Assembly (NCBI GenBank): GCA_021802825.1
Contig: JAJZRG010000017.1
Location: 1 to 64,000 of the forward strand
Origin: Chloroflexota bacterium
GTDB lineage: Bacteria > Chloroflexota > Limnocylindria > Limnocylindrales > CSP1-4
Reading direction: 5' to 3'
Length of the DNA: 64,000 nucleotides
Shown here: positions 1 to 64,000 of the stretch, piece by piece
Position numbering within the stretch: position 1 is the first letter of the stretch
How the letters are laid out: each line of letters opens with the position of its first letter
Notes under the pieces: generated by a model
Database searches by the model: none
Told to the model about the DNA's origin: nothing
Seen by the model: the letters and a program-made list of their open reading frames with translations, nothing else
Program-made: the position numbers and the translations under genes

Positions 1-882
1 TGCCGCGGCGCCGGCCGAGCTGATCCCCAGCACCGCCCGTTTCTCGAAGCGGTCGACCAGGAGCCCGAAGATCGGCTGACCGATCACGGCCGCGGCGTAC
101 ATCACCGTCAAGGTCAGGCCGAGGTCCACGCTCACTCCCGGACCCCGCTGGGTCGCCAGGTAGGTCGGGACCCACGAGGCGATGCCCTGCGTCGCTGCGG
201 AGCGCAGGAACGCCACCGCGGTCAGGGCGACGATCCCCCGGGTGACCGCCTCGGACGATCGCGAGGTCGGTGGCGCGGCGGCCGTCCGCACACTGGCAGG
301 CACCCGCACGCCAAGCCAGATCACCAGCGCGGCCACCAGCCCGATCAGCGCGAAGAGCGCGATCGCGCCGTAACCCGCGATCACGGCCGCGGCCACGAAG
401 TAGAGCGACGGATAGAGTGCCCGCCCGAGACTGCCCAGCGCGCCGTTGACCCCGAGCGCAATGCCCATCGACCCGTCGCGGAAAGCTGCCTGAAGGAGCG
501 ATGCACCGAGCGGGTGGTAGAAGGCGCTGCCGCTGCCGGTCAGCAACGCGGCCAGCAGCAAAGCCGCCACCAGGCTCGGCCCACCCGTCTCCGACAGGGC
601 GAGGTAGAAGCCGAACAGACCGGCCGAGAGGATGCCGAGGCCCAGCCCCATGAGTATCGCCGGGCTGTCGAGCCGGTCGGCGAGGCGGCCCACGAACGGG
701 CTGAGCACCGCCGAGGACGTGTAGAAGACCAGGAACAGCAGCGTCAACACCACGGGCGAGACGCCGTGGTTGGCGGCCAGGATGGCCGCGATCACCGGCA
801 CGAAGAAGACGGTGCCGTCGTTCGTGAAGTGGGCGAGGGAGGTGAGGGCGAGGCTCCGCAGCCTGCCTGTGGATCGATCCAA
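1..882 (-). CDS. MFS transporter, fosmidomycin-resistance-like (C-terminus cut by window edge)
   Basis: Multi-pass inner-membrane exporter of the major facilitator superfamily. The reading frame is open from a TTG start to the left edge, so the C-terminus is missing. The start is chosen because GAGGAG lies 8 nt upstream of the TTG. The N-terminus carries 'AHFTNDG...P', resembling the first-helix signature of fosmidomycin-resistance type transporters, followed by the A-motif-like loop 'GRLADRLDSP'. At least eight hydrophobic segments are visible, and 'GRALYPSLYFVAA' and 'GLLVDRFEKR' lie in later loops. It is divergent from ftsH, and the shared intergenic region carries a palindrome. The substrate is unknown; the family exports small drugs or metabolites. 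Family assignment is fairly sure, substrate is not. Confidence 0.8.
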   Translation of the reverse strand, partial: MDRSTGRLRSLALTSLAHFTNDGTVFFVPVIAAILAANHGVSPVVLTLLFLVFYTSSAVLSPFVGRLADRLDSPAILMGLGLGILSAGLFGFYLALSETGGPSLVAALLLAALLTGSGSAFYHPLGASLLQAAFRDGSMGIALGVNGALGSLGRALYPSLYFVAAAVIAGYGAIALFALIGLVAALVIWLGVRVPASVRTAAAPPTSRSSEAVTRGIVALTAVAFLRSAATQGIASWVPTYLATQRGPGVSVDLGLTLTVMYAAAVIGQPIFGLLVDRFEKRAVLGISSAGAAA

Positions 883-937
883 GCAGAACGCTCCTCAGGG
901 GAACCGGGTCCGCTGGCGGGGCGCGGCCGGGTTCAGG

Positions 938-965
938 ATACCCGAACGGGTATGTACCCGAACGG
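938..965. promoter_or_regulatory. Palindromic operator candidate plus direct half-repeat
   Basis: ATACCCG-AA-CGGGTAT (938-953) has perfect 7-bp arms. The core TACCCGAACGG recurs 16 bp downstream (955-965). It sits 55 nt upstream of the MFS TTG, between divergent MFS and ftsH genes. The ATACCC..GGGTAT layout resembles CsoR/CstR-type operators, but TetR-type binding is equally possible. No regulator gene is adjacent. Confidence 0.45.
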
Positions 966-1198
966 TGTCGGACTGGCTGGCCGGGGGGAATGGCCGGCAC
1001 CACCGGGACCGCGCTGCACCGGCCGATGCGAAGCGTGACTCCCGAGCGCCGCCCGATCTCACGCGTCGCTCAGATGGTCATCTCCTGGCCCTGCAGGCGC
1101 GGCTCATCCAGCATCGGACCGGCCTCCCGGTCGCCCGCCTGCCTCCGACTTTGGCTATCATCTTGCGAACCTACCCGAGACGCAGCCAAGGAGCGCGC

Positions 1199-1252
1199 GT
1201 GGACGCAGCCGAACACGCGGCCGGGCCGTCGCGTCGCCGGGAATGGCCGTGA
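1199..1252 (+). CDS. Possible 17-codon leader ORF coupled to ftsH
   Basis: AAGGAG at 1187-1192 precedes a GTG that opens a 17-codon frame ending in TGA at 1250-1252. That TGA overlaps an in-frame GTG of ftsH (1249) as GTGA, and the annotated ftsH ATG at 1243 lies inside it. The predicted peptide is Arg/Ala-rich and unlike anything known. Its value is positional: it owns the only good Shine-Dalgarno ahead of ftsH, so it may drive coupled translation of the protease. It could also be chance. Confidence 0.3.
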
Positions 1253-3309
1253 GCAGCGCGCCTCCCCCGCCGACTCGCCCGCCCGGCGGGTCGAACCGAC
1301 CGTCGCAGCCGGTCCAGCCGCGCCCGCTCCTCTCGGGCAGAGCCTGGTGGGTCATCTTCGGGATCTTGCTGCTGTGGAACGTCGCCACGCTGCTCCTGCC
1401 GGCAACGAGTTCCTCGGTCAACCTGCCCTACTCGGCCTTCCTGACCCTGGTGCAGCAGGACACGGTGGCGACGGTACAGTTCAACGGACAGGCCCTGCAG
1501 GGCACCTTCCTCCACCCGGTCCAGTGGCCGCCAGCGGGCGGCGCGGTGGCCTCGCCGGCGCCCGCCTCCGCGTCGGGCTCGGCCGTTCCGGCCGCCGGAG
1601 CGTCGGTCCCCTCCCTCTATCAGGCTTTCACGACGGTCATCCCCCCGACCGGCTCGCGGGCGCTTCTGCCCCTGCTCGAGTCGCACAACGTGACGATCAC
1701 TGCCAAGAACACCAGCGGCGGATCCGTCCTGCTCGACCTGGTGATCGGCATCCTCCCGGTCCTGCTGCTGATCGGCGCGATCGTCTACATGGGCCGCCAG
1801 GCGCAGCGCAGCCAGCAGGGCATGTTCGGTTTCGGGAGCTCGCGCGCCCGTCTCTACGACATCGAGCGGCCGACCGTCACCTTCGCGGACGTCGCCGGCG
1901 AGGATGACGCGAAAGCCGAGCTCGCCGAAGTGGTCGACTTCCTCAAGGTGCCCGAACGCTACGGCCGCCTGGGCGCCCGCCTGCCTCGCGGAGTCCTGCT
2001 GATCGGTCCGCCCGGCACCGGCAAGACGCTGCTGGCGCGCGCCGTGGCGGGTGAAGCGCGGACACCATTCTTCAATATCTCCGCCTCCGAGTTCGTCGAG
2101 ATGTTCGTGGGAGTCGGCGCCAGCCGCGTGCGCGACCTCTTCACCAAGGCCAAGGCGGCCGCCCCCGCCATCATCTTCGTCGACGAGATCGACGCGGTCG
2201 GCCGCCAGCGCGGGGCCGGCCTGGGCGGTGGCAATGACGAACGCGAGCAGACCCTCAACCAGCTACTCGTCGAGATGGACGGCTTCGACGACAAGACGAA
2301 CGTCATCGTGATCGCGGCCACCAACCGGCCAGACGTGCTCGACCCGGCGCTACTGCGTCCGGGACGCTTTGACCGCGAGGTGACTGTGAGCTATCCGGAT
2401 CGGGCAGGTCGCGAGGCGATCCTCCAGATCCATACCAAGGGCCTTCCGTTGGCACCATCCGTCGACCTGGCGGCGCTTTCCCGGGCGACGACCGGTTTCT
2501 CCGGCGCCGATCTGGCCAACCTGGCCAATGAGGCCGCCCTCCATGCCGCCCGAGAGGGGCGCGAAACGGTCGGTCCCGAGCAGTTCGAGGAGGCGCTCGA
2601 CAAGGTGCTGCTGGGCACGCGCCAGTCTCCGCTGGTGGACCCGCAGGAGCGCCGCGTGGTCGCCTACCACGAGGCCGGTCACACGATCGTCGCGCGCCTC
2701 ACGCCGGGTGCCGACCCGGTCCAGAAGGTCACGATTGCGCCTCACGGGCGGGCGCTCGGCATGACCGAGCAGCGGCCCGACGAGGATCGGCGCAACTACC
2801 CGCGCGACTATCTGCTGGGGCGCTTGGCGATGATGCTGGGCGGTCGCGCAGCCGAGGAGATCGTCTTCGGGCAGCCCACGACCGGTGCCGAGAGTGACCT
2901 CAAGGCGGCTACGGACCTCGCGCGGCGGATGGTCGGGCTGTGGGGCATGAGCGACGATCTCGGGCCGGTCTCGTACGGCGTGGGTGAGACCCACCCCTTT
3001 CTGGGGCGCGAGCTGGCCGGGCCACGCGAGTTCGCCGAGGCGACCGCCGCCCGCATCGATGCCGCCGTGGCAGGGCTCCTCGAGCGGGCACGCACGACGG
3101 CGGGCGACTTGCTGCAGCGCCACCGTGCCGCCCTCGATGCGGTGGCCGCCGAGTTGATCGCGTGCGAGGTCATCAACGCGCGCCGGCTGGACGAGATCCT
3201 GGTCGAGCCGGGGGCGGACAGCCTGCCGCCCGTGGACGGTGTCGCGGGCGGCAAGGTGGCCCTTGCGACACCGGCTGTCGACACCGCCACCGACGTCACG
3301 ACGTCGTAG
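1243..3309 (+). CDS. ftsH: ATP-dependent zinc metalloprotease FtsH
   Basis: Membrane-anchored AAA+ protease that degrades misassembled membrane proteins and regulatory substrates. TM1 is at about residues 35-52, an Ala/Ser/Pro-rich extracytoplasmic segment follows, and TM2 is at about 161-184. Walker A is GPPGTGKT (255-262), Walker B is '[14 protein letters not shown]', and the second region of homology is '[20 protein letters not shown]'. Zinc ligands are HEAGH (476-480) and D552 in 'GAESDL'. Length (688 aa) is normal for the family. ATG 1243 has a poor Shine-Dalgarno; GTG 1249, overlapping the stop of a small upstream frame, is an alternative start. The gene stands alone, and an MFS remnant and tetR follow. 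Confidence 0.97.
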
Positions 3310-3373
3310 CCGGCCCACCGCCGCGCGTCGTGGTCGCCGGTCCTTCTCCACGATTCTGCGCGAGCGCCGGTCC

Positions 3374-3612
3374 TTCCATGTAGAGCAGATGGTCGGCTTC
3401 GCCATCCTCCCGGCGTCGATCATCGGCGGCCCCTGTGGGACCGCGTCAGCCAGCCAGCGGCGTTCTGGTTCGGCGCGCTGTGCGTAGCGGGTGCGATCGT
3501 CCTGCTCACCCTCGTCCGGCGCCCAGCGAAGCCTCGCCGAGCCGCAACCACCACGCCTGTTTTCATGTTAGTCTCACTAACGTGGACTCGATGCGCCGTC
3601 CCTATCGCATGA
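3374..3612 (+). pseudogene. MFS transporter C-terminal remnant, frameshifted
   Basis: Translation in one frame gives 'VEQMVGFAILPASIIGG'. After a one-base deletion in the C-run near 3430, the next frame continues 'LWDRVSQPAAFWFGAL' and a final hydrophobic helix with 'LVRRPAKPRR'. This pattern matches the last two helices of an MFS permease. No upstream part exists, because ftsH ends 64 nt earlier. It is a decayed gene end whose tail now runs into the tetR promoter and start. Confidence 0.6.
3564..3584. promoter_or_regulatory. TetR operator candidate
   Basis: GTTAGT-CTC-ACTAAC (3567-3581) is a perfect 6-bp inverted repeat with two further matching flank positions on each side. It ends 9 nt before the tetR start, the usual place for autorepression of a TetR-family gene. 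Confidence 0.55.
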
Positions 3613-4175
3613 CCGCCCGGGCCGAGCGCGTCGCCTTGACCGGCGAGCGGATCCTCGACGCGGCCGTGTCCGCCTTCTGGGAGCGCCCGGGCGAACCGAT
3701 CACCCTTGACGAGGTCGCGCAGCGGGCAGGGGTCACCGTCCAGACCGTGATCCGCCGCTTCGGCGGCAGGGACGGCCTCTTCGCGGCTGCGACCGAGCGT
3801 GAGCTCGCGCGGGTCCGTGCCGAGCGGGACCCGTCGTCGGTCCGCGACACTGGCGAGGCCGTCGCCCAGCTGGTCCGGCACTACGAGGCGATGGGTGACG
3901 GCGTCCTGGGACTCCTTGCCGAGGAGCTTCGGGTCCCGGCCCTTCGCGATGTCGCCGAGGCAGGCCGCCGATTCCACCGCTCGTGGTGCTCGGCGGTGTT
4001 CGCCGGCGCACTGACGGGCCTCACCGGAGCCCCACGGGATCGCCGACTGGCCCAGCTGGTCGCGGTCTGCGATGTCTACACCTGGAAGCTGCTCCGTCGT
4101 GACTCGGGCCTCAGCTCGTCCGAGACGGAGCTCGCGATCCAGGAGCTGCTCGAGCCACTGCTGGAGGGATCGTGA
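3591..4175 (+). CDS. TetR-family transcriptional regulator
   Basis: One-component DNA-binding regulator of 194 aa. The N-terminal HTH runs over 'GERILDAAVSAFWERPGEPITLDEVAQRAGVTVQTVIRRFG' in part; the recognition helix is near 'VTVQTVIRRFGGRDGLF'. The C-terminal ligand domain is not assignable. ATG 3591 is chosen because a palindrome lies just upstream; ATG 3609 is an alternative. The stop TGA shares its A with the ATG of the downstream glycosyltransferase (TGATG), so the two are translated from one message and the regulator probably controls that gene and itself. Confidence 0.88.
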   Translation: MRRPYRMTARAERVALTGERILDAAVSAFWERPGEPITLDEVAQRAGVTVQTVIRRFGGRDGLFAAATERELARVRAERDPSSVRDTGEAVAQLVRHYEAMGDGVLGLLAEELRVPALRDVAEAGRRFHRSWCSAVFAGALTGLTGAPRDRRLAQLVAVCDVYTWKLLRRDSGLSSSETELAIQELLEPLLEGS

Positions 4176-5413
4176 TGCCGCGCGTCCTTGCCTACACCTC
4201 GCCTGCCCGGGGCCATCTGTATCCCCTCATGCCCATTCTTGCGGAGGTCCGCCGGCGTGGCCACGACGTCGCCGTCCGGACGCTCTCGACCGAGGTCTCC
4301 CTCGCGCGCGACCAGGGCTACGCCGCGGCGCCGATCAGCGAGCGGATCGAGGTAATCCGGCACGACGACTGGCGAGCGACGAACTCACGGGCTCGTCTCG
4401 CCCACGCCGTTGCGACGTTCGCCGCCCGAGCGGAGTACGAGGTGCTCGACCTGCGGACCGCGATCGACGAGGAACGGCCTGACGCGCTGGTCGTGGACAT
4501 CAACGCCTGGGGTGGCATGGCTGTCGCCGAGGCGTCGGGTCTGCCGTGGGCGAGCTTCTGCCCGTACCCCTTGCCGCTCAGCTCGCGCGATGTCCCGCCA
4601 TTCGGGTTCGGGTTCCCGCCGGCACGCGGCCCGATCGGGCGACTGCGCGACCGGATCGCGCGGCCACTGGTCCTCGGGACGCTCGACGGCGCGTATGTTC
4701 CACGCATCAACGCCGTCCGCTCGCAGATCGGCCTCGACCCGCTGGGGCGGCTCGACGACCTGTTCCGTCGCCCGCCACTGCTGCTCTATCTCACGGCCGA
4801 GCCGTTCGAGTACCCGAGAAGCGACTGGCCGTCGAACGTGCTCATGGTCGGACCGTGTGACTGGGAGCCGCCGGCCGAACCTCCGGCGTGGCTGAGCGAG
4901 ATCGGCGATCCGATCGTGCTCGTGACGACGTCGTCCGAGTTCCAGGCGGACGAGCACCTGGTCCAGGCGACGTTCGACGGCCTGGCCGACGAGCCCGTCT
5001 TCGTCGTGGCTACGCTACCCGCCGGCGATCTGGGCTCGTTGCGCGTGCCGCCGAACGCACGGGTCGTCGGCTTCGTCCCTCACCGCCCGATCCTTGAGCG
5101 CGCCGTCTGCGCGGTCACGCACGGTGGGATGGGGGCGACGCAGAAGGCACTGGCCCGCGGGGTCCCGGTCTGCGCTGTCCCGTTCGGGCGCGACCAGCCG
5201 GAGGTCGCGCGGCGCGTCGAGGTCGCGGGCGCGGGCACGCGACTCCCGGCGGGTCGTCTCACGCCGGAACGAATCCGCGGCAAGGTGCGCGAAGCGATCG
5301 GGCACCGCGAGGGGGCGCGGCGGATCGCGGCTGCCTTCAAGGCGGCAGGCGGACCGCCGACCGCTGCCCAGGCGATTGACGAGCGTCTGCTTGGGACGCG
5401 CCTCCATCCGTAA
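4175..5413 (+). CDS. GT1-family (MGT/UGT-like) glycosyltransferase
   Basis: Cytosolic GT-B fold transferase that moves a sugar from a nucleotide donor to a small hydrophobic acceptor. The N-terminus 'YTSPARGHLYPLMPIL' is the macrolide-glycosyltransferase acceptor-domain signature. The donor-binding signature begins with HGGMG (316-320) and continues 'KALARGVPVCAVPFGRDQPE'. Length (412 aa) is typical for bacterial MGT enzymes. GGAGGG 7-8 nt before ATG 4175 supports this start over GTG 4172. It overlaps tetR by one base. Such tetR-MGT pairs often confer xenobiotic or antibiotic glycosylation, but that is inference. It is convergent with the SDR gene, 16 nt away. Confidence 0.88.
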   Translation: MPRVLAYTSPARGHLYPLMPILAEVRRRGHDVAVRTLSTEVSLARDQGYAAAPISERIEVIRHDDWRATNSRARLAHAVATFAARAEYEVLDLRTAIDEERPDALVVDINAWGGMAVAEASGLPWASFCPYPLPLSSRDVPPFGFGFPPARGPIGRLRDRIARPLVLGTLDGAYVPRINAVRSQIGLDPLGRLDDLFRRPPLLLYLTAEPFEYPRSDWPSNVLMVGPCDWEPPAEPPAWLSEIGDPIVLVTTSSEFQADEHLVQATFDGLADEPVFVVATLPAGDLGSLRVPPNARVVGFVPHRPILERAVCAVTHGGMGATQKALARGVPVCAVPFGRDQPEVARRVEVAGAGTRLPAGRLTPERIRGKVREAIGHREGARRIAAAFKAAGGPPTAAQAIDERLLGTRLHP

Positions 5414-5429
5414 CAGGCGTCGAGGCCTT

Positions 5430-6374
5430 TCACTCGGGCGTCGCCTCGGACCGGAAGCCCTCCCGCCAGCTCGAATGGACAGGTGCCCACGAGAGGTCCC
5501 GGCGGACCCGAGCGTTCGAGGCGCCGCGCGCCTCGGTCATCAAGCTGACCGCGATCTTGCCTGCGAGCAGCCTGGCGGCAATCGCCGGGATCCGCCGCGG
5601 CGGGGCCGCGCCGACGGCCGCGGCAAACACGGGGATCCAGGTGTGCGACGCCGCAGGATCGTCATCGACGACGTTGTAGATGCCGGGCGCGCCATGTTGG
5701 AGGGCAAGAATGATGGCCGCCGCTGCGTCGTCCACGTGGACGAAGGACGAGACACCTGCACCGCTTCCCACGATGGGGAGCCGTCCGTGACGAGCCAGGT
5801 CTGCCATCGCGCCGCTCGGGCCGTACGCGGTGCCAGGCCCATAGAGCGTCCCGAGGCGAAGGGCGATCCCGTTGATGCCATCCGTGCGGGTGACCGCCTG
5901 CTCAAGGGCGGACAGGGCCCGCGCGGTCTGGCGCCTCGCGTCGGCGGCGTCGATATCGAGGGGATCGTCCTCGCATTTGATCGCTCCGCCTGTGCGGGCG
6001 TAGAGACCGGCGTAGCTCTCGGCGACGATCCGGCCGACCCCGGCTACCCGGGCGGCAGCGACCAGGTTCTGGGTGGCCCTCACGCGGAGCTCGTCGTTGG
6101 GGGCGAATTGCTCCGCCCATCGACGAGGGTCGATTGCGGGCGGGATCGCCGTGAGCAGGTGAACGACCACGTCCGGGCGGGCATCGACCATGGCGGCGAG
6201 CAACCGGGCGTCGTCGAGGGCGTCCACCACGACCGGTGTCGCCCCTGCGGCGCGAACCTGGTCCTCCTTCCCGGGGCTGCGGGTCGTGGCCGTTACTTCG
6301 TGCCCAGCCGCCAGCAGGAGCGGCAGCAGTGCCCGGCCGAGCACACCGGTCGCGCCCGCGATGAAGACGCGCAT
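5430..6374 (-). CDS. NAD(P)-dependent epimerase/dehydratase (extended/atypical SDR)
   Basis: Rossmann-fold oxidoreductase or epimerase of 314 aa. The dinucleotide motif GATGVLG is at residues 7-13, and 'VVVDALDD' corresponds to the NAD-binding aspartate region. 'ESYAGLYARTGG' marks the active-site tyrosine region, but a clear YxxxK is not seen, as in atypical SDRs. 'LRLGTLYGPGTAYG' is the usual substrate-side loop. It is the last gene of a three-gene operon with a TetR regulator and a small membrane protein; its ATG follows the upstream stop by 3 nt and has GAGGGGG as ribosome-binding site. The substrate is unknown. Confidence 0.85.
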   Translation of the reverse strand: MRVFIAGATGVLGRALLPLLLAAGHEVTATTRSPGKEDQVRAAGATPVVVDALDDARLLAAMVDARPDVVVHLLTAIPPAIDPRRWAEQFAPNDELRVRATQNLVAAARVAGVGRIVAESYAGLYARTGGAIKCEDDPLDIDAADARRQTARALSALEQAVTRTDGINGIALRLGTLYGPGTAYGPSGAMADLARHGRLPIVGSGAGVSSFVHVDDAAAAIILALQHGAPGIYNVVDDDPAASHTWIPVFAAAVGAAPPRRIPAIAARLLAGKIAVSLMTEARGASNARVRRDLSWAPVHSSWREGFRSEATPE

Positions 6375-6377
6375 CAG

Positions 6378-6884
6378 TCAGACCCCCTCGGAGCTGTTGG
6401 CGGCGGGACGGGCTCGCGCTGGCGGGTACGTTCCGGATCTCCGAACGTCGAGCAGGAGCAGGACGGCGGGCAGGACGGCGGGCACGCCGAGTGTTGCCGC
6501 CTGGAGGATGGCGTCGCTGGCACCCCATCCGTCGACATGGGTGACGTGGAAGAGGAGGTGCGGAACGGCGGTCGCCAGCGACGCGATCAGGGCCGCTCGG
6601 ACCAGTGTTCGCTCTGGCCACGCTGCGGCGACGAGGAGGAGGACAGCCTGCCCAAGACACAGGCCACCCACGTCCCGGACGAGGTGCTCGTTATACGGGG
6701 GCAGCAGATCAACCCAATGGAGCCCGAGGCCCGGGAAGGCAGCGAAGAATCCGGCCGGGTCGAGCGATGCCCACAGCCCGAGGAGGCTCGGCGGCATGGC
6801 AAGAACGAGCAGTCCGACGCGCAGGGCTCGTTGCGTGTCGCCCCGACGGGCAACGAGTGCTGACGCCACCCGGTCGTCAGGCAT
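6378..6884 (-). CDS. Small four-helix membrane protein
   Basis: Protein of 168 aa with about four hydrophobic segments, for example 'VGLLVLAMPPSLLGLWASL', 'LCLGQAVLLLVAAAW', 'ALIASLATAVPHLLFHVTHV' and 'GVPAVLPAVLLLLDV'. The motif 'YNEHLVRDVGGL' recurs in uncharacterised membrane proteins of high-GC bacteria. The start overlaps the end of the TetR gene by 8 nt, which favours this ATG over longer readings. It is cotranscribed with the TetR regulator upstream and the SDR downstream. Function is unknown. Confidence 0.75.
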   Translation of the reverse strand: MPDDRVASALVARRGDTQRALRVGLLVLAMPPSLLGLWASLDPAGFFAAFPGLGLHWVDLLPPYNEHLVRDVGGLCLGQAVLLLVAAAWPERTLVRAALIASLATAVPHLLFHVTHVDGWGASDAILQAATLGVPAVLPAVLLLLDVRRSGTYPPARARPAANSSEGV

Positions 6885-7551
6885 CGGCCTGGCTCGTGGT
6901 GACGGACGCGGCCACAAGGTCGACAATCGCCCCGACGAACCGGTCCTCGGACACGTCGCGCGGCGGCTCGCCGAACACGGCAGCCTCGAATCGGTAGTTC
7001 GCGATCGCGCCGAGGATGACCGCGGCGAGGGCCTGGGAGTCGTGCGGCACGCTGTCGGCGCGCCGAAAGATGTCGTCGATGACGCGCGTGGCGTCGTCAT
7101 AGCTGCGACGGATCCAGCGCTCGCGCGCGAGCCCGACCAGCGACGGCACCTCCCCGCCGTTCCGCTGAATGACCCGGATCAGGTTAGTCTTCCGACCGAT
7201 CTCATCGAGTGCCCAGCGGGCGAGCAGCGTGATCTCGGCCCGCAGATCCCCCAACGGGAGCAGCCGTTCCACGCTCCCGAGCTCGTCCAGACCCGCGATC
7301 TCCTGTTCAAGCACCGCGGCGAGCACGTCCTCCTTGCGGGCGAAATGCCGGTAGAGGCCGCCCGCACCCGGCGACAGGCCTGACGCCTCCGCGATCTGGG
7401 CCACGGAGGTCGCCCGGTACCCCTGGTCGACGAACAGGCGCAGGGCCTCGCGCAGGATTCGCTCTCGGGTGGAGCCGCCGACGGCCGTCGCCGGGCCTGC
7501 CAACCGGGACGCGACACGAGCGGCCGACTGGGTTGGGATATTGCTGTCCAT
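6877..7551 (-). CDS. TetR-family transcriptional regulator
   Basis: Regulator of 224 aa. The HTH lies at about residues 28-75 ('ERILREALRLFVDQGYRATS', 'IAEASGLSPGAGGLYRHFA'). The C-terminal domain resembles the TetR_C group, with 'HDSQALAAVILGAIANYRFE'. It is the first gene of the operon with the membrane protein and SDR. The promoter has its -10 hexamer only 6 nt from the ATG, so the message is probably leaderless. An AT-rich palindrome between -35 and -10 suggests autorepression. Confidence 0.9.
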   Translation of the reverse strand: MDSNIPTQSAARVASRLAGPATAVGGSTRERILREALRLFVDQGYRATSVAQIAEASGLSPGAGGLYRHFARKEDVLAAVLEQEIAGLDELGSVERLLPLGDLRAEITLLARWALDEIGRKTNLIRVIQRNGGEVPSLVGLARERWIRRSYDDATRVIDDIFRRADSVPHDSQALAAVILGAIANYRFEAAVFGEPPRDVSEDRFVGAIVDLVAASVTTSQADA

Positions 7552-7585
7552 GGGCGAAATATAATCGTTTGATTATCAAATGCAA
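7552..7585 (-). promoter_or_regulatory. Leaderless sigma-70-type promoter with embedded palindrome
   Basis: On the minus strand: -35 TTGCAT (7585-7580), 16-nt spacer, -10 TATATT (7563-7558), then 6 nt to the tetR ATG. The spacer holds TTTGAT-T-ATCAAA (7568-7580), a perfect 6-bp inverted repeat likely bound by the TetR itself. Confidence 0.6.
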
Positions 7586-8129
7586 GTCACACCGTACTGA
7601 CGCACTGTCTGGGAAGCAGCCAGCTCCGGTACGTCCACAGCCCCGCGGGGTTGTGCCGCCGGCCGCTTGGCCCGCTCCCGTGGCCTCAGACACGCAGCTG
7701 AGTCGCCGGGCTTCGCCGGACTAGCGCCCCGATCCGCCGGGTCCCTCGCCGGCTGAGTCGCGTCAGGGTCGGGAGCGCCCCCCGCGCGCACGGGCCGCGC
7801 CGCGGACCCCCGGGAAGGGTCGGCGCCCGCGCACGCCGCTGCGCGCGGCGACCCCGGCACGACTCGGCCGCCGGCGCGCGGCGGGGCCCCGGGCGGCAGC
7901 CGGCGGGCGGCTTCAGGGACGGGACACCGGCGGTGCTAGCCCAGTTCACGGTGCGGCAGTGGCGGTGCCTGGTCGGCGAACGGCCGTGTGGCTCGGGAGG
8001 CGAGGAAGCGGTCGCCTGCCACCGCACGAGCGATGCGATGGAAATGGTCGGGGCCGGGTCGATCGGGCAAGCGCTCTGTTGTCCTTGAGCGTCGAGACTC
8101 TCGGGACAGGACTCGGGCAGGAGGTGATC
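7586..8129. other. Gene-free, extremely GC-rich interval
   Basis: About 540 bp without a supportable gene. The stretch near 7760-7910 is almost entirely G and C with many short self-complementary runs. The unit GACTCGCCGG-like 'GAGTCGCCGGGC' near 7693 is related to palindromic repeats at 23.6 kb and 50.2 kb. Long frames here are GC artefacts. Confidence 0.5.
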
Positions 8130-8480
8130 ATGACGGACAACCGACCCGGCGTGGTATTCCATTTGGACGAGGCGAGCCCCGAGAAGCAGCGAGGGGTCGC
8201 CGGCAACATCGAACACCTGATGGTCGAGCTCGCCGACGGCTCGCCGATCGAACTCGTGGCCCACGGGGAGGGACTCTCCATCGCCTTGCGGGGTTCGCCG
8301 ATGGAGAGCGACGTGCGTCGACTTCTGGAGCAGGGGGTCGTGATCGCCGCCTGTCATAACACCATGCGTTCGAAGGGCGTCGGCCCGGATCGCCTGATCG
8401 AGGGTGTTCACATCGTGCCGGCCGGCGTCGCCGAGCTCGTTCGCCGGCAGCGAGACGGATGGGCCTATGTCAGGCCCTGA
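8130..8480 (+). CDS. DsrE/DsrF-like small soluble protein
   Basis: Protein of 116 aa with the DsrE-like fold of sulfur-relay and peroxide-related proteins. The pattern 'VVFHLDE' ... 'IELVAHGEGL' ... 'VIAACHNTMRSKGV' matches the family; C75 occupies the position of the conserved cysteine. The start has an ideal Shine-Dalgarno (AGGAGGTGATC directly before ATG). The 3' end overlaps the next gene by 14 nt, so the two are translated together. Persulfide transfer is the known role in the family; the role here is not known. Confidence 0.85.
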   Translation: MTDNRPGVVFHLDEASPEKQRGVAGNIEHLMVELADGSPIELVAHGEGLSIALRGSPMESDVRRLLEQGVVIAACHNTMRSKGVGPDRLIEGVHIVPAGVAELVRRQRDGWAYVRP

Positions 8481-9333
8481 ACGCGAAGGCCGCGCACAGC
8501 CCCCGACGTTCGAGGCCGCGCCGTTCAACGCCTCCGCGGATCTCTGCGGCGACCCCGTCGGTGCGCGCCTCCGCGTGCTCCTCGCCGGCAACCAGTACAT
8601 GGCCGTGCCCGATCTCGTCGAGGGCTTCGTTCGCGCCAACCCGGACGACGGGCCCGTGTTCTACGAGACCCTGCCCCCCGGAATCGTCACAGCCCAGGTG
8701 CGGGCGGGCCAGCTCCGGATCGGCTGTCTCGAGCTCCGTTTCACACCCGACGTTGTCGCCGCGAGCCCACGCGCTCTGGCGGAGCTCTCGGCCGACGGTC
8801 TCGTCGACAAGCCGCGAACGTACGCGAGCAACACCCTGGCGTTGCTGGTACGGTCCGGTAATCCCGCCGGCATCACGTCGGTCGCCGACCTCGGCCGACC
8901 AGGACTTCGAGTCGCTCTCCCGGACCCGAAGACGGAAGGGATCGGCCGCCTCGCACTCGAGGTCCTCGCCGCCGCGGGCGGGCCGAGTCTCCGAGACGCC
9001 GTCATGGGCGAGAAGCGCCAAGCGGGTGAGACGATCCTGACGACGATCCATCACCGTCAGACACCCGCCTGGCTCGTCGAGGGTCGGATCGACGTCGGGA
9101 TCGTCTGGGAGACCGAGGCGCGATACCAGAGCGGCATCGGGACGCCCGTGGTTCCGGTCGCCATCGACGAGGGCGCGAACCAGCGCGGCGAGTACGCCGC
9201 CGCCATCGTGCGCGACGCGCCCCACCGACTCGCTGCCGAACGATTCCTCGACCACCTCACGGGCGAGCCAGGACGCACGACATACGCGCACTTCGGCTTC
9301 TCGGTGCCTCCTCCGCGGCGGTCGCTCGCGTAG
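8467..9333 (+). CDS. ModA/type-2 binding-protein-like protein lacking a signal peptide
   Basis: Protein of 288 aa with a type-2 periplasmic-binding fold like molybdate/tungstate-binding proteins: 'LRVLLAGNQYMAVPDLVEGF' at the start of the domain, 'ALLVRSGNPAGITSVADL', 'GIGRLALEVLAAAG', 'ETILTTIHHRQTPAWLVEGR' and 'VGIVWETEARYQ'. No signal peptide or lipobox exists in front, as the sequence begins with polar residues and the domain starts about residue 32. Upstream in-frame starts do not add one. It overlaps the DsrE-like gene, and no ABC permease or ATPase follows. It may be a cytosolic ligand sensor or oxyanion carrier. Fold assignment is good; function is open. Confidence 0.72.
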   Translation: MSGPEREGRAQPPTFEAAPFNASADLCGDPVGARLRVLLAGNQYMAVPDLVEGFVRANPDDGPVFYETLPPGIVTAQVRAGQLRIGCLELRFTPDVVAASPRALAELSADGLVDKPRTYASNTLALLVRSGNPAGITSVADLGRPGLRVALPDPKTEGIGRLALEVLAAAGGPSLRDAVMGEKRQAGETILTTIHHRQTPAWLVEGRIDVGIVWETEARYQSGIGTPVVPVAIDEGANQRGEYAAAIVRDAPHRLAAERFLDHLTGEPGRTTYAHFGFSVPPPRRSLA

Positions 9334-9377
9334 TCCCTGAGGCCTCCGCCCGCGGCGTCAGTCGTCGTGGCCGATTG

Positions 9378-9418
9378 ACCCGGCGCGTCTTCACACCCGG
9401 CGCGTCTTGCATTGACAC
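9378..9418 (+). promoter_or_regulatory. Direct repeat and -35-like element before membrane protein
   Basis: ACCCGGCGCGTCTT occurs at 9378-9391 and 9395-9408 (period 17), followed by a TTGACA at 9413-9418. No convincing -10 follows. It may be a regulator site or promoter for the next gene. Confidence 0.3.
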
Positions 9419-9469
9419 TTGGCCGAAACCGACGCACGCTCCGCTCCTCGAACCGGGAGGGTGAGTCGC

Positions 9470-10033
9470 GTGGGCGCGTGGATCGGAGCAGCACCGTCGG
9501 GCCGAAACCGCGGGTCTCTCGTCATCGTCGGGGTGGCCGTCCCGCTGGCGGTGACAGCGCTCGCCTACGTCCTGTGGTGGATCAGCGACCGTCTCCTGTA
9601 CGTTGGTCCCCTCGACCGAGCGGCATTCGGCTGGATCGTCGTTGTTCCTACCTGGATCGCCGCTCCCGTCGCGGCCGGGTTCGCGTGGAGAATGCTCGAT
9701 CGGCGCACGACCTTGGCCGTAGCCATTCTGGTCGGGATGGTGATCGCCGCCGGTGCGGGACTGCTCCTGTGGCAGGCCGTTGCCTCCCCAGCGTGCGAAA
9801 CGGGCGCGATCCACACCGCCCAGGAGATTGCGCTGCCCTCGCTGCTCGTCGGCGCGGTTGTGGGCGGCGGGGTGGCGTTGAGTGGCCTGGTTTCGGCGCA
9901 CTCGGCGCGGCGGGGACGGCTTGTCAGCGCCGTGGTCCTCGGGGCAGCCTGGGAGGCGCTCATGATCGTTGCGGCGATCATCGTCGCAGCCAGCTTGATC
10001 CTTGGCCCTGCCTGTCAGCGACCGTCGATCTGA
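9470..10033 (+). CDS. Hypothetical five-helix membrane protein
   Basis: Protein of 187 aa with about five transmembrane helices: 'LVIVGVAVPLAVTALAYVLW', 'GWIVVVPTWIAAPVAAGFAW', 'LAVAILVGMVIAAGAGLLLW', 'LLVGAVVGGGVALSGLV' and 'ALMIVAAIIVAASLILG'. Two cysteines (ASPAC, GPAC) may face the outside. GTG 9470 is preferred because GGGAGG lies 9 nt upstream; a TTG at 9419 would lengthen it. No family is recognised. It is convergent with osmC, with a hairpin between them. Confidence 0.55.
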   Translation: MGAWIGAAPSGRNRGSLVIVGVAVPLAVTALAYVLWWISDRLLYVGPLDRAAFGWIVVVPTWIAAPVAAGFAWRMLDRRTTLAVAILVGMVIAAGAGLLLWQAVASPACETGAIHTAQEIALPSLLVGAVVGGGVALSGLVSAHSARRGRLVSAVVLGAAWEALMIVAAIIVAASLILGPACQRPSI

Positions 10034-10052
10034 TCGGGCGGCGGTGTCAGGT

Positions 10053-10070
10053 CGGCTCCACTCGGAGCCG
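10053..10070. terminator. Hairpin between convergent genes
   Basis: CGGCTCC-ACTC-GGAGCCG is a perfect 7-bp stem with 4-nt loop, 20 nt after the membrane-protein stop. No T-tract follows, so termination is a guess from position. Confidence 0.4.
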
Positions 10071-10250
10071 TCCGCAGCGGTCGGGGTTGGTGCCGCGATT
10101 GGCCGAGCTGCGCACGCGACCAGGTCGCCGTGGCCTCAGTCACCTCGGCCATGGCCGCGAACGATGCCGGTCGCCACGGAGCACAACGGTCCGCCCGTCG
10201 TGATCGCGGCAACGGCATCGTCCAGGCCGTACGCAGGAGAGCCCGTGTCC

Positions 10251-10817
10251 CTACTCGATCACGACGAGGTCCGTACTAACGCTGAGCGGGTTGGCCAGGA
10301 TGTCGCGGACGGGCGACGTGTCCTGCACGTACTGACACAGCTCCTCGAGCTGCGCGACCGTCGCGTTCGGCGAGCGAACCCAGCTCTTGGCGCGGATCTC
10401 CGAGAACCCCGCTCGCGGGCCACCGAGCCCCAGGAACCGGTGAAGGTCGAGGTCGCCCTCGACCTCGTATCGCAGCTCCTCGATCTCGATGCCCCTGGCC
10501 GCGGCGTTGTACGCGTACCCCACGGCGTAGCAGAAGGCGAGCGCCTGGAGCACGAGCTCGACCGCATTCGGACCGGCGTTCGTGCCGAGGAGGACCGGCG
10601 GCTCATCGCCGATGAGCTCGAAGGCAGTCGCACGCTCAGACGTCGTCGCGCCGGCGTGCTCGAATTCTTGGATCTCGCCTCGACTGCGCCCGCCGGACTC
10701 CCAAGAGCTGCGGGCCCGGAACGTGAACTTCGCCAGGTTCGGGTCGCCTTGGACCGCTCCGACCGTCGCGACCAGTCGATCGACATCGACGCCATTTCGA
10801 CCTGTGATCGTCGCCAT
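10251..10817 (-). CDS. OsmC/Ohr-family peroxidase-like protein
   Basis: Cytosolic protein of 188 aa. The two cysteines expected for peroxide reduction are present: C96 in 'QALAFCYAVGY' and C161 in 'LEELCQYVQDTS'. 'GTNAGPNAVELVLQALAFC' is the characteristic central helix start. The family reduces organic hydroperoxides or fatty-acid peroxides. A strong Shine-Dalgarno (GGAGGAAGGG) sits directly before ATG. It is divergent from the ECF sigma gene and shares its upstream region, so both may respond to the same stress. Confidence 0.9.
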   Translation of the reverse strand: MATITGRNGVDVDRLVATVGAVQGDPNLAKFTFRARSSWESGGRSRGEIQEFEHAGATTSERATAFELIGDEPPVLLGTNAGPNAVELVLQALAFCYAVGYAYNAAARGIEIEELRYEVEGDLDLHRFLGLGGPRAGFSEIRAKSWVRSPNATVAQLEELCQYVQDTSPVRDILANPLSVSTDLVVIE

Positions 10818-10908
10818 CCCTTCCTCCTTGCCGGATCAAGGCCGGCCTTGGGTAGTTGGTGATGGCGAGAGACGCTGCCATGTACGGAGATATTCCCGGC
10901 CGGGAGAC

Positions 10909-10935
10909 GGGAATAATCGAGGCTCGCTGATCGTC
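10909..10935 (+). promoter_or_regulatory. ECF-type promoter P1 before the sigma gene
   Basis: GGGAATAA (10909-10916), 15-nt spacer, CGTC (10932-10935). The -10 CGTC is typical of ECF sigma factors. The same elements with the same spacing recur at 12751. The -35 also forms the right arm of TATTCCCG...CGGGAATA (left arm at about 10890). Predicted use is autoregulation of the downstream sigma factor. Confidence 0.65.
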
Positions 10936-10988
10936 AGAATGGGAGAGGCCAATCTGCCCCTCGGGCGAACGCCGCAGCACGAGGACAC

Positions 10989-11645
10989 GTGACGATCGTC
11001 TTGGAAACGAGAGCGACCCCATCGGCGCGCCTCATCCCCACGGCGGCCGCGGCACCCGAGCGTCCGCCGTTCGCCGACGTCGTCCGCGAGCACCTGGACG
11101 GGCTGTATGGGTTCTGCGTCCGGCTCGCGAACCACGCGACCGATGCGGAGGACCTGGTACAGGAGACTCTCATCCGGGCGATGCGGGCGTACGACGGCCT
11201 GCGCGATCCGGCCCGCGCCAAGGGCTGGCTGTTCGCGATCGCGACGAACGTCTGGCGGGACCAGTCTCGTGCCCGGCGACGCGAGGTGACGACGGTGCCG
11301 ATCGACACGCCGGACGGCGATGACGACACGTTCTCGCTCTTCCAGACGATCGCCATGGAGGATCCCTTCCCCTACTCGGACGAGCTTCACCTCGACTTCC
11401 TGCGGCTGTTCCGAGACGAGGATGTCAGCGCAGTGTTCGCCTTGATCACGCCCGCCTTCCGGCTGCCGCTGATTCTCACCGTCGTCCACGGCTTCTCGTG
11501 CAAGGAGGCCGCGGCGATCCTCGAGATCCCCCTGGGCACGCTTCTCTCACGCCTTCATCGAGGCCGCAAGCAGCTTGAGCGCGGCCTTTGGGATTACGCG
11601 GTCGCCAATGGCCTGGTGACGACCGCGGAGGGGGTCCAATCATGA
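10989..11645 (+). CDS. ECF-type RNA polymerase sigma factor
   Basis: Sigma factor of 218 aa. The sigma-2 domain contains 'DAEDLVQETLIRAMRAYDGL' (52-71), and region 2.4 lies around 'AIATNVWRDQSRARRRE'. The sigma-4 domain contains 'FRLPLILTVVHGFSCKEAAA' and 'EIPLGTLLSRLHRGRKQLER'. An acidic linker ('TPDGDDDTFS') joins them. GTG start with GAGGA upstream. Its TGA overlaps the ATG of a zinc-binding anti-sigma gene. A matching ECF promoter lies about 55 nt upstream. Confidence 0.95.
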   Translation: MTIVLETRATPSARLIPTAAAAPERPPFADVVREHLDGLYGFCVRLANHATDAEDLVQETLIRAMRAYDGLRDPARAKGWLFAIATNVWRDQSRARRREVTTVPIDTPDGDDDTFSLFQTIAMEDPFPYSDELHLDFLRLFRDEDVSAVFALITPAFRLPLILTVVHGFSCKEAAAILEIPLGTLLSRLHRGRKQLERGLWDYAVANGLVTTAEGVQS

Positions 11646-11893
11646 TCGACTGTCGCGAAGCCGTCCGTCGCATGTGGGCGTATCTCGACCACGAACTGGC
11701 TGACAAGCCGATCTCCGAATTCGAGGCCCACCTCGAGACCTGCCAGCGCTGCTGCGGCGAGCTCGACTTCAACCGCCACCTGCGTGAGGTCGTCGCGGCC
11801 AAGTCCCCGGCGCTGCCCGTACCCCCCGAGGTGCGCTCGCGGCTCGAGATACTGCTCGCGGGTGGCCAGAACCAGCTGGAGAACCCGACATGA
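11642..11893 (+). CDS. Zinc-finger (zf-HC2/ZAS) anti-sigma factor
   Basis: Soluble protein of 83 aa with the anti-sigma zinc motif HxxxCxxC ('HLETCQRC'), plus an upstream Cys ('MIDCREAV') and a His in 'LDHELAD'. It has no transmembrane segment, so it probably acts as a cytosolic redox- or ligand-sensing anti-sigma factor that holds the sigma gene product encoded just before it. Start and stop both overlap neighbouring genes by ATGA, so expression is tightly coupled. Confidence 0.9.
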   Translation: MIDCREAVRRMWAYLDHELADKPISEFEAHLETCQRCCGELDFNRHLREVVAAKSPALPVPPEVRSRLEILLAGGQNQLENPT

Positions 11894-12741
11894 CCGGCGT
11901 CCAGATGCACTTCGAGGACGGTGACCTGCTGGCCCAGAACGCCATTCGCTCGGTCGTGCGCGACACGTATGGCGCGGTCGAACCGACCGATCGGCGTGTC
12001 GCGGAGCGGTTCTACTCCCCCAACGAGCTCGCTGGCCTGCCGGAGACGGCGGTCCGCATAGCACTCGGGGTTGGCAATCCGGTCCGCCACGCCGACCTGC
12101 AACCTGGCCAGGATGTCATCGACCTCGGCTCCGGCGGCGGCATCGATTGCCTGCTCGCGGCCCGCGCGGTCGGCCCCTCCGGCTCGGTGGTCGGTGTCGA
12201 CTTCTTGTCGGACATGGTCGGCCGGGCGACGGCCGCGGCAGCCGAGGCCGGCCACGCCAACGTGCGGATCCTCGAAGGGCTCATCGAGGCCCTGCCGGTG
12301 CCGGACGCGTCGGCGGACGTCGTGATCAGCAACGGCGTCGTCAACCTCTCGCCGCGCAAGGCCCGGGTCCTCGCGGAGGCGTTCCGGGTGCTCCGTCCGG
12401 GCGGTCGTCTGGCGATCGTCGACCTCGTCCTCGAGCACGACCTGCCGCCCGAGATCCAGACGCATCCCGCCGCCTGGGCCGGCTGTCTGTCGGGCGCGCT
12501 CTCGGAGATCTCGCTGTACAAGGGGATCCGGCGGGCCGGCTTCCGCGACGTGTCGATCAAGCCACTGGCGCCGTTCGGGATCAGCGAGTGCGCGCTGTAT
12601 CCGCTCTTCGGCGAGGAGCTGCTGAGCCTCATGCGCGCCACGCTCCAGACGGAGCAGCAGGACCGGATCGCGACAAGCGTCTTCGTCCACGGCCGCAAGC
12701 CGATCGGCGACGGACGGCTCCCGGGTCGAGCTCGGAAATGA
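11890..12741 (+). CDS. ArsM-like SAM-dependent methyltransferase lacking two arsenic-site cysteines
   Basis: Class I methyltransferase of 283 aa. The SAM loop 'DLGSGGG' (78-84), 'GVDFLSDMV' and 'FRVLRPGGRLAIVD' follow the arsenite methyltransferase pattern closely. In arsenite methyltransferases three cysteines bind As(III). Here the first is V61 ('LGVGNP'), the second is G149 ('ISNGVVNLS'), and only C199 ('WAGCLSGAL') remains. It is therefore unlikely to methylate arsenite. It is the third gene of the ECF operon and overlaps the anti-sigma gene by ATGA. The true acceptor is unknown. Confidence 0.85.
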   Translation: MTGVQMHFEDGDLLAQNAIRSVVRDTYGAVEPTDRRVAERFYSPNELAGLPETAVRIALGVGNPVRHADLQPGQDVIDLGSGGGIDCLLAARAVGPSGSVVGVDFLSDMVGRATAAAAEAGHANVRILEGLIEALPVPDASADVVISNGVVNLSPRKARVLAEAFRVLRPGGRLAIVDLVLEHDLPPEIQTHPAAWAGCLSGALSEISLYKGIRRAGFRDVSIKPLAPFGISECALYPLFGEELLSLMRATLQTEQQDRIATSVFVHGRKPIGDGRLPGRARK

Positions 12742-12750
12742 GTCGAGGTC

Positions 12751-12777
12751 GGGAATAACCGGTCGCCGATCGTCGTC
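12751..12777 (+). promoter_or_regulatory. ECF-type promoter P2 before the second methyltransferase
   Basis: GGGAATAA (12751-12758), 15-nt spacer, CGTC (12774-12777), identical in elements and spacing to P1 at 10909. It lies 49 nt before the ATG of the next gene. The repeat strongly suggests one ECF sigma factor reads both. Confidence 0.65.
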
Positions 12778-12826
12778 TTCACCGACGAGCGCGGCTCCGA
12801 CCGAGCCGCCCCGCCAGGAGCCGCTC

Positions 12827-13606
12827 ATGACCGAGATCCTGCACCCGCCGACCGTCGATCTGGACGCGCTGCGAGCGTCGATCCGAGCCGAATACGCGGC
12901 CGTCGCGTCACAGCCGGATCGTGGCTTCCACTTTCACACTGGGTACCGTCTGGCCGCGATCCTCGGCTATCCGCAGGAGTGGATCGAGTGGCTGCCGCGC
13001 GGCGCGGCGTTGTCGATGGCGGGCACTGGCAATCCGTTCGCGCTCGGTGACATCGGACAGGGCGAGCGTGTCGTCGACTGCGGATCGGGAGCGGGTGCGG
13101 ATGCGCTGATCGCCGCTCGGCTGGTGGGCCCCGCAGGAAGCGTCATCGGCATCGACATGACGCCCGAGATGCTCGCCACGGCGCGCTCGAATGCTGCCCA
13201 GGCCGGCCTCGCCAACGTCGAGTTCCGGGAGGGCCTCCTGGAGTCCCTGCCGGTTGACACCGGATGGGCCGACGTCGTCATCTCGAACGGCGTGCTCAAC
13301 CTCGTCCCCGACAAGGCGGCCGCGCTGGCCGAGATGCACCGGGTGCTGCGACCGGGCGGACGACTCCAGGCCGCCGATATCGTCCTCGAGCGGTCGGTCT
13401 CGTCCACCTCGAAACAGGACGTGAGCCTGTGGACGGGCTGCATCGCGGGTGGGCTCCTGGCGGATGAGCTCGTGGCCCTGGTTTCCGGCGCCGGGTTCCA
13501 CGACGTCGAACTGGTGCGCGGCGGCGATGTGTTCGCGGGCGCGCCCCAGGCATCGAGTGCCGCCGATTTCGGCACCAGGGGCGCAGGGATCCGGGCGCGG
13601 CGGTGA
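12827..13606 (+). CDS. Second ArsM-like methyltransferase, arsenic cysteines also missing
   Basis: Class I SAM methyltransferase of 259 aa, paralogous to the preceding one. The SAM loop is 'DCGSGAGADA', then 'IGIDMTPEMLATAR' and 'HRVLRPGGRLQAADIV'. At the arsenic-site positions it has 'AGTGNP' (no Cys, 66-70) and 'VISNGVLNL' (G155), and keeps only C205 ('LWTGCIAGGL'). AGGAG stands 6 nt before the ATG. It has its own ECF-type promoter and is followed by an overlapping truncated frame. Methyl transfer is secure; the substrate is not. Confidence 0.85.
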   Translation: MTEILHPPTVDLDALRASIRAEYAAVASQPDRGFHFHTGYRLAAILGYPQEWIEWLPRGAALSMAGTGNPFALGDIGQGERVVDCGSGAGADALIAARLVGPAGSVIGIDMTPEMLATARSNAAQAGLANVEFREGLLESLPVDTGWADVVISNGVLNLVPDKAAALAEMHRVLRPGGRLQAADIVLERSVSSTSKQDVSLWTGCIAGGLLADELVALVSGAGFHDVELVRGGDVFAGAPQASSAADFGTRGAGIRARR

Positions 13607-13714
13607 CCCGGCGGGTCATGACGTATCAGGACCTGCCCGACCCCGTCGAGACGGCCTTCCGCAATCTCGGCGGAGCGCTGTACACGGGCGACGGCGCCGC
13701 GGTGGCCGTGATTG
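13603..13714 (+). pseudogene. Truncated ORF fragment at a junction
   Basis: A GTG overlapping the methyltransferase stop (GTGA) opens a frame whose first about 37 residues look protein-like ('YQDLPDPVETAFRNLGGALY'). It then runs into sequence antisense to the FGGY kinase, whose stop is at 13715. The frame continues to 14007, but the amino acids beyond about residue 38 are Arg/Pro-rich antisense noise. It is probably the 5' end of a lost operon gene cut by a rearrangement. Family not recognised. Confidence 0.5.
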
Positions 13715-15304
13715 TCAGGGGAGCGCCCGGACGGCCTCCCGCTCGATCGCGAGGCCGGCCCGGTGGCGGGCGTAGAACGCCTCGAACCCCGCCACGTCGC
13801 GGGGGTCGGGCCGCACGCACGGCGCGACGCTGCCGGCGGTGCGGGCGTCGAGGTAGTCGGCCAGCGACAGCCCCGTGTCGGCCTCGAGCAGGTAGGCGGC
13901 CAGCAGGGCCATCCCCCACGCCCCGCCCTCACCCGCGGTCGCGGAGACGCTCACGGGCGCGTCGAGGGCCGCGGCCATCATCCGCTGGCCGGTGTCGCCG
14001 CCCTTGAAGAAGCCGCCGTGGCCGCGGATCTCGTCGATGACGACGCCTTCCTCCCGGGTGAGGATGTCCATCCCGGTCCGCAGCGCGCACAGCGAGGCGA
14101 AGGACATCGCGCGCATGAAGTTCGGGAGCGTGAAGCGGGCGTCCTGGCTGCGCGCGAACAGCGGCCTGCCCTCCGTGAAACCGGTCACGTGCTCGCCCGA
14201 GACGTAGTTGATCGACAGCAGCCCGCCGGCGTCCGGGTCCGCGCCCGCGGCGAGCGGCAGCAGCTTGGCGTAGAGGTCGTCGGGGGCTGCCTCCGCGCCC
14301 AACGCCGCCGCCACCTGGCCGAACAGGCCGATCCAGGCGTCGAGGTCCGACGAGCCGTTGTTGGCGTGGGCCATGGCCACCGACTTGCCGTCCGGCGTCA
14401 TGACGAGGTCGATCTCCTCGTGGATGCGGGCCAGCCCCTGCTCCAGGACGATCATCGCGAACACCGACGTGCCGGCGGACACGTTCCCCGACCGTGGCCG
14501 GACGGCGTTGGTGGCGACCATCCCGGTGCCGGCGTCGCCCTCCGGGGGGCAGAGCGGGATGCCCGCGGCGAGGTGGCCGGAAGGGTCGAGCAGCGCGGCC
14601 CCTTCGGCCGTCAGCCGCCCGGCTGGCCGGCCGGCCGTCAGGACAGTGGGCAGGACGTCCCGCAGCGCCCAGCCGAGCCCGCGCGGGGCCACGAGGCCGT
14701 CGAACGCGGCGAGCCGGGAGGCGTCCCAGTCGCCGGTCAGCGGGTCGATCGGGAACATGCCGGAGGCCTCGCCGACACCCATGACCCGCTCCCCTGTGAG
14801 CTTCCAGTGCACGTAGCCCGCGAGGGTGGTCAGGTGGGCGATCCGGGGCACGTGCGGCTGGCCGTCGAGGATCGACTGGTACAGGTGGGCGATGCTCCAG
14901 CGCTGCGGGACGGAGAAGTTGAGCAGGGGCGTCAGCTCCGCGCAGGCCGGGCCGGTGATGTTGTTGCGCCACGTGCGGAACGGCACGAGCAGCTCGTCCT
15001 GCGCATCCAGTGCCACGTAGCCGTGCATCATCCCGCTGCACCCCAGGGCGGCGACGCGGGTCAGCTCAACCGCGTAGCGGTCGCGGACGTCGGCGGCGAG
15101 CGACGCGTAGCAGGCTCGCAAGCCGTCCCAGACGTCCTCAAGGTCGTATGTCCAGACGCCGTCCCGGAGCCGGTTCTCCCATCCGTGCGAGCCCGACGCC
15201 AGCGGCGTGGTGTCCGGGGCGATCAGCGACGCCTTGATGCGCGTGGACCCGAAATCGATCCCGAGGATCGCCTCGCCCGCCCGGATCAGGTCTGCCGCCG
15301 TCAC
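13715..15304 (-). CDS. FGGY-family carbohydrate kinase (YoaC-like)
   Basis: Sugar or polyol kinase of 529 aa. The N-terminal ATPase motif is '[19 protein letters not shown]', followed by '[13 protein letters not shown]', '[20 protein letters not shown]' and a C-terminal '[20 protein letters not shown]' segment typical of the fold. It resembles the FGGY subgroup near YoaC rather than classical xylulokinase. The GTG start lacks a clear ribosome-binding site. No sugar transport gene adjoins it; it stands between a truncated fragment and the fatty-acid operon. The substrate is undetermined. Confidence 0.88.
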
Positions 15305-15446
15305 GGCCGAAGCTCGAGCGCCGCGACGCGCGTGGGGCGCACGGCCCGTCTCGTCTTCATGGTGCCCGATGCTAGCACCGCGAACCCCTCGTTCCCGGTC
15401 AAGGTCGACGAGGCCGAGCTGGCCCTGCGGCGGCTCGTCGTGCGGG

Positions 15447-17255
15447 TCAGTCCGCGATCGTCGCCGGGGCCTCGCCGGCCTGTTCCGCGATCAGCTCGCG
15501 GCGCAGGACCTTGCCCACGAAGGACCGCGGCAGGCTGGTCCGGATCTCGATCGAGACGGGCCGCTTGTACGAGGCCAGGCTCTCCGCGCAGTACGCCTTG
15601 AGGTCGGCCTCGGTGGCGGTTGCGCCGTCTTTGAGCACGACGTACGCCTTGGGCTCCTGGCCCTTCTTCGCGCTCGGGATCCCGATCGCCACGGCCTCGG
15701 CGACCGCGGGGTGCAGGACCAGGACCTCCTCAATCTCACGCGGGTAGACGTTGGCGCCCGAGACGATGATCAGGTCCTTGATCCGCCCGGCGATCGCGAA
15801 GTACCCGTCGGCGTCCATGGTGGCGAGGTCGCCGGTGTGGAGCCAGCCGTCGCACAGGACCCGCTCCGTCTCGGCGGGGCGCTCTTGGTAGCCGGACATC
15901 ACCTGCGGCCCGCGGACCCAGAGCTCGCCGACCCTGCCGGCCTCGCGGACGCGCTCCCCCGTTGCCAGGTCCACCAGGCACGCGTCGGTGCCGGGCAGGG
16001 GCAGCCCGATCGTGCCGTGGCGGCCGCCGCCGCGAACCGGGTTGACATGGGTGACGGGGCTCGCCTCCGTGAGCCCATACCCCTCGCACAGGCGTCCGCC
16101 GGTGAGCGCCTCGAACTGCTCCTGGACCGACCCGGGGAGCGGGGCGGCGCCGCTGATGCAGGCCTCGATCGAGCGCAGGTCGTGGCGGCCGAGATCGGTC
16201 CGGCCGAGCAGCGCCGCGTAGAACGACGGGATGCCCGGGAAGTAGCGCGGGTGGTAGCGGTCGATGGCCTTGAGGATCATGTCCGGGTCGGGCTTCGGCA
16301 GGAGGACCTGCGTCGCGCCGATGACGAGGGCGAAGTTCATCGCCACCGTGAGCCCGTAGATGTGGAAGAAGGGCAGCGCGCAGAGGACGGCGCTCGCCTC
16401 CCCGTGCTCGCCGGCCATGACGGCCTGGCACTGGACCGCGTTCGCGACGAGGTTCCGGTGGGTCAGCACCGCCTCCTTGGGCAGGCCGGTCGTGCCGCCC
16501 GTGCCCTGGAAGACGGCTGGGTCAGTGGGGCGGGCCGGCGAGTCCACGCGCGTCGCCACGGCCGACGAGGAGGGGGCGGCCACGAGGCGGAACAGGTTCG
16601 GCGTCTCGGGCGTGTGCGGCACGGGGTGCCAGCGGCCCTCGCGGCGCGCCTTGATGGGGTAGAGCCAGCGGATCGGCGCCGGCATCGAGTCCTGGAGCCC
16701 GGCTGTGATGAGGCCCGACAGGCCGGCCGGGGTCCTGAGCACACCGCTGAGCGCCTTGCGGGCGGAGCCGACCCGGGGCGCGAGGATGTCCATCACGACC
16801 GAGAGGCGCGGCCTCGTCTGGCCGAGGAGGCCCTCGAGCTCGCGCTCGACGAGCAGCGGGCTCATCGGCGCGGCGACACAGCCGGCTCGGAGCGTGCCTA
16901 GGAAGGCCACGACGAACGCCGGGCAGGTCGGGAGGTGGAGGCTCACGCAGTCGCCCAGGCCGAGCCCGCTGCTCTGCAGGAACGCCGCGAAGCGGTCAAC
17001 CTGCCGGTCGAGCTCCGCGAACGAGGTCTCGCGGCCGAAGAAGGCGAGCGCCGCGCGGGCCGGGAACCTGGCCGCCGACTGCCGCAGCAGGGCGTCCACC
17101 GTGACGTCGGGGATCTCCGGCTCGGCGGGCACGCCCGGGTCGTAGTGCGCCAGCCACACCCGCTCCGGGTGCGCGCTGCATTCGGCGCGACGGACCGCGT
17201 CAGACAGGCCGCTCAGGCTGCCTGGCGCCTCGTTCGGCGTGTGCACTGCGTCCAT
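15447..17255 (-). CDS. Long-chain acyl-CoA synthetase (AMP-forming)
   Basis: Activates fatty acids to acyl-CoA through acyl-AMP. The protein of 602 aa has the P-loop '[19 protein letters not shown]', motif II '[13 protein letters not shown]', '[17 protein letters not shown]' and '[16 protein letters not shown]', and the C-terminal lysine region '[11 protein letters not shown]'. GGAGG 6 nt before ATG 17255 fixes the start; the frame is open further upstream but inside the preceding intergenic and fadE end. It is the last gene of the tetR-fadN-fadA-fadE series, 40 nt after fadE. Confidence 0.93.
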
Positions 17256-17295
17256 CTGCCGCCTCCGTTGAGCTTGACGCTCGGCTTTCGGCCGA

Positions 17296-19098
17296 CTACG
17301 CCGGATACCCCCCTGCCGCGAGCACCGCCGCCGCGACGCCGCGCGCCAGCGGGACCCGGTCGATCGGGTCGCTGCGAAGCAGGCGCCGGACGCCCGCCTG
17401 CAGGACCCGTGCGTCGTCGCCGGTCGCCACGCTGGCGGCCAGCGTCCGGGCCGTGACTTCCGCCCCGCCGATCCGATCGGCGACGGCAAGCCTGGCCAGC
17501 TCCCGATGCACGTCGGCCCGAGCTGGCGCGTCGGACACGGCCTGCTCGGCGCGCAGGACCGTCGATTCGAGCGCGAGCACCGCGATCGACAGGTCCGCGA
17601 TGCCGGCCAGGGTCTCCTGCTGCTCCTCGAGCCCGGTCCCGAACCGCTGGACGGCGGCGCCGGCCAGGAGCAGCGTGACCTGGCGCAGCCCGTCGACCAG
17701 GCCCGCCTCGGTGGCCAAGGAGCGCTCGCCAGCCATCCCCGTGTCGCCGGCCGGGCCGGCGAGCAGGGCTTCCTGCGCGCGGCGCGCCGGGCCGAGCAGG
17801 TCGAGTCGGCCGGTCATGGCCCGCTTGAGCAGCGTGCCGGGGATCAGCAGCCGGTTGATCTCGTTGGTCCCCTCCCAGATCCGGTTGATCCGGGCGTCGC
17901 GATACGCCTGCGCCGCCGGGTACTCCTCGATGTAGCCATACCCGCCGTGAACCTGGACGAGCTCGTCCACGACGGCGTCGAGCTCCTCCGACGCGAGGAT
18001 CTTGGCGATGGAGCACTCGACCGCCAGCTCCTCGAGCGCCGTGCGGACGCCGTCAGGCCCCGCAGCCTCGGCGCCCTCGAGGCGAGCGTCGAGTAGGCCG
18101 GCAATGCGGTACACGACCGACTCGGTGACGTACGTCCGCACCGCCATGTCCGCGAGCATGCCCGCGACCAGCGGAAAGCCGGCGATCGCCCGCCCGAATG
18201 CCTTGCGCTCGGAGGCATACGCCGCCGCGATGCCCACCGACGGCTTCATCGCGCCGAGCGCCGCCGCGGCCAGCTTGAAACGGCCGACATTGAGCACGTT
18301 GAACGCCACGCGGTGCCCTTTGCCCACCTCGCCGAGGAGGTTCTCGGCCGGAACAACGGCGCCGTCGAAGGTCAGCGGACAGGTGGACGTGCCGTGGATG
18401 CCGAGCTTGTGCTCCTCCGGCCCGATCTCGAGACCCGGCGTGCCCCGCTCCACGAGGAAGGCTGTGAAGTGCTCGCCGTCGACCTTGGCGTAGACGGTGA
18501 ACAGGTCGGCGAAGCCGGCGTTGGTGATGAACTGCTTGCTGCCGTCCAGCCGCCACCACCCGTCCTGCTGGCGCGTCGCCCGCGTGCGGATCCCCTGCGC
18601 GTCGGACCCGGTGCCGGGCTCGGTCAGCGCGTACGCCGCCACCTTCGTCCCATCGGCGAGACCGGGCAGGTACCGGCGCCGCTGGTCATCGGTGCCGAAG
18701 AACACGAGCGGCAGCGTGCCGATGCCGGTGTGCGCGCTGAACGTGACGGCGAACGACCCGGCGCCCGCGATCGCCTCGGTAACCGCGACGCTGGTCGTCT
18801 TGTCCAGACCGACCCCGCCGAAGGCCTCGGGAACATCGATGCCGAGATAGCCCTCGCGCCCCAGAATGGCGAGCATCTCGCGATGCGCCGCGTAGTCCCT
18901 GGCCTCGAGCCGCTCGCGACGGGGCGCGGCCTCGCGCTCGACGATCGTCGCCGCGGACCGCCGGATGGCCCGCTGCTCCTCGGTCAGCCGCTCGGGCGTC
19001 GGCATGTCGCCCACCGCCGCCGCCTCCACGAGGAAGGCGCCCCCGGGCCGCGCCGCCAGCTGCTTGCCCGTCGCCGGGCCAGTGGTCTCGACCGTCAC
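17296..19098 (-). CDS. fadE: Acyl-CoA dehydrogenase (FadE/YusJ-like)
   Basis: FAD-dependent enzyme for the first step of beta-oxidation. The protein of 600 aa has an extended C-terminal domain, as in Bacillus FadE (about 594 aa). Motifs: '[18 protein letters not shown]' (FAD/substrate site), '[17 protein letters not shown]', '[15 protein letters not shown]' and '[18 protein letters not shown]'. The GTG start overlaps the thiolase stop as GTGA. The frame stays open far upstream antisense-like into the thiolase gene; that extension is not real. Confidence 0.93.
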
Positions 19099-20369
19099 GA
19101 CGCCGCCTCCCTCGTCAACCCGCTCGTCGGCTGGCTCTCGCCCGACGGCTGGCTCTCGCCCGACGGGTCGCGCCCGCGGGCCGGCTGGCGCCCGCCCAGC
19201 CACTCGATGACGCCCGACGCGCCCTGGCCGCCGCCGACGCACATCGTGACCAGGCCGTACCTCGCGTCGCGGCGGGCGAGCTCCGAGAGCGCCTGGACGG
19301 ACAGCTTGGCGCCGGTCGCCCCGAGCGGGTGGCCCAGAGCGATCGCGCCGCCGTTGGGGTTCGTGCGCTCCTCGTCCAGCCCGAGCTTGCGGACGATCGC
19401 CACCACCTGCGCCGCGAACGCCTCGTTGAGCTCGATGACCGAGAGGTCGTCGAGCGTGATGCCGGCCTGGGCGAGCGCCCTCGGGATGGCTTCCACGGGC
19501 CCGATGCCCATGATCTCGGGGTCCACGCCCACGGTCGCGTAGCTGACGAGCCGCCCGAGCGGCGTCAGGCCGAGCTGGGCCGCCCTGGCCCCGCTCATGA
19601 CGACCAGCGCGGCCGCGCCGTCGCTCGTCTGGGAGCTGTTGCCCGCCGTGACGCTGCCACCCACGCGGAACGCGGGCGCGAGGGCGGCCAGGCGCTCGGC
19701 GCTCGTGTCCGCCCGGATGCCCTCGTCCGCGTCGAACAGGCGCTCGCCCGCGGCGGGACGGCCGTCGGTCGTGACGGTGCTCCTGGCACGGACCGGCACG
19801 ATCTCGTCGTGGAAGCGGCCGGCGGCCTGGGCGGCCGCGGCGCGCTGGTGGCTTCGGAGCGCCCAGGCGTCCTGGGCGGCGCGCTCCACGCCGAAGCGCC
19901 CGGCCACCTCCTCGGCGGTCAGGCCCATGTTGAGGAACGCGCCCGGCCACTCGCCGGCGAGGCCCGGGTCGGGGTCGAAGTGCCAGCCGGTCATGGGCAC
20001 GAAACTCATCGACTCCATGCCCGCCGCGATGACCACGTCCGACGTGCCGAAGGCCACCGCCTGCGTGGCCAGTGCCAGCGCCTGGAGGCCCGAGGCGCAG
20101 AAGCGGTTGACGGTCATGGCTGAGGTCGTCTGCGGCAGGCCCGACGCGAGGCCCACGTAGCGCGCGACGTTGAGGCCCTGGGCGCCCTCGGGCATCGCGC
20201 AGCCGAGGACGAGGTCGCCCACCTCCGCCGGGTCGAGGCCGGGCGTGCGCGCCATCGCCTCGCGCACCGCGGCGACGGCGAGGGCCTCCGGCGGCGTCTC
20301 GCGGAGCGCGCCCCGAGGGGCCTTCCCGACCGCCGTCCTGGCGGCGCCGACGATGACGGCATCCTGCAT
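19095..20369 (-). CDS. fadA: Acetyl-CoA acyltransferase (3-ketoacyl-CoA thiolase)
   Basis: Cleaves 3-ketoacyl-CoA to acetyl-CoA and shortened acyl-CoA. Nucleophile C91 is in '[10 protein letters not shown]', the catalytic His is in '[13 protein letters not shown]' and the second Cys is in '[12 protein letters not shown]'. The C-terminus ends in an unusual hydrophilic tail, encoded by a perfect 2 x 18-bp tandem repeat, giving a duplicated 'SGESQP' segment. Length is 424 aa. It starts 16 nt after fadN and its stop overlaps fadE. Confidence 0.95.
19129..19164. repeat. 2 x 18-bp perfect tandem repeat inside fadA 3' end
   Basis: GGCTGGCTCTCGCCCGAC occurs twice in tandem and encodes the duplicated tail of the thiolase. 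The unit length is a multiple of three, so copy-number changes would keep the frame. Confidence 0.85.
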
Positions 20370-20385
20370 GTCTCTCTCGCCTCGC

Positions 20386-22737
20386 CTAGTTCCGGAGTGG
20401 CTTGCCGGTCTTGAGGGTGTGCCGGATGCGGGCGCGCGTCAGCGGCTCGCCGAGCAGCCGCAGGAACGCCTCGCGCTCGAGGTCGAGCAGGTGGGCCGGC
20501 GCCACCAGGGTCCCCTCGGCCACGTCGCCCCCGCTCATGACGTGGGTGAGCGCCAGCACGATCTTGCGGTCGTGCTCGCTCATCCGCCCGGCCCGCAGCT
20601 CGTTGTAGGTCAGCGTCTCCGCCGCCGCGATCCCCCGCCGGCCCACCACGCGGATCGGCGCGTCCGCTGGCGCCCGGTAGCCGGTCTCGGCCAGGTGCCG
20701 GGCGGTCGCCACGGCGTCGCCCCACTGGCGATCCGGGTCTGCCGTGAGCGAGTCGCAGGGCTGGAGCAGGGCGAGCTCGACGGCCTCCGCGGCCGAGGTC
20801 GCGACCCGGGCGTAGGCGATCGTCTGCAGGGCGGCGCTGAAGAACGCGAACCGGTCAGCGTCAACCCCGCTCGGCACCGCCTCCGCAGCGTGGCGCGCCA
20901 TCATGGTCGAGCCCCCGCCGGCCGGGATCAGCCCGACTCCGGTCTCGACGAGGCCGATGTAGGTCTCGGTCAGGGCCTGGCGCCGATCGGCCGCGAGGCA
21001 GAGCTCGGTCCCTCCGCCCAGCGTCCGCCCGCGCGGCGCCACGACAACAGGGACCGGGGTGAAGCGCATGGCGGTCGTGACGGCCTGGAACAGGCGGACG
21101 GAACGGTCGAGCTGGTCCCACTCGTCCTCCTCGGCCTCCAGCAAGAGGAGGGCGAGGTTGGCCCCGGCCGAGAAGTCAGCCGCGCGCGTCCCCACCACGA
21201 ACCCGTCGTACCTGCGGCTCGCGAGGTCGATGCCGCGGCGCAGCAGGTCCAGGGTGTCGAGGCCGATCAGGTTGAGCTTGGCCGAGAGCTCGCAGCCGAG
21301 GACGCCGTCGCCCAGGTCGAGCAGCACGCCGGAGGCGTTCGACGGGAGACCGCTTGAGGCCGAGTGTCTGGCGTCCAGATCCAGCGCCCCGGCCTGGGCC
21401 GGGTTCGGGTACCACTCGAAGGTCTCGAAGTCGAGCGAGGCGCCGTCGCGATGGAACCCCCCGGGACCCGCCGACGCCAGTCGGAGCACGAGTTCTGGCA
21501 CCGCCGCGCCGGCCGCGGGGAGGAGCGCCGCCAGTCGCTCAACGCCCAGTGCATCCCACTGCTCGAAGGGGCCGAGCTCCCAGCCGAACCCCCAGCGCAT
21601 GCCGCGATCCACCGCCTCGGCGTTCGCGGCCACCTCGGGACCGACCCTCGCAGCGTAGGCGAGCTCCGACGCGGCCAGGCGCCACAGGAAGGCGGCGCTC
21701 GTGTCGGACGACGAGCGCGCCCCCGCCTCGGCGAGCGCGACCAGCCGGCGTCGCAGGTCGGGCTCGGTCCGGGCCAGCTCGACCGCCGCGGAGCGGGGAC
21801 GGCGACGCGGACGGTACTCGAGTGTCCCGAAGTCGAGCGCGAGGATCTCGCCGCCCTGCTTGCGGAAGAACCCGGCGCCGGTCTTCTCGCCCAGCCGCCC
21901 GTCGGCCAACAGCTGGCGCACAATGTCGGGCACGGCGAATTCGGCAGCCTCCGCCTCGTCCTCGAGCGCCGCGCGGCAGTGGTCGGCGACCGCGACCGCG
22001 ACATCGAGGCCGACCAGGTCGAGCGTCCGGAACGTGGCGCTCTTGGGGCGGCCGATCAGCGGGCCGGTCAGCTCGTCGACCTCGTCCGGCCCCAGGCCGA
22101 GCTCCGAGGCGAGCGAGATCGCGCGCAGCAGCCCGTGGACGCCGAGGCGGTTGGCGATGAACGCCGGGCGATCCTTGGCGCGCACCGTCCCCTTGCCGAG
22201 CTGGCGGCTTGCGAACGCCTCGACCCAAGCGATCCGCTCGGGATCGGTGTCGGCGGTGGGGATCAGCTCGAGGAGCCGCGCGTAGCGCGGCGGGTTGAAG
22301 AAGTGGGTGCCGAGGAAAGCCTTGCGGAACCGCTCGCTTCGACCCTCGGCCAGGGTGGCGATCGGGATGCCGGACGTGTTCGAGCTGATCAGGGGCGACG
22401 CGCGCCTCGGGTCCAGGCCGCACAGGGCGGTGTCGATCTGCTCGAAGAGGACGCGCTTTGGGCCCGGCTGCTCGACGACAGCCTCGAGGATCCAGTCGGC
22501 ATCGGCGACGGCCGCATCGAGCGTGTCGAACCCCGCGGTCGTGATCCGGGTGAGGTCCGAGGCGCTGTACAGCGGCGTGGGGCGGAGCTTCGAGACGCGC
22601 TCGAGGCCCGCGGCCGCGGTCCGGGCGTCGAGGTCCAGAAGCCGGACGCGTGAGCCCGCGCCAGCCAGCAGGCAGGCGAGCTGGGCGCCCATCGTCCCGG
22701 CCCCGAGGACGATCGCGTTGCTGACTCGCGGGATCAT
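20386..22737 (-). CDS. fadN: 3-hydroxyacyl-CoA dehydrogenase / enoyl-CoA hydratase fusion (FadN-like)
   Basis: Bifunctional beta-oxidation enzyme of 783 aa. The N-terminal Rossmann domain has 'VLGAGTMGAQLACLLAGAG' and 'LGTHFFNPPRYARLLELIP', which is the HAD signature. The C-terminal half is a crotonase domain with 'GANLALLLLEAEEDEW' and 'GGGTELCLAADRR' (oxyanion region). The order HAD first, hydratase second, and the length match Bacillus FadN rather than E. coli FadB. ATG 22737 lies 11 nt after the TetR stop. Confidence 0.94.
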   Translation of the reverse strand: MIPRVSNAIVLGAGTMGAQLACLLAGAGSRVRLLDLDARTAAAGLERVSKLRPTPLYSASDLTRITTAGFDTLDAAVADADWILEAVVEQPGPKRVLFEQIDTALCGLDPRRASPLISSNTSGIPIATLAEGRSERFRKAFLGTHFFNPPRYARLLELIPTADTDPERIAWVEAFASRQLGKGTVRAKDRPAFIANRLGVHGLLRAISLASELGLGPDEVDELTGPLIGRPKSATFRTLDLVGLDVAVAVADHCRAALEDEAEAAEFAVPDIVRQLLADGRLGEKTGAGFFRKQGGEILALDFGTLEYRPRRRPRSAAVELARTEPDLRRRLVALAEAGARSSSDTSAAFLWRLAASELAYAARVGPEVAANAEAVDRGMRWGFGWELGPFEQWDALGVERLAALLPAAGAAVPELVLRLASAGPGGFHRDGASLDFETFEWYPNPAQAGALDLDARHSASSGLPSNASGVLLDLGDGVLGCELSAKLNLIGLDTLDLLRRGIDLASRRYDGFVVGTRAADFSAGANLALLLLEAEEDEWDQLDRSVRLFQAVTTAMRFTPVPVVVAPRGRTLGGGTELCLAADRRQALTETYIGLVETGVGLIPAGGGSTMMARHAAEAVPSGVDADRFAFFSAALQTIAYARVATSAAEAVELALLQPCDSLTADPDRQWGDAVATARHLAETGYRAPADAPIRVVGRRGIAAAETLTYNELRAGRMSEHDRKIVLALTHVMSGGDVAEGTLVAPAHLLDLEREAFLRLLGEPLTRARIRHTLKTGKPLRN

Positions 22738-22748
22738 CGGCCTGCCCT

Positions 22749-23345
22749 TCAGCTCGCTGTGGCCAGGAAGAGGTCGGCGAAGGACGCGGCGATCTGCTCC
22801 ACGGTCAGGGGGCCGTCGGGCCGGTACCACTGGGTGAACCAGTTGCACGCGGAGAGGATGGCGATCCCGGTCAGGCGGACGTCCGTCGGCCGGAGCGATC
22901 CCGCCTCGAACGCGGCCTGGAGGGTGGCGCGCCACTCGTGCTCGTAGGCGTCGCGGCGCTCGATGAGCTCGGTCCGTCGGGAGGGCGAGAGCGAGCGCAG
23001 CTCGATCTGCACGAGCGCGAGCTCGTCACCGTGGTCCGCGGCGAACGCGAGATGTGCGGCGATGGCACGTCGCAGGCGCTCGACGGCCGTTCCGCGGCCG
23101 TTCAGGACGGGCTCCACCTGGGCTCGCAGTCGCTCAAGCGCGCCGCTGACGATCCACCACAGCAGGTCGTCCTTGGACTCGATGTAGTGGTAGAGGCTGC
23201 CGCGGTTCATGCCCAGGGCCTCGGCCAGGTCCTGCATGGAGGTGGCATGGAAGCCGCGCTCGCGGAACAGGCCGGTCGCGACACGCAGGAGCTCGGCCTC
23301 GCGGGGACGCGTGGCGCTGACCGCGCCTGTCTCTCGCACTGCCAT
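22749..23345 (-). CDS. TetR-family regulator of the fatty-acid operon (FadR/PaaR type)
   Basis: Protein of 198 aa with N-terminal HTH ('EAELLRVATGLFRERGFHAT', 'MNRGSLYHYIESKDDLL') and a C-terminal domain with 'SACNWFTQWYRPDGPLTVEQ', the pattern of TetR repressors that bind acyl-CoA. It heads the fadN-fadA-fadE-synthetase operon. A 16-bp palindrome 49 nt upstream is a probable operator. Derepression by long-chain acyl-CoA is known for the family and inferred here. Confidence 0.9.
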   Translation of the reverse strand: MAVRETGAVSATRPREAELLRVATGLFRERGFHATSMQDLAEALGMNRGSLYHYIESKDDLLWWIVSGALERLRAQVEPVLNGRGTAVERLRRAIAAHLAFAADHGDELALVQIELRSLSPSRRTELIERRDAYEHEWRATLQAAFEAGSLRPTDVRLTGIAILSACNWFTQWYRPDGPLTVEQIAASFADLFLATAS

Positions 23346-23393
23346 CCGGACATGCGCCTCGCTGCTCAGTCCGTCGGGTCGTCCATCTGGGAC

Positions 23394-23409
23394 CCAAACG
23401 AACGTTTGG
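23394..23409. promoter_or_regulatory. Operator candidate of the fad operon
   Basis: CCAAACG-AA-CGTTTGG has perfect 7-bp arms around a 2-nt centre, upstream of the TetR gene. The layout (7 + 2 + 7 with central CGAACG) is the same as the palindrome at 938-953. Confidence 0.6.
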
Positions 23410-23546
23410 TTGGGACGAGGACTCTAGTCCGGCTCGGCATGGCGCGCAAGCCCCCGTTGCATCTCGGTTCATCGCGATCGCGGGCGGGTTCATCGCGGCC
23501 GGCTCTCACGTCGGCCGCCACAGTTCGACGTCGCAGCGGTGTGGCG

Positions 23547-23768
23547 CTCGCCTGGCGAGTGAGCCGCACCCCCGGCCGTTCGGGCGACTCGCCGGGCGAG
23601 TCGGCTGGACGCTATGCCGTTCGCGCCGCTCGCCGGGCGAGTGGCTGGACCGAGGGTGCGTCGATTCGGCTCGCCCAGCGAGCGGGCAACACGGCGGTCG
23701 GCGAATTGCCTGGTGCGCGTATTGCGAGAAACCGCGCGGGCGCGCGACGATACCGCTCGCCCAGCGAG
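23547..23768. repeat. Array of five short palindromes CTCGCC(n)GGCGAG with unique spacers
   Basis: Hairpin units start at 23547, 23585, 23629, 23669 and 23756. The best is CGACTCGCC-G-GGCGAGTCG (23585-23603). Distances of 38, 44, 40 and 87 bp suggest a period near 42 bp with one decayed unit. Spacers differ in sequence. The gap from 23410 to 23868 has no gene, so the array fills the fad/araC intergenic region. It resembles REP-type elements. Confidence 0.65.
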
Positions 23769-23868
23769 TCGGCGCTGTCGCGTCCGGCCGGCCGCGATGG
23801 ACCGGGGTCGCCCGGCCCGGCACCCACCGCCGGATGAGCGATCTCCGCGCATCGCGTAGCGTTACGGG

Positions 23869-24321
23869 ATGAGCCGCGACGTCGAGGACATGAACCGGCG
23901 ACTCCTGCGCGCCCGCGACGCGATGGATCGCTCCTACGCCGAGCCGCTCGACGTCCGGGCCGTGGCAGCGGTGGCCTGCATCTCGCCGGCGCACTTCAGC
24001 CGCAGCTTCCGCGCCGTCTTCGGCGAGACCCCACACCGGTATCTGCAGCGACGCCGCGTCGAGCGCTCCATGTTCCTGCTCCGCGAGACCGACCGGAGCG
24101 TGACGCGGGTCTGCTTCGATGTCGGCTTCACCAGCCTCGGCACCTTCAGTCGGACGTTCCGGGCGATCGTGGGCGAGACACCCTCGGGCTACCGGCACGG
24201 GAATGGTCCGATCGTCGTGCCCCATTGCGTCCAGCTGGCGGCGATGCGGCCCCGGAGTGCGGCCCTCGACCCGGCCCAATCGAGCAGTTCTGGAGAAGCG
24301 GCAGCCGCGATCGCGTCTTAG
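23869..24321 (+). CDS. Short AraC-family regulator (DNA-binding domain only)
   Basis: Protein of 150 aa consisting of the double-HTH AraC domain: 'AVAAVACISPAHFSRSFRAV', 'GETPHRYLQRRRVERS' and 'CFDVGFTSLGTFSRTFRAIV'. There is no N-terminal ligand domain; a Ser/Ala-rich tail follows. Such short AraC proteins are commonly next to glyoxalase-fold genes, as here (44 nt to the VOC gene), and probably regulate them. Signal unknown. Confidence 0.9.
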   Translation: MSRDVEDMNRRLLRARDAMDRSYAEPLDVRAVAAVACISPAHFSRSFRAVFGETPHRYLQRRRVERSMFLLRETDRSVTRVCFDVGFTSLGTFSRTFRAIVGETPSGYRHGNGPIVVPHCVQLAAMRPRSAALDPAQSSSSGEAAAAIAS

Positions 24322-24365
24322 GGTGAGCCGTGTCGCATGGCACCCCAGACAGGAGAAGCGCCCCG

Positions 24366-24797
24366 ATGATCACCAGGCTCAACGTCGCCACCATCTACGT
24401 CCTGGACAAGGACGAGGCCCTCGACTTCTACGTGAACAAGCTCGGGCTCGAGAAGGGCACGGACGTCCGGCAGGGCGACTACCGCTGGCTGACGGTGCGC
24501 GTGCCGGGCCAGCCCGATACCGAGATCGCCCTGGAGCAGCCCGGCTCGCCACTCCACGACCCGGCGACCACGTCGCAGATCCGCGAGCTCATCACGAAGG
24601 GCGCGCTCGGCGGGCTGGTGTTCGTGACCGACGACGCGCGGGATCTCTACCAGAAGCTCAAGGAGCGCGGCGTGACCGACTTCACCCAGGAGCCGACGGA
24701 GCACTTCTACGGGACCGACATGGGCCTGCGCGACCCGTTCGGCAACCCGATCCGGATCCTCCAGCAGGGAAAGGCGCCCCAGAAGGCGTCTGCCTGA
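24366..24797 (+). CDS. VOC-superfamily (glyoxalase/bleomycin-resistance fold) protein
   Basis: Protein of 143 aa with the beta-alpha-beta-beta-beta repeat: 'VATIYVLDKDEALDFYVNKL' at the N-terminus and 'GLRDPFGNPIRILQQ' at the C-terminus, the usual VOC end. AGGAG lies 10 nt before ATG. It is cotranscribed with the short AraC gene. Enzyme versus binding role cannot be told; metal ligands are not fully conserved in what can be seen. Convergent with hmgA. Confidence 0.88.
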   Translation: MITRLNVATIYVLDKDEALDFYVNKLGLEKGTDVRQGDYRWLTVRVPGQPDTEIALEQPGSPLHDPATTSQIRELITKGALGGLVFVTDDARDLYQKLKERGVTDFTQEPTEHFYGTDMGLRDPFGNPIRILQQGKAPQKASA

Positions 24798-24823
24798 GCC
24801 GGCCTCTGGACGCCGGGATCGGG

Positions 24824-24877
24824 GCGAGGGGCGGCCGCACGACGTGCCTCGCGAGGGGCGGCCGCACGACGTGCCTC
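24824..24877. repeat. 2 x 27-bp perfect tandem repeat between convergent genes
   Basis: Two identical adjacent 27-bp units, each containing GCGGCCGCACGACGTGC, between the VOC and hmgA 3' ends. Each unit contains the NotI-like palindrome GCGGCCGC. May act in termination or be a replication slippage product. Confidence 0.8.
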
Positions 24878-24968
24878 TGCAGGAGACGCGCGGCCGTCGA
24901 CACCGGCGCAGTCGGGCCCGGCGTGCTGGGAACCGACCTGGCCCGGGCGGGCAAGCCGGCCCGCCCCG

Positions 24969-26192
24969 TCAGTCGGGAAACGCCTCCGGGCCGCGCTCGG
25001 CGAGTCGGCGGGCGTCCTCGGCGGCCTCGGTTGACTCGAGCCACGTGTACGGGTAGCTCGGGTTCTCGAGCTCTGCGGCCTGCCGGGTCAGGAACAGCGG
25101 CCGGAAGGTGTCCACCATGACCGCCAGCTCCTCGGTGGCCTCCTTGCCGATCGACGCCTCGACCGTCCCCGGGTGCGGCCCGTGCGGGATGCCCGCCGGG
25201 TGGAGCGTGAACGAGGCGATCCCCACCCCGCGCCGGCTCATGAAGTTGCCGGCCACGTAGTAGATGACCTCGTCGCTGTTGATGTTCGAGTGGTTGTACG
25301 GGGCCGGGATCGCGAGCGGGTGGTAGTCGAACTTGCGGGGCACGAACGAGCAGACCACGAAGTTGTGCCCCCCGAAGGTCTGGTGGACGGGCGGCGGCTG
25401 GTGGACGCGACCGGTGATGGGCTGGAAGTTCGCGATGTCGAACGCCAACGGCCAGAGGTAGCCGTCCCAGCCCACGACGTCGAACGGGTGGCTCGCGAAG
25501 TGGTAGGCGGTGTGGCGGCCTCGGGCGCGGACGATGACCCGGTAGTCGCCCTGGTCCCGGTGCGGCTCCCGCAGCTCGGGCACGCGGATGTCGCGCTGCG
25601 AGTACGGCGCGTGCTCGAGCAGCTGGCCGTACTCGTTGCGGTAGCGCCGCGGCGGCTCCAGCTCCGACGGACTCTCGAGGTACAGCATCCGCTGGGCAAC
25701 GCCGTCGTCGGGGTCGAGGCGCCAGGTCGTGCCGATCGGGAGGACCAGGTAGTCGCCGGGGTGGTACCCGAGGTCGCCGAAGCTGGTGCGCAGCACGCCC
25801 GTCCCCTCGTGGACGAACAGCAGCTCGTCGCCCTCGCCGTTGCGGTAGTAGGTGTCGGCGGGCATCGGCCCGGCGGGTCGCACGACGCCCATCACCACGT
25901 CGCTGTTGTGGAACAGCGGCACCCGCCCCGAGAGAGCGTCGCCGGCAGGCTCGATGCCCGCGGCGTCGATCAGCTGGTGGTGATGCGAGCCGTCGTCGGC
26001 GGTCTCGATGCTGACCGGCCCCAGCGGCTCGATCCGCGTCACGCGCGTCGGCGGCACGAGGTGGTACAGGAGCGAGCTCCGGCCGGTGAACCCCTCGACG
26101 CCGAACAGCTCCTCCGCGTACAGGCTGCCGCCGGGCACGCGGTGCTGGGTGTGGCGCGTGGGCGGGACGCTTCCTCGCGAGACGTAGAACAT
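24969..26192 (-). CDS. hmgA: Homogentisate 1,2-dioxygenase
   Basis: Fe(II) ring-cleaving enzyme converting homogentisate to maleylacetoacetate in tyrosine and phenylalanine degradation. 407 aa. The metal and active-site region is visible as 'PYNHSNINSDEVIYYVAGNF' followed by 'HPAGIPHGPHPG', and 'HQTFGGHNFVVCSFVPRKFD' is a family block. It is the last gene of P450-hppD-fahA-hmgA, 34 nt after fahA. Confidence 0.95.
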   Translation of the reverse strand: MFYVSRGSVPPTRHTQHRVPGGSLYAEELFGVEGFTGRSSLLYHLVPPTRVTRIEPLGPVSIETADDGSHHHQLIDAAGIEPAGDALSGRVPLFHNSDVVMGVVRPAGPMPADTYYRNGEGDELLFVHEGTGVLRTSFGDLGYHPGDYLVLPIGTTWRLDPDDGVAQRMLYLESPSELEPPRRYRNEYGQLLEHAPYSQRDIRVPELREPHRDQGDYRVIVRARGRHTAYHFASHPFDVVGWDGYLWPLAFDIANFQPITGRVHQPPPVHQTFGGHNFVVCSFVPRKFDYHPLAIPAPYNHSNINSDEVIYYVAGNFMSRRGVGIASFTLHPAGIPHGPHPGTVEASIGKEATEELAVMVDTFRPLFLTRQAAELENPSYPYTWLESTEAAEDARRLAERGPEAFPD

Positions 26193-26226
26193 GGGACCGC
26201 GGGCCTCCTCGCGTCGGATCTGCCGT

Positions 26227-27264
26227 CTAGGTGGTTCGGGCCGGCCGCGCGATGACCGGCGTCACGAGGCGACCCAGCCGCTCCACCTCGAGCGTGACCT
26301 CGTCGCCCGGCTCCAGGTATCGGCCCAGCGTCTCCTCGCGGATCTCGAGCAGACAGCCGCCCCCGACCGTCCCGCTGCCGATGATCTCGCCGGGCCGCAG
26401 CGACACATCGGCCGAGGCGCGCGCGATCATCGCCCCGAACGTGTGGTGTGCCGTCGCCATCGTCCCCCGCGAGGTCTCGACCACCCTCCCGTCGAACGTC
26501 CGGACGATCGCCGTCATGGCCAGGTCAGGAGCCGCCGAGCCGGGGCGGCGGCGATCCGCGAGCTCGTCCGGCGTCACCAGCCAGGGGCCCATCGAGACCG
26601 CGAAGTCCTTGCCCTTGGCCGGGCCGAGCCGAACGGTCGTCTCGTCGCGCTGGAGGTCGCGCGCGGACCAGTCGTTGACGATGAAGTACCCGCCGATCGC
26701 CTCCTCGCCGCGCTCGGGCGCCACGTCGCGGACGGCTGTGTCCACGAGCGCCCCCACCTCGAGCTCATAGTCGAGCTCGTTCGAGCCCCGCGGCGCCCAG
26801 ACGGGCTCCCCAGGCCCGCGCAGTTCGGCGACGTTCGAGAAGTAGAAGATCGGCAGGCGATACCAGGCCTCCGGGATCTCCTGGCCCCGCCGTCGCCACA
26901 TCGTGCCGACGTGCCGCTCGAACGCGTAGAAGTCGCGGAACGAAGGCGGCCGCAGGACCGGCGGCCCGAAGTCGAGGTCACCGGCGTCGAGGACCGCTTC
27001 GTCCTCGTCCGCGCGCGGCGCGAACGCCTCGACCAGGTCCGCGAGCGCCTCCACCCGGAGCCCGCGAGCGAGGTGCTCGTCGAGCGTCGTGACCGGTTGG
27101 CGGTGCAGGGCGCTGTCGTGGGCGAGGCTGGGCTTCGCCGCGACGGCACGGCGCCGGGCAACCTCGACATCGAGCCAGGTGGCGGCTGACGGGTCGAGAG
27201 CGGCGGCGAGGCGCCACGGCGCGCCGGCCGGCGCGAAGCGTTCGCGGACGTGGGCGAGGCGCAT
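26227..27264 (-). CDS. fahA: Fumarylacetoacetate hydrolase
   Basis: Hydrolyses fumarylacetoacetate to fumarate and acetoacetate, the last step of homogentisate degradation. 345 aa. Family blocks: 'FRDFYAFERHVGTMWRRRGQ', 'NELDYELEVGALVD' (metal-binding Glu/Asp), 'GGYFIVNDWSARDLQRDET', 'KGKDFAVSMGPWLVTPDEL' and 'GEIIGSGTVGGGC'. It lies between hppD (14 nt upstream) and hmgA. Confidence 0.95.
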   Translation of the reverse strand: MRLAHVRERFAPAGAPWRLAAALDPSAATWLDVEVARRRAVAAKPSLAHDSALHRQPVTTLDEHLARGLRVEALADLVEAFAPRADEDEAVLDAGDLDFGPPVLRPPSFRDFYAFERHVGTMWRRRGQEIPEAWYRLPIFYFSNVAELRGPGEPVWAPRGSNELDYELEVGALVDTAVRDVAPERGEEAIGGYFIVNDWSARDLQRDETTVRLGPAKGKDFAVSMGPWLVTPDELADRRRPGSAAPDLAMTAIVRTFDGRVVETSRGTMATAHHTFGAMIARASADVSLRPGEIIGSGTVGGGCLLEIREETLGRYLEPGDEVTLEVERLGRLVTPVIARPARTT

Positions 27265-27278
27265 CGGGGCGCGGCTGG

Positions 27279-28529
27279 CTACAGGTTGCCGCGACGGGCC
27301 TGCTCGAGCTCGATCGCCTCGAACAGCGCCTTGAAGTTGCCAACCCCGAAGCCGCGCGACCCGTGACGCTCGATGATCTCGAAGAAGAACGTCGGGCGGT
27401 CCTGGATGGGTCGGGTGAAGATCTGGAGCAGGTAGCCCTCCTCGTCGCGGTCGGCCTCGATCCCCAGCTCCTCCAGCGTCTCGATCGGCACGCCGACATC
27501 GCCCACGCGGCTCGCCAGCGACTCGTAGTACGCGTGGGGCATGCCCAGGAACTCGACGCCGTTGTCGCGCAGCCGTCGCACCGTGCCCACGATGTCCTCG
27601 GTCCGCAGCGCGATGTGCTGGGTGCCGGCGGCGTGGTACCAGTCGAGGAATTCCTGGATCTGGCTCTTCTTGCGCCCGGAAGCGGGCTCGTTGATCGGGA
27701 ACTTGACGCGCCCGCTGCCGTTGGTCATCACCTTTGACATCAGGGCGCTGTACTCGGTGTGGATCACCTTGTCGTCGTAGTGGATGAGCTGCGCGAAGCC
27801 GAACACGTCCCGGTAGAAGTCGACGTACTTGTCCATCTCGCCCAGCTCGACGTTGCCGACGCAGTGGTCGATCTCGAGCAGGCTCAGGCCCTGCGCCGCG
27901 CGCGCTGGCCTCTTGATCCGCCGGTAGCCGGGAGCGAACACGCCGTGGTAGTCGCGCCGGTCGACGAACGAGTGGCGAACCTCGCCGTACGTGAACACCG
28001 AGCTCGTGCGCAACACGCCGTCCTCGCCGCCGTCGAGCTCGCGCGGGACGACGGCGGAGCGCGCGCCGCGGCTGGTGGTCTCGCGCCAGGCGGCCGCGGC
28101 GTCGGGCACCGCGAACGCGATGTCGTGGACGCCGTCGCCGTGGAGCCGGACGTGGTCCGCGATCTCGCCGTCTGGCGTCAGCGGCGCGGTGACGACGAGG
28201 CGGATGTCGTGTTGCTGGAGGACGTAGCTCGCGCGGTCGCGGACACCGGTCTCAAGCCCCGCGTACGCGACGGGCGTGAAGCCCCAGAGGGCGCGGAAGT
28301 ACGCCGACGCCTGGCGCGCGTTGCCGACCCAGAACTCGACGTGGTCGATGCCGTCGAGCGGCAGGAAGTCCTTGGCCTCGGCATACGCGTCGCGGTTGAT
28401 CCGCGCGCCAGCCTGGTTGGCGGCGCCCAGTGTGGCGGCGATCCCGTTCGCGGCGGTCGCGGCCGCCTCGTTGGCGGCGGGCATGCCCGTCTCGCCCGAG
28501 GTCACGGGATGGTGGACGGTCTTGGCCAT
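27279..28529 (-). CDS. hppD: 4-hydroxyphenylpyruvate dioxygenase
   Basis: Fe(II) enzyme converting 4-hydroxyphenylpyruvate to homogentisate. 416 aa with two VOC half-domains. Metal ligands lie in 'LEIDHCVGNVELGEMDKYVD', 'GTQHIALRTEDIV' and 'RPTFFFEIIERHG'. The N-terminus has an Ala-rich extension of about 45 residues before 'DFLPLDGIDHVEFWVGNARQ'. ATG 28529 has GGAG 8 nt upstream. First committed gene of the homogentisate operon. Confidence 0.95.
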   Translation of the reverse strand: MAKTVHHPVTSGETGMPAANEAAATAANGIAATLGAANQAGARINRDAYAEAKDFLPLDGIDHVEFWVGNARQASAYFRALWGFTPVAYAGLETGVRDRASYVLQQHDIRLVVTAPLTPDGEIADHVRLHGDGVHDIAFAVPDAAAAWRETTSRGARSAVVPRELDGGEDGVLRTSSVFTYGEVRHSFVDRRDYHGVFAPGYRRIKRPARAAQGLSLLEIDHCVGNVELGEMDKYVDFYRDVFGFAQLIHYDDKVIHTEYSALMSKVMTNGSGRVKFPINEPASGRKKSQIQEFLDWYHAAGTQHIALRTEDIVGTVRRLRDNGVEFLGMPHAYYESLASRVGDVGVPIETLEELGIEADRDEEGYLLQIFTRPIQDRPTFFFEIIERHGSRGFGVGNFKALFEAIELEQARRGNL

Positions 28530-28596
28530 GTCAGGAGCTCCGGTCTGTCGAGCTGCCGGTCGGCGGGACGCGCCTCGCGGGCCGGATAGGTCTTGT

Positions 28597-28637
28597 CGTG
28601 CACTCTGGGCCTCCGAGTCCGGCCGGTCAAGTGCACG
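28597..28637. promoter_or_regulatory. Paired GTGCAC sites upstream of hppD
   Basis: CGTGCACT (28597-28604) and its reverse complement AGTGCACG (28630-28637) are 33 bp apart centre to centre, about three helical turns. They lie between the P450 and hppD. A dimeric regulator site or a long-loop hairpin are both possible. Confidence 0.35.
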
Positions 28638-28697
28638 CGCCGCGCTTCGACGGCACGCCCACATCGCATCGTCGCGTGGCGGGGCACCGGCCAACGC

Positions 28698-29873
28698 CTA
28701 CCCCGCCCCGGCGAGGAGGTGCAGGGAGGAGAGGGCGCGCACGTCTCCGCGCGGCTTCCACGTCGGCGGGTGCTCGGGGTCCACGTGGAAGTCGGGGAAC
28801 AGCTCTGCGAAGCGCTCGATCATGACCGTTAGCTCCAGCCGGGCGAGGTTGGCTCCCAGGCACAGGTGCCGACCGTGGCCGAAGGCGACGTGGCGGTTGG
28901 GGTGGCGGTCGAGGATGCACTGCTCGGGGTGGTCGAAGGCGCGCTGGTCGTGGTTCGCGGCGCCGTAGGCGAGCAGGACGACGTCGCCGGCGGGGATGGT
29001 CTGGCCGTGGATCTCGAGGTCGCGGGCGGCGTTGCGCCCGAAGACCTGGACCGGTGACACGACGCGCAGCAGCTCGTTCACCGCGGTGTGGGCGAGCGCG
29101 CCCGGGTTGCTGAACAGCTGCTCGCGAAGGTCCGGGTGCTGGGCGAGGTAGAGCAGGCTCATCCCCATCGCGCCCGATGTCGTCTCGTAGCCCGCGAGCA
29201 GCATCAGGATGCCGAACTGGCGCACCTCGAGATCCGTCAGCCGGTGGCTGTCCACCTCGGCCGCGAGCAGCATGCCGATGAAGTCGTCGCGCGGCTCCCG
29301 CTTGCGCTCCTCGATGAGCGCGCCGATGTAGGCCTCGGCGTCGCGAACCGCACCGGCCTGGTCCGCCTTGTCGCGCAGCGCGTTCGAGTACATCCGCTCG
29401 ACCCAGTCGAACCAGCGGCCCTGGTCCTCGTCGGGCAGGTCCATGAGTCGCGCCAGCGAGCCCAGCGACATCGGGTAGGAGAACTCCGCCATCACGTCGC
29501 CGCCGCCCTTGCGCGCGAAGGGCTCGAGCAGCCGCGTCGCGCGCTCCTCCAGGTCCGGGCGCATCGCGTCGATGCGCGGCTTGGCAAACACCGGGTTGAC
29601 CAGTGCCCGATACCGCGTGTGCTCGGGCGGGTCGAGCTCGATGGGCAGCAGCGGGTCCTCGCGCGGCTGGGTCGGCGGGATGAGCGTCGTGCCCGGCACG
29701 GCCGAGGTGAACGACTCGTGGTCCACCGCGGCGGCCGTCACGTCGTCGTAGCGGGTGAGCAGCCAGAAGCCGCCGTAGAGCTCGGAGTGGACGAGGGGCT
29801 GCGTCTCCCGGATGGGCCCGAAGACGCTCTCGGGGTCGTCCACGAAGCGTGGGTCGTGGTGGTCGAAGCTCAT
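28698..29873 (-). CDS. Cytochrome P450
   Basis: Soluble class I bacterial P450 of 391 aa. I-helix AGYETTS (227-233), ExxR as ELLR (267-270) and the heme loop FGHGRHLCLG with C338 are all present. No ferredoxin or reductase gene lies nearby, so it must use partners encoded elsewhere. It precedes hppD in the same direction with a 168-nt gap. A role on tyrosine-derived aromatics is inferred only from position. Confidence 0.95.
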   Translation of the reverse strand: MSFDHHDPRFVDDPESVFGPIRETQPLVHSELYGGFWLLTRYDDVTAAAVDHESFTSAVPGTTLIPPTQPREDPLLPIELDPPEHTRYRALVNPVFAKPRIDAMRPDLEERATRLLEPFARKGGGDVMAEFSYPMSLGSLARLMDLPDEDQGRWFDWVERMYSNALRDKADQAGAVRDAEAYIGALIEERKREPRDDFIGMLLAAEVDSHRLTDLEVRQFGILMLLAGYETTSGAMGMSLLYLAQHPDLREQLFSNPGALAHTAVNELLRVVSPVQVFGRNAARDLEIHGQTIPAGDVVLLAYGAANHDQRAFDHPEQCILDRHPNRHVAFGHGRHLCLGANLARLELTVMIERFAELFPDFHVDPEHPPTWKPRGDVRALSSLHLLAGAG

Positions 29874-29935
29874 GGCTCCGCCGCCCGGCTACTGTGAACG
29901 TCCGCGCCGCTGGCGCGGGGGATCTCGACGTCCAT
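29870..29935 (-). CDS. Possible 21-codon leader ORF coupled to the P450
   Basis: GAGGTG 6 nt before ATG opens a 21-residue frame whose TGA overlaps the P450 ATG as ATGA. The peptide is not recognised. The overlap and ribosome-binding site suggest translational coupling. Chance remains possible, as GC-rich sequence has long frames. Confidence 0.3.
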   Translation of the reverse strand: MDVEIPRASGADVHSSRAAEP

Positions 29936-30165
29936 CGCACGCACCTCGATCGGGTTCGCGCATCCTACTGCGGCCGCGCGAGTTGAGCCCTGAGGCCCAC
30001 TTGGGGGATGCTTCCCCGCCGAGCTGGGCTCCCGGGATCCCGGAGGACCGGCTCCCGCCGACGCGGGTCATGGCGAAGGCGACGCGGACTATTGCCGCCG
30101 AGCAAACGGCTGGGCGTTCGTCGGCTCGCTACTTGCCCGGTCGGCCGGTGTCGCTCCGGCCCCAG

Positions 30166-31458
30166 CTAGAACACCAGGTCGGTGAAGCCGCCTTGGCGCC
30201 AGACGCGAAGGTCGTGCAAGCCCTGCTCCACCAGCGCAAGCACCGCTTCCGTCTCAGCCTCGTCCGCTTCGTTCGGCCAGAGCGGTCGCAGGAGGGGACG
30301 GATGCGCCCGTCGGCATCGTCGAGCAGGCTCGGTTCGAGGCTGACGAGCGCGGCCGCCGACCCGATCGCGTACCGCCGCATCTCGAGGCCAGCCTCGCGG
30401 CCAAGCCGGATCAGCCCGATAAGGCGGTCGTCCCAACCCAACTTCCGGAGGGGATCGCGTGCCGCTCGCGCCACGCTGTCGGCAAGGTAGGGGTTGACCA
30501 TCCGCTCGAGCAGATCGTCGGCAAACTGGCGGTAGCCGTCCGGGCTGAACATCGGGTCCGTGCCGGCGTACCGGTACCGGAGCGCGGCACCGGACTCCTC
30601 GAGAAACGCCGCCCGTAGGAACGCAAGCGCCCCGGGAACGTCGCGTAGCTCGGCCATCAGGCGCCGACCGAGCAGCCTCGCCAGGTACGCCGCCAGGGCA
30701 TGGGTCGCGTTGTGACCGAACAGCTTGGCCGCGGCCAACGGCTCCAGATCGTCCACCGGCACGAGGGCTCCCATCCCCGAAGTCCTCGGCTGGCCGTCGG
30801 GATCGGCCTGGAGACGCTGGACGGGGATGTGGCGGAACGCCTCCACCAGAAAGGCAGCGCGCGACGACGGCGTGATTGGCGCCAGACCGAGAGCGTGCAT
30901 CTCGCCCCGATCGTCCACAACACCACTCATCTTGCCGATCACGGTGTCCGTGAAGCGGACACGCGTCTCGATCTGCTCCCGCATGTCCGGGTCCACCAGC
31001 GCGAGCACGGCATCCCGGAGCACATCGGCCGCGTGGACGTGGTTCTCGGCGCAGTAGACGACGAGAGGCTGGCCGGGCAGCCGCCGCTGGAGAGCAGAGG
31101 CGAGCAGTTGGGCAGGACTCGCCGCGCCGCCGCTGCGGTAGGTGGCCACGCTCGGGAGGGCCGTCGCTGCCTCATCCGCCCTGACGAGCGCTGCGATGAT
31201 CCTCTCGCGGTCACCCTCGACCTGGGAGTTCAGCGGCTCGACCGGACCCGCCTGAGCAGCGGTGCGGCCGTGAAGACCGGCGATGTTGACCGTGAACTGG
31301 CCGCCGTTTGCGCGCAGCTCGGCGACAAGGTCCTCGCGAATGTCCACGACGGTCGGTGGGGCATACGCACCGGACTCATGCGCCTCGAGCAGGAACAGCC
31401 CGGCCTGGATGGGCCCGAAGCCGATGCCGACGAACCGTCGGCTGCCTGTGAAGCTCAT
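30166..31458 (-). CDS. Mannitol dehydrogenase-family oxidoreductase
   Basis: Polyol or sugar-phosphate dehydrogenase of 430 aa. The N-terminal nucleotide motif is 'FVGIGFGPIQAGLFLLEAHE', similar to mannitol-1-phosphate dehydrogenase. 'YCAENHVHAADVLRDAVLAL' is the domain-junction block, and the C-terminal helical domain has 'AAKLFGHNATHALAAYLARL'. It is 20 nt after the DeoR-type chimera with GGAGG before ATG, so both form one operon. The 230 bp beyond its stop towards the P450 hold no recognisable gene. Substrate likely a polyol or ketose linked to the neighbouring sugar pathway; this is inference. Confidence 0.85.
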   Translation of the reverse strand: MSFTGSRRFVGIGFGPIQAGLFLLEAHESGAYAPPTVVDIREDLVAELRANGGQFTVNIAGLHGRTAAQAGPVEPLNSQVEGDRERIIAALVRADEAATALPSVATYRSGGAASPAQLLASALQRRLPGQPLVVYCAENHVHAADVLRDAVLALVDPDMREQIETRVRFTDTVIGKMSGVVDDRGEMHALGLAPITPSSRAAFLVEAFRHIPVQRLQADPDGQPRTSGMGALVPVDDLEPLAAAKLFGHNATHALAAYLARLLGRRLMAELRDVPGALAFLRAAFLEESGAALRYRYAGTDPMFSPDGYRQFADDLLERMVNPYLADSVARAARDPLRKLGWDDRLIGLIRLGREAGLEMRRYAIGSAAALVSLEPSLLDDADGRIRPLLRPLWPNEADEAETEAVLALVEQGLHDLRVWRQGGFTDLVF

Positions 31459-31478
31459 TGTGGCGCCTCCGGAAGGGG

Positions 31479-33221
31479 CTAACCGGCCGGGGCGATGACG
31501 ACCTCAATCCCCGCGCGACTGAGCGCGAGGTGCGTCTCCGCGGGCACCGCTGCATCCGTCACCACCCGATGCACGGACCGGATCCCCGTGACCTGGGCCA
31601 CCGAATCACGCCCGAGCACGCTGTGGTCGGCCAGCACCGTCACCTCGCGTGAGGCGCGGATCATCGCCTGCTTGACCGCAACCTCGCCAAGCTGCGCGTG
31701 CGACACGCCGAACTCGACCGAGAGGCCGGCCGCCACAAGGAACAGCCGGTCGGCACGGAGGTCGTGAAGGGTGTTCTGGGCCACCGGCCCGACCAGCGCC
31801 TCGCCGTCGCGAGGCGCGCCGCCACCGGTCAGGATGAGGTTGATGCTGGGGGCGTCTCGCAATGCCAGGAAGGCGGCCAATGAGTTGGTGATGACGGTCA
31901 GGCCGGTGCGGTCAGCGAGGATTTCCGCCAGACGGGTGGTCACGCCCCCGGTGTCCAGCACGATCACATCACCGGGCTGGATCAACGCCGCGGCCGCGGC
32001 CGCGATCTCACGCTCGCGCACCGCGCGCTCGGCGCGGCGCGACGCCTCGCTGTCGATGACCTCGAGTGCGATCCCCAGCCGGCTCGCGTAACGCGCGAGC
32101 TGCTCGGCCAGCACGCGGTACCAGTCGTGCTCGCCATAGGGCATCACGAAGCCCGCCCGTTTCGGGAGGCGACGTCCGCGTTCCCCAGCGGTTGGCAGCG
32201 CAAGGGGCAGGTCGGCGCCCACGCCATCCCAGTCGAGCTCGTCACACTCCGGGCCCGGGTAGTAGCGGGCGACCGTTTCGGACGTCAACACCCGATGGGG
32301 CGTGACCAGGCTGGCCAACAGCGGCTCGTCCTGACTCGCGAGGATCGCAGCCTCGAGACATGTTGGCGCGACGATCTCGGGGAACATCGCCAGACCAGCC
32401 GGGCAGTAGCCACCCCGCTGGACCTCGCGGCGCATCGCCGGACCCTCGAGCCCGAAGGGCAGCACCGCGACCTCTCCCGGGGCTACGCCACGGTCCTCGC
32501 ATGCCTTGATCGCGCCCTGAGCGGTCGTGTCGTTGATCGCGAAGATGAGGTTGATCTCATGGTGCGCCTCGAGCGCGGCCAGGGTGATCCGGCGCGCGCT
32601 GTCGCACTCCGCGCCGGCGTTGACCGACAGCACCTGGCGGATCTCGACACCCGCCTCACGGAGTCCTGCGATGAACCCTCGGCTGCGCTCGCTCGTGTTG
32701 ACCTGATCGAGCGACAGGTCGAGGGCCGTGACGATCCCGCCGAAGTGCTCCTTCGCGTAGCCGCCGGCCCAGCGCCCCAAGTCAGCCCCGGCGACCAGGT
32801 TGTCGACCGCGACGAGCGTCCGGGCACCGGGTGTCGACACGGACTCCGCGATGACCGGCACGCCCCGCCGGCACGCCCGCTCGATAAGCCCGAGATCGAA
32901 GCGCGAGCCGCCCGAGGCAGTGACAAGAACATCCACACGGTCCAGGACCGACCCGAGGGCGAGCGTCTCGCCGGTACCCGCCGATGCGGGTTCGGCGGCC
33001 AGCCCCGATTCCCCAGAAGTCCCAACGGCGCCACCGTGGACCCGCCGAGCACGCCCTGACTGCTCGAGGTGCAGCAGGTCGCGGCGAATTGTGACCTCGG
33101 AAACCCGGTGCCGCTCGGCGAGCTCGCGGACCCCGGCGAAGCCCTGCTCGCGGATCTGGTCGGCGATCGCCTCGGCGCGCTGAGCGGTCACGGTACGGGT
33201 CGCCGGAGTGGGAGCGGGCAC
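31479..33221 (-). CDS. Chimeric regulator: DeoR HTH - sugar-binding domain - DeoR sensor
   Basis: 580-aa protein of unusual architecture. Residues 14-65 are a DeoR HTH ('VSEVTIRRDLLHLEQSGRAR', then 'VHGGAV'). Residues about 95-325 look like a type-1 periplasmic sugar-binding domain without its first strand ('CRRGVPVIAESVSTPGARTL', 'ERSRGFIAGLREAGVEIRQV', 'INLIFAINDTTAQGAIKACE'). Residues 357-395 ('GFVMPYGEHDWYR' and beyond) resemble the missing first part of such a domain. Residues about 403-560 are the DeoR sugar-phosphate sensor ('PGDVIVLDTGGVTTRLAEIL', 'LILTGGGAP', 'VLADHSVLGR'). It could sense both a free sugar and a sugar phosphate. Divergent from the epimerase-kinase operon. Confidence 0.88.
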   Translation of the reverse strand: MPAPTPATRTVTAQRAEAIADQIREQGFAGVRELAERHRVSEVTIRRDLLHLEQSGRARRVHGGAVGTSGESGLAAEPASAGTGETLALGSVLDRVDVLVTASGGSRFDLGLIERACRRGVPVIAESVSTPGARTLVAVDNLVAGADLGRWAGGYAKEHFGGIVTALDLSLDQVNTSERSRGFIAGLREAGVEIRQVLSVNAGAECDSARRITLAALEAHHEINLIFAINDTTAQGAIKACEDRGVAPGEVAVLPFGLEGPAMRREVQRGGYCPAGLAMFPEIVAPTCLEAAILASQDEPLLASLVTPHRVLTSETVARYYPGPECDELDWDGVGADLPLALPTAGERGRRLPKRAGFVMPYGEHDWYRVLAEQLARYASRLGIALEVIDSEASRRAERAVREREIAAAAAALIQPGDVIVLDTGGVTTRLAEILADRTGLTVITNSLAAFLALRDAPSINLILTGGGAPRDGEALVGPVAQNTLHDLRADRLFLVAAGLSVEFGVSHAQLGEVAVKQAMIRASREVTVLADHSVLGRDSVAQVTGIRSVHRVVTDAAVPAETHLALSRAGIEVVIAPAG

Positions 33222-33314
33222 GGTGGACCCCTGGTGCAGCGTGGAGGGTGAGGTGGGTCACTCACGCGGAGCGTATGCGCGAGTGCCGTGCGAGTCAAGG
33301 GGCAGAGTTTCGGT

Positions 33315-33383
33315 TTCGAAGACGGTGAAAGACATGATTGATCGCATTCGAACTTGACGGGAGCTCAACGACCTACAGATACT
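33315..33383 (+). promoter_or_regulatory. Divergent control region: TTCGAA pair and epimerase promoter
   Basis: TTCGAA palindromes at 33315-33320 and 33347-33352 are 32 bp apart (three turns). The second abuts a -35 TTGACG (33354-33359), followed by an 18-nt spacer and -10 GATACT (33378-33383). The arrangement fits binding by the DeoR-type chimera encoded just upstream on the other strand. Confidence 0.5.
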
Positions 33384-33517
33384 CACACTAGCGCTCGCTG
33401 CGCCAGGGCTCACCCTTTGTGCGGCCAGCGATGGTTGAGCTCGATCATCCAGTCAAGCGGCGACAACCGATCCGTCCGGCGCTCCGTGACGGCGGCGCAG
33501 CAGGGAGCGCAGGAGCC

Positions 33518-34597
33518 GTGGCCAATCGACCAACTCGCTGCTCCGCATGGCCGCTGACCATCGATCACGGGCTAGGCGCCGTGCGCCTGCAGAACGAGCT
33601 GATTGAAGTGACGGTGCTCTCGGACAAGGGCGCGGATATCTACGAGCTTACGTACCGCCCGCGCGCGATCGACGTCCTGTGGAAGAGCCCGTGGGGCCTG
33701 CCCTCCCCGGCGGTGACCCTGCGCGCCACCGCGTCCGAGGTCGCGTGGGTGGATGCGTATCCCGGCGGTTGGCAGGTGATCCTGCCCAACGGCGGCGACG
33801 CCTGCACGGTGGACGGCGTGGAGCTCGGTTTCCATGGCGAGGCGGCACTCGCCGCCTGGGATCACCGGATCCTCCAGGCGGACGACGAGGGGTGCCGTGT
33901 CCAGTTCACCACGCGTCTTCGCCGGACCCCGTTTCGGATCACCCGGACGATGGCCCTCCAGCCGGGCCAGCCCGTGCTCCAGATTCACGAACGGGTCACG
34001 AACGAGGGCGGGCACGCGGTGCCATACATGTGGAGCCACCACCCGGCGTTCGGGGCGCCATTCCTGAGCGAGGCCTGCCGGATCGACGTCGGCGCTGCGC
34101 AGCTGTGGGCCGATGACCTGCGAGCGGGGCCCGCCAATCCGCTGACGCGCGGGGAGCGATACCCCTGGCCGGCCGTCGCATGTGGCCACCGTCTCGACCG
34201 CGTGCCCGGCCAGTCAGAGCCGCGCGCTCTGATGGCCTACCTCGAGGCGTTCGAGTCCGGCTGGTACGCCATCACCAACACGCAGCTGGGATTTGGCGTG
34301 GCGCTCGCCTGGCCGTCGGACGTGTTCCCGTACGCCTGGCTCTGGCAGGAGATGCACGCCTCCCCGGGATACCCGTGGTACGCGGGGACCTATGTCATGG
34401 CGATCGAGCCGGCGACCAGCATCCCCGGGCAGGGCCTAGCCGCTGCGATTGAGAAGACCGGGTCGCACCGGGTCCTCGAGGCGGGCGAATCCGTCGAGGC
34501 CACCTTGGTCGCCGTCTTCTACGAGGGCGCCTCTGGCGTCTCGGCGGTCTCCCAGGACGGACGGGTCACACTGCGGTCGGCCGACGATGCGCCCTGA
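33518..34597 (+). CDS. Aldose 1-epimerase-like mutarotase
   Basis: Cytosolic galactose-mutarotase-fold enzyme of about 359 aa that interconverts sugar anomers. Family features: 'LSDKGADIYELTYRPRAIDV', 'PNGGDACTVDGVELGFHGEA' (with the catalytic-type His), 'SHHPAFGAPFLSEACRIDVG' and 'AIEPATSIPG' near the end. GTG 33518 is chosen because homologues begin near this point; a GTG at 33419 would add 33 unsupported residues. It overlaps the next gene by 11 nt. In sulfoquinovose clusters a mutarotase of this type (YihR) accompanies the isomerase. Confidence 0.82.
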   Translation: MANRPTRCSAWPLTIDHGLGAVRLQNELIEVTVLSDKGADIYELTYRPRAIDVLWKSPWGLPSPAVTLRATASEVAWVDAYPGGWQVILPNGGDACTVDGVELGFHGEAALAAWDHRILQADDEGCRVQFTTRLRRTPFRITRTMALQPGQPVLQIHERVTNEGGHAVPYMWSHHPAFGAPFLSEACRIDVGAAQLWADDLRAGPANPLTRGERYPWPAVACGHRLDRVPGQSEPRALMAYLEAFESGWYAITNTQLGFGVALAWPSDVFPYAWLWQEMHASPGYPWYAGTYVMAIEPATSIPGQGLAAAIEKTGSHRVLEAGESVEATLVAVFYEGASGVSAVSQDGRVTLRSADDAP

Positions 34598-35777
34598 TCC
34601 CGACGTCGTGGTCGCCGGGCACGTCTGCCTGGACGTCATCCCCGAGATCGCAATACGGGCGGACGACCGGGCGGGTTTCGTGATGCCCGGCGTGCTGCGT
34701 GAGGTTGGGCCAGCGCTGCTGTCCACGGGTGGCGTCGTGGCCAACACCGGATTGGCGATGGACCGGTTGGGCATCCCGGTGCGGCTGGTGGGCAAGGTTG
34801 GCGACGACGCCTTCGGACATATCGTGGCTGACCTGCTGTCAAGGCGGTCGGTTCGGGCGGTCGCGGACCTGATCATCGAGCCGGGTGCCACGACGTCCTA
34901 CTCGCTCGTGATCAGCATGCCGGGCGTGGACCGGACGTTCCTGCACCACGCCGGCGCCAACGATTCGTTCCGGGCGGAGGATGTGGACGCCACCGCGCTC
35001 GCCGGCGTGCGCCTGTTCCACTTCGGGTATCCGCCCCTGATGCGCGGGATGTACGCGAACGGCGGCGCCGAGCTCGCGAGGCTGCTCGCGAGAGCAGGCA
35101 GGGCGGGCTGCACCACGTCGCTGGACATGGCCCGGCCTGACCCCACCGCCGACTCGGGGCGCGCAGACTGGGCGGCGGTCCTAACGGCGGCCCTGCCGCA
35201 CACGGACGTGTTCGTGCCCAGCCTCGACGACCTGACGGTCATGCTCGGGGACTCCGGTGCCGCACAGACGGGGGCGGCACCCGGTGCGGGGCCGGACCCG
35301 TCGCGCCTGGGCAAGATCGCCGATCGCCTGCTCGCACTGGGCGCAGGCGCTGTCATGATCAAGCTCGGGTCGAACGGAGCCTACTTGCGCACGTCCGGGC
35401 GCGATCGACTGGCCCGAGCAGGCGCGGCGGCACCTGACCAGCCGGACGCCTGGGCGGACCGTGAGCTGTGGTCGCCGTGCTTCGTTGCCGATGTCGTGGG
35501 GACGACAGGTGCCGGCGACGCGACCGCTGCAGGGCTGCTGGCCGGCCTGCTCCACGGCCAGGGGCCGGAAGATGCGCTGACGAGCGCGGTGGCCGTCGGC
35601 GGCTGCAGTGTGGAGGTGGCCGATTCTGTGTCCGGGGTCCTCAGCTGGGAGGCCACGCAGGCTCGCATGCGTTCTGGATGGAGCCGGGCTGCCCTCGAGT
35701 TGCCGCCTCCATGGCGCTACCATCCGACGACCGGTCTGTGGTCTGGCCCGCGCGATCGCGCGGCGGGGACCCGCTAA
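34587..35777 (+). CDS. PfkB-family carbohydrate kinase (1)
   Basis: Ribokinase-fold kinase of 396 aa. 'STGGVVANTGLAMDRLGIPV' and 'GKVGDDAFGHIVADLLSRR' form the N-terminal substrate lid region; 'TTGAGDATAAGLLAGLLHGQ' contains the catalytic Asp and anion hole. An insertion of about 25 residues ('QTGAAPGAGPDP' region) is unusual. It overlaps the epimerase gene, so both are coexpressed. It meets the second PfkB gene tail to tail, the two stops overlapping by 4 bp. Candidate sugar or ketose kinase of the regulon. Confidence 0.9.
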   Translation: MRPDPDVVVAGHVCLDVIPEIAIRADDRAGFVMPGVLREVGPALLSTGGVVANTGLAMDRLGIPVRLVGKVGDDAFGHIVADLLSRRSVRAVADLIIEPGATTSYSLVISMPGVDRTFLHHAGANDSFRAEDVDATALAGVRLFHFGYPPLMRGMYANGGAELARLLARAGRAGCTTSLDMARPDPTADSGRADWAAVLTAALPHTDVFVPSLDDLTVMLGDSGAAQTGAAPGAGPDPSRLGKIADRLLALGAGAVMIKLGSNGAYLRTSGRDRLARAGAAAPDQPDAWADRELWSPCFVADVVGTTGAGDATAAGLLAGLLHGQGPEDALTSAVAVGGCSVEVADSVSGVLSWEATQARMRSGWSRAALELPPPWRYHPTTGLWSGPRDRAAGTR

Positions 35778-36709
35778 GCCATGCGCTGGGCCGAGGCTGA
35801 CAGGCCAGTCGCGGAGGGTCGGGCAAGGTACTGATCGAGCGAATCGATCGTGGATTCGAGCGGTCCACGCACACCGACCGAGTCAGAGGCCACCTGCACG
35901 GCGACCCTCGCGCTCGCCACAGGGTCGAGTCCGGCGAGCCTCGCGACCACGAAACCCGCAGCGAAGATGTCGCCCGCCCCGTCGGGGTCCACCTCGGTGA
36001 CGGCGGGTGCCGGGACACGCCATCGGCCATCGCTGGTGACCACGGTGGCGCCGTTGGGACCGTTCTTGTGGCACACGATGGCGCCCCGGCCCGTGATCGC
36101 GACCTCGTCACCGCCAAGCGCCTCAAGCTCACCGGCCGATGCCAGGACCACCTCCGCAGCGTCGAGCAGCACCTCGAACTGCCGGCGAGTCCGCTCCGAG
36201 AGGTCGTTCGCGCGCACGTTGGGGTCGAAAGAGATGCGCACGCCATCGCGGATCGCCCGCTCCACGGCACGCCAGCACGTCTCGCCGGTGGCGCCGCCGA
36301 ACCATAGCGTGGCCCCCGACACGTGCAGCCAGTCCGGGGGCGGATCAACATCGAGCGTCTCGGGCCCAGCCGACAGCGCCGCAGATCCCTCGACGTGGAA
36401 CCCGAACTTGCGCCGGCCACCGCCCTCGTACCAAATGAACACTGAGGCTGTCGGTCGAACAGGGTCGACGACCAGGTTCCGCAGCGCCAGCCCGTCGCGC
36501 GCCAATCGCGCCCGGAACTGGGCGCCGAAGGCGTCGTCACCCACGCCGGCGACGAGGTCCACCTCCGCCCCGAGCCGGGCCGAGGCGCTGGCGAAGATAA
36601 CCGGGGCACCACTGGGGAACGGCCCGTGGAACGCGAGCTCGGACTCGCCCGGGTACGTCATGAACGCGGTGATTGCCTCGCCCACCACGAGGATCCGCGC
36701 CCCGGTCAC
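35774..36709 (-). CDS. PfkB-family carbohydrate kinase (2)
   Basis: Ribokinase-fold kinase of 311 aa, only distantly related to its neighbour. It starts 'ILVVGEAITAFMTYPGESEL', more like fructokinase/KDG kinase. The active-site signature is 'DPDGAGDIFAAGFVVARLAG', with Pro-Asp where Thr-Thr is usual and the catalytic Asp retained. Its GTG overlaps the stop of the AGE isomerase gene, so it likely phosphorylates the ketose that enzyme makes. Confidence 0.9.
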   Translation of the reverse strand: MTGARILVVGEAITAFMTYPGESELAFHGPFPSGAPVIFASASARLGAEVDLVAGVGDDAFGAQFRARLARDGLALRNLVVDPVRPTASVFIWYEGGGRRKFGFHVEGSAALSAGPETLDVDPPPDWLHVSGATLWFGGATGETCWRAVERAIRDGVRISFDPNVRANDLSERTRRQFEVLLDAAEVVLASAGELEALGGDEVAITGRGAIVCHKNGPNGATVVTSDGRWRVPAPAVTEVDPDGAGDIFAAGFVVARLAGLDPVASARVAVQVASDSVGVRGPLESTIDSLDQYLARPSATGLSASAQRMA

Positions 36710-37947
36710 GATTTCCTCGAGGTGCTTGTGTCACCCGGCCGCAGCCCGAGGCCAACGGGCAGGTCTGGGAACAGGCAGGCCTGGTACGCGTGGTACGAGT
36801 CGGGCTTCCCCGACCAGACCGAGGATGCCGGGGTACCGTCGGGCGCGAGCTCGGAGTGCCATCCGCCTGCCTCGCGATCGCAGAAGTAGCGGTCCACCTC
36901 GGCCCACAGCCGTGACGCGGCGTCCCGCGCCCGCCCGCTGCCCGTCCTCCGTGCAAGCGCATCGGCCGCCAGGATGCCCTCGGCCGTGACCCAGAAGAGG
37001 CGCGCCTCGACCACGGGGCGATTGTCCCAGTCCACGGTATAGGGGCATCCGATCGAGGTGGGTTCGGGCCAGCCCAGCCCGTAGCCATTCGCGAATAGGG
37101 CTGCGGCGCCCTCGGCCAGCCAAGCGGGCGGTTCGTCGAGCGCCGCGTCGATCGCCAGCAGAAGGCGCGACCACTCGAGCCAGTGGCCGATAGTCAGGCC
37201 GTAGGGCCGGAAGTGGTCGCCCGGGTCTTCGGCGCCGAAGTCGAGCACGGGCCGCCATTCCCGGTCGAAGTGCTCCACGACGCGCCAGCCCGCCTGCCGC
37301 GCGGGCCCGTCCACCACCCGCTCCGCGATCCGCAGGGCGTCGCGCGCGAGCGACCGGTCGCCCAGCGCTGCGGCCGCCGTGAGCAGCGCCTCGACGGTGT
37401 GCATGTTCGCGTTCGCGCCGCGGTACGGCTCCTCGCCCCTCCAGTCGGCACCCAGGTAGCGCTCGCGCACGGTGCCGGTCGCGGGTTCCCAGAACCGGCG
37501 CTGCACGACATCCAGCGCGCGGCCGAGCAGGTCCCTCGCCCCGGGGATCCCGGCGGCGGTGCCCGTGGCGGCGGCCAGCACCACGAATGCGTGGCCGTAG
37601 GCAGCCTTGGAGGCCTCCACCGGGGTGCCGTCCGGCGCGACCGCCTCGTACCACCCGCCGTGGCGGCGGTCCTCGAAGAGGCGACCGAGTGCATCGATCC
37701 CGGAGGCGGCGATCGACCTCGCCTGCCTCGATTCCGCGTGGATCGCCTCCAGCCCGAAGATGTGCGTCATCCGAGCGTTGATCCACAGGTGCAGGGGCTG
37801 GGATGCGTCCGGGGCGCCGAGGTCGTCAAGCCAGGCGAACCCTCCTGACGAGACGACCGACCGCTCCGCGAAGCCGATGAGCCGAGCGCGTTCCGCTGTG
37901 CGCCAAGCGCGGTCGCCGGGGACAAGCGGGGTTGTGTCCATGTGCAC
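36706..37947 (-). CDS. AGE-family sugar isomerase (YihS/mannose isomerase-like)
   Basis: Alpha6/alpha6-barrel aldose-ketose isomerase of 413 aa. 'GGFAWLDDLGAP', 'LWINARMTHIFGLEA' (R59), 'RGANANMHTVEALL' (H183), 'LTIGHWLEWSRLLL' (H255) and 'KPDSYHAYQACLFPD' (H386) correspond to the catalytic arginine and histidines known for YihS. The family includes sulfoquinovose and mannose isomerases, and the sequence does not separate them. AGGAG precedes a GTG (4 nt) and a second in-frame ATG (10 nt). First gene of a two-gene operon with a PfkB kinase. Confidence 0.88.
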   Translation of the reverse strand: MHMDTTPLVPGDRAWRTAERARLIGFAERSVVSSGGFAWLDDLGAPDASQPLHLWINARMTHIFGLEAIHAESRQARSIAASGIDALGRLFEDRRHGGWYEAVAPDGTPVEASKAAYGHAFVVLAAATGTAAGIPGARDLLGRALDVVQRRFWEPATGTVRERYLGADWRGEEPYRGANANMHTVEALLTAAAALGDRSLARDALRIAERVVDGPARQAGWRVVEHFDREWRPVLDFGAEDPGDHFRPYGLTIGHWLEWSRLLLAIDAALDEPPAWLAEGAAALFANGYGLGWPEPTSIGCPYTVDWDNRPVVEARLFWVTAEGILAADALARRTGSGRARDAASRLWAEVDRYFCDREAGGWHSELAPDGTPASSVWSGKPDSYHAYQACLFPDLPVGLGLRPGDTSTSRKS

Positions 37948-38025
37948 GCCACTCCTGTCGGGGTTCCGCGCCCCGGGACGGGCGGCGCGGAGGGCGGTCT
38001 GACCGAGGCGAGGCAGCTGCCCTGT

Positions 38026-38050
38026 CCCGGCCCTTGGGCTCAGGGCCGGG
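38026..38050 (-). terminator. Terminator-like hairpin after the sugar ABC operon
   Basis: CCCGGCCCT - 7-nt loop - AGGGCCGGG, a perfect 9-bp stem located 109 nt past the permease stop and before the AGE gene start. It lacks a U-tract on the expected side but separates the ABC operon from the AGE gene. Confidence 0.5.
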
Positions 38051-38158
38051 CACGGCTATCCCGCGGGAAGAGACATCTCTCCTGCTGCCCGGCGCATCGC
38101 GGCGAATGGGGCATGGGGTGGTGGGGCGATGGGACGATGGGAGGCGCTGCCGCGACGA

Positions 38159-39223
38159 TCAGCGACCCCCCTGTGAGCTGCGCCGGATACGATCAAGCCA
38201 AACGGCAAGGATCAGCACCGCACCGACGGCGACCATCTGCCAGTAGGGCTGGACGCCCATGATGATGAAGCCGTTCTGGAGGATGGCCGGGATCCAGACG
38301 CCGACGATGGTGCCGAACACGGTCGCCACCCCGCCGAACAGGCTGGTGCCGCCGAGGGCGACCGCCGTGATCGCCTGGAGATTGTCGGTCGAGTGTCCGG
38401 CGACCGATGTCGTCGAGAAGTAGCCCAGCGACAGGAAGCCGCCGAACCCCGACGCGAAGCCGCCGAGTGTGTACACCAGCACCAGGTGGCGCTCCACCTT
38501 GATGCCCACCCGCCGCGCCGCCTCGGAGCTGCTGCCGATGGCAAGCGTGTGGCGCCCGAACACTGACAGGTTGAGCATCACGATCCCCACGATCGCCACG
38601 ATCACAGCGATGATGATCAGGTTGGGAATCCCAAACAGCAGGCTAGCCGAGGACACGGGGTTGATCGCGTAGGTCGCGATGTTGACGCCGTTCTGCATGA
38701 GCAGCGCCACGCCAAGGCCGCCGCCCAGCGTGCCAAGGGTCGCAAGCATCGCGGGGACCCGCATGTAGGCGACGACCACGCCATTGATGAGCCCGACGAG
38801 TGTCCCGGCGGCCAGCGAGAAGGCCAGCGCGATGAGGATGTAGCCGATCCCTGACTGGTCGGCGTTGAGATCCACGGCAGTGCCACCGCCGACCGGGATC
38901 ATGCTCAACGCCTTCACCGCGAACACCTCGCCCAGCACGATGCCGGACGGGATGGACAGGTCGATGCCGCCGGTCGCGATCACGAACGTCGTGCCGACGC
39001 TGACGACGGTCAGGATGGCGACGTTCTGGGCCAGCAGCTTGAAGTTGGTGATGGTGCCGAACTTGCCCGGCGCCATGACCGAGAACAGCACCATCACGAG
39101 CAGCAGGAACGCGAACGTGATGAAGGTCGGCGAGGTGAAGACGCGCCGCATTCGCGAGCCGATGGTGTCCGCCGAAGCCGGGGCGACCGCGTTGTCGGTC
39201 CCGTCGGGTGTCTGCGCGCTCAT
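38159..39223 (-). CDS. Sugar ABC transporter permease (RbsC/FrcC-like)
   Basis: Inner-membrane permease of 354 aa with eight to ten hydrophobic segments. RbsC-family blocks: 'FVIATGGIDLSIPSGIVLGE', 'MRVPAMLATLGTLGG' and 'ITAVALGGTSLFGGVATVFG'. Homodimer partner of the ATPase encoded just upstream, with which it overlaps by ATGA. Belongs to the CUT2 class that imports pentoses, hexoses and related sugars. Confidence 0.95.
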   Translation of the reverse strand: MSAQTPDGTDNAVAPASADTIGSRMRRVFTSPTFITFAFLLLVMVLFSVMAPGKFGTITNFKLLAQNVAILTVVSVGTTFVIATGGIDLSIPSGIVLGEVFAVKALSMIPVGGGTAVDLNADQSGIGYILIALAFSLAAGTLVGLINGVVVAYMRVPAMLATLGTLGGGLGVALLMQNGVNIATYAINPVSSASLLFGIPNLIIIAVIVAIVGIVMLNLSVFGRHTLAIGSSSEAARRVGIKVERHLVLVYTLGGFASGFGGFLSLGYFSTTSVAGHSTDNLQAITAVALGGTSLFGGVATVFGTIVGVWIPAILQNGFIIMGVQPYWQMVAVGAVLILAVWLDRIRRSSQGGR

Positions 39224-39993
39224 GCGGCGACCTCGTTGCTGAATGCGCCAGAGATGGCGGCGATGAGCTGGTCCACGTTGACTTCACCGCCCCTGAAGCG
39301 GGCGACGCGCGAGCCGAGCCGCAGCACCTCGATCCGGTCCGCAACCTCGAGCACTTGTGGCAGGTTGTGCGAGATGAAGACCACCGCGAGACCCCGGTCC
39401 CGGATCGATCGGATGAGGTCCAGGACCTTGGCCGTCTGGATCACGCCCAACGCCGCCGTCGGCTCGTCGAGCATGATCACGTGCCGAGCCCACATGGCCG
39501 CACGGGCGATCGCCACGGATTGCCGCTGGCCTCCGGAGAACGATGCCACCGGGACCCGCAGGTCCTGCACGAGACCGACGCCAAGGTCGGCGAAGCTCTT
39601 GGCGGTCCTCCGGCGCATTTCGGCCTGATCGTGGAAGAAGTGCATCCGGCGGATCTCACGGCCCAAGAACACGTTGGCCGCCGCGTCGAGGTCGGGCGCA
39701 AGGGCGAGGTCCTGGTAGACCGTCTCGATGCCCAGCGCGGTCGCGGCAACCGGGTCCGCGAAGGTCACCTCGCGACCGTCGATACGGATAGTCCCTCCGT
39801 CGGGCTGCAGCGTCCCGGCCAGGATCTTCACGAGGGTGGACTTGCCGGCACCGTTGTCGCCGACGAGTGCCGTGACCTCACCCGGGAAGGCCTCGAATGA
39901 CGCGCCGCGGAGTGCGTGGACATGGTTGAAGTTCTTGATGATCGACTCTGCCGCGATGGCTGGCGCGATCGTTCCGTCCACGCGAGCCGTCAT
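39220..39993 (-). CDS. Sugar ABC transporter ATPase (single-domain, FrcA-like)
   Basis: ATPase of 257 aa. Walker A 'VGDNGAGKSTLVKILAG', signature 'SFSGGQRQSVAIARA' and Walker B 'VIMLDEPTAALG' are intact. It has one nucleotide-binding domain, unlike the tandem RbsA type. GGAGG 7 nt before ATG 39993 sets the start; the frame is open upstream through a hairpin region but with no further start signal. Energises import with the adjacent permease and binding protein. Confidence 0.95.
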   Translation of the reverse strand: MTARVDGTIAPAIAAESIIKNFNHVHALRGASFEAFPGEVTALVGDNGAGKSTLVKILAGTLQPDGGTIRIDGREVTFADPVAATALGIETVYQDLALAPDLDAAANVFLGREIRRMHFFHDQAEMRRRTAKSFADLGVGLVQDLRVPVASFSGGQRQSVAIARAAMWARHVIMLDEPTAALGVIQTAKVLDLIRSIRDRGLAVVFISHNLPQVLEVADRIEVLRLGSRVARFRGGEVNVDQLIAAISGAFSNEVAA

Positions 39994-40153
39994 TCGGTGC
40001 CCTCCAGGTGGGCGGTGGAGCACGCCCACCGCGTCGGCATGATGCGTCTCTCGGATTGTCCGCGGCCTAATGCCCGGGTCCAGTCTATGCGCCCTTGGTG
40101 GTCGGTTCTCCGGGTCGGGCGGAGGGGAGTCCTCCCGGCCACGGGCAAGAACT

Positions 40154-40182
40154 GGCCCCCGCGGCGACTCCCGGCGGGGGCC
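40154..40182 (-). terminator. Second hairpin between binding-protein and ATPase genes
   Basis: GGCCCCCGC / GCGGGGGCC, perfect 9-bp stem with 11-nt loop. It follows the stronger hairpin at 40215-40248 and together they may attenuate transcription into the ATPase and permease genes. Confidence 0.45.
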
Positions 40183-40214
40183 CGGATCGACGCCCCGCAA
40201 CGGGGGTGTCGTGT

Positions 40215-40248
40215 GCTGGTGGCGAAGTCCTGCGACTCCGCCACCAGC
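40215..40248 (-). terminator. Strong stem-loop just after the sugar-binding protein gene
   Basis: Arms of 15 nt (40215-40229 and 40234-40248) pair at 14 positions with a 4-nt CTGC loop, beginning 14 nt past the binding-protein stop. Such hairpins in sugar ABC operons stabilise the binding-protein message and reduce downstream expression; that role is inferred. Confidence 0.65.
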
Positions 40249-40261
40249 GAGAAGGCCGGGG

Positions 40262-41281
40262 TCAGCTTCCGCAGTTCGCCTTGTAGATGTACTTGGCGAC
40301 GTCGGGCTGGTTCATATTGTCCTTGGTGACCACGATGGACTCAGTCTGGATCTGGGCGGTGACCGGGGCGCCGGTCAGCGCATTGACAGCCTGCTGGATG
40401 CCCTGGAAGCCGATGTCGTAGGGCTTCTGGGCGACGAGCGCCTGGACGTCGCCGGCCTGGAGCTGCTTGATCTGGTCGGGTCCGGCATCGAAGCCGACAA
40501 CCTTGACGGTGCCGGACTTGCCGGCCTGCTTGATGCCCGTCGCGACACCCTGGGCGGTGAACAGGTTGGTGGCGAAGACGCCGGCGAGGTCCGGGGTCGC
40601 CTGGAGGGCGGCCGTGATGACCTGGGCGCCGGTGGACGCCTGATTGTGGGAGTACTGCGTGTCGCTGACGAGCGTGTAGCCGAGCACCTTGGCCTCATCG
40701 ACGAAGCCCTTGACGCGGAGGTCAACCGTGGACACGCCGGGGTCGGTCGAGATGACGAGCACCTTGGCGCCTGCGGCAAGCCCGAGCTGCTGGAGCGCGT
40801 CGGCCGCCTTCTTGCCGCCGAGCACGTTGTCGGTGGCGATCCGGGACACGCCGATGGACGGGTCGTCGACGACGGTGTCCACAAGGACGATCTTGGTGCC
40901 GCCGTCCTGAATGGTCTTGAGCGGGGTGACCGAGGCCTTGACGTCGTTCGGGGCGACCAGCAGCGCATCGGGCTTGGCGGCCGCGACCGCGCTCAGCATC
41001 GGGTTCTGGAGAGTTGCGTCGAACTTGTCCGGGCCCTGGGTGTCGAGGCTCACGCCAGCGGCCTTGGCCGCATCCTGCGCGCCGCACTGCATCGAGACGT
41101 AGAACGGATCGCCCTTCACACCGACCATCAGCGTGATCTTCTTGCCGGCGGCGGAGGCCTGCGAGGCGGCGGCCTGCGAGGCGGCGGCCTGCGAGGCGGG
41201 CGCGGGGGACGCCGCGCTACTGCAGGCTCCGACGAGCACAGACGCCACGATCCCGGCGGCCACAAACTTGGCTGATCTCAC
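40262..41281 (-). CDS. Sugar ABC transporter substrate-binding lipoprotein (RbsB-like)
   Basis: Extracytoplasmic type-1 binding protein of 339 aa. The lipobox 'VLVGAC' puts the lipidated Cys at residue 20, followed by an Ala/Ser linker containing three copies of an ASQAA-like unit encoded by a 15-bp DNA repeat. Domain blocks: 'MVGVKGDPFYVSMQCGAQDA', 'DALLVAPNDVKASVTPL' and 'DLAGVFATNLFTAQGV'. The GTG start has AGGAGGAG 7 nt upstream. Its promoter carries a LacI-type operator. It delivers the sugar to the permease/ATPase encoded downstream. Confidence 0.94.
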   Translation of the reverse strand: MRSAKFVAAGIVASVLVGACSSAASPAPASQAAASQAAASQASAAGKKITLMVGVKGDPFYVSMQCGAQDAAKAAGVSLDTQGPDKFDATLQNPMLSAVAAAKPDALLVAPNDVKASVTPLKTIQDGGTKIVLVDTVVDDPSIGVSRIATDNVLGGKKAADALQQLGLAAGAKVLVISTDPGVSTVDLRVKGFVDEAKVLGYTLVSDTQYSHNQASTGAQVITAALQATPDLAGVFATNLFTAQGVATGIKQAGKSGTVKVVGFDAGPDQIKQLQAGDVQALVAQKPYDIGFQGIQQAVNALTGAPVTAQIQTESIVVTKDNMNQPDVAKYIYKANCGS

Positions 41282-41313
41282 CGAAGCTCCTCCTGTCCAA
41301 GTGCTTTCTTGGC

Positions 41314-41325
41314 ATGCCGTTTCGC
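41314..41325. promoter_or_regulatory. Secondary LacI-type half operator in the binding-protein leader
   Basis: ATGCCGTTTCGC shares CGTTTCGC with the main operators at 41452, 44196 and 45471. It lies 33 nt before the GTG start and about 130 bp from the primary operator, a spacing that would allow looping. Confidence 0.35.
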
Positions 41326-41451
41326 GAATTCTGTCGAGCGGCCACACGCTTGCCGCCCGCACCAATCTCGGGAAACTGCAGTCCCTGCGTCGCGATCCTG
41401 CCTCAGCTGCGGGGCTGGGACAAAGCCCAGTAGCCTTTGAGCCGTACAGGC

Positions 41452-41494
41452 GCAAACGTTTCGCAGTTTAGGGACGCGTCGGATACGATGTCAA
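41452..41494 (-). promoter_or_regulatory. LacI-controlled promoter of the sugar ABC operon
   Basis: Minus strand: -35 TTGACA (41494-41489), 18-nt spacer, -10 TAAACT (41470-41465), directly followed by operator GCAAACGTTTCGC (41452-41464). The sequence around -35 (GCTTGACATCGT) is identical to that of the aldolase promoter at 44240. The leader to the start codon is about 170 nt. Confidence 0.75.
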
Positions 41495-41562
41495 GCCCAA
41501 GTTGCCGGAGCGTTTCGATTCGCAGCTCCAATCCGCAACACACGCCCCGCGGCGCGAGTTCG

Positions 41563-42111
41563 CTAGCGACATTCGGTGCCCAGATTCGCGCGGATCCAGC
41601 TGACAACCGGCCCGATGTCGAGCGACCCCACGTCGGAGGTGTCCAGCTTGAGGCACGGGCCAATCGCCATGGGCTTGGCAGTGCGGGCAAGGTCCATGAG
41701 TTCGGCGACGTAGGCCTCGGCACTTGGGTGACCTGCGTGCCGCTCACGGCCGGCGTAGCGCTGGGCGAGCAGGTCGGCCGGCGCGTAGCACCACAGCTCA
41801 ACCCATCGGTCACACCCGGCAGCGCGCAGCCCCCCCAGTACGGCGTCGTGCGGCGGAAGGCGGAACCAGGCATCGACGACGACCAGCGCATCGGGCGGGA
41901 AGTCCGCGATGAGCGCCCAGATCGCCCGCAGGCTGGCCCGTCCCAGTGCCCGCCCGAACTCCCGGTCACCGTCGCTGCCCAGCTCGTCGAACAGCTGCTC
42001 CTTGATCGTGTCGAGTGTCAGCAGCGGGACGCCGAGCGATTCCGAGACCGCTCGGGCAACGGTGGTCTTGCCCGACGCCGGAACGCCGTTGACGAGCACG
42101 ACTCGTTTCAT
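41563..42111 (-). CDS. P-loop kinase-like protein (AAA_33 type)
   Basis: Small nucleotide-binding protein of 182 aa. Walker A GVPASGKTT (9-17), a lid segment 'QRYAGRERHAGHPSAEAYVA' and 'DALVVVDAWFRLPPHDAV' match the gluconate-kinase/chloramphenicol-phosphotransferase-like group. It overlaps the ROK kinase gene by ATGA and is the last gene of the aldolase-ROK-kinase operon. Phosphorylation of a sugar acid or a toxic intermediate is possible; not determinable. Confidence 0.75.
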   Translation of the reverse strand: MKRVVLVNGVPASGKTTVARAVSESLGVPLLTLDTIKEQLFDELGSDGDREFGRALGRASLRAIWALIADFPPDALVVVDAWFRLPPHDAVLGGLRAAGCDRWVELWCYAPADLLAQRYAGRERHAGHPSAEAYVAELMDLARTAKPMAIGPCLKLDTSDVGSLDIGPVVSWIRANLGTECR

Positions 42112-43010
42112 GCCGACAACGCGATCAGCGCCGCGCCGACAACTCCCGCCGTGTCCCCGAGTGCGGCGGGGGCTGTCCGCGTGCTGTACCAGGACGATCC
42201 GGGAGGAGCCAAGCCCACAGCCCTTGCCGCAGCCTCGCCGAGCCCGCCCCCGAACAGGACGAGCTCCGGGTCAACGAGCGCGGTGATGATGTCGACGCCC
42301 GCGCGCAGGGAGGCAGCCCACCGCGCGACAACGGCCCGCGCTGCCGACTCACCCGCCGCGGCGCTGTCGAGCAGAGCAAAGGCGTCAACCGGTGTGGGCA
42401 GGCCAGCCTCGCACGCCATCCGATGAAGGCTTGTGCCCGAGGCGAACACCTCGAGGCAGCCGCGCCGGCCGCAGCGGCACACAGGCCCCCTCGGATCGAT
42501 CGTGAGGTGGCCCAGCTGCCCGGCGTTGCCACGTCCGGTCAGCATCTCGCCGCGGTCCGCGATTGCCCCTCCGACGCCAGTCCCGATGGTCAGCATCGCG
42601 CACGACCTGGCGCCCGACGCTGCTCCGACGGCTAGCTCCGCCGTGAGCGCTGCCCGACCGTCGTTATCGAGCACCACCCGCAGGCCCGTCCGCTCCGCGA
42701 GCTTCCCGGCAAGGTCAGTGCCCGCCAGGTTGAGGAAGCCAGCCGACATCACGCGCTGGCCGTCTCCGCTGACCTGACCCGGGACGCCGACCCCCAGATC
42801 GGTGGTACCCGACTCACGAACCTCCGCGACGAGATCGAGGATGAGGTCAACGACCGTCGGTCGGGAATCGGTCCTGACCCGAGTCAGTCGCGAAACCTGC
42901 CCACGGTCGTCAACGATGGCGACCCGGGCGTTCGTGCCCCCGAGGTCGACACCAATGGCCCTCCGACTGGGGCCCGGAACCGCCGACAGCGTCGGTGCGA
43001 CAGGGTCCAC
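42108..43010 (-). CDS. ROK-family sugar kinase
   Basis: Glucokinase/fructokinase/N-acyl-sugar kinase family member of 300 aa. The ATP motif 'GVDLGGTNARVAIVDD' begins at residue 20. 'LDNDGRAALTAELAVGAASG' carries the catalytic Asp. The zinc motif CRCGRRGCLE is intact and the ROK signature 'GHLTIDPRGP' precedes it. There is no N-terminal HTH, so it is an enzyme, not a repressor. GTG start 10 nt after the aldolase stop. Confidence 0.92.
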   Translation of the reverse strand: MDPVAPTLSAVPGPSRRAIGVDLGGTNARVAIVDDRGQVSRLTRVRTDSRPTVVDLILDLVAEVRESGTTDLGVGVPGQVSGDGQRVMSAGFLNLAGTDLAGKLAERTGLRVVLDNDGRAALTAELAVGAASGARSCAMLTIGTGVGGAIADRGEMLTGRGNAGQLGHLTIDPRGPVCRCGRRGCLEVFASGTSLHRMACEAGLPTPVDAFALLDSAAAGESAARAVVARWAASLRAGVDIITALVDPELVLFGGGLGEAAARAVGLAPPGSSWYSTRTAPAALGDTAGVVGAALIALSA

Positions 43011-43020
43011 CCTCGCCGCC

Positions 43021-43920
43021 CTAGACCACCGCTGCCGCGAACTGCGCCTGAAGCTCCTGCAACCGCGGATACGCGAGCTCCTCGAGTCGGCGGCGCTGCT
43101 CGGCGCGGTCAGTGGAAAGGCAGTCCTTCCACAGGGAACGGCCCGCGATCGCACCCTGTGCGCCGTTCGCGAGCGCAATCTCGAGCCGGCCCAGGAACGT
43201 GGTGTGGTCAACACCGGCCGAGAGCACGGCCCACGGGATGTCACCGAGCGCCTCGGTCACGGCGCGGCAGCCCTCCGCGGAGCCCGGATACTGGAGCTTG
43301 AGCACCTTCGCGCCACACTCGCGCGCCAGCACCGCTGCTCCGAGGACAAGGTCGCCGGACTTCGCCTCGAACTCGTCACGGTCTTCATCGGGAAGAGCGT
43401 AGGTCAGGATCTCGATGACCACGAGGGCATCCTCGCGCTCGAAATCCTCGATGACGCTGCGCATCAGCCGGGCAGTGGCCGAGTCCACGCCCTCGACGTC
43501 GGGTCGCAGGTACAGGTTCATCTTGCCTGCGGTGCCACCGAGCTCCCGGACACGGCGGGCGTTGATACCGTCAACCACGCGGCTGACCCGCAGGCCGTGG
43601 TCGCCAGTTGCGTACCCGGTCTGGTCCATGCCGACCATCAGCGCGCAGTCGCGGGCGAGGATCCCCTCGTCGACGACTTGCGGAACGGCGAACTCGGGGT
43701 CGAGGAGCACGCCGGGCGCTCGATTGCCAAGGTAGCGGACGAGGTCGAGCTTCGAGGCAACGAGGTCGCTGTCGTTCACCGGTCGATCAGGGGATTCGAT
43801 CAGAGTGCGCATCGAGCCGCGCTGGTCCATCGCGACCACGAGCATCCGTCCGCTTGCATCGCACAGCTGCTGATAGGCACGCCGCTGGGCCGTCGTCAGG
43901 CTAGTCAAAGGAGCCACCAT
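43021..43920 (-). CDS. Class I aldolase of the LacD/YihT family
   Basis: Schiff-base TIM-barrel aldolase of 299 aa. Family blocks: 'VVAMDQRGSMRTLI' (residues 28-41), 'GILARDCALMVGMDQTGYAT', 'AKVLKLQYPGSAEG' with K208 as candidate Schiff-base lysine, 'PWAVLSAGVDHTTFLGRLEI' and 'AIAGRSLW' with R261. Relatives cleave tagatose 1,6-bisphosphate or 6-deoxy-6-sulfofructose 1-phosphate. R261 is at the position of the Arg that contacts the sulfonate or phosphate end in YihT, so it is suggestive but not decisive. First gene of the aldolase-ROK-kinase operon behind a long structured leader. Confidence 0.88.
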   Translation of the reverse strand: MVAPLTSLTTAQRRAYQQLCDASGRMLVVAMDQRGSMRTLIESPDRPVNDSDLVASKLDLVRYLGNRAPGVLLDPEFAVPQVVDEGILARDCALMVGMDQTGYATGDHGLRVSRVVDGINARRVRELGGTAGKMNLYLRPDVEGVDSATARLMRSVIEDFEREDALVVIEILTYALPDEDRDEFEAKSGDLVLGAAVLARECGAKVLKLQYPGSAEGCRAVTEALGDIPWAVLSAGVDHTTFLGRLEIALANGAQGAIAGRSLWKDCLSTDRAEQRRRLEELAYPRLQELQAQFAAAVV

Positions 43921-43958
43921 CCACTCTTCCGCCTGGCGGCCGGACCGCGCAGGGATGT

Positions 43959-43970
43959 CAATCGTTTCGC
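43959..43970. promoter_or_regulatory. Secondary LacI-type operator near the aldolase start
   Basis: CAATCGTTTCGC, 39 nt upstream of the aldolase ATG and about 237 bp from the primary operator at 44196. Minus-strand TTGACA overlaps it, so a second promoter is conceivable. Confidence 0.4.
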
Positions 43971-44016
43971 TTCACACGGTTTGGCACGTCCAGACGCGAC
44001 GGGAAGTGCACCTCTG

Positions 44017-44040
44017 GCGGCGCCTGCCGGCAGGCGCCGC
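44017..44040. repeat. 24-bp perfect palindrome in the aldolase leader
   Basis: GCGGCGCCTGCC followed immediately by its exact reverse complement. On the RNA it could form a tight stem, on DNA a dyad operator. It lies in the untranslated leader between the LacI-type promoter and the aldolase start. Confidence 0.75.
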
Positions 44041-44077
44041 TCGAAGAGCCGCACGGCCAAGAGGTCGGGACGCCACG

Positions 44078-44118
44078 CTTTGGGGGCCCGATCGTTGTGC
44101 ACGATCCAGCCCCCAAAG
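44078..44118 (-). terminator. Long two-part stem-loop in the aldolase leader
   Basis: CTTTGGGGGC (44078-44087) pairs with GCCCCCAAAG (44109-44118); after a 2x2 internal loop GATCGT (44090-44095) pairs with ACGATC (44101-44106) around a 5-nt loop. Sixteen base pairs in total. It may terminate lacI read-through, attenuate the aldolase operon, or belong to a structured RNA leader. Confidence 0.6.
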
Positions 44119-44195
44119 GTGTCGATCCGGGACTGACCGTGGAGGAGCGCGGGCGTCCAGGACGGTGCTGCGCGGAGATAACTCAACAACGGTGC

Positions 44196-44240
44196 GCAAC
44201 CGTTTCGCAAACGATAGCGAACGGCGGCAGACGATGTCAA
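44196..44240 (-). promoter_or_regulatory. LacI-controlled promoter of the aldolase operon
   Basis: Minus strand: -35 TTGACA (44240-44235), 18-nt spacer, -10 TATCGT (44216-44211), then operator GCAACCGTTTCGC (44196-44208). The architecture equals that of the ABC promoter at 41494. Predicted transcript start near 44204 leaves a leader of about 285 nt. Confidence 0.75.
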
Positions 44241-44297
44241 GCAGAGGCGGTCAGCGGGAGACTCCCGCCGCACTGACTGGGCGTGCGCAGCTGCCAT

Positions 44298-45443
44298 CTA
44301 CATGGGCTGTTGACGAGCCCTCACCGGACCTGCCGCACGAACCCGGGGCCGTCGCGCGGCCTCGGCCAGCACTACCCGCTCGCTTGGCAGACGGCGCGAT
44401 GACGTCCTGTCCTGTGTCTGTGCGAGGGAGGCTGGCGCCAGCGACACGCCGCCGCCCGACGATTCGCGGACCATCAGCTTCGCTTCCAGCGACACCCGGC
44501 GGGCAGGCCGGTCGGGGTCACCCTCGATCCGGTCGATCACCATCTGCGTGGCGGTGCGACCGATCTCGTAGGTCGGCTGGGCGACCATCGTCATCTGCGG
44601 GCGCAGGAACGACGCCCAGTCCACGTCGTCGAACCCCACGTACGCGACGTCATCGGGCACCGCGAGGCCAAGTTCCTGGAGGGCGATCATCGCCCCCGCC
44701 GTCATCTGGTTGTTGCCCACGAACAGCGCGGTGGGTCGCGGGCTCCGGGACATGAGCTCGAGCACGGCCCTGCGGCTCAGGTCGGCCCTCGAGGCACCGG
44801 ACACCACCAGCGACTCGTCGAAGGGGATCCCGGCCTCCTCCAGCGCCCGGCGATAACCGCGCACGCGGCGCTCACTGGAGCTGAACACGTAGTCACCTGA
44901 AACCATGCCGATCCGACGGTGACCCTTCTCGATCAGGTGGGCGACCGCCATGTGTGCCGCCGGCTCGTTGTCGACGGCCACCAGGTCGGCACTGAGGCCA
45001 GGCACCGAGCAGTCGAACAGGACCAGGGGGTAGGCGCTGCGGCTGAGTCGGTCCAACTCGTCGTGATAGGTGCCAGCGGGGCTCAGGATGATCCCGTCGG
45101 CCCGGCGCGCTCGCAGGAGGCGAAGGTAATTCTGCTCCTGCGTCGGGTCGTCATGGGTATGGCAGAACATCACCGCGTAGCCGGCAGCGCCTGCCACGTC
45201 CTCCACTCCGCGCAGCACGTCGATGTAGAACGCGTTGACGTCGGGGACGACGAAGCCGAGGGTGCGCGACTGGTTGGTCTTGAGGGTCCGGGCGACGATG
45301 TTGGGCTCGAAGCCCAGCTCGTCGCTCGCGGCCAGAACGCGGTCCCGGAGCTTCTTCGAGACGCCTCGCGTGCCGTTGAAGACATGCGAGACGGTGCTGG
45401 TCGACACCCCGGCCCGACGAGCCACGTCTCGGGCTGTGGCCAT
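44298..45443 (-). CDS. LacI-family transcriptional repressor
   Basis: 381-aa repressor. HTH 'TARDVARRAGVSTSTVSHVF' at residues 3-22 with hinge 'PNIVARTLKTNQSRTLGF', then a type-1 sugar-binding domain ('GFVVPDVNAFYIDVLRGVED', 'ADGIILSPAGTYHDELDRLS', 'VGFDDVDWASFLRPQMTMVA'). A C-terminal tail of about 50 residues is extra. Its own promoter and the ABC and aldolase promoters share the same operator, so it is the probable local sugar-responsive repressor. Confidence 0.94.
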   Translation of the reverse strand: MATARDVARRAGVSTSTVSHVFNGTRGVSKKLRDRVLAASDELGFEPNIVARTLKTNQSRTLGFVVPDVNAFYIDVLRGVEDVAGAAGYAVMFCHTHDDPTQEQNYLRLLRARRADGIILSPAGTYHDELDRLSRSAYPLVLFDCSVPGLSADLVAVDNEPAAHMAVAHLIEKGHRRIGMVSGDYVFSSSERRVRGYRRALEEAGIPFDESLVVSGASRADLSRRAVLELMSRSPRPTALFVGNNQMTAGAMIALQELGLAVPDDVAYVGFDDVDWASFLRPQMTMVAQPTYEIGRTATQMVIDRIEGDPDRPARRVSLEAKLMVRESSGGGVSLAPASLAQTQDRTSSRRLPSERVVLAEAARRPRVRAAGPVRARQQPM

Positions 45444-45470
45444 GCGACCTGCACCTCCGTTCGCGTTCAG

Positions 45471-45520
45471 GCAACCGTTTCGAGCGATGCAGGATAGGAT
45501 CGGGGATCACGCGCCGTCAA
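45471..45520 (-). promoter_or_regulatory. Autoregulated promoter of the lacI-type gene
   Basis: Minus strand: -35 TTGACG (45520-45515), 18-nt spacer, -10 TATCCT (45496-45491), operator GCAACCGTTTCG (45471-45482) over the transcript start. Same order and spacing class as the two target promoters. The following stretch up to 45705 shows no gene. Confidence 0.65.
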
Positions 45521-45705
45521 GGTCCGCTTCACGTGCGCTTCACGGGCGGCGCGTCGCGGCCTGGTGCCCTCCGGCTGCCCCCTGTCCGGCCGCCCGACTG
45601 CCTTGAGCCTCTCGGATGGCGGCGCGGATCTCGGCCAGTCGCCGGGGCTGCCAGAGTGGCCCGGGTCTCGTCGAGCGCGCAGGTCTCCCCCGCTACACCA
45701 ACTGC

Positions 45706-46196
45706 CTACACCAGCTGCCCGGTCTCGAGCTGGAGCCGCATCCGCCACAGCTGCTCCGCGACCGACGGCGCCGCGAGGTCCAGCGCCTGCGCCGTCGCCG
45801 CGCACGCGAGGCCCGTGTCGTACGGGATGGGCGCGCCGCCGAGCTGCTCCCCCTCCGGCGGCCCGGTGCGGATCAGAGATGCGTCGAGGCCCCGCGCGCG
45901 GGCCGTCGCCAGCGCCAGGTCGCGCCGGCCGATCGCCTCCGCGCCGCAGCAGTGGAAGATGCCGTCGAGCCCCCGGTCGGCGATCCGCCGTGGACGATGA
46001 CATCCGGCGCGAAGTCGAGGACGGCGGCCCTGACCGCTTCGGCCTCCGTCAGGTCCACCGCGGGCGCGTCGGCGAAGGGTCCCGACGGCCGGACGCGATG
46101 GACAGGAGTGCACAGCTGCGCGCCGTGGCGCTCCCCGAAGACGCGGGCGATGTTGCTGCCGACGAAGCCGGTTGCCCCCGTGACGAACGCGCGCAT
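45706..46196 (-). pseudogene. NAD-dependent sugar epimerase/reductase remnant with internal deletion
   Basis: The N-terminus 'MRAFVTGATGFVGSNIARVF' is an intact Rossmann start, and the frame runs to 'FAPDVIVHGG' near 45990. The C-terminal part ('GRRDLALATARARGLDASLI' ... 'RMRLQLETGQLV') continues in another frame. The catalytic middle, about 150 residues in related RmlD/extended SDR proteins, is absent. Both a deletion and a frameshift are present, so it is non-functional. Confidence 0.75.
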
Positions 46197-46406
46197 GCGC
46201 AACCTCCTGCGGGCCGAGCATACCGGCCGGCGCGAGCCGGACCGCCGTGCGAGATACGTGCCGAGCGGCGGCCTCGGCTGCGAACATGCGCGTCGCGGAA
46301 CGTTGCCGCAACCGCTTCGCCTCGAATCCCTCGTGCCTTCGGGTGTACGCTGCGGCGTCCCAACCACGTCGGCCCGCCTCGTGCCGCGGGCCTCAGGAGG
46401 CAATCG

Positions 46407-47372
46407 ATGCGCTTGACTTCGACCCGCGCGCTGGCCTTGGCCGGCGCCGTCGCCCTGTTCGCCGGTGCGTGCACCGGCGGCTCTGCCGCGACCTCGGCCC
46501 CCGCCAGCGTCGCGCCGAGTGTCGCAGCATCGGCGTCCGCGGTCGCATCCCCGTCCGCCGCCGCCTCGGCGAGCACGGCCCCGTCCGCGTCTGCGTCCGC
46601 CGCCTCGCCGTCCGCCGCCGCAGTCGTGGCGCCGGACCGCATCAAGGCCGCGGGCAAGCTGGTCTGGTGCTCAGACATCAGCTACGCGCCCGAGGAGTTC
46701 TACGCTGCGGACGGCAAGACCGCCCAGGGCTCGGACATCGACATCGCTGCCCACATCGCGCAGGTGTGGGGCGTGACCAACCAGGTGGACAACACCTCGT
46801 TCGACTCGATCATCCTGTCGCTCAAGGCCAAGAAGTGCGACCTCATCATCTCGGGCATGAACGACACCGCCGACCGCCAGAAGGAAGTCGACTTCGTGGA
46901 CTACCTCAAGGTCGGCCAGGGCCTGCTCGTGCCGGCTGGCAACCCGAAGGGCATCCACACGCTTGAGGACCTCTCGGGCAAGAGCGTCGCGGTCCAGAAG
47001 GGCACCACGAACCTCGACGCCCTCAACGCCGCGAACGACCAGCTCAAGGCAGCGGGCAAGCCGGCCATCAACATCCAGGTCTTCACGCAGGACACGAACG
47101 CGTTCCAGCAGCTGGCCCTCGGCCGGGTGGACGCGTACTCGACCGACTCGCCGGTCGTCGCGTACTACAACAGCCTCCCGGCGAACGCCGGCAAGTTCGA
47201 GATCGGCGGCCAGCCCATCTCGCCCGCCCCCATCGGCATCGCCATGCGCAAGGACGACCCGGGCATGAAGGACGCGGTCCAGGCGGTCATCGACCAGATG
47301 TACGCCGATGGGTCGCTGGCCCAGATCGTCGCCAAGTGGGGCATGACCAACGCCGTGGTGATGCTCAAGTAG
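46407..47372 (+). CDS. Polar amino-acid ABC transporter substrate-binding lipoprotein
   Basis: Family-3 (type-2 fold) binding protein of 321 aa. Lipobox 'LFAGAC' with Cys 22 is followed by about 50 residues of Ala/Ser/Pro linker. The domain begins 'KLVWCSDISYAPEEFYAADG' and has 'DIDIAAHIAQVWGV', 'CDLIISGMNDTADRQKEVDF' and 'SVAVQKGTTNLDALNAAND'. AGGAGG 6 nt before ATG. A weak operator-like GCAACCGCTTCGC lies at 46308. Binds a polar amino acid for the adjoining importer. Confidence 0.93.
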   Translation: MRLTSTRALALAGAVALFAGACTGGSAATSAPASVAPSVAASASAVASPSAAASASTAPSASASAASPSAAAVVAPDRIKAAGKLVWCSDISYAPEEFYAADGKTAQGSDIDIAAHIAQVWGVTNQVDNTSFDSIILSLKAKKCDLIISGMNDTADRQKEVDFVDYLKVGQGLLVPAGNPKGIHTLEDLSGKSVAVQKGTTNLDALNAANDQLKAAGKPAINIQVFTQDTNAFQQLALGRVDAYSTDSPVVAYYNSLPANAGKFEIGGQPISPAPIGIAMRKDDPGMKDAVQAVIDQMYADGSLAQIVAKWGMTNAVVMLK

Positions 47373-47441
47373 CGTCGGCTCGAGGGCGGGCGCCGACCAG
47401 CGCCCGCCCGCTCCCCCTCGTCCTTCCGCTGGAGCCGCGGC

Positions 47442-48229
47442 GTGCAGTTCGACACCAACGAACTCGTCTCGTTCATGACCAACTGGTCGGTCGTCCTGCC
47501 GGCCATCGTCACCACGATCCTCATGGCGATCCTCGCCCAGCTGCTCGGCATCGTGCTCGGGCTCGTGGCAGCACTGGCGGGCCGATCCCGCAACATCGCC
47601 GTCCACGGCATCGCCGCCGTCTACGTCTGGATCTTCCGCGGGACCCCGGTCCTCGTGCAGATCATGCTGCTCTACTTCGGGGTCCCCGCGCTCCTGGGTG
47701 GCGCCGACCCGTTCCCCAACACCTACCCGTTCCTGCCGGCCATCATGAGCGGTCCGTTCGTGGCCGCGATGCTCGCCCTCGGCGTCAACGAGGGCGCCTA
47801 CATGAGCGAGATCATCCGGGCGGGCATCCTGTCGGTGGACGCTGGGCAGGCAGAGGCGGCGAAGAGCCTGGGCATGACGCCGCGCAAGACGATGTCTAGG
47901 ATCGTGCTGCCGCAGGCGATGCGGGTGATCATCCCGCCACTGGGCAACGAGTTCAACAACATGCTCAAGACCACCTCGCTCGCGTCGATGATCACCGTCA
48001 CCGAGCTCGTGATGGTCGCCCAGATGCGCTATGCGGGGACGTTCAAGCCGTTCGAGCCGCTCGTGGGCATCTCGCTCTACTACCTGGCGATGACCACGGT
48101 GTGGGGCTTCGTGCAATCGCGGATCGAGCGCAAGCTGGGGGTGGGCCTGGCCCGCAGCGATGACGAGCCGGGGTTCTGGGCGCGGACGCTCAGCATGAGC
48201 CGCGGTGCTCCGCGGGCCGGAGGCATGCG

Positions 48230-48233
<4 letters not shown>
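47442..48233 (+). CDS. Polar amino-acid ABC transporter permease
   Basis: HisM/GlnP-type permease of 263 aa. The N-terminal half holds '[20 protein letters not shown]' and '[20 protein letters not shown]'; the EAA loop is '[20 protein letters not shown]'. '[20 protein letters not shown]' is a further family block. GTG start with GGAG 7 nt upstream. It overlaps the ATPase gene by ATGA. Confidence 0.95.
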
Positions 48234-49077
<844 letters not shown>

Positions 49078-49081
<4 letters not shown>

Positions 49082-50157
49082 CCGAGCGGATCGCCATCCT
49101 GGCCGACGGCCAGCTCACCTTCGGCGACGCCAAGACCGCGTTCGGCGTCATCCGGTACGGCACGGACCGCGTTGTAGCGCTCATCGACCGGTCCAATGCC
49201 GGCCGCAGCGTCTCCGTGTGGATCGCGGTGCCGTACGAGGTGCCGATCCTCGCCACGCTCGAGGAGGCGCTCGCGCTCGAGCCCACGGTCCTGCTCATCG
49301 GGATCTCGCCGACGGGCGGCGCCCTGCCGCCGTCCTGGCGGGCGATGCTGCTCACGGCCATCCGGGCGGGGCTCTCGATCCGGTCCGGGCTGCACACGTT
49401 CCTGGGCGACGACCCGGAGCTGGCCGCGGCCGCTGCTTCGGCTGGCGTCACGATCACCGACTATCGTCGGCCGCCGGAGCGGCGCGAGTGCGCGGTGGGC
49501 CGGCGGCACCTGCCCGGCAAGCGTGTGATCCTCGCCGTGGGCTCCGACTGCGCCGTCGGCAAGATGTCGGTCTCGCTCGAGCTCGTGCGCGCGGCACGCG
49601 AGGGCGGCGATGCGGCCGTCTTCGTGCCCACCGGCCAGACCGGGATGATGATCGCGGGCTGGGGCGTGGCCGTTGACCGGCTGATCAGCGACTTCCTCAA
49701 CGGGACGGTCGAGTGGCTGGTCGAGGACGGCGAGGCGCGCGGGGACTGGGTGTTCGTGGAGGGGCAGGGGTCGATCGACCACCCGGCGTACTCGGCGGTC
49801 ACGGTGGGCCTGATCCACGGTTCCACGCCCCATGCGATGGTGCTGGTCCACAAGCCCGGCCTCGAGGACCACGACTTCACGCACGTCCCCGACCGGGTGT
49901 TCCCGCTGGCGCCGCTGCCCCTGCTGATCGACCTCCACGAGCGGCTGGCGTCGGTTGTCGCGCCATCGCGGGTGGTGGCGGTTGCGCTCAACACGTCGCT
50001 CATCGCGGATGCGGACGAGGCGCGCCGGGTCATCGCCGCCACCGAAGCCGAGACCGGCCTGCCCTGTGACGACCCGTTCCGGTTCGGGCCCGAGCGGCTC
50101 TGGCCGCGGATCCGGGCGGCCGTCGAGGCGCTGCCCTGGGTGGACGCCGCCGACTGA
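49078..50157 (+). CDS. DUF1611 protein (DgcN-like)
   Basis: 359-aa member of the DUF1611 family: an N-terminal Rossmann-like domain and a C-terminal P-loop-like domain with '[15 protein letters not shown]' (from 155), '[20 protein letters not shown]' and '[20 protein letters not shown]'. A characterised member, DgcN, N-acetylates D-glutamate for catabolism with the enolase-superfamily partner DgcA. No dgcA homologue is in this window. GTG overlaps the ATPase stop, which ties it to amino-acid import and supports a D-amino-acid role. Inferred only from family and position. Confidence 0.85.
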
Positions 50158-50181
50158 GGGCGTGCGAATGATGCCGCGCCA

Positions 50182-50410
50182 ACGCGACTCGCCGGGCGCG
50201 CGCCGCGCTCGCGGGGCTCTGGTGAGTCACGCCAGACTCGCCGGACTCGCCACGCGCTCGCCGGCCTCCGGTGAGTCACGCCAGACTCGCCGTGCGCCAT
50301 GCGCCGCACGGGCCACGGCCCGAGCCCCGGCTCCGGCCGGCGACCGGCGCTCGGCAGGCGCAGATTCGAGTCCCACGCGACTCGCCGGGCGCGCGCCGCG
50401 CTTGCGGGGC
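50182..50410. repeat. Dispersed direct repeats: 36-bp pair and 22-bp pair
   Basis: A 36-bp unit beginning ACGCGACTCGCCGGGCG occurs at 50182-50217 and 50375-50410 with one mismatch. A 22-bp unit beginning GGTGAGTCACGCCAG occurs at 50221-50242 and 50270-50291. Both contain the GACTCGCC word of the palindromes at 23.6 kb. No gene is present between 50158 and 50618. Confidence 0.8.
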
Positions 50411-50420
50411 GCCGAGCGCC

Positions 50421-50460
50421 GGCCGTCGCGGGACGGCCGTCGCGGGACGGCCGTCGCGGG
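50421..50460. repeat. 14-bp tandem repeat, three copies
   Basis: GGCCGTCGCGGGAC starts at 50421, 50435 and 50449, the last copy diverging at its end and running into the 25-bp repeat. Confidence 0.8.
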
Positions 50461-50535
50461 GCCTTGGGAACAGGGGCGTCGCGGGGCCTTGGGAACAGGG
50501 GCGTCGCGGGGCCTTGGGAACAGGGGCGTCGCGGG
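50453..50535. repeat. 25-bp tandem repeat, three copies plus partial
   Basis: Units start at 50453, 50478 and 50503 (exact period 25), with an 8-bp partial copy at 50528. Each contains GCCTTGGGAACAGGGG. A minisatellite between the DUF1611 and phosphorylase genes. Confidence 0.85.
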
Positions 50536-50618
50536 CTCCGTTGAAGGCGCTGCCGATGGCCGCGGCGCATCGTCGGGTCCTCCGCACGGATGGGACGGCA
50601 GGTGCGACGGGCTCGATC

Positions 50619-51410
50619 CTACCCGTCCGCCGCGTCGCGCTCGTGGAGGATCCGGGCCGTCTCGCAGGCCAGGTCCGCCAGCCGTTCGATCCCGGCCTCG
50701 CCGTGCTCGAACTGCGTCTGCGGGTCGAACGCAGCGCCACCCGAGACGTGGCGTGCGTTGTCGAGGATCAGTGCCACGCCGCCGGCGCGCAGCCCCCAAA
50801 CCCGGGCGAGCACGAAGATGACGCTCGCCTCCATCTCTGCCGCGACCACGTTGAGGCGCGCGAGATCGTCGAACTGGTCGCGCCACCACGACTGCCAGTA
50901 CCCGCCGTACGAGGAGCCCGGCGCAGCGTGCCCGGCGTAGAACGAGTCCGCCGACCGTGTCACGCCGACATGGTGGCGAAAGCCGAGGGCCCTGGCCGCG
51001 GCGATCGCCGCGCTGACCACCTCGTGCGAAGCGACGGCGGGGTACTCGATGGGCGCGTACAGCCGGGACGATCCATCGAGCCGCATGGCGCTGTCGAAGA
51101 TCGCCATGTCGCCGTTGCGGACGTGGTCCAGGAAGGTCCCGGCGGTGCCAACCCGCAGGAAGGTCCGCGCTCCGCAGCGCGCCAGCTCCTCGACCGCGAT
51201 AGAGGTTGACGGGGCCCCGATCCCGGTTGAGGTGCAGCTGATCGGCGTGCCGCGGTAGACGCCCGTGTAGGTGACGTACTCGCGGTTGGTCGCGACGTGT
51301 CGCGCCTCGTCCCAGCGCGTGGCGATGACCGGGACGCGGCCGGGGTCCCCGGGCAGGAGCACGATCGGGGCGACGTCGCCATCGTCGATCGCGAGGTGGT
51401 ACTGGCGCAT
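50619..51410 (-). CDS. Nucleoside phosphorylase (uridine phosphorylase-like)
   Basis: PNP/UDP-family phosphorylase of 263 aa that splits a nucleoside with phosphate into base and ribose 1-phosphate. Family blocks: 'IVLLPGDPGRVPVIATRWDE', 'STGIGAPSTSIAVEELARCG', 'FLRVGTAGTFLDHVRNGDMA' and 'VVAAEMEASVIFVLARVWGL' (substrate-binding MExE). AGGAG 5 nt before ATG fixes the start. Stands alone beside the acyl-CoA synthetase, with an 80-nt gap. Pyrimidine versus purine preference cannot be set. Confidence 0.9.
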   Translation of the reverse strand: MRQYHLAIDDGDVAPIVLLPGDPGRVPVIATRWDEARHVATNREYVTYTGVYRGTPISCTSTGIGAPSTSIAVEELARCGARTFLRVGTAGTFLDHVRNGDMAIFDSAMRLDGSSRLYAPIEYPAVASHEVVSAAIAAARALGFRHHVGVTRSADSFYAGHAAPGSSYGGYWQSWWRDQFDDLARLNVVAAEMEASVIFVLARVWGLRAGGVALILDNARHVSGGAAFDPQTQFEHGEAGIERLADLACETARILHERDAADG

Positions 51411-51490
51411 CGCAACTCCTTCACTGACACCCGTCACCCCGGACGGTCCGCCCGCCTGGGGGCAAACCCGGCGAGAGAGCCCCGATCTGA

Positions 51491-53086
51491 CTAGTGAACG
51501 CGCTCGCGCAGCCCCGCCCAGAACGGCTCGCGCAGCTCGGCCTTGAGGATCTTGCCGGTGCCGCCCTTGGGGAGCGACTCGCGAAAGTGGAACTCGCGGG
51601 GGACCTTGAACCGGGCCAGGCGCTCCTTGCAGTGCGCCTTGAGCTCCTTCTCGCTCGCCTTGGCGCCGGGCTTGAGCACGACGAGCGCGACCGGCGCCTC
51701 GCCGAACCGCTCGTCGGGCGCGGCCACGACGGCCACCTCGAGCACGGCCGGATGCGCGGCGATGGCGTTCTCCACGTCCACCGAGCTGATGTTCTCGCCG
51801 CCCCGGATGATCACGTCCTTGCTGCGGTCCTTGATGACGACGTAGCCCTCGTCGTCGAGGGTGGCCATGTCGCCGGTGTGGAGCCAACCGTCGCGGATGG
51901 CCACCGAGGTGGCGTCGGGCTCGCGGTAGTAGCCGATCATCACGCTGTTGCTGCGGACGAGGATCTCGCCGATCTGCTCGCCGTCGGGCCGGACGTCGGC
52001 GCCCGACGCGTCCACCACCCGCAGCTCGGTGCCGGGGATCGGCCAGCCGGTCATCGCCTGACGCTCAGCGGCGCGCTCGGGGGGTTCGGCCTCGGTCAGC
52101 ACGCGACGCGGCTGGGCGAGCGTCACGATCGGGGTCGTCTCGGACAGGCCGTACCCAACGATCGCCTGCACGCCGATCTCCTGCTCGAGCGCGCGCACCA
52201 GCGCCGGTGACGCGGGCGAGCCGCCGATGATCAGCTGGCGCAGGCTCGAGAGGTCGTGGTTCGGCCGGTCGTGATGGTGCAGCACCGCGTTGAATATCGC
52301 GGGCACGCCGAGCAGCCGGGTGACCTTGTGGCGCTCCACGTGCTGCATCAGCGCCACCGGGTCGAACTTGCGGAGCATGACGTGACGGCCGCCGGTCATG
52401 GTCACGAAATGAGGCACGCCCCAGCCGTTGACGTGGAACAGCGGGACCACGTGCAGGACCACGTCGTCCTCGTCGAACCGCAGCGCGATCTCCGCGTTGA
52501 GCGCGTGGAGGTACAGGTTGCGCTGGCTCAGCGCGACACCCTTCGGGAGCCCGGTCGTGCCGCTGGTGTAGAACAGCTCGGCCATGCCGTTCTCGTCAAC
52601 CTGCGGATGCCGCGGCTCCGTGGACGAGCCGCCGAGCAGCGCCTCGTACTCGTGCTCCGCCAGCCCGCCGCGCTGGCCCTCCATCACCACGAACACCGGG
52701 CGCGTCGAGAGCTGGGGCCGGATCGCGTCGACCAGGGGTGTGAAGTCGCGGTGGAAGAACACGGCCTTCGACTGCGCGTGGTCGAGGATGTAGGCGATGT
52801 CGTGCGGCGTGAGCCGGATGTTGATCGGGTTGAGCACCATGCCGGCCTCGAGCACGCCGTAGTACGCCTCGAGCAGCTGGTGCGTGTTGTAGGTGATGAA
52901 CGAGACGCGGTCGCCGGGCTGGAGCCCGAGATCGTGAAGCGCGTTCGCGAGACGGTGCGTCCGCTCCGCCCAGGCGCGGTAGGTCAGACTCATCTCGCCG
53001 TCCACGACGCCCACCTTCTCGCCGAAGTAGGCCGCGGCACGATCGCGGAAGTCGAGGACCGACAGGGGCACGAACACCAGGATCAC
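51491..53086 (-). CDS. Acyl-CoA synthetase (AMP-forming)
   Basis: Adenylate-forming enzyme of up to 531 aa. 'LFYTSGTTGLPKGVALSQRN' (P-loop), 'GYGLSETTPIV', '[20 protein letters not shown]' and 'DRSKDVIIRGGENISS' followed by the C-terminal lysine 'KGGTGKILKAELREP'. Similar to medium- or long-chain acyl-CoA ligases. The GTG at 53086 has little upstream signal; the GTG at 53077 has GAGGTGATC before it and may be the true start. Substrate unknown. Confidence 0.92.
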   Translation of the reverse strand: MILVFVPLSVLDFRDRAAAYFGEKVGVVDGEMSLTYRAWAERTHRLANALHDLGLQPGDRVSFITYNTHQLLEAYYGVLEAGMVLNPINIRLTPHDIAYILDHAQSKAVFFHRDFTPLVDAIRPQLSTRPVFVVMEGQRGGLAEHEYEALLGGSSTEPRHPQVDENGMAELFYTSGTTGLPKGVALSQRNLYLHALNAEIALRFDEDDVVLHVVPLFHVNGWGVPHFVTMTGGRHVMLRKFDPVALMQHVERHKVTRLLGVPAIFNAVLHHHDRPNHDLSSLRQLIIGGSPASPALVRALEQEIGVQAIVGYGLSETTPIVTLAQPRRVLTEAEPPERAAERQAMTGWPIPGTELRVVDASGADVRPDGEQIGEILVRSNSVMIGYYREPDATSVAIRDGWLHTGDMATLDDEGYVVIKDRSKDVIIRGGENISSVDVENAIAAHPAVLEVAVVAAPDERFGEAPVALVVLKPGAKASEKELKAHCKERLARFKVPREFHFRESLPKGGTGKILKAELREPFWAGLRERVH

Positions 53087-53222
53087 CTCGAGTCAGCGGG
53101 AGGGATGCTGTCAGGCCAAGTGTCGCCCCTTCACGGCAGTCGCTGCACGGCATCGCGACGTGCTCCATGCTGTGAGGTGCCCGCGGAAAGGCCGCGCGGC
53201 GGAGAACCCTGGGGAGACGCTG

Positions 53223-53915
53223 ATGCGACGGACGACGCTCGTGCTCACGCTGGCAGCGATGCTGGCCCTCGGCGCCTGCGCCAGCAATGACGTGCCATCG
53301 TCGGATGTCTCGTCGACGTTGTTCCCGTCCGCGGCGTCGCAGCCGTCGACGTCCGCCGGCGCATCCGGCGCGCCCGGCTCGATGTCGCCCGCCGCCTCTG
53401 CCTCGGCAGTCGCCACGCTGTCAGCCAGGCCAGCTGCCTCGCCAAGCGCCACGGCCACCCCGACCCCGGCGGCGACCGCGGTGTGCACGTCCGCGATGCT
53501 GACCGCCAAGGTCACACTCTGGGAAGGGGCGATGGGCAGCCAGATCGCAACCGTCAGGCTGACCAACGCGTCGAGCACCACATGCGACCTGCGCGGGACG
53601 CCAGGGCTCCAGTTGGTGGACGCGGGCGGCCACGTCTTGATTGACTCCAAGGTGGAGGGGGCGTCCGGAATGCCGCACGTGTCGCCAGGCGACAAGTCCT
53701 GGCTGCTGACCGCCAACGCGTGGGTCACCACGATGGTCCAGGTGTCCAACTACTGCGGCGCGACGACACCGGTACTGCCCACGACGATCGGGTTCTTGCT
53801 CCCATCGGACGGCGGGCGGCTGGTGGCGGCAGCTGGTCCGGGCGGCAGTGCGCCTCCCTGCTATGGGAGCCCGGGCGATCCGGGCGTGATCGCCATGAAC
53901 GGCTGGGCCCACTAG
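53223..53915 (+). CDS. DUF4232-like lipoprotein
   Basis: Exported protein of 230 aa. Signal sequence with lipobox 'LALGAC' (Cys 19), then about 60 residues of Ser/Ala/Pro linker, then a domain of about 135 residues starting at 'CTSAMLTAKVTLWEGAMGSQ' with 'VRLTNASSTTCDLRGTPGLQ' and 'VQVSNYCGATTP'. The cysteines and beta-rich pattern are typical of DUF4232. GGGGAG precedes the ATG. Role at the cell surface is unknown. Confidence 0.8.
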   Translation: MRRTTLVLTLAAMLALGACASNDVPSSDVSSTLFPSAASQPSTSAGASGAPGSMSPAASASAVATLSARPAASPSATATPTPAATAVCTSAMLTAKVTLWEGAMGSQIATVRLTNASSTTCDLRGTPGLQLVDAGGHVLIDSKVEGASGMPHVSPGDKSWLLTANAWVTTMVQVSNYCGATTPVLPTTIGFLLPSDGGRLVAAAGPGGSAPPCYGSPGDPGVIAMNGWAH

Positions 53916-53963
53916 CTGCGGGGTCCGCTCCCGACGCTCCTGCCGCGCCCGAGCGCGACGGCC

Positions 53964-55166
53964 CTACGCGGGCAGTCGGTACACGCGGCGCGCGTTCTCC
54001 GCCGCGACGAGGCGGACCACCCGATCCGCGTCCGCCCGCGACCAGTCGCCACGCGCCACCCAGTCGCCGAGCACGCGGGACATCGCGCGACGGAACAGCC
54101 ACGAGCCAAGCAGGTGCAGCTCGGGCGCGCCCCAGGCGTCCGAGCTGAACAACAGCTTGGTGAACGGCGTTAGTTCCATCGATTCGCGGACGACGACCTC
54201 CGATGCGGCGCCCGTGTAGTGCACCGCCTCGCCAACGTCGAAGTAGACGTGGGGGAACATCTGGGCGAGGTACCCGGCGTGGCGGTGGAACGGGTAGGTG
54301 TGGAGCAGCATGACCGGCGCACGCTCCTCGGTGGCCCGGATGAAGTCGGTCAGGAGGAGCGGGTCCGCGCGGTGCAAGTCGAGGTCCGGATCGCCGAAGC
54401 CCGTGTGCACCTGGAGGGGACGGCCGGTGTCGATGGCGGTCCAGATGCCGAAGCGGAGGAGCGCCTCGTCTGTCAAGCGCGCTGTCGCGCCAGCATGCAC
54501 CTCGGCCGCCCAGCGGACGGCTGCCGACGCGACTGCCTCATCGGCGGGCCGCGCGAGGTCGCGGTCGAAGCCGCCCCGGTAGGCGAGGATCGTCTTGAAG
54601 CCCACGGCTGGATCGGCGCCAGCCAACTCGGCCGCCACTGCGGCGCGGAACGCGTCGGGCCACGTGAGGGGGTCCGCGAGCTCGTACACCAGCCGCTCAG
54701 CGATCGCTTCGAGGCGGACGACGCGCGATGCAGGGCAGCCTGCCATCTCGCCCGTCGCGGCTGGGCTGGTGACGCGGCCGCCCTGGAACCCGGTCTCCAC
54801 GATGACGCGCTCGAAGCCGGCACGCGAGAGCAGGAGCCTCCCGATGGGGATCAGCCGTTCGTAGGCACGACGCGCAACGAGGTAGTCCTCGGCCGCCGCG
54901 TGGGCAGGGGCCCGTATCTGCGGCGCACACCAGCGGCGGACCGCGTGCCATACCTGCGTGTCGAAGCCCGCGGCGCGGGTCGCGGAACGCCGGTCCGACT
55001 CGATGAGCATGTCGGCGAGCGTGGCGTCGTCGACCCGCTCGCTGACGACACCGTGGACGTGGTGGTCCACGAGGCGCACCGTCGCGAGCAGCTCGTTGAC
55101 CACGGTGTCCAGCCCGTCGCAGACGCCGGCGTCCCGGATCGCCTGGGCCGCGTGCTCAGATGACAT
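53964..55166 (-). CDS. Amidohydrolase-family metal hydrolase (FluG N-domain-like)
   Basis: TIM-barrel metallohydrolase of 400 aa. 'VRLVDHHVHGVVSERV' provides the HxH metal site near residue 35; further blocks are 'RPLQVHTGFGDPDLDLHRAD', 'VMLLHTYPFHRHAGYLAQMF' and 'LLFSSDAWGAPELHLLG' (Asp near the end). In fungal FluG a domain of this type is fused to a glutamine synthetase-like domain, and here it is next to such a gene (11-nt overlap). Probably hydrolyses a gamma-glutamyl amide or a related bond, by inference. Confidence 0.83.
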   Translation of the reverse strand: MSSEHAAQAIRDAGVCDGLDTVVNELLATVRLVDHHVHGVVSERVDDATLADMLIESDRRSATRAAGFDTQVWHAVRRWCAPQIRAPAHAAAEDYLVARRAYERLIPIGRLLLSRAGFERVIVETGFQGGRVTSPAATGEMAGCPASRVVRLEAIAERLVYELADPLTWPDAFRAAVAAELAGADPAVGFKTILAYRGGFDRDLARPADEAVASAAVRWAAEVHAGATARLTDEALLRFGIWTAIDTGRPLQVHTGFGDPDLDLHRADPLLLTDFIRATEERAPVMLLHTYPFHRHAGYLAQMFPHVYFDVGEAVHYTGAASEVVVRESMELTPFTKLLFSSDAWGAPELHLLGSWLFRRAMSRVLGDWVARGDWSRADADRVVRLVAAENARRVYRLPA

Positions 55167-56493
55167 CCGCGTACCGCCGGCACTGCTCCTCGGGCGTCAG
55201 GGCGGCGAGAAGCGCAGCCTCGGTCCGCCGGATGCCCAGGTGCGTGGACAGAAGGTCCGGCGCGAACCAATCACGCGACATCTCGTCGGCCTCGATAGCG
55301 GCCAGCGCGTCGGCCTGCGTACGCGGCAGCTCACGCACGCCGAATCGCTCGCGACCGGCGGCGCCGAGCGCGTCGAGCTCCATGTCCAGCACGGCCGGCG
55401 ATGGCAGCTCGCGCGCGAGGCCGTCGAGACCCGCCCGGATCAGCACCGCCAGCACCAGCCAGGGGTTGGCGGTTGCGTCGGCCGCCCGGAACTCAAGGTT
55501 CGCGCCCGCTAGCCCGTTTGACCCGATGGTCACCACGGGGCAGATGCGGAGCATGGCCTCACGGTTCTGGCGGCCCAGAAACGCTGCCGCGGACGACCAT
55601 CGGTGCGGCGCCAGGCGGATCGGGGAGATCACCGATGACGCCGACCACCCGATCAGCGCCGGGGCGTGGGCCAGGATCCCGGCTGCGAAGCGCCCGGTGG
55701 GCGTCGTGAGGTCGAGGTCCTCGTCGAGCGTGACCGGGTTTCCGTCCGAGTCCCAGAGCGAGAGGTGGATGTGGACGCCGTTGCCCACCGCATCAGGCCG
55801 GAGGAGCGGCACGAACGACGCACGCAGGCCGTGGGCGGACGCCACGTCGCGAGTTATTGCCCGCACGAGGATCGCCCGGTCCGCGGCCGTGACCGGGTCC
55901 GCGGGGGAGACCGTGATCTCAAACTGCCCATCGCCGTACTCGGGCAGCCAGTTCTCCGGCTCCAGACCGGCAAGCGCGAGCGCCATGACCAGCTCGGACC
56001 CGAACGGCTCAGCGGCCCGGAACGCGTCCAGAGAGAAGGGCGGTGGGACGGGTAAGCCCTCGGGCCCCGGGCCGACCCGGCCGCCCGGTCCCAGAACGGT
56101 GAACTCCTGCTCGAACGCCACCCGCAGCCGCAGCCCCGTGACGTCGAGCGCACGGACCGCGTCCACGAGGGCCGTCCGCGGGTCGCAGGCCCAGGGGGTG
56201 CCGTCGGGCTCCACGATCGAGGCCAGGACGAGTTCCGAAGCGGGCCGAAGGCCCACCTCGGGCAGCAGCGCGGCCGTGCCGTCGGGGATCAGCCGGATGT
56301 CCCCCAGCGCCCCGAACGGGTTGGGGTCCGCGATGTCGCCGAATGTGGTGAGGGCGAGGTCGGCGGGCACCCAGCCCACGCCAGTGGTGCGCCGCGAGGC
56401 CAGCTCGCGCGCCTTGACGGCGCGGCCGCGGGTCACGCCGACGAGATCGCAGGTGGCGATGAACGCAAGCCGACCGTCCTCGACGAGGGTCAC
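55156..56493 (-). CDS. Glutamine synthetase-like ligase (FluG C-domain-like)
   Basis: 445-aa protein of the glutamine synthetase superfamily. Catalytic elements: 'AFEQEFTVLGPG' (metal Glu pair), 'NGVHIHLSLWDSDG' (His of the HxHxSL loop), 'SPIRLAPHRWSSAA' and 'NREAMLRICP' (ATP/phosphate Arg) and 'GANLEFRAADATANPWLV'. The N-terminal beta-grasp part is short. It lies between a cyclase and an amidohydrolase, with overlaps at both ends, so it likely makes a gamma-glutamyl amide from an amine rather than glutamine. Confidence 0.85.
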   Translation of the reverse strand: MTLVEDGRLAFIATCDLVGVTRGRAVKARELASRRTTGVGWVPADLALTTFGDIADPNPFGALGDIRLIPDGTAALLPEVGLRPASELVLASIVEPDGTPWACDPRTALVDAVRALDVTGLRLRVAFEQEFTVLGPGGRVGPGPEGLPVPPPFSLDAFRAAEPFGSELVMALALAGLEPENWLPEYGDGQFEITVSPADPVTAADRAILVRAITRDVASAHGLRASFVPLLRPDAVGNGVHIHLSLWDSDGNPVTLDEDLDLTTPTGRFAAGILAHAPALIGWSASSVISPIRLAPHRWSSAAAFLGRQNREAMLRICPVVTIGSNGLAGANLEFRAADATANPWLVLAVLIRAGLDGLARELPSPAVLDMELDALGAAGRERFGVRELPRTQADALAAIEADEMSRDWFAPDLLSTHLGIRRTEAALLAALTPEEQCRRYADVI

Positions 56494-57185
56494 GGGACGA
56501 GCGCGATGACCCGGCACGGCGAACCCGAGCCATCGACCAGCCGGAGCGGCGCCACCACGACCCAGGCGCCGAGCGGCGGGACGGACCGCAGGTTCTGGAG
56601 GTTCTCGACGTGCCACACGCCGCGCGGGTGGCTGATCTTGCGGTGGACGACGAAGTCGTCGGCGAAGCCCGGGTCGATGCCAAGGGTGTCGCTGCCGAGA
56701 CCGCACGCTCCGCGCTCCGCGACCAGGAACCGCGCAGCGTCTGGCCCAAAACCCGGGAACCTGAGCGGCCCGCCCTGGTTGCCGTACTTGACCGGGTCGG
56801 TGTTGTGCTCCTCCCAGCCCGTCCGCAGGAACACCGCGGCGCCGTCGGGGATGCGGCCGTGCGCCGCCTCGAACGCGTGGACCTGCTCGAGCGTGAGGAT
56901 CGCGTCGGGGTTGTCGCCAACCTCGGCCGAGATGTCGATGACGACCAGTGGCCGGAACAGCCGCTCGGCGCCAATTTGGTCGACGCTCTCCTTGCCCTCG
57001 ACCATGTGGCAGGGGGCGTCGAAGTGCGTGCCGGTGTGCTCGACGAAGGTCACCAGACGGTTGTAGAAGCCGTCGTGGCTCACGGTCAGGATTGTCTGGA
57101 GCGCGGGCGCCGGCGCGCCGGGCCACATGACCGTGTCCGGCCCGATGGTCTGGGTGAGGTCGACCGCCCGGAGGTTCTCGAGCAT
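56490..57185 (-). CDS. Cyclase-family (kynurenine formamidase-like) hydrolase
   Basis: Metal-dependent hydrolase of 231 aa. The signature HxGTHxDxPxH is seen as 'EHTGTHFDAPCHMVEGKE'. 'DLTQTIGPDTVMWPG' is the family start. Members hydrolyse N-formylkynurenine or other amides and esters. GTGA overlap with the glutamine synthetase-like gene downstream. Substrate not known; neighbours suggest amide chemistry. Confidence 0.88.
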   Translation of the reverse strand: MLENLRAVDLTQTIGPDTVMWPGAPAPALQTILTVSHDGFYNRLVTFVEHTGTHFDAPCHMVEGKESVDQIGAERLFRPLVVIDISAEVGDNPDAILTLEQVHAFEAAHGRIPDGAAVFLRTGWEEHNTDPVKYGNQGGPLRFPGFGPDAARFLVAERGACGLGSDTLGIDPGFADDFVVHRKISHPRGVWHVENLQNLRSVPPLGAWVVVAPLRLVDGSGSPCRVIALVP

Positions 57186-57210
57186 TGCCTGTTGCCTCGC
57201 AGCGATGGTG

Positions 57211-57241
57211 CGGCCGGCGCGCCGGTTGGACGCGCCGGCCG
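57211..57241 (-). terminator. Hairpin 2 after the permease
   Basis: CGGCCGGCGCG / CGCGCCGGCCG, 11-bp perfect stem with 9-nt loop, between the permease and cyclase genes. Confidence 0.6.
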
Positions 57242-57256
57242 GTTGGTGGCGGATCG

Positions 57257-57280
57257 GAGGCGCCGGTGGTTCGGCGCCTC
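57257..57280 (-). terminator. Hairpin 1 after the permease
   Basis: GAGGCGCCG / CGGCGCCTC, 9-bp perfect stem with 6-nt loop, beginning 7 nt beyond the permease stop. Two stems in series are typical of a strong terminator; no U-run is visible. Confidence 0.6.
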
Positions 57281-57286
57281 ATCCGT

Positions 57287-58768
57287 TCAGCTACTGGCGG
57301 CAATCAGGCCCTCGTCAGCCTCGAGACGCTCGCCCACGCGATGGGCGACACTCGGCATGAGCAGGATCGCAAGACCACCAGCGAGTAGCCAGACGATGGT
57401 GACGATCGGGTAGTAGAAGCCCGGCGTGGTGCTGTCGGGCAGCGGCCAGACGTTGCGGAACAAGGTGTAGAGGAGGACGAGGATCCCCAGGATCGGGATC
57501 ACCACCTCCCACACGGCGACCTTGGGCTTGCCGGAGAGGAACAGCAACTTGATGGCCCCGACGGTGGCGAACAGGTAGGCCACGAGCAGGATCAGGGTGC
57601 CAATCACGCCCGAGCCGGCGAAGATGTCGAACGCGTGGGCGCCGAGCACGAAGGACCAGACGAGAATGATGATCGCGGCGACGACCGTCACGATGGCGAG
57701 CGCGCCGTGCGGCGTGCCCCAGCGCTTCGACACGCTGGAGGCGAAGGCGAGGCCCGGTAGCTCGGTGTTGTCGCGGGACAGGGCGAACAGGAGGCGCGAG
57801 GCGCCGACCAGGCACGCAAGGCAGCAGCCGAACGCGGATACGGCCGCACCGATTGTGATCAGGTCGCCGATCCACGGGCCGATATAGGTGGACCCAAGAT
57901 CGCCGAGCAGCGAGCCTGAGGAGCCAAACGCCTTCATGCCGGCCGCATCGGTTCCGAAGCCCATGACCTCGATCGCCGTCACCACGACGAAGTACACGCC
58001 GCCGAACAGCGCGACGCCAAGGATGGCTCGGGGGATGTCCTTGCGCGGGTTCTTCGCCTCCTCGCCGAGGGTTGCGGCCGCCTCGAACCCCGCGAACGAG
58101 AGGAAGCCGAACACCGCCCCCAGCGCCACGGCGGACACGTCCGTGCCGCTCGGGACCGAGAAGACGCTCCAGTCCAGGCGGTGGCCATCGGGCGCAGTCC
58201 CCGTGGCGAGCTTGATGAAGATCACCATCGTGGTGACGAGGATCAGCGCAACCGTGATGCCTTCGACGGTCAGCAGGACCCGCGTGCCGTCCCGGGCAGG
58301 GACGAGCGCCAGGAACCAGGCGCCAGCCAATGCAGCCAGGCCCAGCACCAGCGGAAGGATGGGATTGATGTCACCCGCCGGGACGATCCCCAGCGACTGC
58401 AGGAATGAGGCGCCGAAGATCCCTGCTGCCATCGAGGTGACGCAGGCATAGAAGATGTAGGTGCCCATCAGGCCCCAGCCGGAGAACACGCCGGCCCGCG
58501 GGCCGAGTGTGACGCCCACGAACCCGTAGACCGAGCCGGCATGGTGCAGCTGTTGCGTCAGACGGACGAAGCCGTATGCGACGAGGAGGACGCCGACCGT
58601 CGCCATCGCGAAGCCGAGCGGCACGGCTCGGCCGATGAGGCCGGCGGTGCCCTGCGGGTTGATGTTGGCGGCCATGCTCGGCGCCATCAGCGCGAGCGAG
58701 ATGCCGATCGCCTCCCACACATTGAGCTCGCGCCTGAGCTTCGCTGGCTGATGCCCGGAGATCTCCAT
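57287..58768 (-). CDS. APC-superfamily amino-acid/amine permease
   Basis: Integral membrane transporter of 493 aa with about twelve helices. First helix region 'LNVWEAIGISLALMAPSMAA', then 'GSVYGFVGVTLGPRAGVFSG', 'GFLSFAGFEAAATLGEEAKN' and 'IGAAVSAFGCCLACLVGASR', which are typical APC blocks (the FEAAATLGEE stretch is helix 6). AGGAGGAG precedes the ATG by 9 nt. Sits between two glutamine synthetase-like genes on the same strand and probably imports the amine or amino acid they use. Confidence 0.92.
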   Translation of the reverse strand: MEISGHQPAKLRRELNVWEAIGISLALMAPSMAANINPQGTAGLIGRAVPLGFAMATVGVLLVAYGFVRLTQQLHHAGSVYGFVGVTLGPRAGVFSGWGLMGTYIFYACVTSMAAGIFGASFLQSLGIVPAGDINPILPLVLGLAALAGAWFLALVPARDGTRVLLTVEGITVALILVTTMVIFIKLATGTAPDGHRLDWSVFSVPSGTDVSAVALGAVFGFLSFAGFEAAATLGEEAKNPRKDIPRAILGVALFGGVYFVVVTAIEVMGFGTDAAGMKAFGSSGSLLGDLGSTYIGPWIGDLITIGAAVSAFGCCLACLVGASRLLFALSRDNTELPGLAFASSVSKRWGTPHGALAIVTVVAAIIILVWSFVLGAHAFDIFAGSGVIGTLILLVAYLFATVGAIKLLFLSGKPKVAVWEVVIPILGILVLLYTLFRNVWPLPDSTTPGFYYPIVTIVWLLAGGLAILLMPSVAHRVGERLEADEGLIAASS

Positions 58769-58888
58769 GGAACACTCTCCTCCTTCGGCCCGCTCCCCAC
58801 CAGCCGCGGGCGCCCTCCTACGGGGCGCTCGATCGCCCGTTCGCCGATCATGCACCGCCGCAGTAGGGCGAGGCAAGACTGCGAGGGC

Positions 58889-60247
58889 TCAGAAGACGCG
58901 CAGGACCGCAGCGCGCACCGCGTCCGGGGCCATCGCGTCGAACACGTCTGCCTCAGCTGTCCTGACGGCCACCACACAGCGCCCCAGTAGGTCGCCGAGT
59001 CCCCCGAACAGCACGGGATCGTCCTGGAGGTTGGCCAGCGCCTCGCGCAGCGAGGCGGGCAGTGGCCGGATGCCGCAGCGCGCCTGCTCCTCGGGGGTCA
59101 TGCGGGTTGGGTTCTTCCGGGCGGGCTCCGGCGGCTCGAGTCCGCGCTCGATCCCGTCGAGGCCGGCCAGAATCAGCCCGCCGAGCGCCAGATACGGGTT
59201 GCACGATGGGTCGCACGCCTTGAGCTCCACGTTGGTGGACTCCGCCTCGCGGCCCCAGAACGACGACGCCACGCGGACGGTGCACTCGCGATTGTCGAGG
59301 CCCCACGACACGGTTGAGCCGGCCCATGCGTTGGGCGCCAGCCGCTCGTAGCTGTTGTAGGACGGGCACGTCAGCGCGACCAGCGCCGGGAGATGGTCCA
59401 GCACGCCGGCGACGAACGACCGGCCGATGTCCGAGAGCAGGCGGTCAGGGCCGGCATCGGCGTCGTAGAGCAGGTTCGTCCCGCCGGCGGTCGACCAGAG
59501 GCTGAAATGGATGTGCGCGCCTGAGCCGATGCCCTCGGCCCATGGTTTGGGCGCGAAGCTCGCGATCAGGCCGTGACCGTTCTCCGCCACGCCGCGGACG
59601 GTGTCGCGGAACTTGAGCTGCTGGTCTGCCGCGGCAAGCGCGTCCCGGTAGCGGACGGCGATCTCCTGCTGGCCCGGGCCGTATTCGTTGATCGCCTGCT
59701 CGACCTCGATGCCCTGGTCCGTGAGGGCGTTCGCGATGTCGAGCATGACGCCCGCAGCGCGATCCATCCCCGCCGACGAGTAGACGGGGCCGTTGCCGAA
59801 GGGGATCACCTCGCCATCACGCTCCTGTGCGAGGTAGAACTCATTCTCGAAGCTGGCCATGACGCGGATCCCGCGTTCGGCAGCGACGCCGATGACCCGT
59901 TTGAGGAACGAGCGAGGACAACTGCCCCAGTCGAGGCCATCGTGGTCCAGTTGGTCGCAGATCACGCTGGCGGTCGCGCGCACCCAGGGAAGCCGCGTGT
60001 ACGTGGTCGGGTCCGGAACGATGCGGACCTCGCCTACCGGCGCCATGCCGTCGATGTCCACGAGGTCCTCGAGCACGTTGACCGCGTTCTGGGCCCTCGT
60101 CAGACCAACTCCCTCTCGCAGCTTGCCCGCCAACTGCCCGACGTGCACGTTCTTCCCGCGAATCACGCCCGACGGGTCGCAGTAGAGGAATCGCACCAGC
60201 CGCACGCCGTCCGCTGCGGCCTGAGCAACGACGTCGTCTGGGGTCAC
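58889..60247 (-). CDS. Glutamine synthetase-like enzyme (type I fold)
   Basis: 452-aa protein. Catalytic elements: 'MASFENEFYLAQER', 'YGPGQQEIAVRY', 'GSGAHIHFSLWSTAGG', 'APNAWAGSTVSWGLDNRECT' and 'VELKACDPSCNPYLALGG'. The last block has Lys where the canonical glutamine-binding Arg (ExR) stands in GlnA, which fits gamma-glutamylpolyamine or FluG-like ligases rather than GlnA. A beta-grasp N-domain ('YCDPSGVIRGKNV') is present. Upstream gene of the permease, with a 120-nt gap. Confidence 0.88.
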   Translation of the reverse strand: MTPDDVVAQAAADGVRLVRFLYCDPSGVIRGKNVHVGQLAGKLREGVGLTRAQNAVNVLEDLVDIDGMAPVGEVRIVPDPTTYTRLPWVRATASVICDQLDHDGLDWGSCPRSFLKRVIGVAAERGIRVMASFENEFYLAQERDGEVIPFGNGPVYSSAGMDRAAGVMLDIANALTDQGIEVEQAINEYGPGQQEIAVRYRDALAAADQQLKFRDTVRGVAENGHGLIASFAPKPWAEGIGSGAHIHFSLWSTAGGTNLLYDADAGPDRLLSDIGRSFVAGVLDHLPALVALTCPSYNSYERLAPNAWAGSTVSWGLDNRECTVRVASSFWGREAESTNVELKACDPSCNPYLALGGLILAGLDGIERGLEPPEPARKNPTRMTPEEQARCGIRPLPASLREALANLQDDPVLFGGLGDLLGRCVVAVRTAEADVFDAMAPDAVRAAVLRVF

Positions 60248-60397
60248 CGCACCCGCCTCCTCGCATCAGCCTGCGCCCGCCGACCTCGCGCGGTCCGTGT
60301 CCGCCAGCCTAGCAGCGCCGTGGAGGGACGGCACGGCCAGTTCTGGGTAGCACCGTCGTGGAAGGTTGAGAGCGAGAGGCAGCGGCGAACGCGGAGT

Positions 60398-61942
60398 TCA
60401 GACCGCCACTGACCGGGCGGGGCTGGTCGCGTCCCGGAGGGCCGCGGCGCATCCCATGGCGGGGACCGGCATCGCCGAGCCAGCCTCCGCGTGGACGCGC
60501 GGCTCGTCCGTCGCCTGACGGTTCGGGTACGTGTCCGCCGCCGGTGCGGGCACTCGCTGCACGCCGGTCGGGAACTGCTCCGCGAAGACCTCGACCAGGT
60601 CCGGGTCGAACTGCGCGCCGGCCATCCGGCGCAGCTCCTCAACCGCCGCTGCGTGTGGGATCGCGTCACGGTAGGGGCGCCCCTCGGTCATCGCCTCGTA
60701 GGCATCACAGATGGCGACGATCCGCGCCCCGACCGGGATGTCGGCGCCCGCCAACCCGTGTGGGTACCCGCGCCCGTCGAACCACTCGTGGTGGTGCAGC
60801 ACGATCGTCGCCGCGTCGCGCAGCGCCCCGGCCTGCTCGAGCACCACGTGCCCGATCTTGGGGTGCTCCGTCATCACTCGCCACTCCGCCGGGGCGAGCC
60901 CGCCCTGCTTGGTGAGAATCTCCTCGGGGATCGCCAGCTTGCCCAGGTCGTGGAGCAGGCTCGCGGTCCGCAGGCGGTCCAGCTCGCCCTGCGGCAGATC
61001 GATCGCCCTGGCCACGGCGAGGGACGCCTCCGCGATCAGGCTTGAGGGTCGTCCCGCCCCGACGGGCCGGCCCTCGAGGGTCGCGAGAATGGCGTCCTGT
61101 GCGGCGGTCATGGCCGCGCGGCCCACGTCGAGGGCGGCGGTCCTGGCCTCGGCGCGGATTGGCGATCGGCGGACGGCGTCCTCCTCGCCGGTCTCGCGGA
61201 AGACGTAGACGTTGTTGCGCCCGAGCGCCTTGGCCGAGTAGAGGGCAGCGTCCGCATGGCGGACGAGCGCGTCGATGTGCGGCAGGTGGTCGCCCAGGCT
61301 CCCGGCCACCCCGGCCGACAGCGTGACGGCTGCGCTGTCCCCCTCGCGCAGCCGCACTGGCGACCCGGCAACAGCTCGGCGGAGCTTCTCGGCCATCGTG
61401 GCTGCGGCGTCGGCATCGGCCTCCGGGAGAACCAGCAGGAACTCCTCGCCGCCGAAGCGGCCAACCAGATCGGTCGAGCGGATGTTGGAGGCGATCCGGG
61501 CCGCGACAGCTCGGAGCACGGTGTCGCCCGCCTCGTGACCGTAGGTGTCATTGAGACGCTTGAAGTGGTCGAGGTCGACCATCACCACCGACACCGGCCG
61601 ACGATAGCGCGCGGACCGGACCAGTTCCTCCTCGAGGCGGGTTAGGACTGCCTGGCGGTTCGCGATGCCGGTGAGGGGATCGACCGTGGCCAGCCGCCAA
61701 GTTTCCTCCACGCCCTGCGCCAGTCGCTCAAACGCGCGGCGCAATCGGGGATCCTCGATGCGGCGTGCATCAGCCGCGACGCGGCGGGTGTCGCTGCCGG
61801 GGGTGGTGAGTCGCTCGGCGAGCCCCGCCAGTCGGTGCTGCTGCCGCCGGACGATCAGTGCGGAGAAGCCCAGGGTCCCGGCCAGGGCTCCAAGGAGCGC
61901 CACAACTATGCCTGTGGCGTAGGCGGCGACGAGCGCGTCCAT
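60398..61942 (-). CDS. Diguanylate cyclase with HD-GYP phosphodiesterase domain
   Basis: 514-aa c-di-GMP enzyme. One TM helix at residues 8-30 ('ATGIVVALLGALAGTLGFSA'). GGDEF domain with intact A-site GGEEF (164-168) and inhibitory I-site R155-x-x-D158. HD-GYP domain with HD at 331-332, 'HHHEWFDGRGYP' (383-394). Both making and breaking c-di-GMP are chemically possible. ATG 61942 is used since the frame upstream has no better signal. It probably controls motility or surface lifestyle. Confidence 0.93.
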   Translation of the reverse strand: MDALVAAYATGIVVALLGALAGTLGFSALIVRRQQHRLAGLAERLTTPGSDTRRVAADARRIEDPRLRRAFERLAQGVEETWRLATVDPLTGIANRQAVLTRLEEELVRSARYRRPVSVVMVDLDHFKRLNDTYGHEAGDTVLRAVAARIASNIRSTDLVGRFGGEEFLLVLPEADADAAATMAEKLRRAVAGSPVRLREGDSAAVTLSAGVAGSLGDHLPHIDALVRHADAALYSAKALGRNNVYVFRETGEEDAVRRSPIRAEARTAALDVGRAAMTAAQDAILATLEGRPVGAGRPSSLIAEASLAVARAIDLPQGELDRLRTASLLHDLGKLAIPEEILTKQGGLAPAEWRVMTEHPKIGHVVLEQAGALRDAATIVLHHHEWFDGRGYPHGLAGADIPVGARIVAICDAYEAMTEGRPYRDAIPHAAAVEELRRMAGAQFDPDLVEVFAEQFPTGVQRVPAPAADTYPNRQATDEPRVHAEAGSAMPVPAMGCAAALRDATSPARSVAV

Positions 61943-62060
61943 GGCTCTGGACCTCGTTCGGGCGCCCCGCTCTCCCCGGGCCGCCTTCACTGAAGCCTAC
62001 GTCACGGCCGTGCGACCACCATGGTGCGATGGTCCTGCGGGTCTCGAGCCGGGAGCGAGT

Positions 62061-62076
62061 GGTGTCGGCCGACACC
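62061..62076. promoter_or_regulatory. 16-bp perfect palindrome upstream of the GGDEF gene
   Basis: GGTGTCGGCCGACACC lies 119 bp upstream of the GGDEF start in a 283-bp gene-free region. It might be an operator; no regulator gene is near. Confidence 0.35.
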
Positions 62077-62225
62077 GCGGGAGCGGACGAGGGTCATGGC
62101 CTATTCGTACTACGCAGCACACTCTGCCTCGGGGTTCCCCGGCCTCTCGTGGGCAGTGCGCGTCCAGCCTCAGGGTCTCCCCGATCCTGGCGGGCTCCGC
62201 GCGTCCGGCCTCGGGCTCGCGCGCG

Positions 62226-63095
62226 TCAGGCAGCGTCAGCGGTCACGAGGGCGCGCGCCAGCTCCCGGTCTTCGCCGTCAGCGAGCCGCCATGCTCGCCC
62301 AGCGAGCTTCTCCGGACCGGTCGACTCGTCGGGTGACCCGCCACTGCCATCGCGGTCCGGCATCGGCCAGATGGTGCTGCTCAGCGTGGCGCCGGCGGCG
62401 GCGGGCTGGACGTACTCGATCCGGAAGCGGCGCGGGACGGTGCTCGTGAGCTCGGCCGCGTCACCACCCTCGGCGAGCAGCGCCTCCTCGAGGTAGTCGA
62501 GGTAGGCCGCGTTGTTGACGTGCGCCATCGGGTCGATGTCCTGCGGCCGGACCACCGTGGCGTGCGTGGCGACGGGCCCGTCCGAGGGGGCCGCCGGCAG
62601 GGTGACGCGGCCGGGTTCGAAGGGCTCGGGCGGGACGTCGAAGCTGGCGAGGAACTCGGGCGGGAAGCGGCCCGGCACGCCTCGTGACGTGTCGAGGATC
62701 ACCCAGTCGGTGTGGCCCCAGACGGCCAGCGTCCCGTCGTCGAGCCGTCCCTCCGTCCGGCGCCGGGCCCAGACCCGGCGGAAGCCGATGACCCGGGTCG
62801 AGAGCGTGATCGTCTCGCCCAGCGGCAGGGGCGCCAGGATCGCCAGCTCCGCAGCCCGGACGACCCAGGCGAGGTTCCGCTCCGCGTACCACTCCCGGGT
62901 GAAGCCCAGGCGCTCGGAGTGGATCCACGCGAGGTCCTGCGCGTACCGCAGCAGCGCAGCCGAGCGCACGAGCCCGTCGGGCCCGCACTCGTCGAACCTG
63001 GCGCGGTACGGCACGGTGATCCCGAGGCGCTCTGCGGCATCGGCGTCGGCGGCGGCATCGTCGTCGGGCGGGATGGCGTCGTCCACCTCGCTCAC
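62226..63095 (-). CDS. Acyl-ACP/acyl-CoA thioesterase-like protein (double hotdog)
   Basis: 289-aa protein with two hotdog folds, like acyl-ACP thioesterases. First half: 'VPYRARFDECGPDG', 'RYAQDLAWIHSERLGFTREW', 'NLAWVVRAAELAILAPLPLG'. Second half: 'VVRPQDIDPMAHVNNAAYLD' with the catalytic-type Asp/Asn/His region. The GTG overlaps the stop of the upstream gene (GTGA). Probably releases fatty acids or modifies a CoA pool. Confidence 0.85.
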   Translation of the reverse strand: MSEVDDAIPPDDDAAADADAAERLGITVPYRARFDECGPDGLVRSAALLRYAQDLAWIHSERLGFTREWYAERNLAWVVRAAELAILAPLPLGETITLSTRVIGFRRVWARRRTEGRLDDGTLAVWGHTDWVILDTSRGVPGRFPPEFLASFDVPPEPFEPGRVTLPAAPSDGPVATHATVVRPQDIDPMAHVNNAAYLDYLEEALLAEGGDAAELTSTVPRRFRIEYVQPAAAGATLSSTIWPMPDRDGSGGSPDESTGPEKLAGRAWRLADGEDRELARALVTADAA

Positions 63096-63778
63096 GCCGG
63101 CTTCCTCCCGGCCAGCCGATCCAGACCCTCGAGCGCGATCAGCCGCAGCCCCTCGAGCGCAACCGGCCCGCGCTCGCGGACCAGCCGGACCTCGCACGAG
63201 CGGCGGGCGTCGAACACGACCAGGCCCACGAGCAACTTCTCGCCTTCGTCGGCCGCACCGCGCCGCGCGTCGTCGAGTTGGTGGATCACGTCGCCCTTGA
63301 TCCCGCGCGCGCCCCACTTGCAGTCCCACGCCTCTGCGGCGCCCTCCCGCTCGACGGTGACGTCGTAGGGGTGGATCTCGGACGGGCGCCCGTCGAACAG
63401 GATCCGGCGCTCCCGGTGGACAGGACCCGTGCGCTGAGCGAGGAGGCACTCGGCCATCGCCTCCACAATGGCGCCGCGGAACTGGCTGCGGGTCTGCTCG
63501 CCGCGATCGGCGACCTCGAGAGAGGCCGACAGGATCGCCTCGGAGCGGTCGCGCGCCGAGTCGCCAGGCGGTGGCGCCTCAGGCCCGAACAGGGTCGGGA
63601 ACATCGTGCGCCAGCGATCCGGGTCGGTGGACTGACCGTTCATCACGGCGCGCGCCAGGAGGCGCTGCGTGGTCGTGGCGGTGGCGAGGAGGTCGGCGGC
63701 GCGCTGGACCAGCGGGTCTGCCTGGATGTGCGCGTAGACGACGGCTCGTCCGTCGGGTCGCGCCTCCATGAAACGCAT
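63092..63778 (-). CDS. PD-(D/E)XK-like hypothetical protein
   Basis: 228-aa soluble protein without a recognised name. The central region has the spacing of a PD-(D/E)XK nuclease: E106 and E110 in 'IVEAMAECLL', D139 in 'HPYDVTV', and D152-x-K154 in 'AWDCKWGARGIKGD'. Such a fold cuts or binds nucleic acids. Operon with the thioesterase-like gene (GTGA) and a preceding hypothetical (TGATG). Confidence 0.65.
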   Translation of the reverse strand: MRFMEARPDGRAVVYAHIQADPLVQRAADLLATATTTQRLLARAVMNGQSTDPDRWRTMFPTLFGPEAPPPGDSARDRSEAILSASLEVADRGEQTRSQFRGAIVEAMAECLLAQRTGPVHRERRILFDGRPSEIHPYDVTVEREGAAEAWDCKWGARGIKGDVIHQLDDARRGAADEGEKLLVGLVVFDARRSCEVRLVRERGPVALEGLRLIALEGLDRLAGRKPA

Positions 63779-64000
63779 CAGGCCGTTTCGCCCAGCGCGA
63801 CCAGCGCGACCTGCGGCAGCGTGGACATCCAGTCGATCGCACGATGCGGGTCAGAGATCGCCGCGGCTTCGGCGCCCAGGGCCTCGATCGCCGCCTCGGC
63901 GCCGCGTGGCGCTGGCTCCGCACCGCGAGCGGCGGCCACCGCGCGCAGCCTGGCGCCCCACACGGTCTCGAGGTCCACGAGGTACTGGAGCTCCTCGCCC
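63778..64000 (-). CDS. Hypothetical protein, 3' part, start beyond window
   Basis: The frame is open to the right edge and stops by TGATG overlap with the next gene. Visible 74 residues are Ala-rich and helical ('WGARLRAVAAARG', 'AIEALGAEAAAISDPHRAID') with 'STLPQVALVALGE' at the end. Family not recognised. The upstream part lies outside the window. Confidence 0.5.
   Translation of the reverse strand, partial: GEELQYLVDLETVWGARLRAVAAARGAEPAPRGAEAAIEALGAEAAAISDPHRAIDWMSTLPQVALVALGETA

Follow-up and report, generated by a model that had tools for sequence, protein, structure and literature searches.

DeoR/GlpR/AgaR repressors consist of a DeoR-type winged helix-turn-helix (HTH) that directly adjoins a C-terminal sensor domain (DeoRC; ~250 aa in total), with an intact D-x-G-[T/S]-T loop, and are found in the context of sugar operons. 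In LacI, AraR (GntR HTH) and XylR (AraC HTH), a domain with the type-1 periplasmic-binding protein (PBP) fold reads the sugar and controls the HTH; these proteins have the canonical PBP order, other HTHs and no DeoRC. RbsB/CUT2 sugar-binding proteins, also of canonical order, are exported and serve transport. A naturally permuted type-1 PBP has been described in Treponema pallidum as well, namely the glucose-binding TpMglB-2 (Tp0684, Type Ic / Cluster Bc), whose crystal structure (6bgc_B) shows the first three N-lobe strands to be supplied by the C-terminus (PMC4990184); it is an extracytoplasmic lipoprotein for transport or taxis, without a DNA-binding or DeoRC domain. Permuted PBPs and PBP-type regulators are already known, while no DeoR-PBP fusion or permuted regulator was found in the open literature, that is, outside the subscription journals. 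Here we describe a protein encoded in a 64,000-nucleotide stretch of a Chloroflexota contig (JAJZRG010000017.1, positions 1 to 64,000; the window) that shares HTH_DeoR, DeoRC and the sugar-operon context with the DeoR/GlpR/AgaR repressors and would work like LacI, AraR and XylR. We consider it likely that this protein regulates transcription in the cytoplasm in response to a sugar, with effector sensing taken over by a permuted PBP domain between HTH and DeoRC, a reading drawn by sequence and prediction from the domain order, its conservation, a single clade, a closed structural model, the ligand cleft, the loss of a phosphate loop and operator-like sites.

The regulator gene (31479..33221, minus strand, as are all parts of it listed below) is an uninterrupted frame of 580 codons running from a GTG start at 33221 down to 31479, with zero internal stops, and has 30 full-length homologues. 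The encoded protein has the order DeoR-type winged HTH, type-1 PBP domain, DeoRC, with ~330 residues inserted where the two DeoR parts otherwise adjoin. The HTH occupies residues 15-66 (33024..33179; Pfam HTH_DeoR, E 5e-14), with no Pfam match to a LacI-type HTH in the regulator, and forms its N-terminus, where no signal or lipoprotein peptide of the CUT2/RbsB kind was present; in contrast, a lipobox was found in the canonical relative P0006, described below. A variable linker (residues 67-89, 32955..33023; model and alignment), mostly at pLDDT <50 in the full-length model, leads to the first PBP piece, which extends from N-lobe strand b3 (residues 98-101) to the canonical C-terminus (residues 90-326, 32244..32954; Pfam, model and fold matches). 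The old PBP C-terminus is joined to the old N-terminus by a second linker (residues 327-351, 32169..32243; alignment and domain model), followed by the relocated piece b1-a1-b2 (residues 352-390, 32052..32168; phmmer, comparison with P0006, model and structural alignment) with its H-D-W-Y ligand-cleft motif (residues 365-368, 32118..32129; family alignment). A continuous helix (residues 391-411, 31989..32051) connects PBP strand b2 to the NagB-like DeoRC (residues 404-556, 31554..32012; Pfam DeoRC, E 5e-40), which contains a degenerate phosphate loop, D-T-G-G-V-T (residues 423-428, 31938..31955; family alignment). The first-pass annotation, made from the sequence alone, had proposed a DeoR HTH and a DeoR sensor flanking a PBP fold, and this layout holds, with residue ranges off by a few residues at most.

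The same annotation had suggested that the PBP domain is circularly permuted, or else duplicated and truncated. Permutation, with b3 to the C-terminus first (~90-326) and b1-a1-b2 last (~352-390), is supported by the homologues, a canonical-order neighbour, the phylogenetic tree and the predicted structure. In Pfam, Peripla_BP_4 matched residues 96-292 at profile positions 56-250 of 258 (E 7e-20), and the start of the profile (positions 1-44) was weakly matched in the 338-403 fragment, at ~357-395 (E 0.16); the corresponding fragment gave E 0.04-0.05 in one homologue and no match in three others. Using phmmer, residues 111-319 were aligned with residues 74-286 of the Thermotoga ribose-binding protein and, weakly, residues 363-414 with its residues 12-63, which places b1-a1-b2 behind the remainder of the PBP instead of at the canonical first position. 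The clearest comparison is offered by P0006, a lipoprotein binding protein of canonical order whose gene lies directly behind a permuted regulator in another locus (L081, genome G574). Its Pfam match spans profile positions 1 to 257 in canonical order, and the family profile aligned to it with model positions 340-391 first and 81-325 second, opposite to their arrangement in the regulator. Identity between P0006 and the adjacent regulator was 40.8% over 250 aa (E 2e-65), and 35% over 48 aa (E 8e-7) for the moved piece, with the order swapped. The weak Pfam detection of the relocated piece could also be taken to mean two truncated PBP copies, or a frameshift or assembly error joining two genes. 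We regard this as hardly credible, since each PBP element was found once, the frame has no internal stop, the structural model closes, and the order is constant in 30 homologues from independent assemblies, including one whose gene lies on a single contig of 5.35 Mb and three with genes on complete plasmids. A duplicated, truncated PBP and an assembly or frameshift error were both ruled out on these grounds.

Structure prediction with AlphaFold was used for the whole protein and for the domain alone. The full-length model reached a pLDDT of only 69, so the arrangement of PBP and DeoRC relative to each other is tentative. The domain alone (residues 84-414) was predicted with a pLDDT of 84 and a pTM of 0.81, and its model aligned with 6bgc_B over positions 115-396 (VIA-align; 258 residues, rmsd 3.0, Z 21.6), which suggests that it closes into one two-lobed fold, as a check proposed in the initial reading had envisaged. 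Many canonical sugar-binding proteins were matched at Z ~20-22 by the first piece only, and the predicted model reached Z ~22 against sugar- and inositol-binding proteins; a Foldseek search with the whole model mostly reported the first PBP piece and was uninformative on the permutation. The permuted two-lobed topology of TpMglB-2 is thus found in the predicted model of the regulator, but only b1 and b2 have moved here and b3 stays in front, and with ~15% identity the two PBPs share a topology type, neither a cut point nor close homology. As the cut points differ, the two permutation events were probably independent. In the full-length and the domain model alike, strand 385-390 passes straight into helix 391-411 and from there into the first DeoRC strand; by the secondary structure of the two models, this helix unites PBP helix a2 and the helix that opens DeoRC.

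A whole-protein search returned four full-length relatives from Chloroflexota (Anaerolineae and Thermoflexales assemblies; 44-47% identity), and when 396 genomes of a single Chloroflexota class were searched with a profile, 22 of them had the architecture, four of these matches being the same genes as in the whole-protein search. Outside the Chloroflexota, homologues were sampled through one pattern scan of genomes together with plasmid and phage collections, in which the phage collection gave no match at 1e-20. Three members are encoded on complete Rhizobiaceae megaplasmids (Shinella sp. HZN7 WP_064333067.1, Sinorhizobium mexicanum and S. chiapasense), each with one uninterrupted match that covers 100% of the query. 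Together with 28 aligned full-length Chloroflexota proteins they make up 31 members, all with the same domain order, which answers the earlier proposal of a domain-architecture search. In a tree of un-permuted PBP domains, the 28 permuted ones formed a single clade (support 98/94), whose sister group consisted of P0006, with its canonical order, and a pair of neighbouring binding-protein genes from genome G663; a single origin of the permuted domains is the simplest reading of this tree. The protein of the window nests within clade I, beside that of locus L073 (98/96), and among 61 relatives a full-length regulator was present only in the window's own genome. This nesting, together with the lone occurrence in its own lineage, suggests that the regulator gene or the locus (window 30166-46000) may have been laterally gained. 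Within the 12 genomes of the genus that were searched, the regulator was restricted to the window's species.

As for the origin of the domain, neighbouring copies of a binding-protein gene may have been fused into a DeoR gene and trimmed at both ends. The ABC binding protein encoded next to the regulator was ruled out as PBP donor for the clade I loci compared; these neighbouring proteins resembled the permuted PBP weakly, with ~21-31% identity in pieces, and long branches lie between them. Two adjacent canonical binding-protein genes in one operon (L138:8733-9836 and 10075-11181), 63-64% identical to P0006, represent the kind of tandem duplicate that is able to yield a circular permutation. 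In a 659-aa clade II member (L087:754-2730), ~15 residues near model position 167-181 were matched twice around a short insertion, a possible local duplication in the PBP.

The regulator lies in a sugar-gene context. Downstream of it, after a gap of 20 bp, lies a gene of the mannitol dehydrogenase family (30166..31458, minus strand), and the likely target operon is divergent, starting with a DUF4432 gene (aldose-epimerase-like; 33419..34597, plus strand) followed by a PfkB-family sugar kinase (34590..35777, plus strand). Further on, an AGE-type epimerase and a sugar ABC transporter are encoded on the minus strand (36706..41455), the latter with a permease, an ATPase and a Peripla_BP_4 binding protein of canonical order. 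Genes for sugar import and catabolism adjoin the regulator in nearly all loci, the neighbours being RbsB- or MalE-type ABC transporters, PfkB, ROK and FGGY kinases, D-lyxose isomerase, AGE epimerase, DUF4432, fucose-isomerase-like and GH38 genes; the pathways vary from locus to locus, and in Shinella the regulator heads an operon of ABC transporter and catabolic genes. An Rfam scan of 29.5-46 kb gave no match at gathering scores. The same cluster of the window also encodes a regulator of the LacI family whose PBP is canonical (44298-45443), beside genes for a ROK kinase and a LacD-like aldolase. Members of the URO-D (uroporphyrinogen decarboxylase) superfamily are encoded near regulators in 13 loci in all (cluster C1), including L089, L092, L094, L096, L098, L099, L101, L102 and L104. 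In three loci (L040:5552-7564, L041:5584-7596 and L042:5536-7749) the divergent ABC binding protein comprises two complete PBP domains fused in tandem, as judged by self-comparison, while L039 and the window have a single-domain one; a 742-aa frame of L093 clusters with these fusions and is alike by length only.

The residues of the ligand cleft are among the most conserved of the whole family: E126, R179, N230, D231, G257, F280, P281, H365 and Y368 are invariant (31/31), and W367, E259 and E282 were each conserved in 30 of the 31 members; both PBP pieces contribute. In the moved piece, H365-x-W367-Y368 aligns with N-P-W-F of the Thermotoga ribose-binding protein; in ribose-binding proteins the aromatic pair stacks on the sugar. 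P0006, although an exported lipoprotein with a transport role, has the same signatures (HEWY, IND, FG-x-EG and AMFPE). This conservation bears on the reading in which the PBP is a ligand-free structural insert or a dimerisation module and DeoRC remains the sensor. PBP folds are able to serve as scaffolds, and the domain is placed between two conserved DeoR parts, but the near-invariance of cleft residues from both pieces and their match to a transport-type protein make such an insert improbable.

Decay was observed in DeoRC, in the G-[T/S]-T loop that we take, by analogy to NagB/RpiA-like folds, to be the phosphate binder. SorC regulators, which have NagB-type effector domains, were also used for assigning this role (PMC11229326), and nothing usable on the phosphate-contacting residues of DeoRC itself was found in the open literature. 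Instead of D-x-G-[T/S]-T the regulator has D-T-G-G-V, and T/S at position 426 is present in only 2 of the 31 family members vs. 43/43 ordinary DeoR rows (a set in which three ORFs are repeated and two rows are partial); position 427 has also drifted. The initial reading had supposed that the protein senses both a free sugar and its phosphate. Of this, the first half agrees with the intact cleft, but the loss of T/S in 29 of the 31 members, the window's included, makes the combined reading of sugar plus sugar phosphate unlikely. For such a dual sensor, a coincidence or feedback device with free sugar in the PBP and its phosphate in DeoRC, speak the sugar kinases encoded at the locus and the retention of DeoRC in all members, of E513, K517 and the TGG motif in most, and of the loop as D-A-G-T-T in two (L078 and L084); besides the eroded loop, it is opposed by position 496, where the Gly found in 42/43 ordinary DeoR rows is replaced in 28/31 members. 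Free-sugar sensing by the PBP is therefore more likely than dual reading, and an intact cleft next to an eroded phosphate loop suggests that sensing has shifted from DeoRC to the PBP domain.

Under the favoured reading, that of a PBP-sensing regulator, a free sugar would bind in the cleft, probably the substrate that the adjacent ABC transporter takes up or a first product. Closure of the lobes would shift strand b2 together with helix 391-411, which extends into DeoRC, and the altered DeoRC assembly would release or re-position the HTHs on the operators, by which the divergent sugar operon and the regulator's own gene would be turned on. The best-supported mechanism is that of a putative repressor whose PBP closes on an imported sugar, although we infer both the sign of the regulation and the coupling of HTH and sensor. 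The regulators are predicted to sense an imported sugar rather than its phosphate, and the Rhizobiaceae members make the predictions testable in cultured soil bacteria.

Candidate operators were searched in the upstream regions of the regulator genes. In clade I, the motif TGTTCGAAgTCGAAa was found in 13 of 14 upstream regions (log-likelihood 87 vs. 39-43 for shuffled sequences), and in clade II, 9 of 10 regions carried CGGTCA-N4-CGGTCA, which is a direct repeat (67 vs. 39-41); in leave-one-out analyses, the best site of a locus lay upstream of the regulator in 10/12 (clade I) and 7/9 (clade II) cases. When the window was scanned with a matrix built from other genomes only, the four best matches of the 64 kb all fell within 33308-33448, in the divergent promoter, two of them being the two strands of one palindrome, and when the intergenic region was shuffled 500 times, the best score was reached in 4 cases. 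The best operator candidate is the imperfect palindrome TTGATCGCATTCGAACTT (33338..33355), which abuts a -35-like TTGACG at 33354 (plus strand) of the divergent DUF4432 operon; the second, GTCTTCGAAACCGAAA on the minus strand (33308..33323), lies 30 bp from the first. The Rhizobiaceae upstream regions have a single conserved block in common, CGTGATCGTTTTTGATC, which is a direct repeat like that of clade II.

With somewhat better than even confidence, we propose that a one-time permutation wired a binding protein in-line, via one helix, into a DeoR repressor, after which the phosphosugar site decayed, giving an effector-domain takeover across two phyla with clade-specific operators. The literature searched yielded few natural PBP permutations, namely TpMglB-2 and its relatives, and the present one defines a conserved regulator family that extends beyond one strain. 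It also illustrates how a sensor can be placed in-line within a repressor so that both of its ends make useful connections, as biosensor engineers do by hand. The candidate operators themselves differ in type, being an imperfect palindrome in clade I vs. a direct repeat with a 10-bp period in clade II and the Rhizobiaceae (L140-L142), while the HTHs are homologous.
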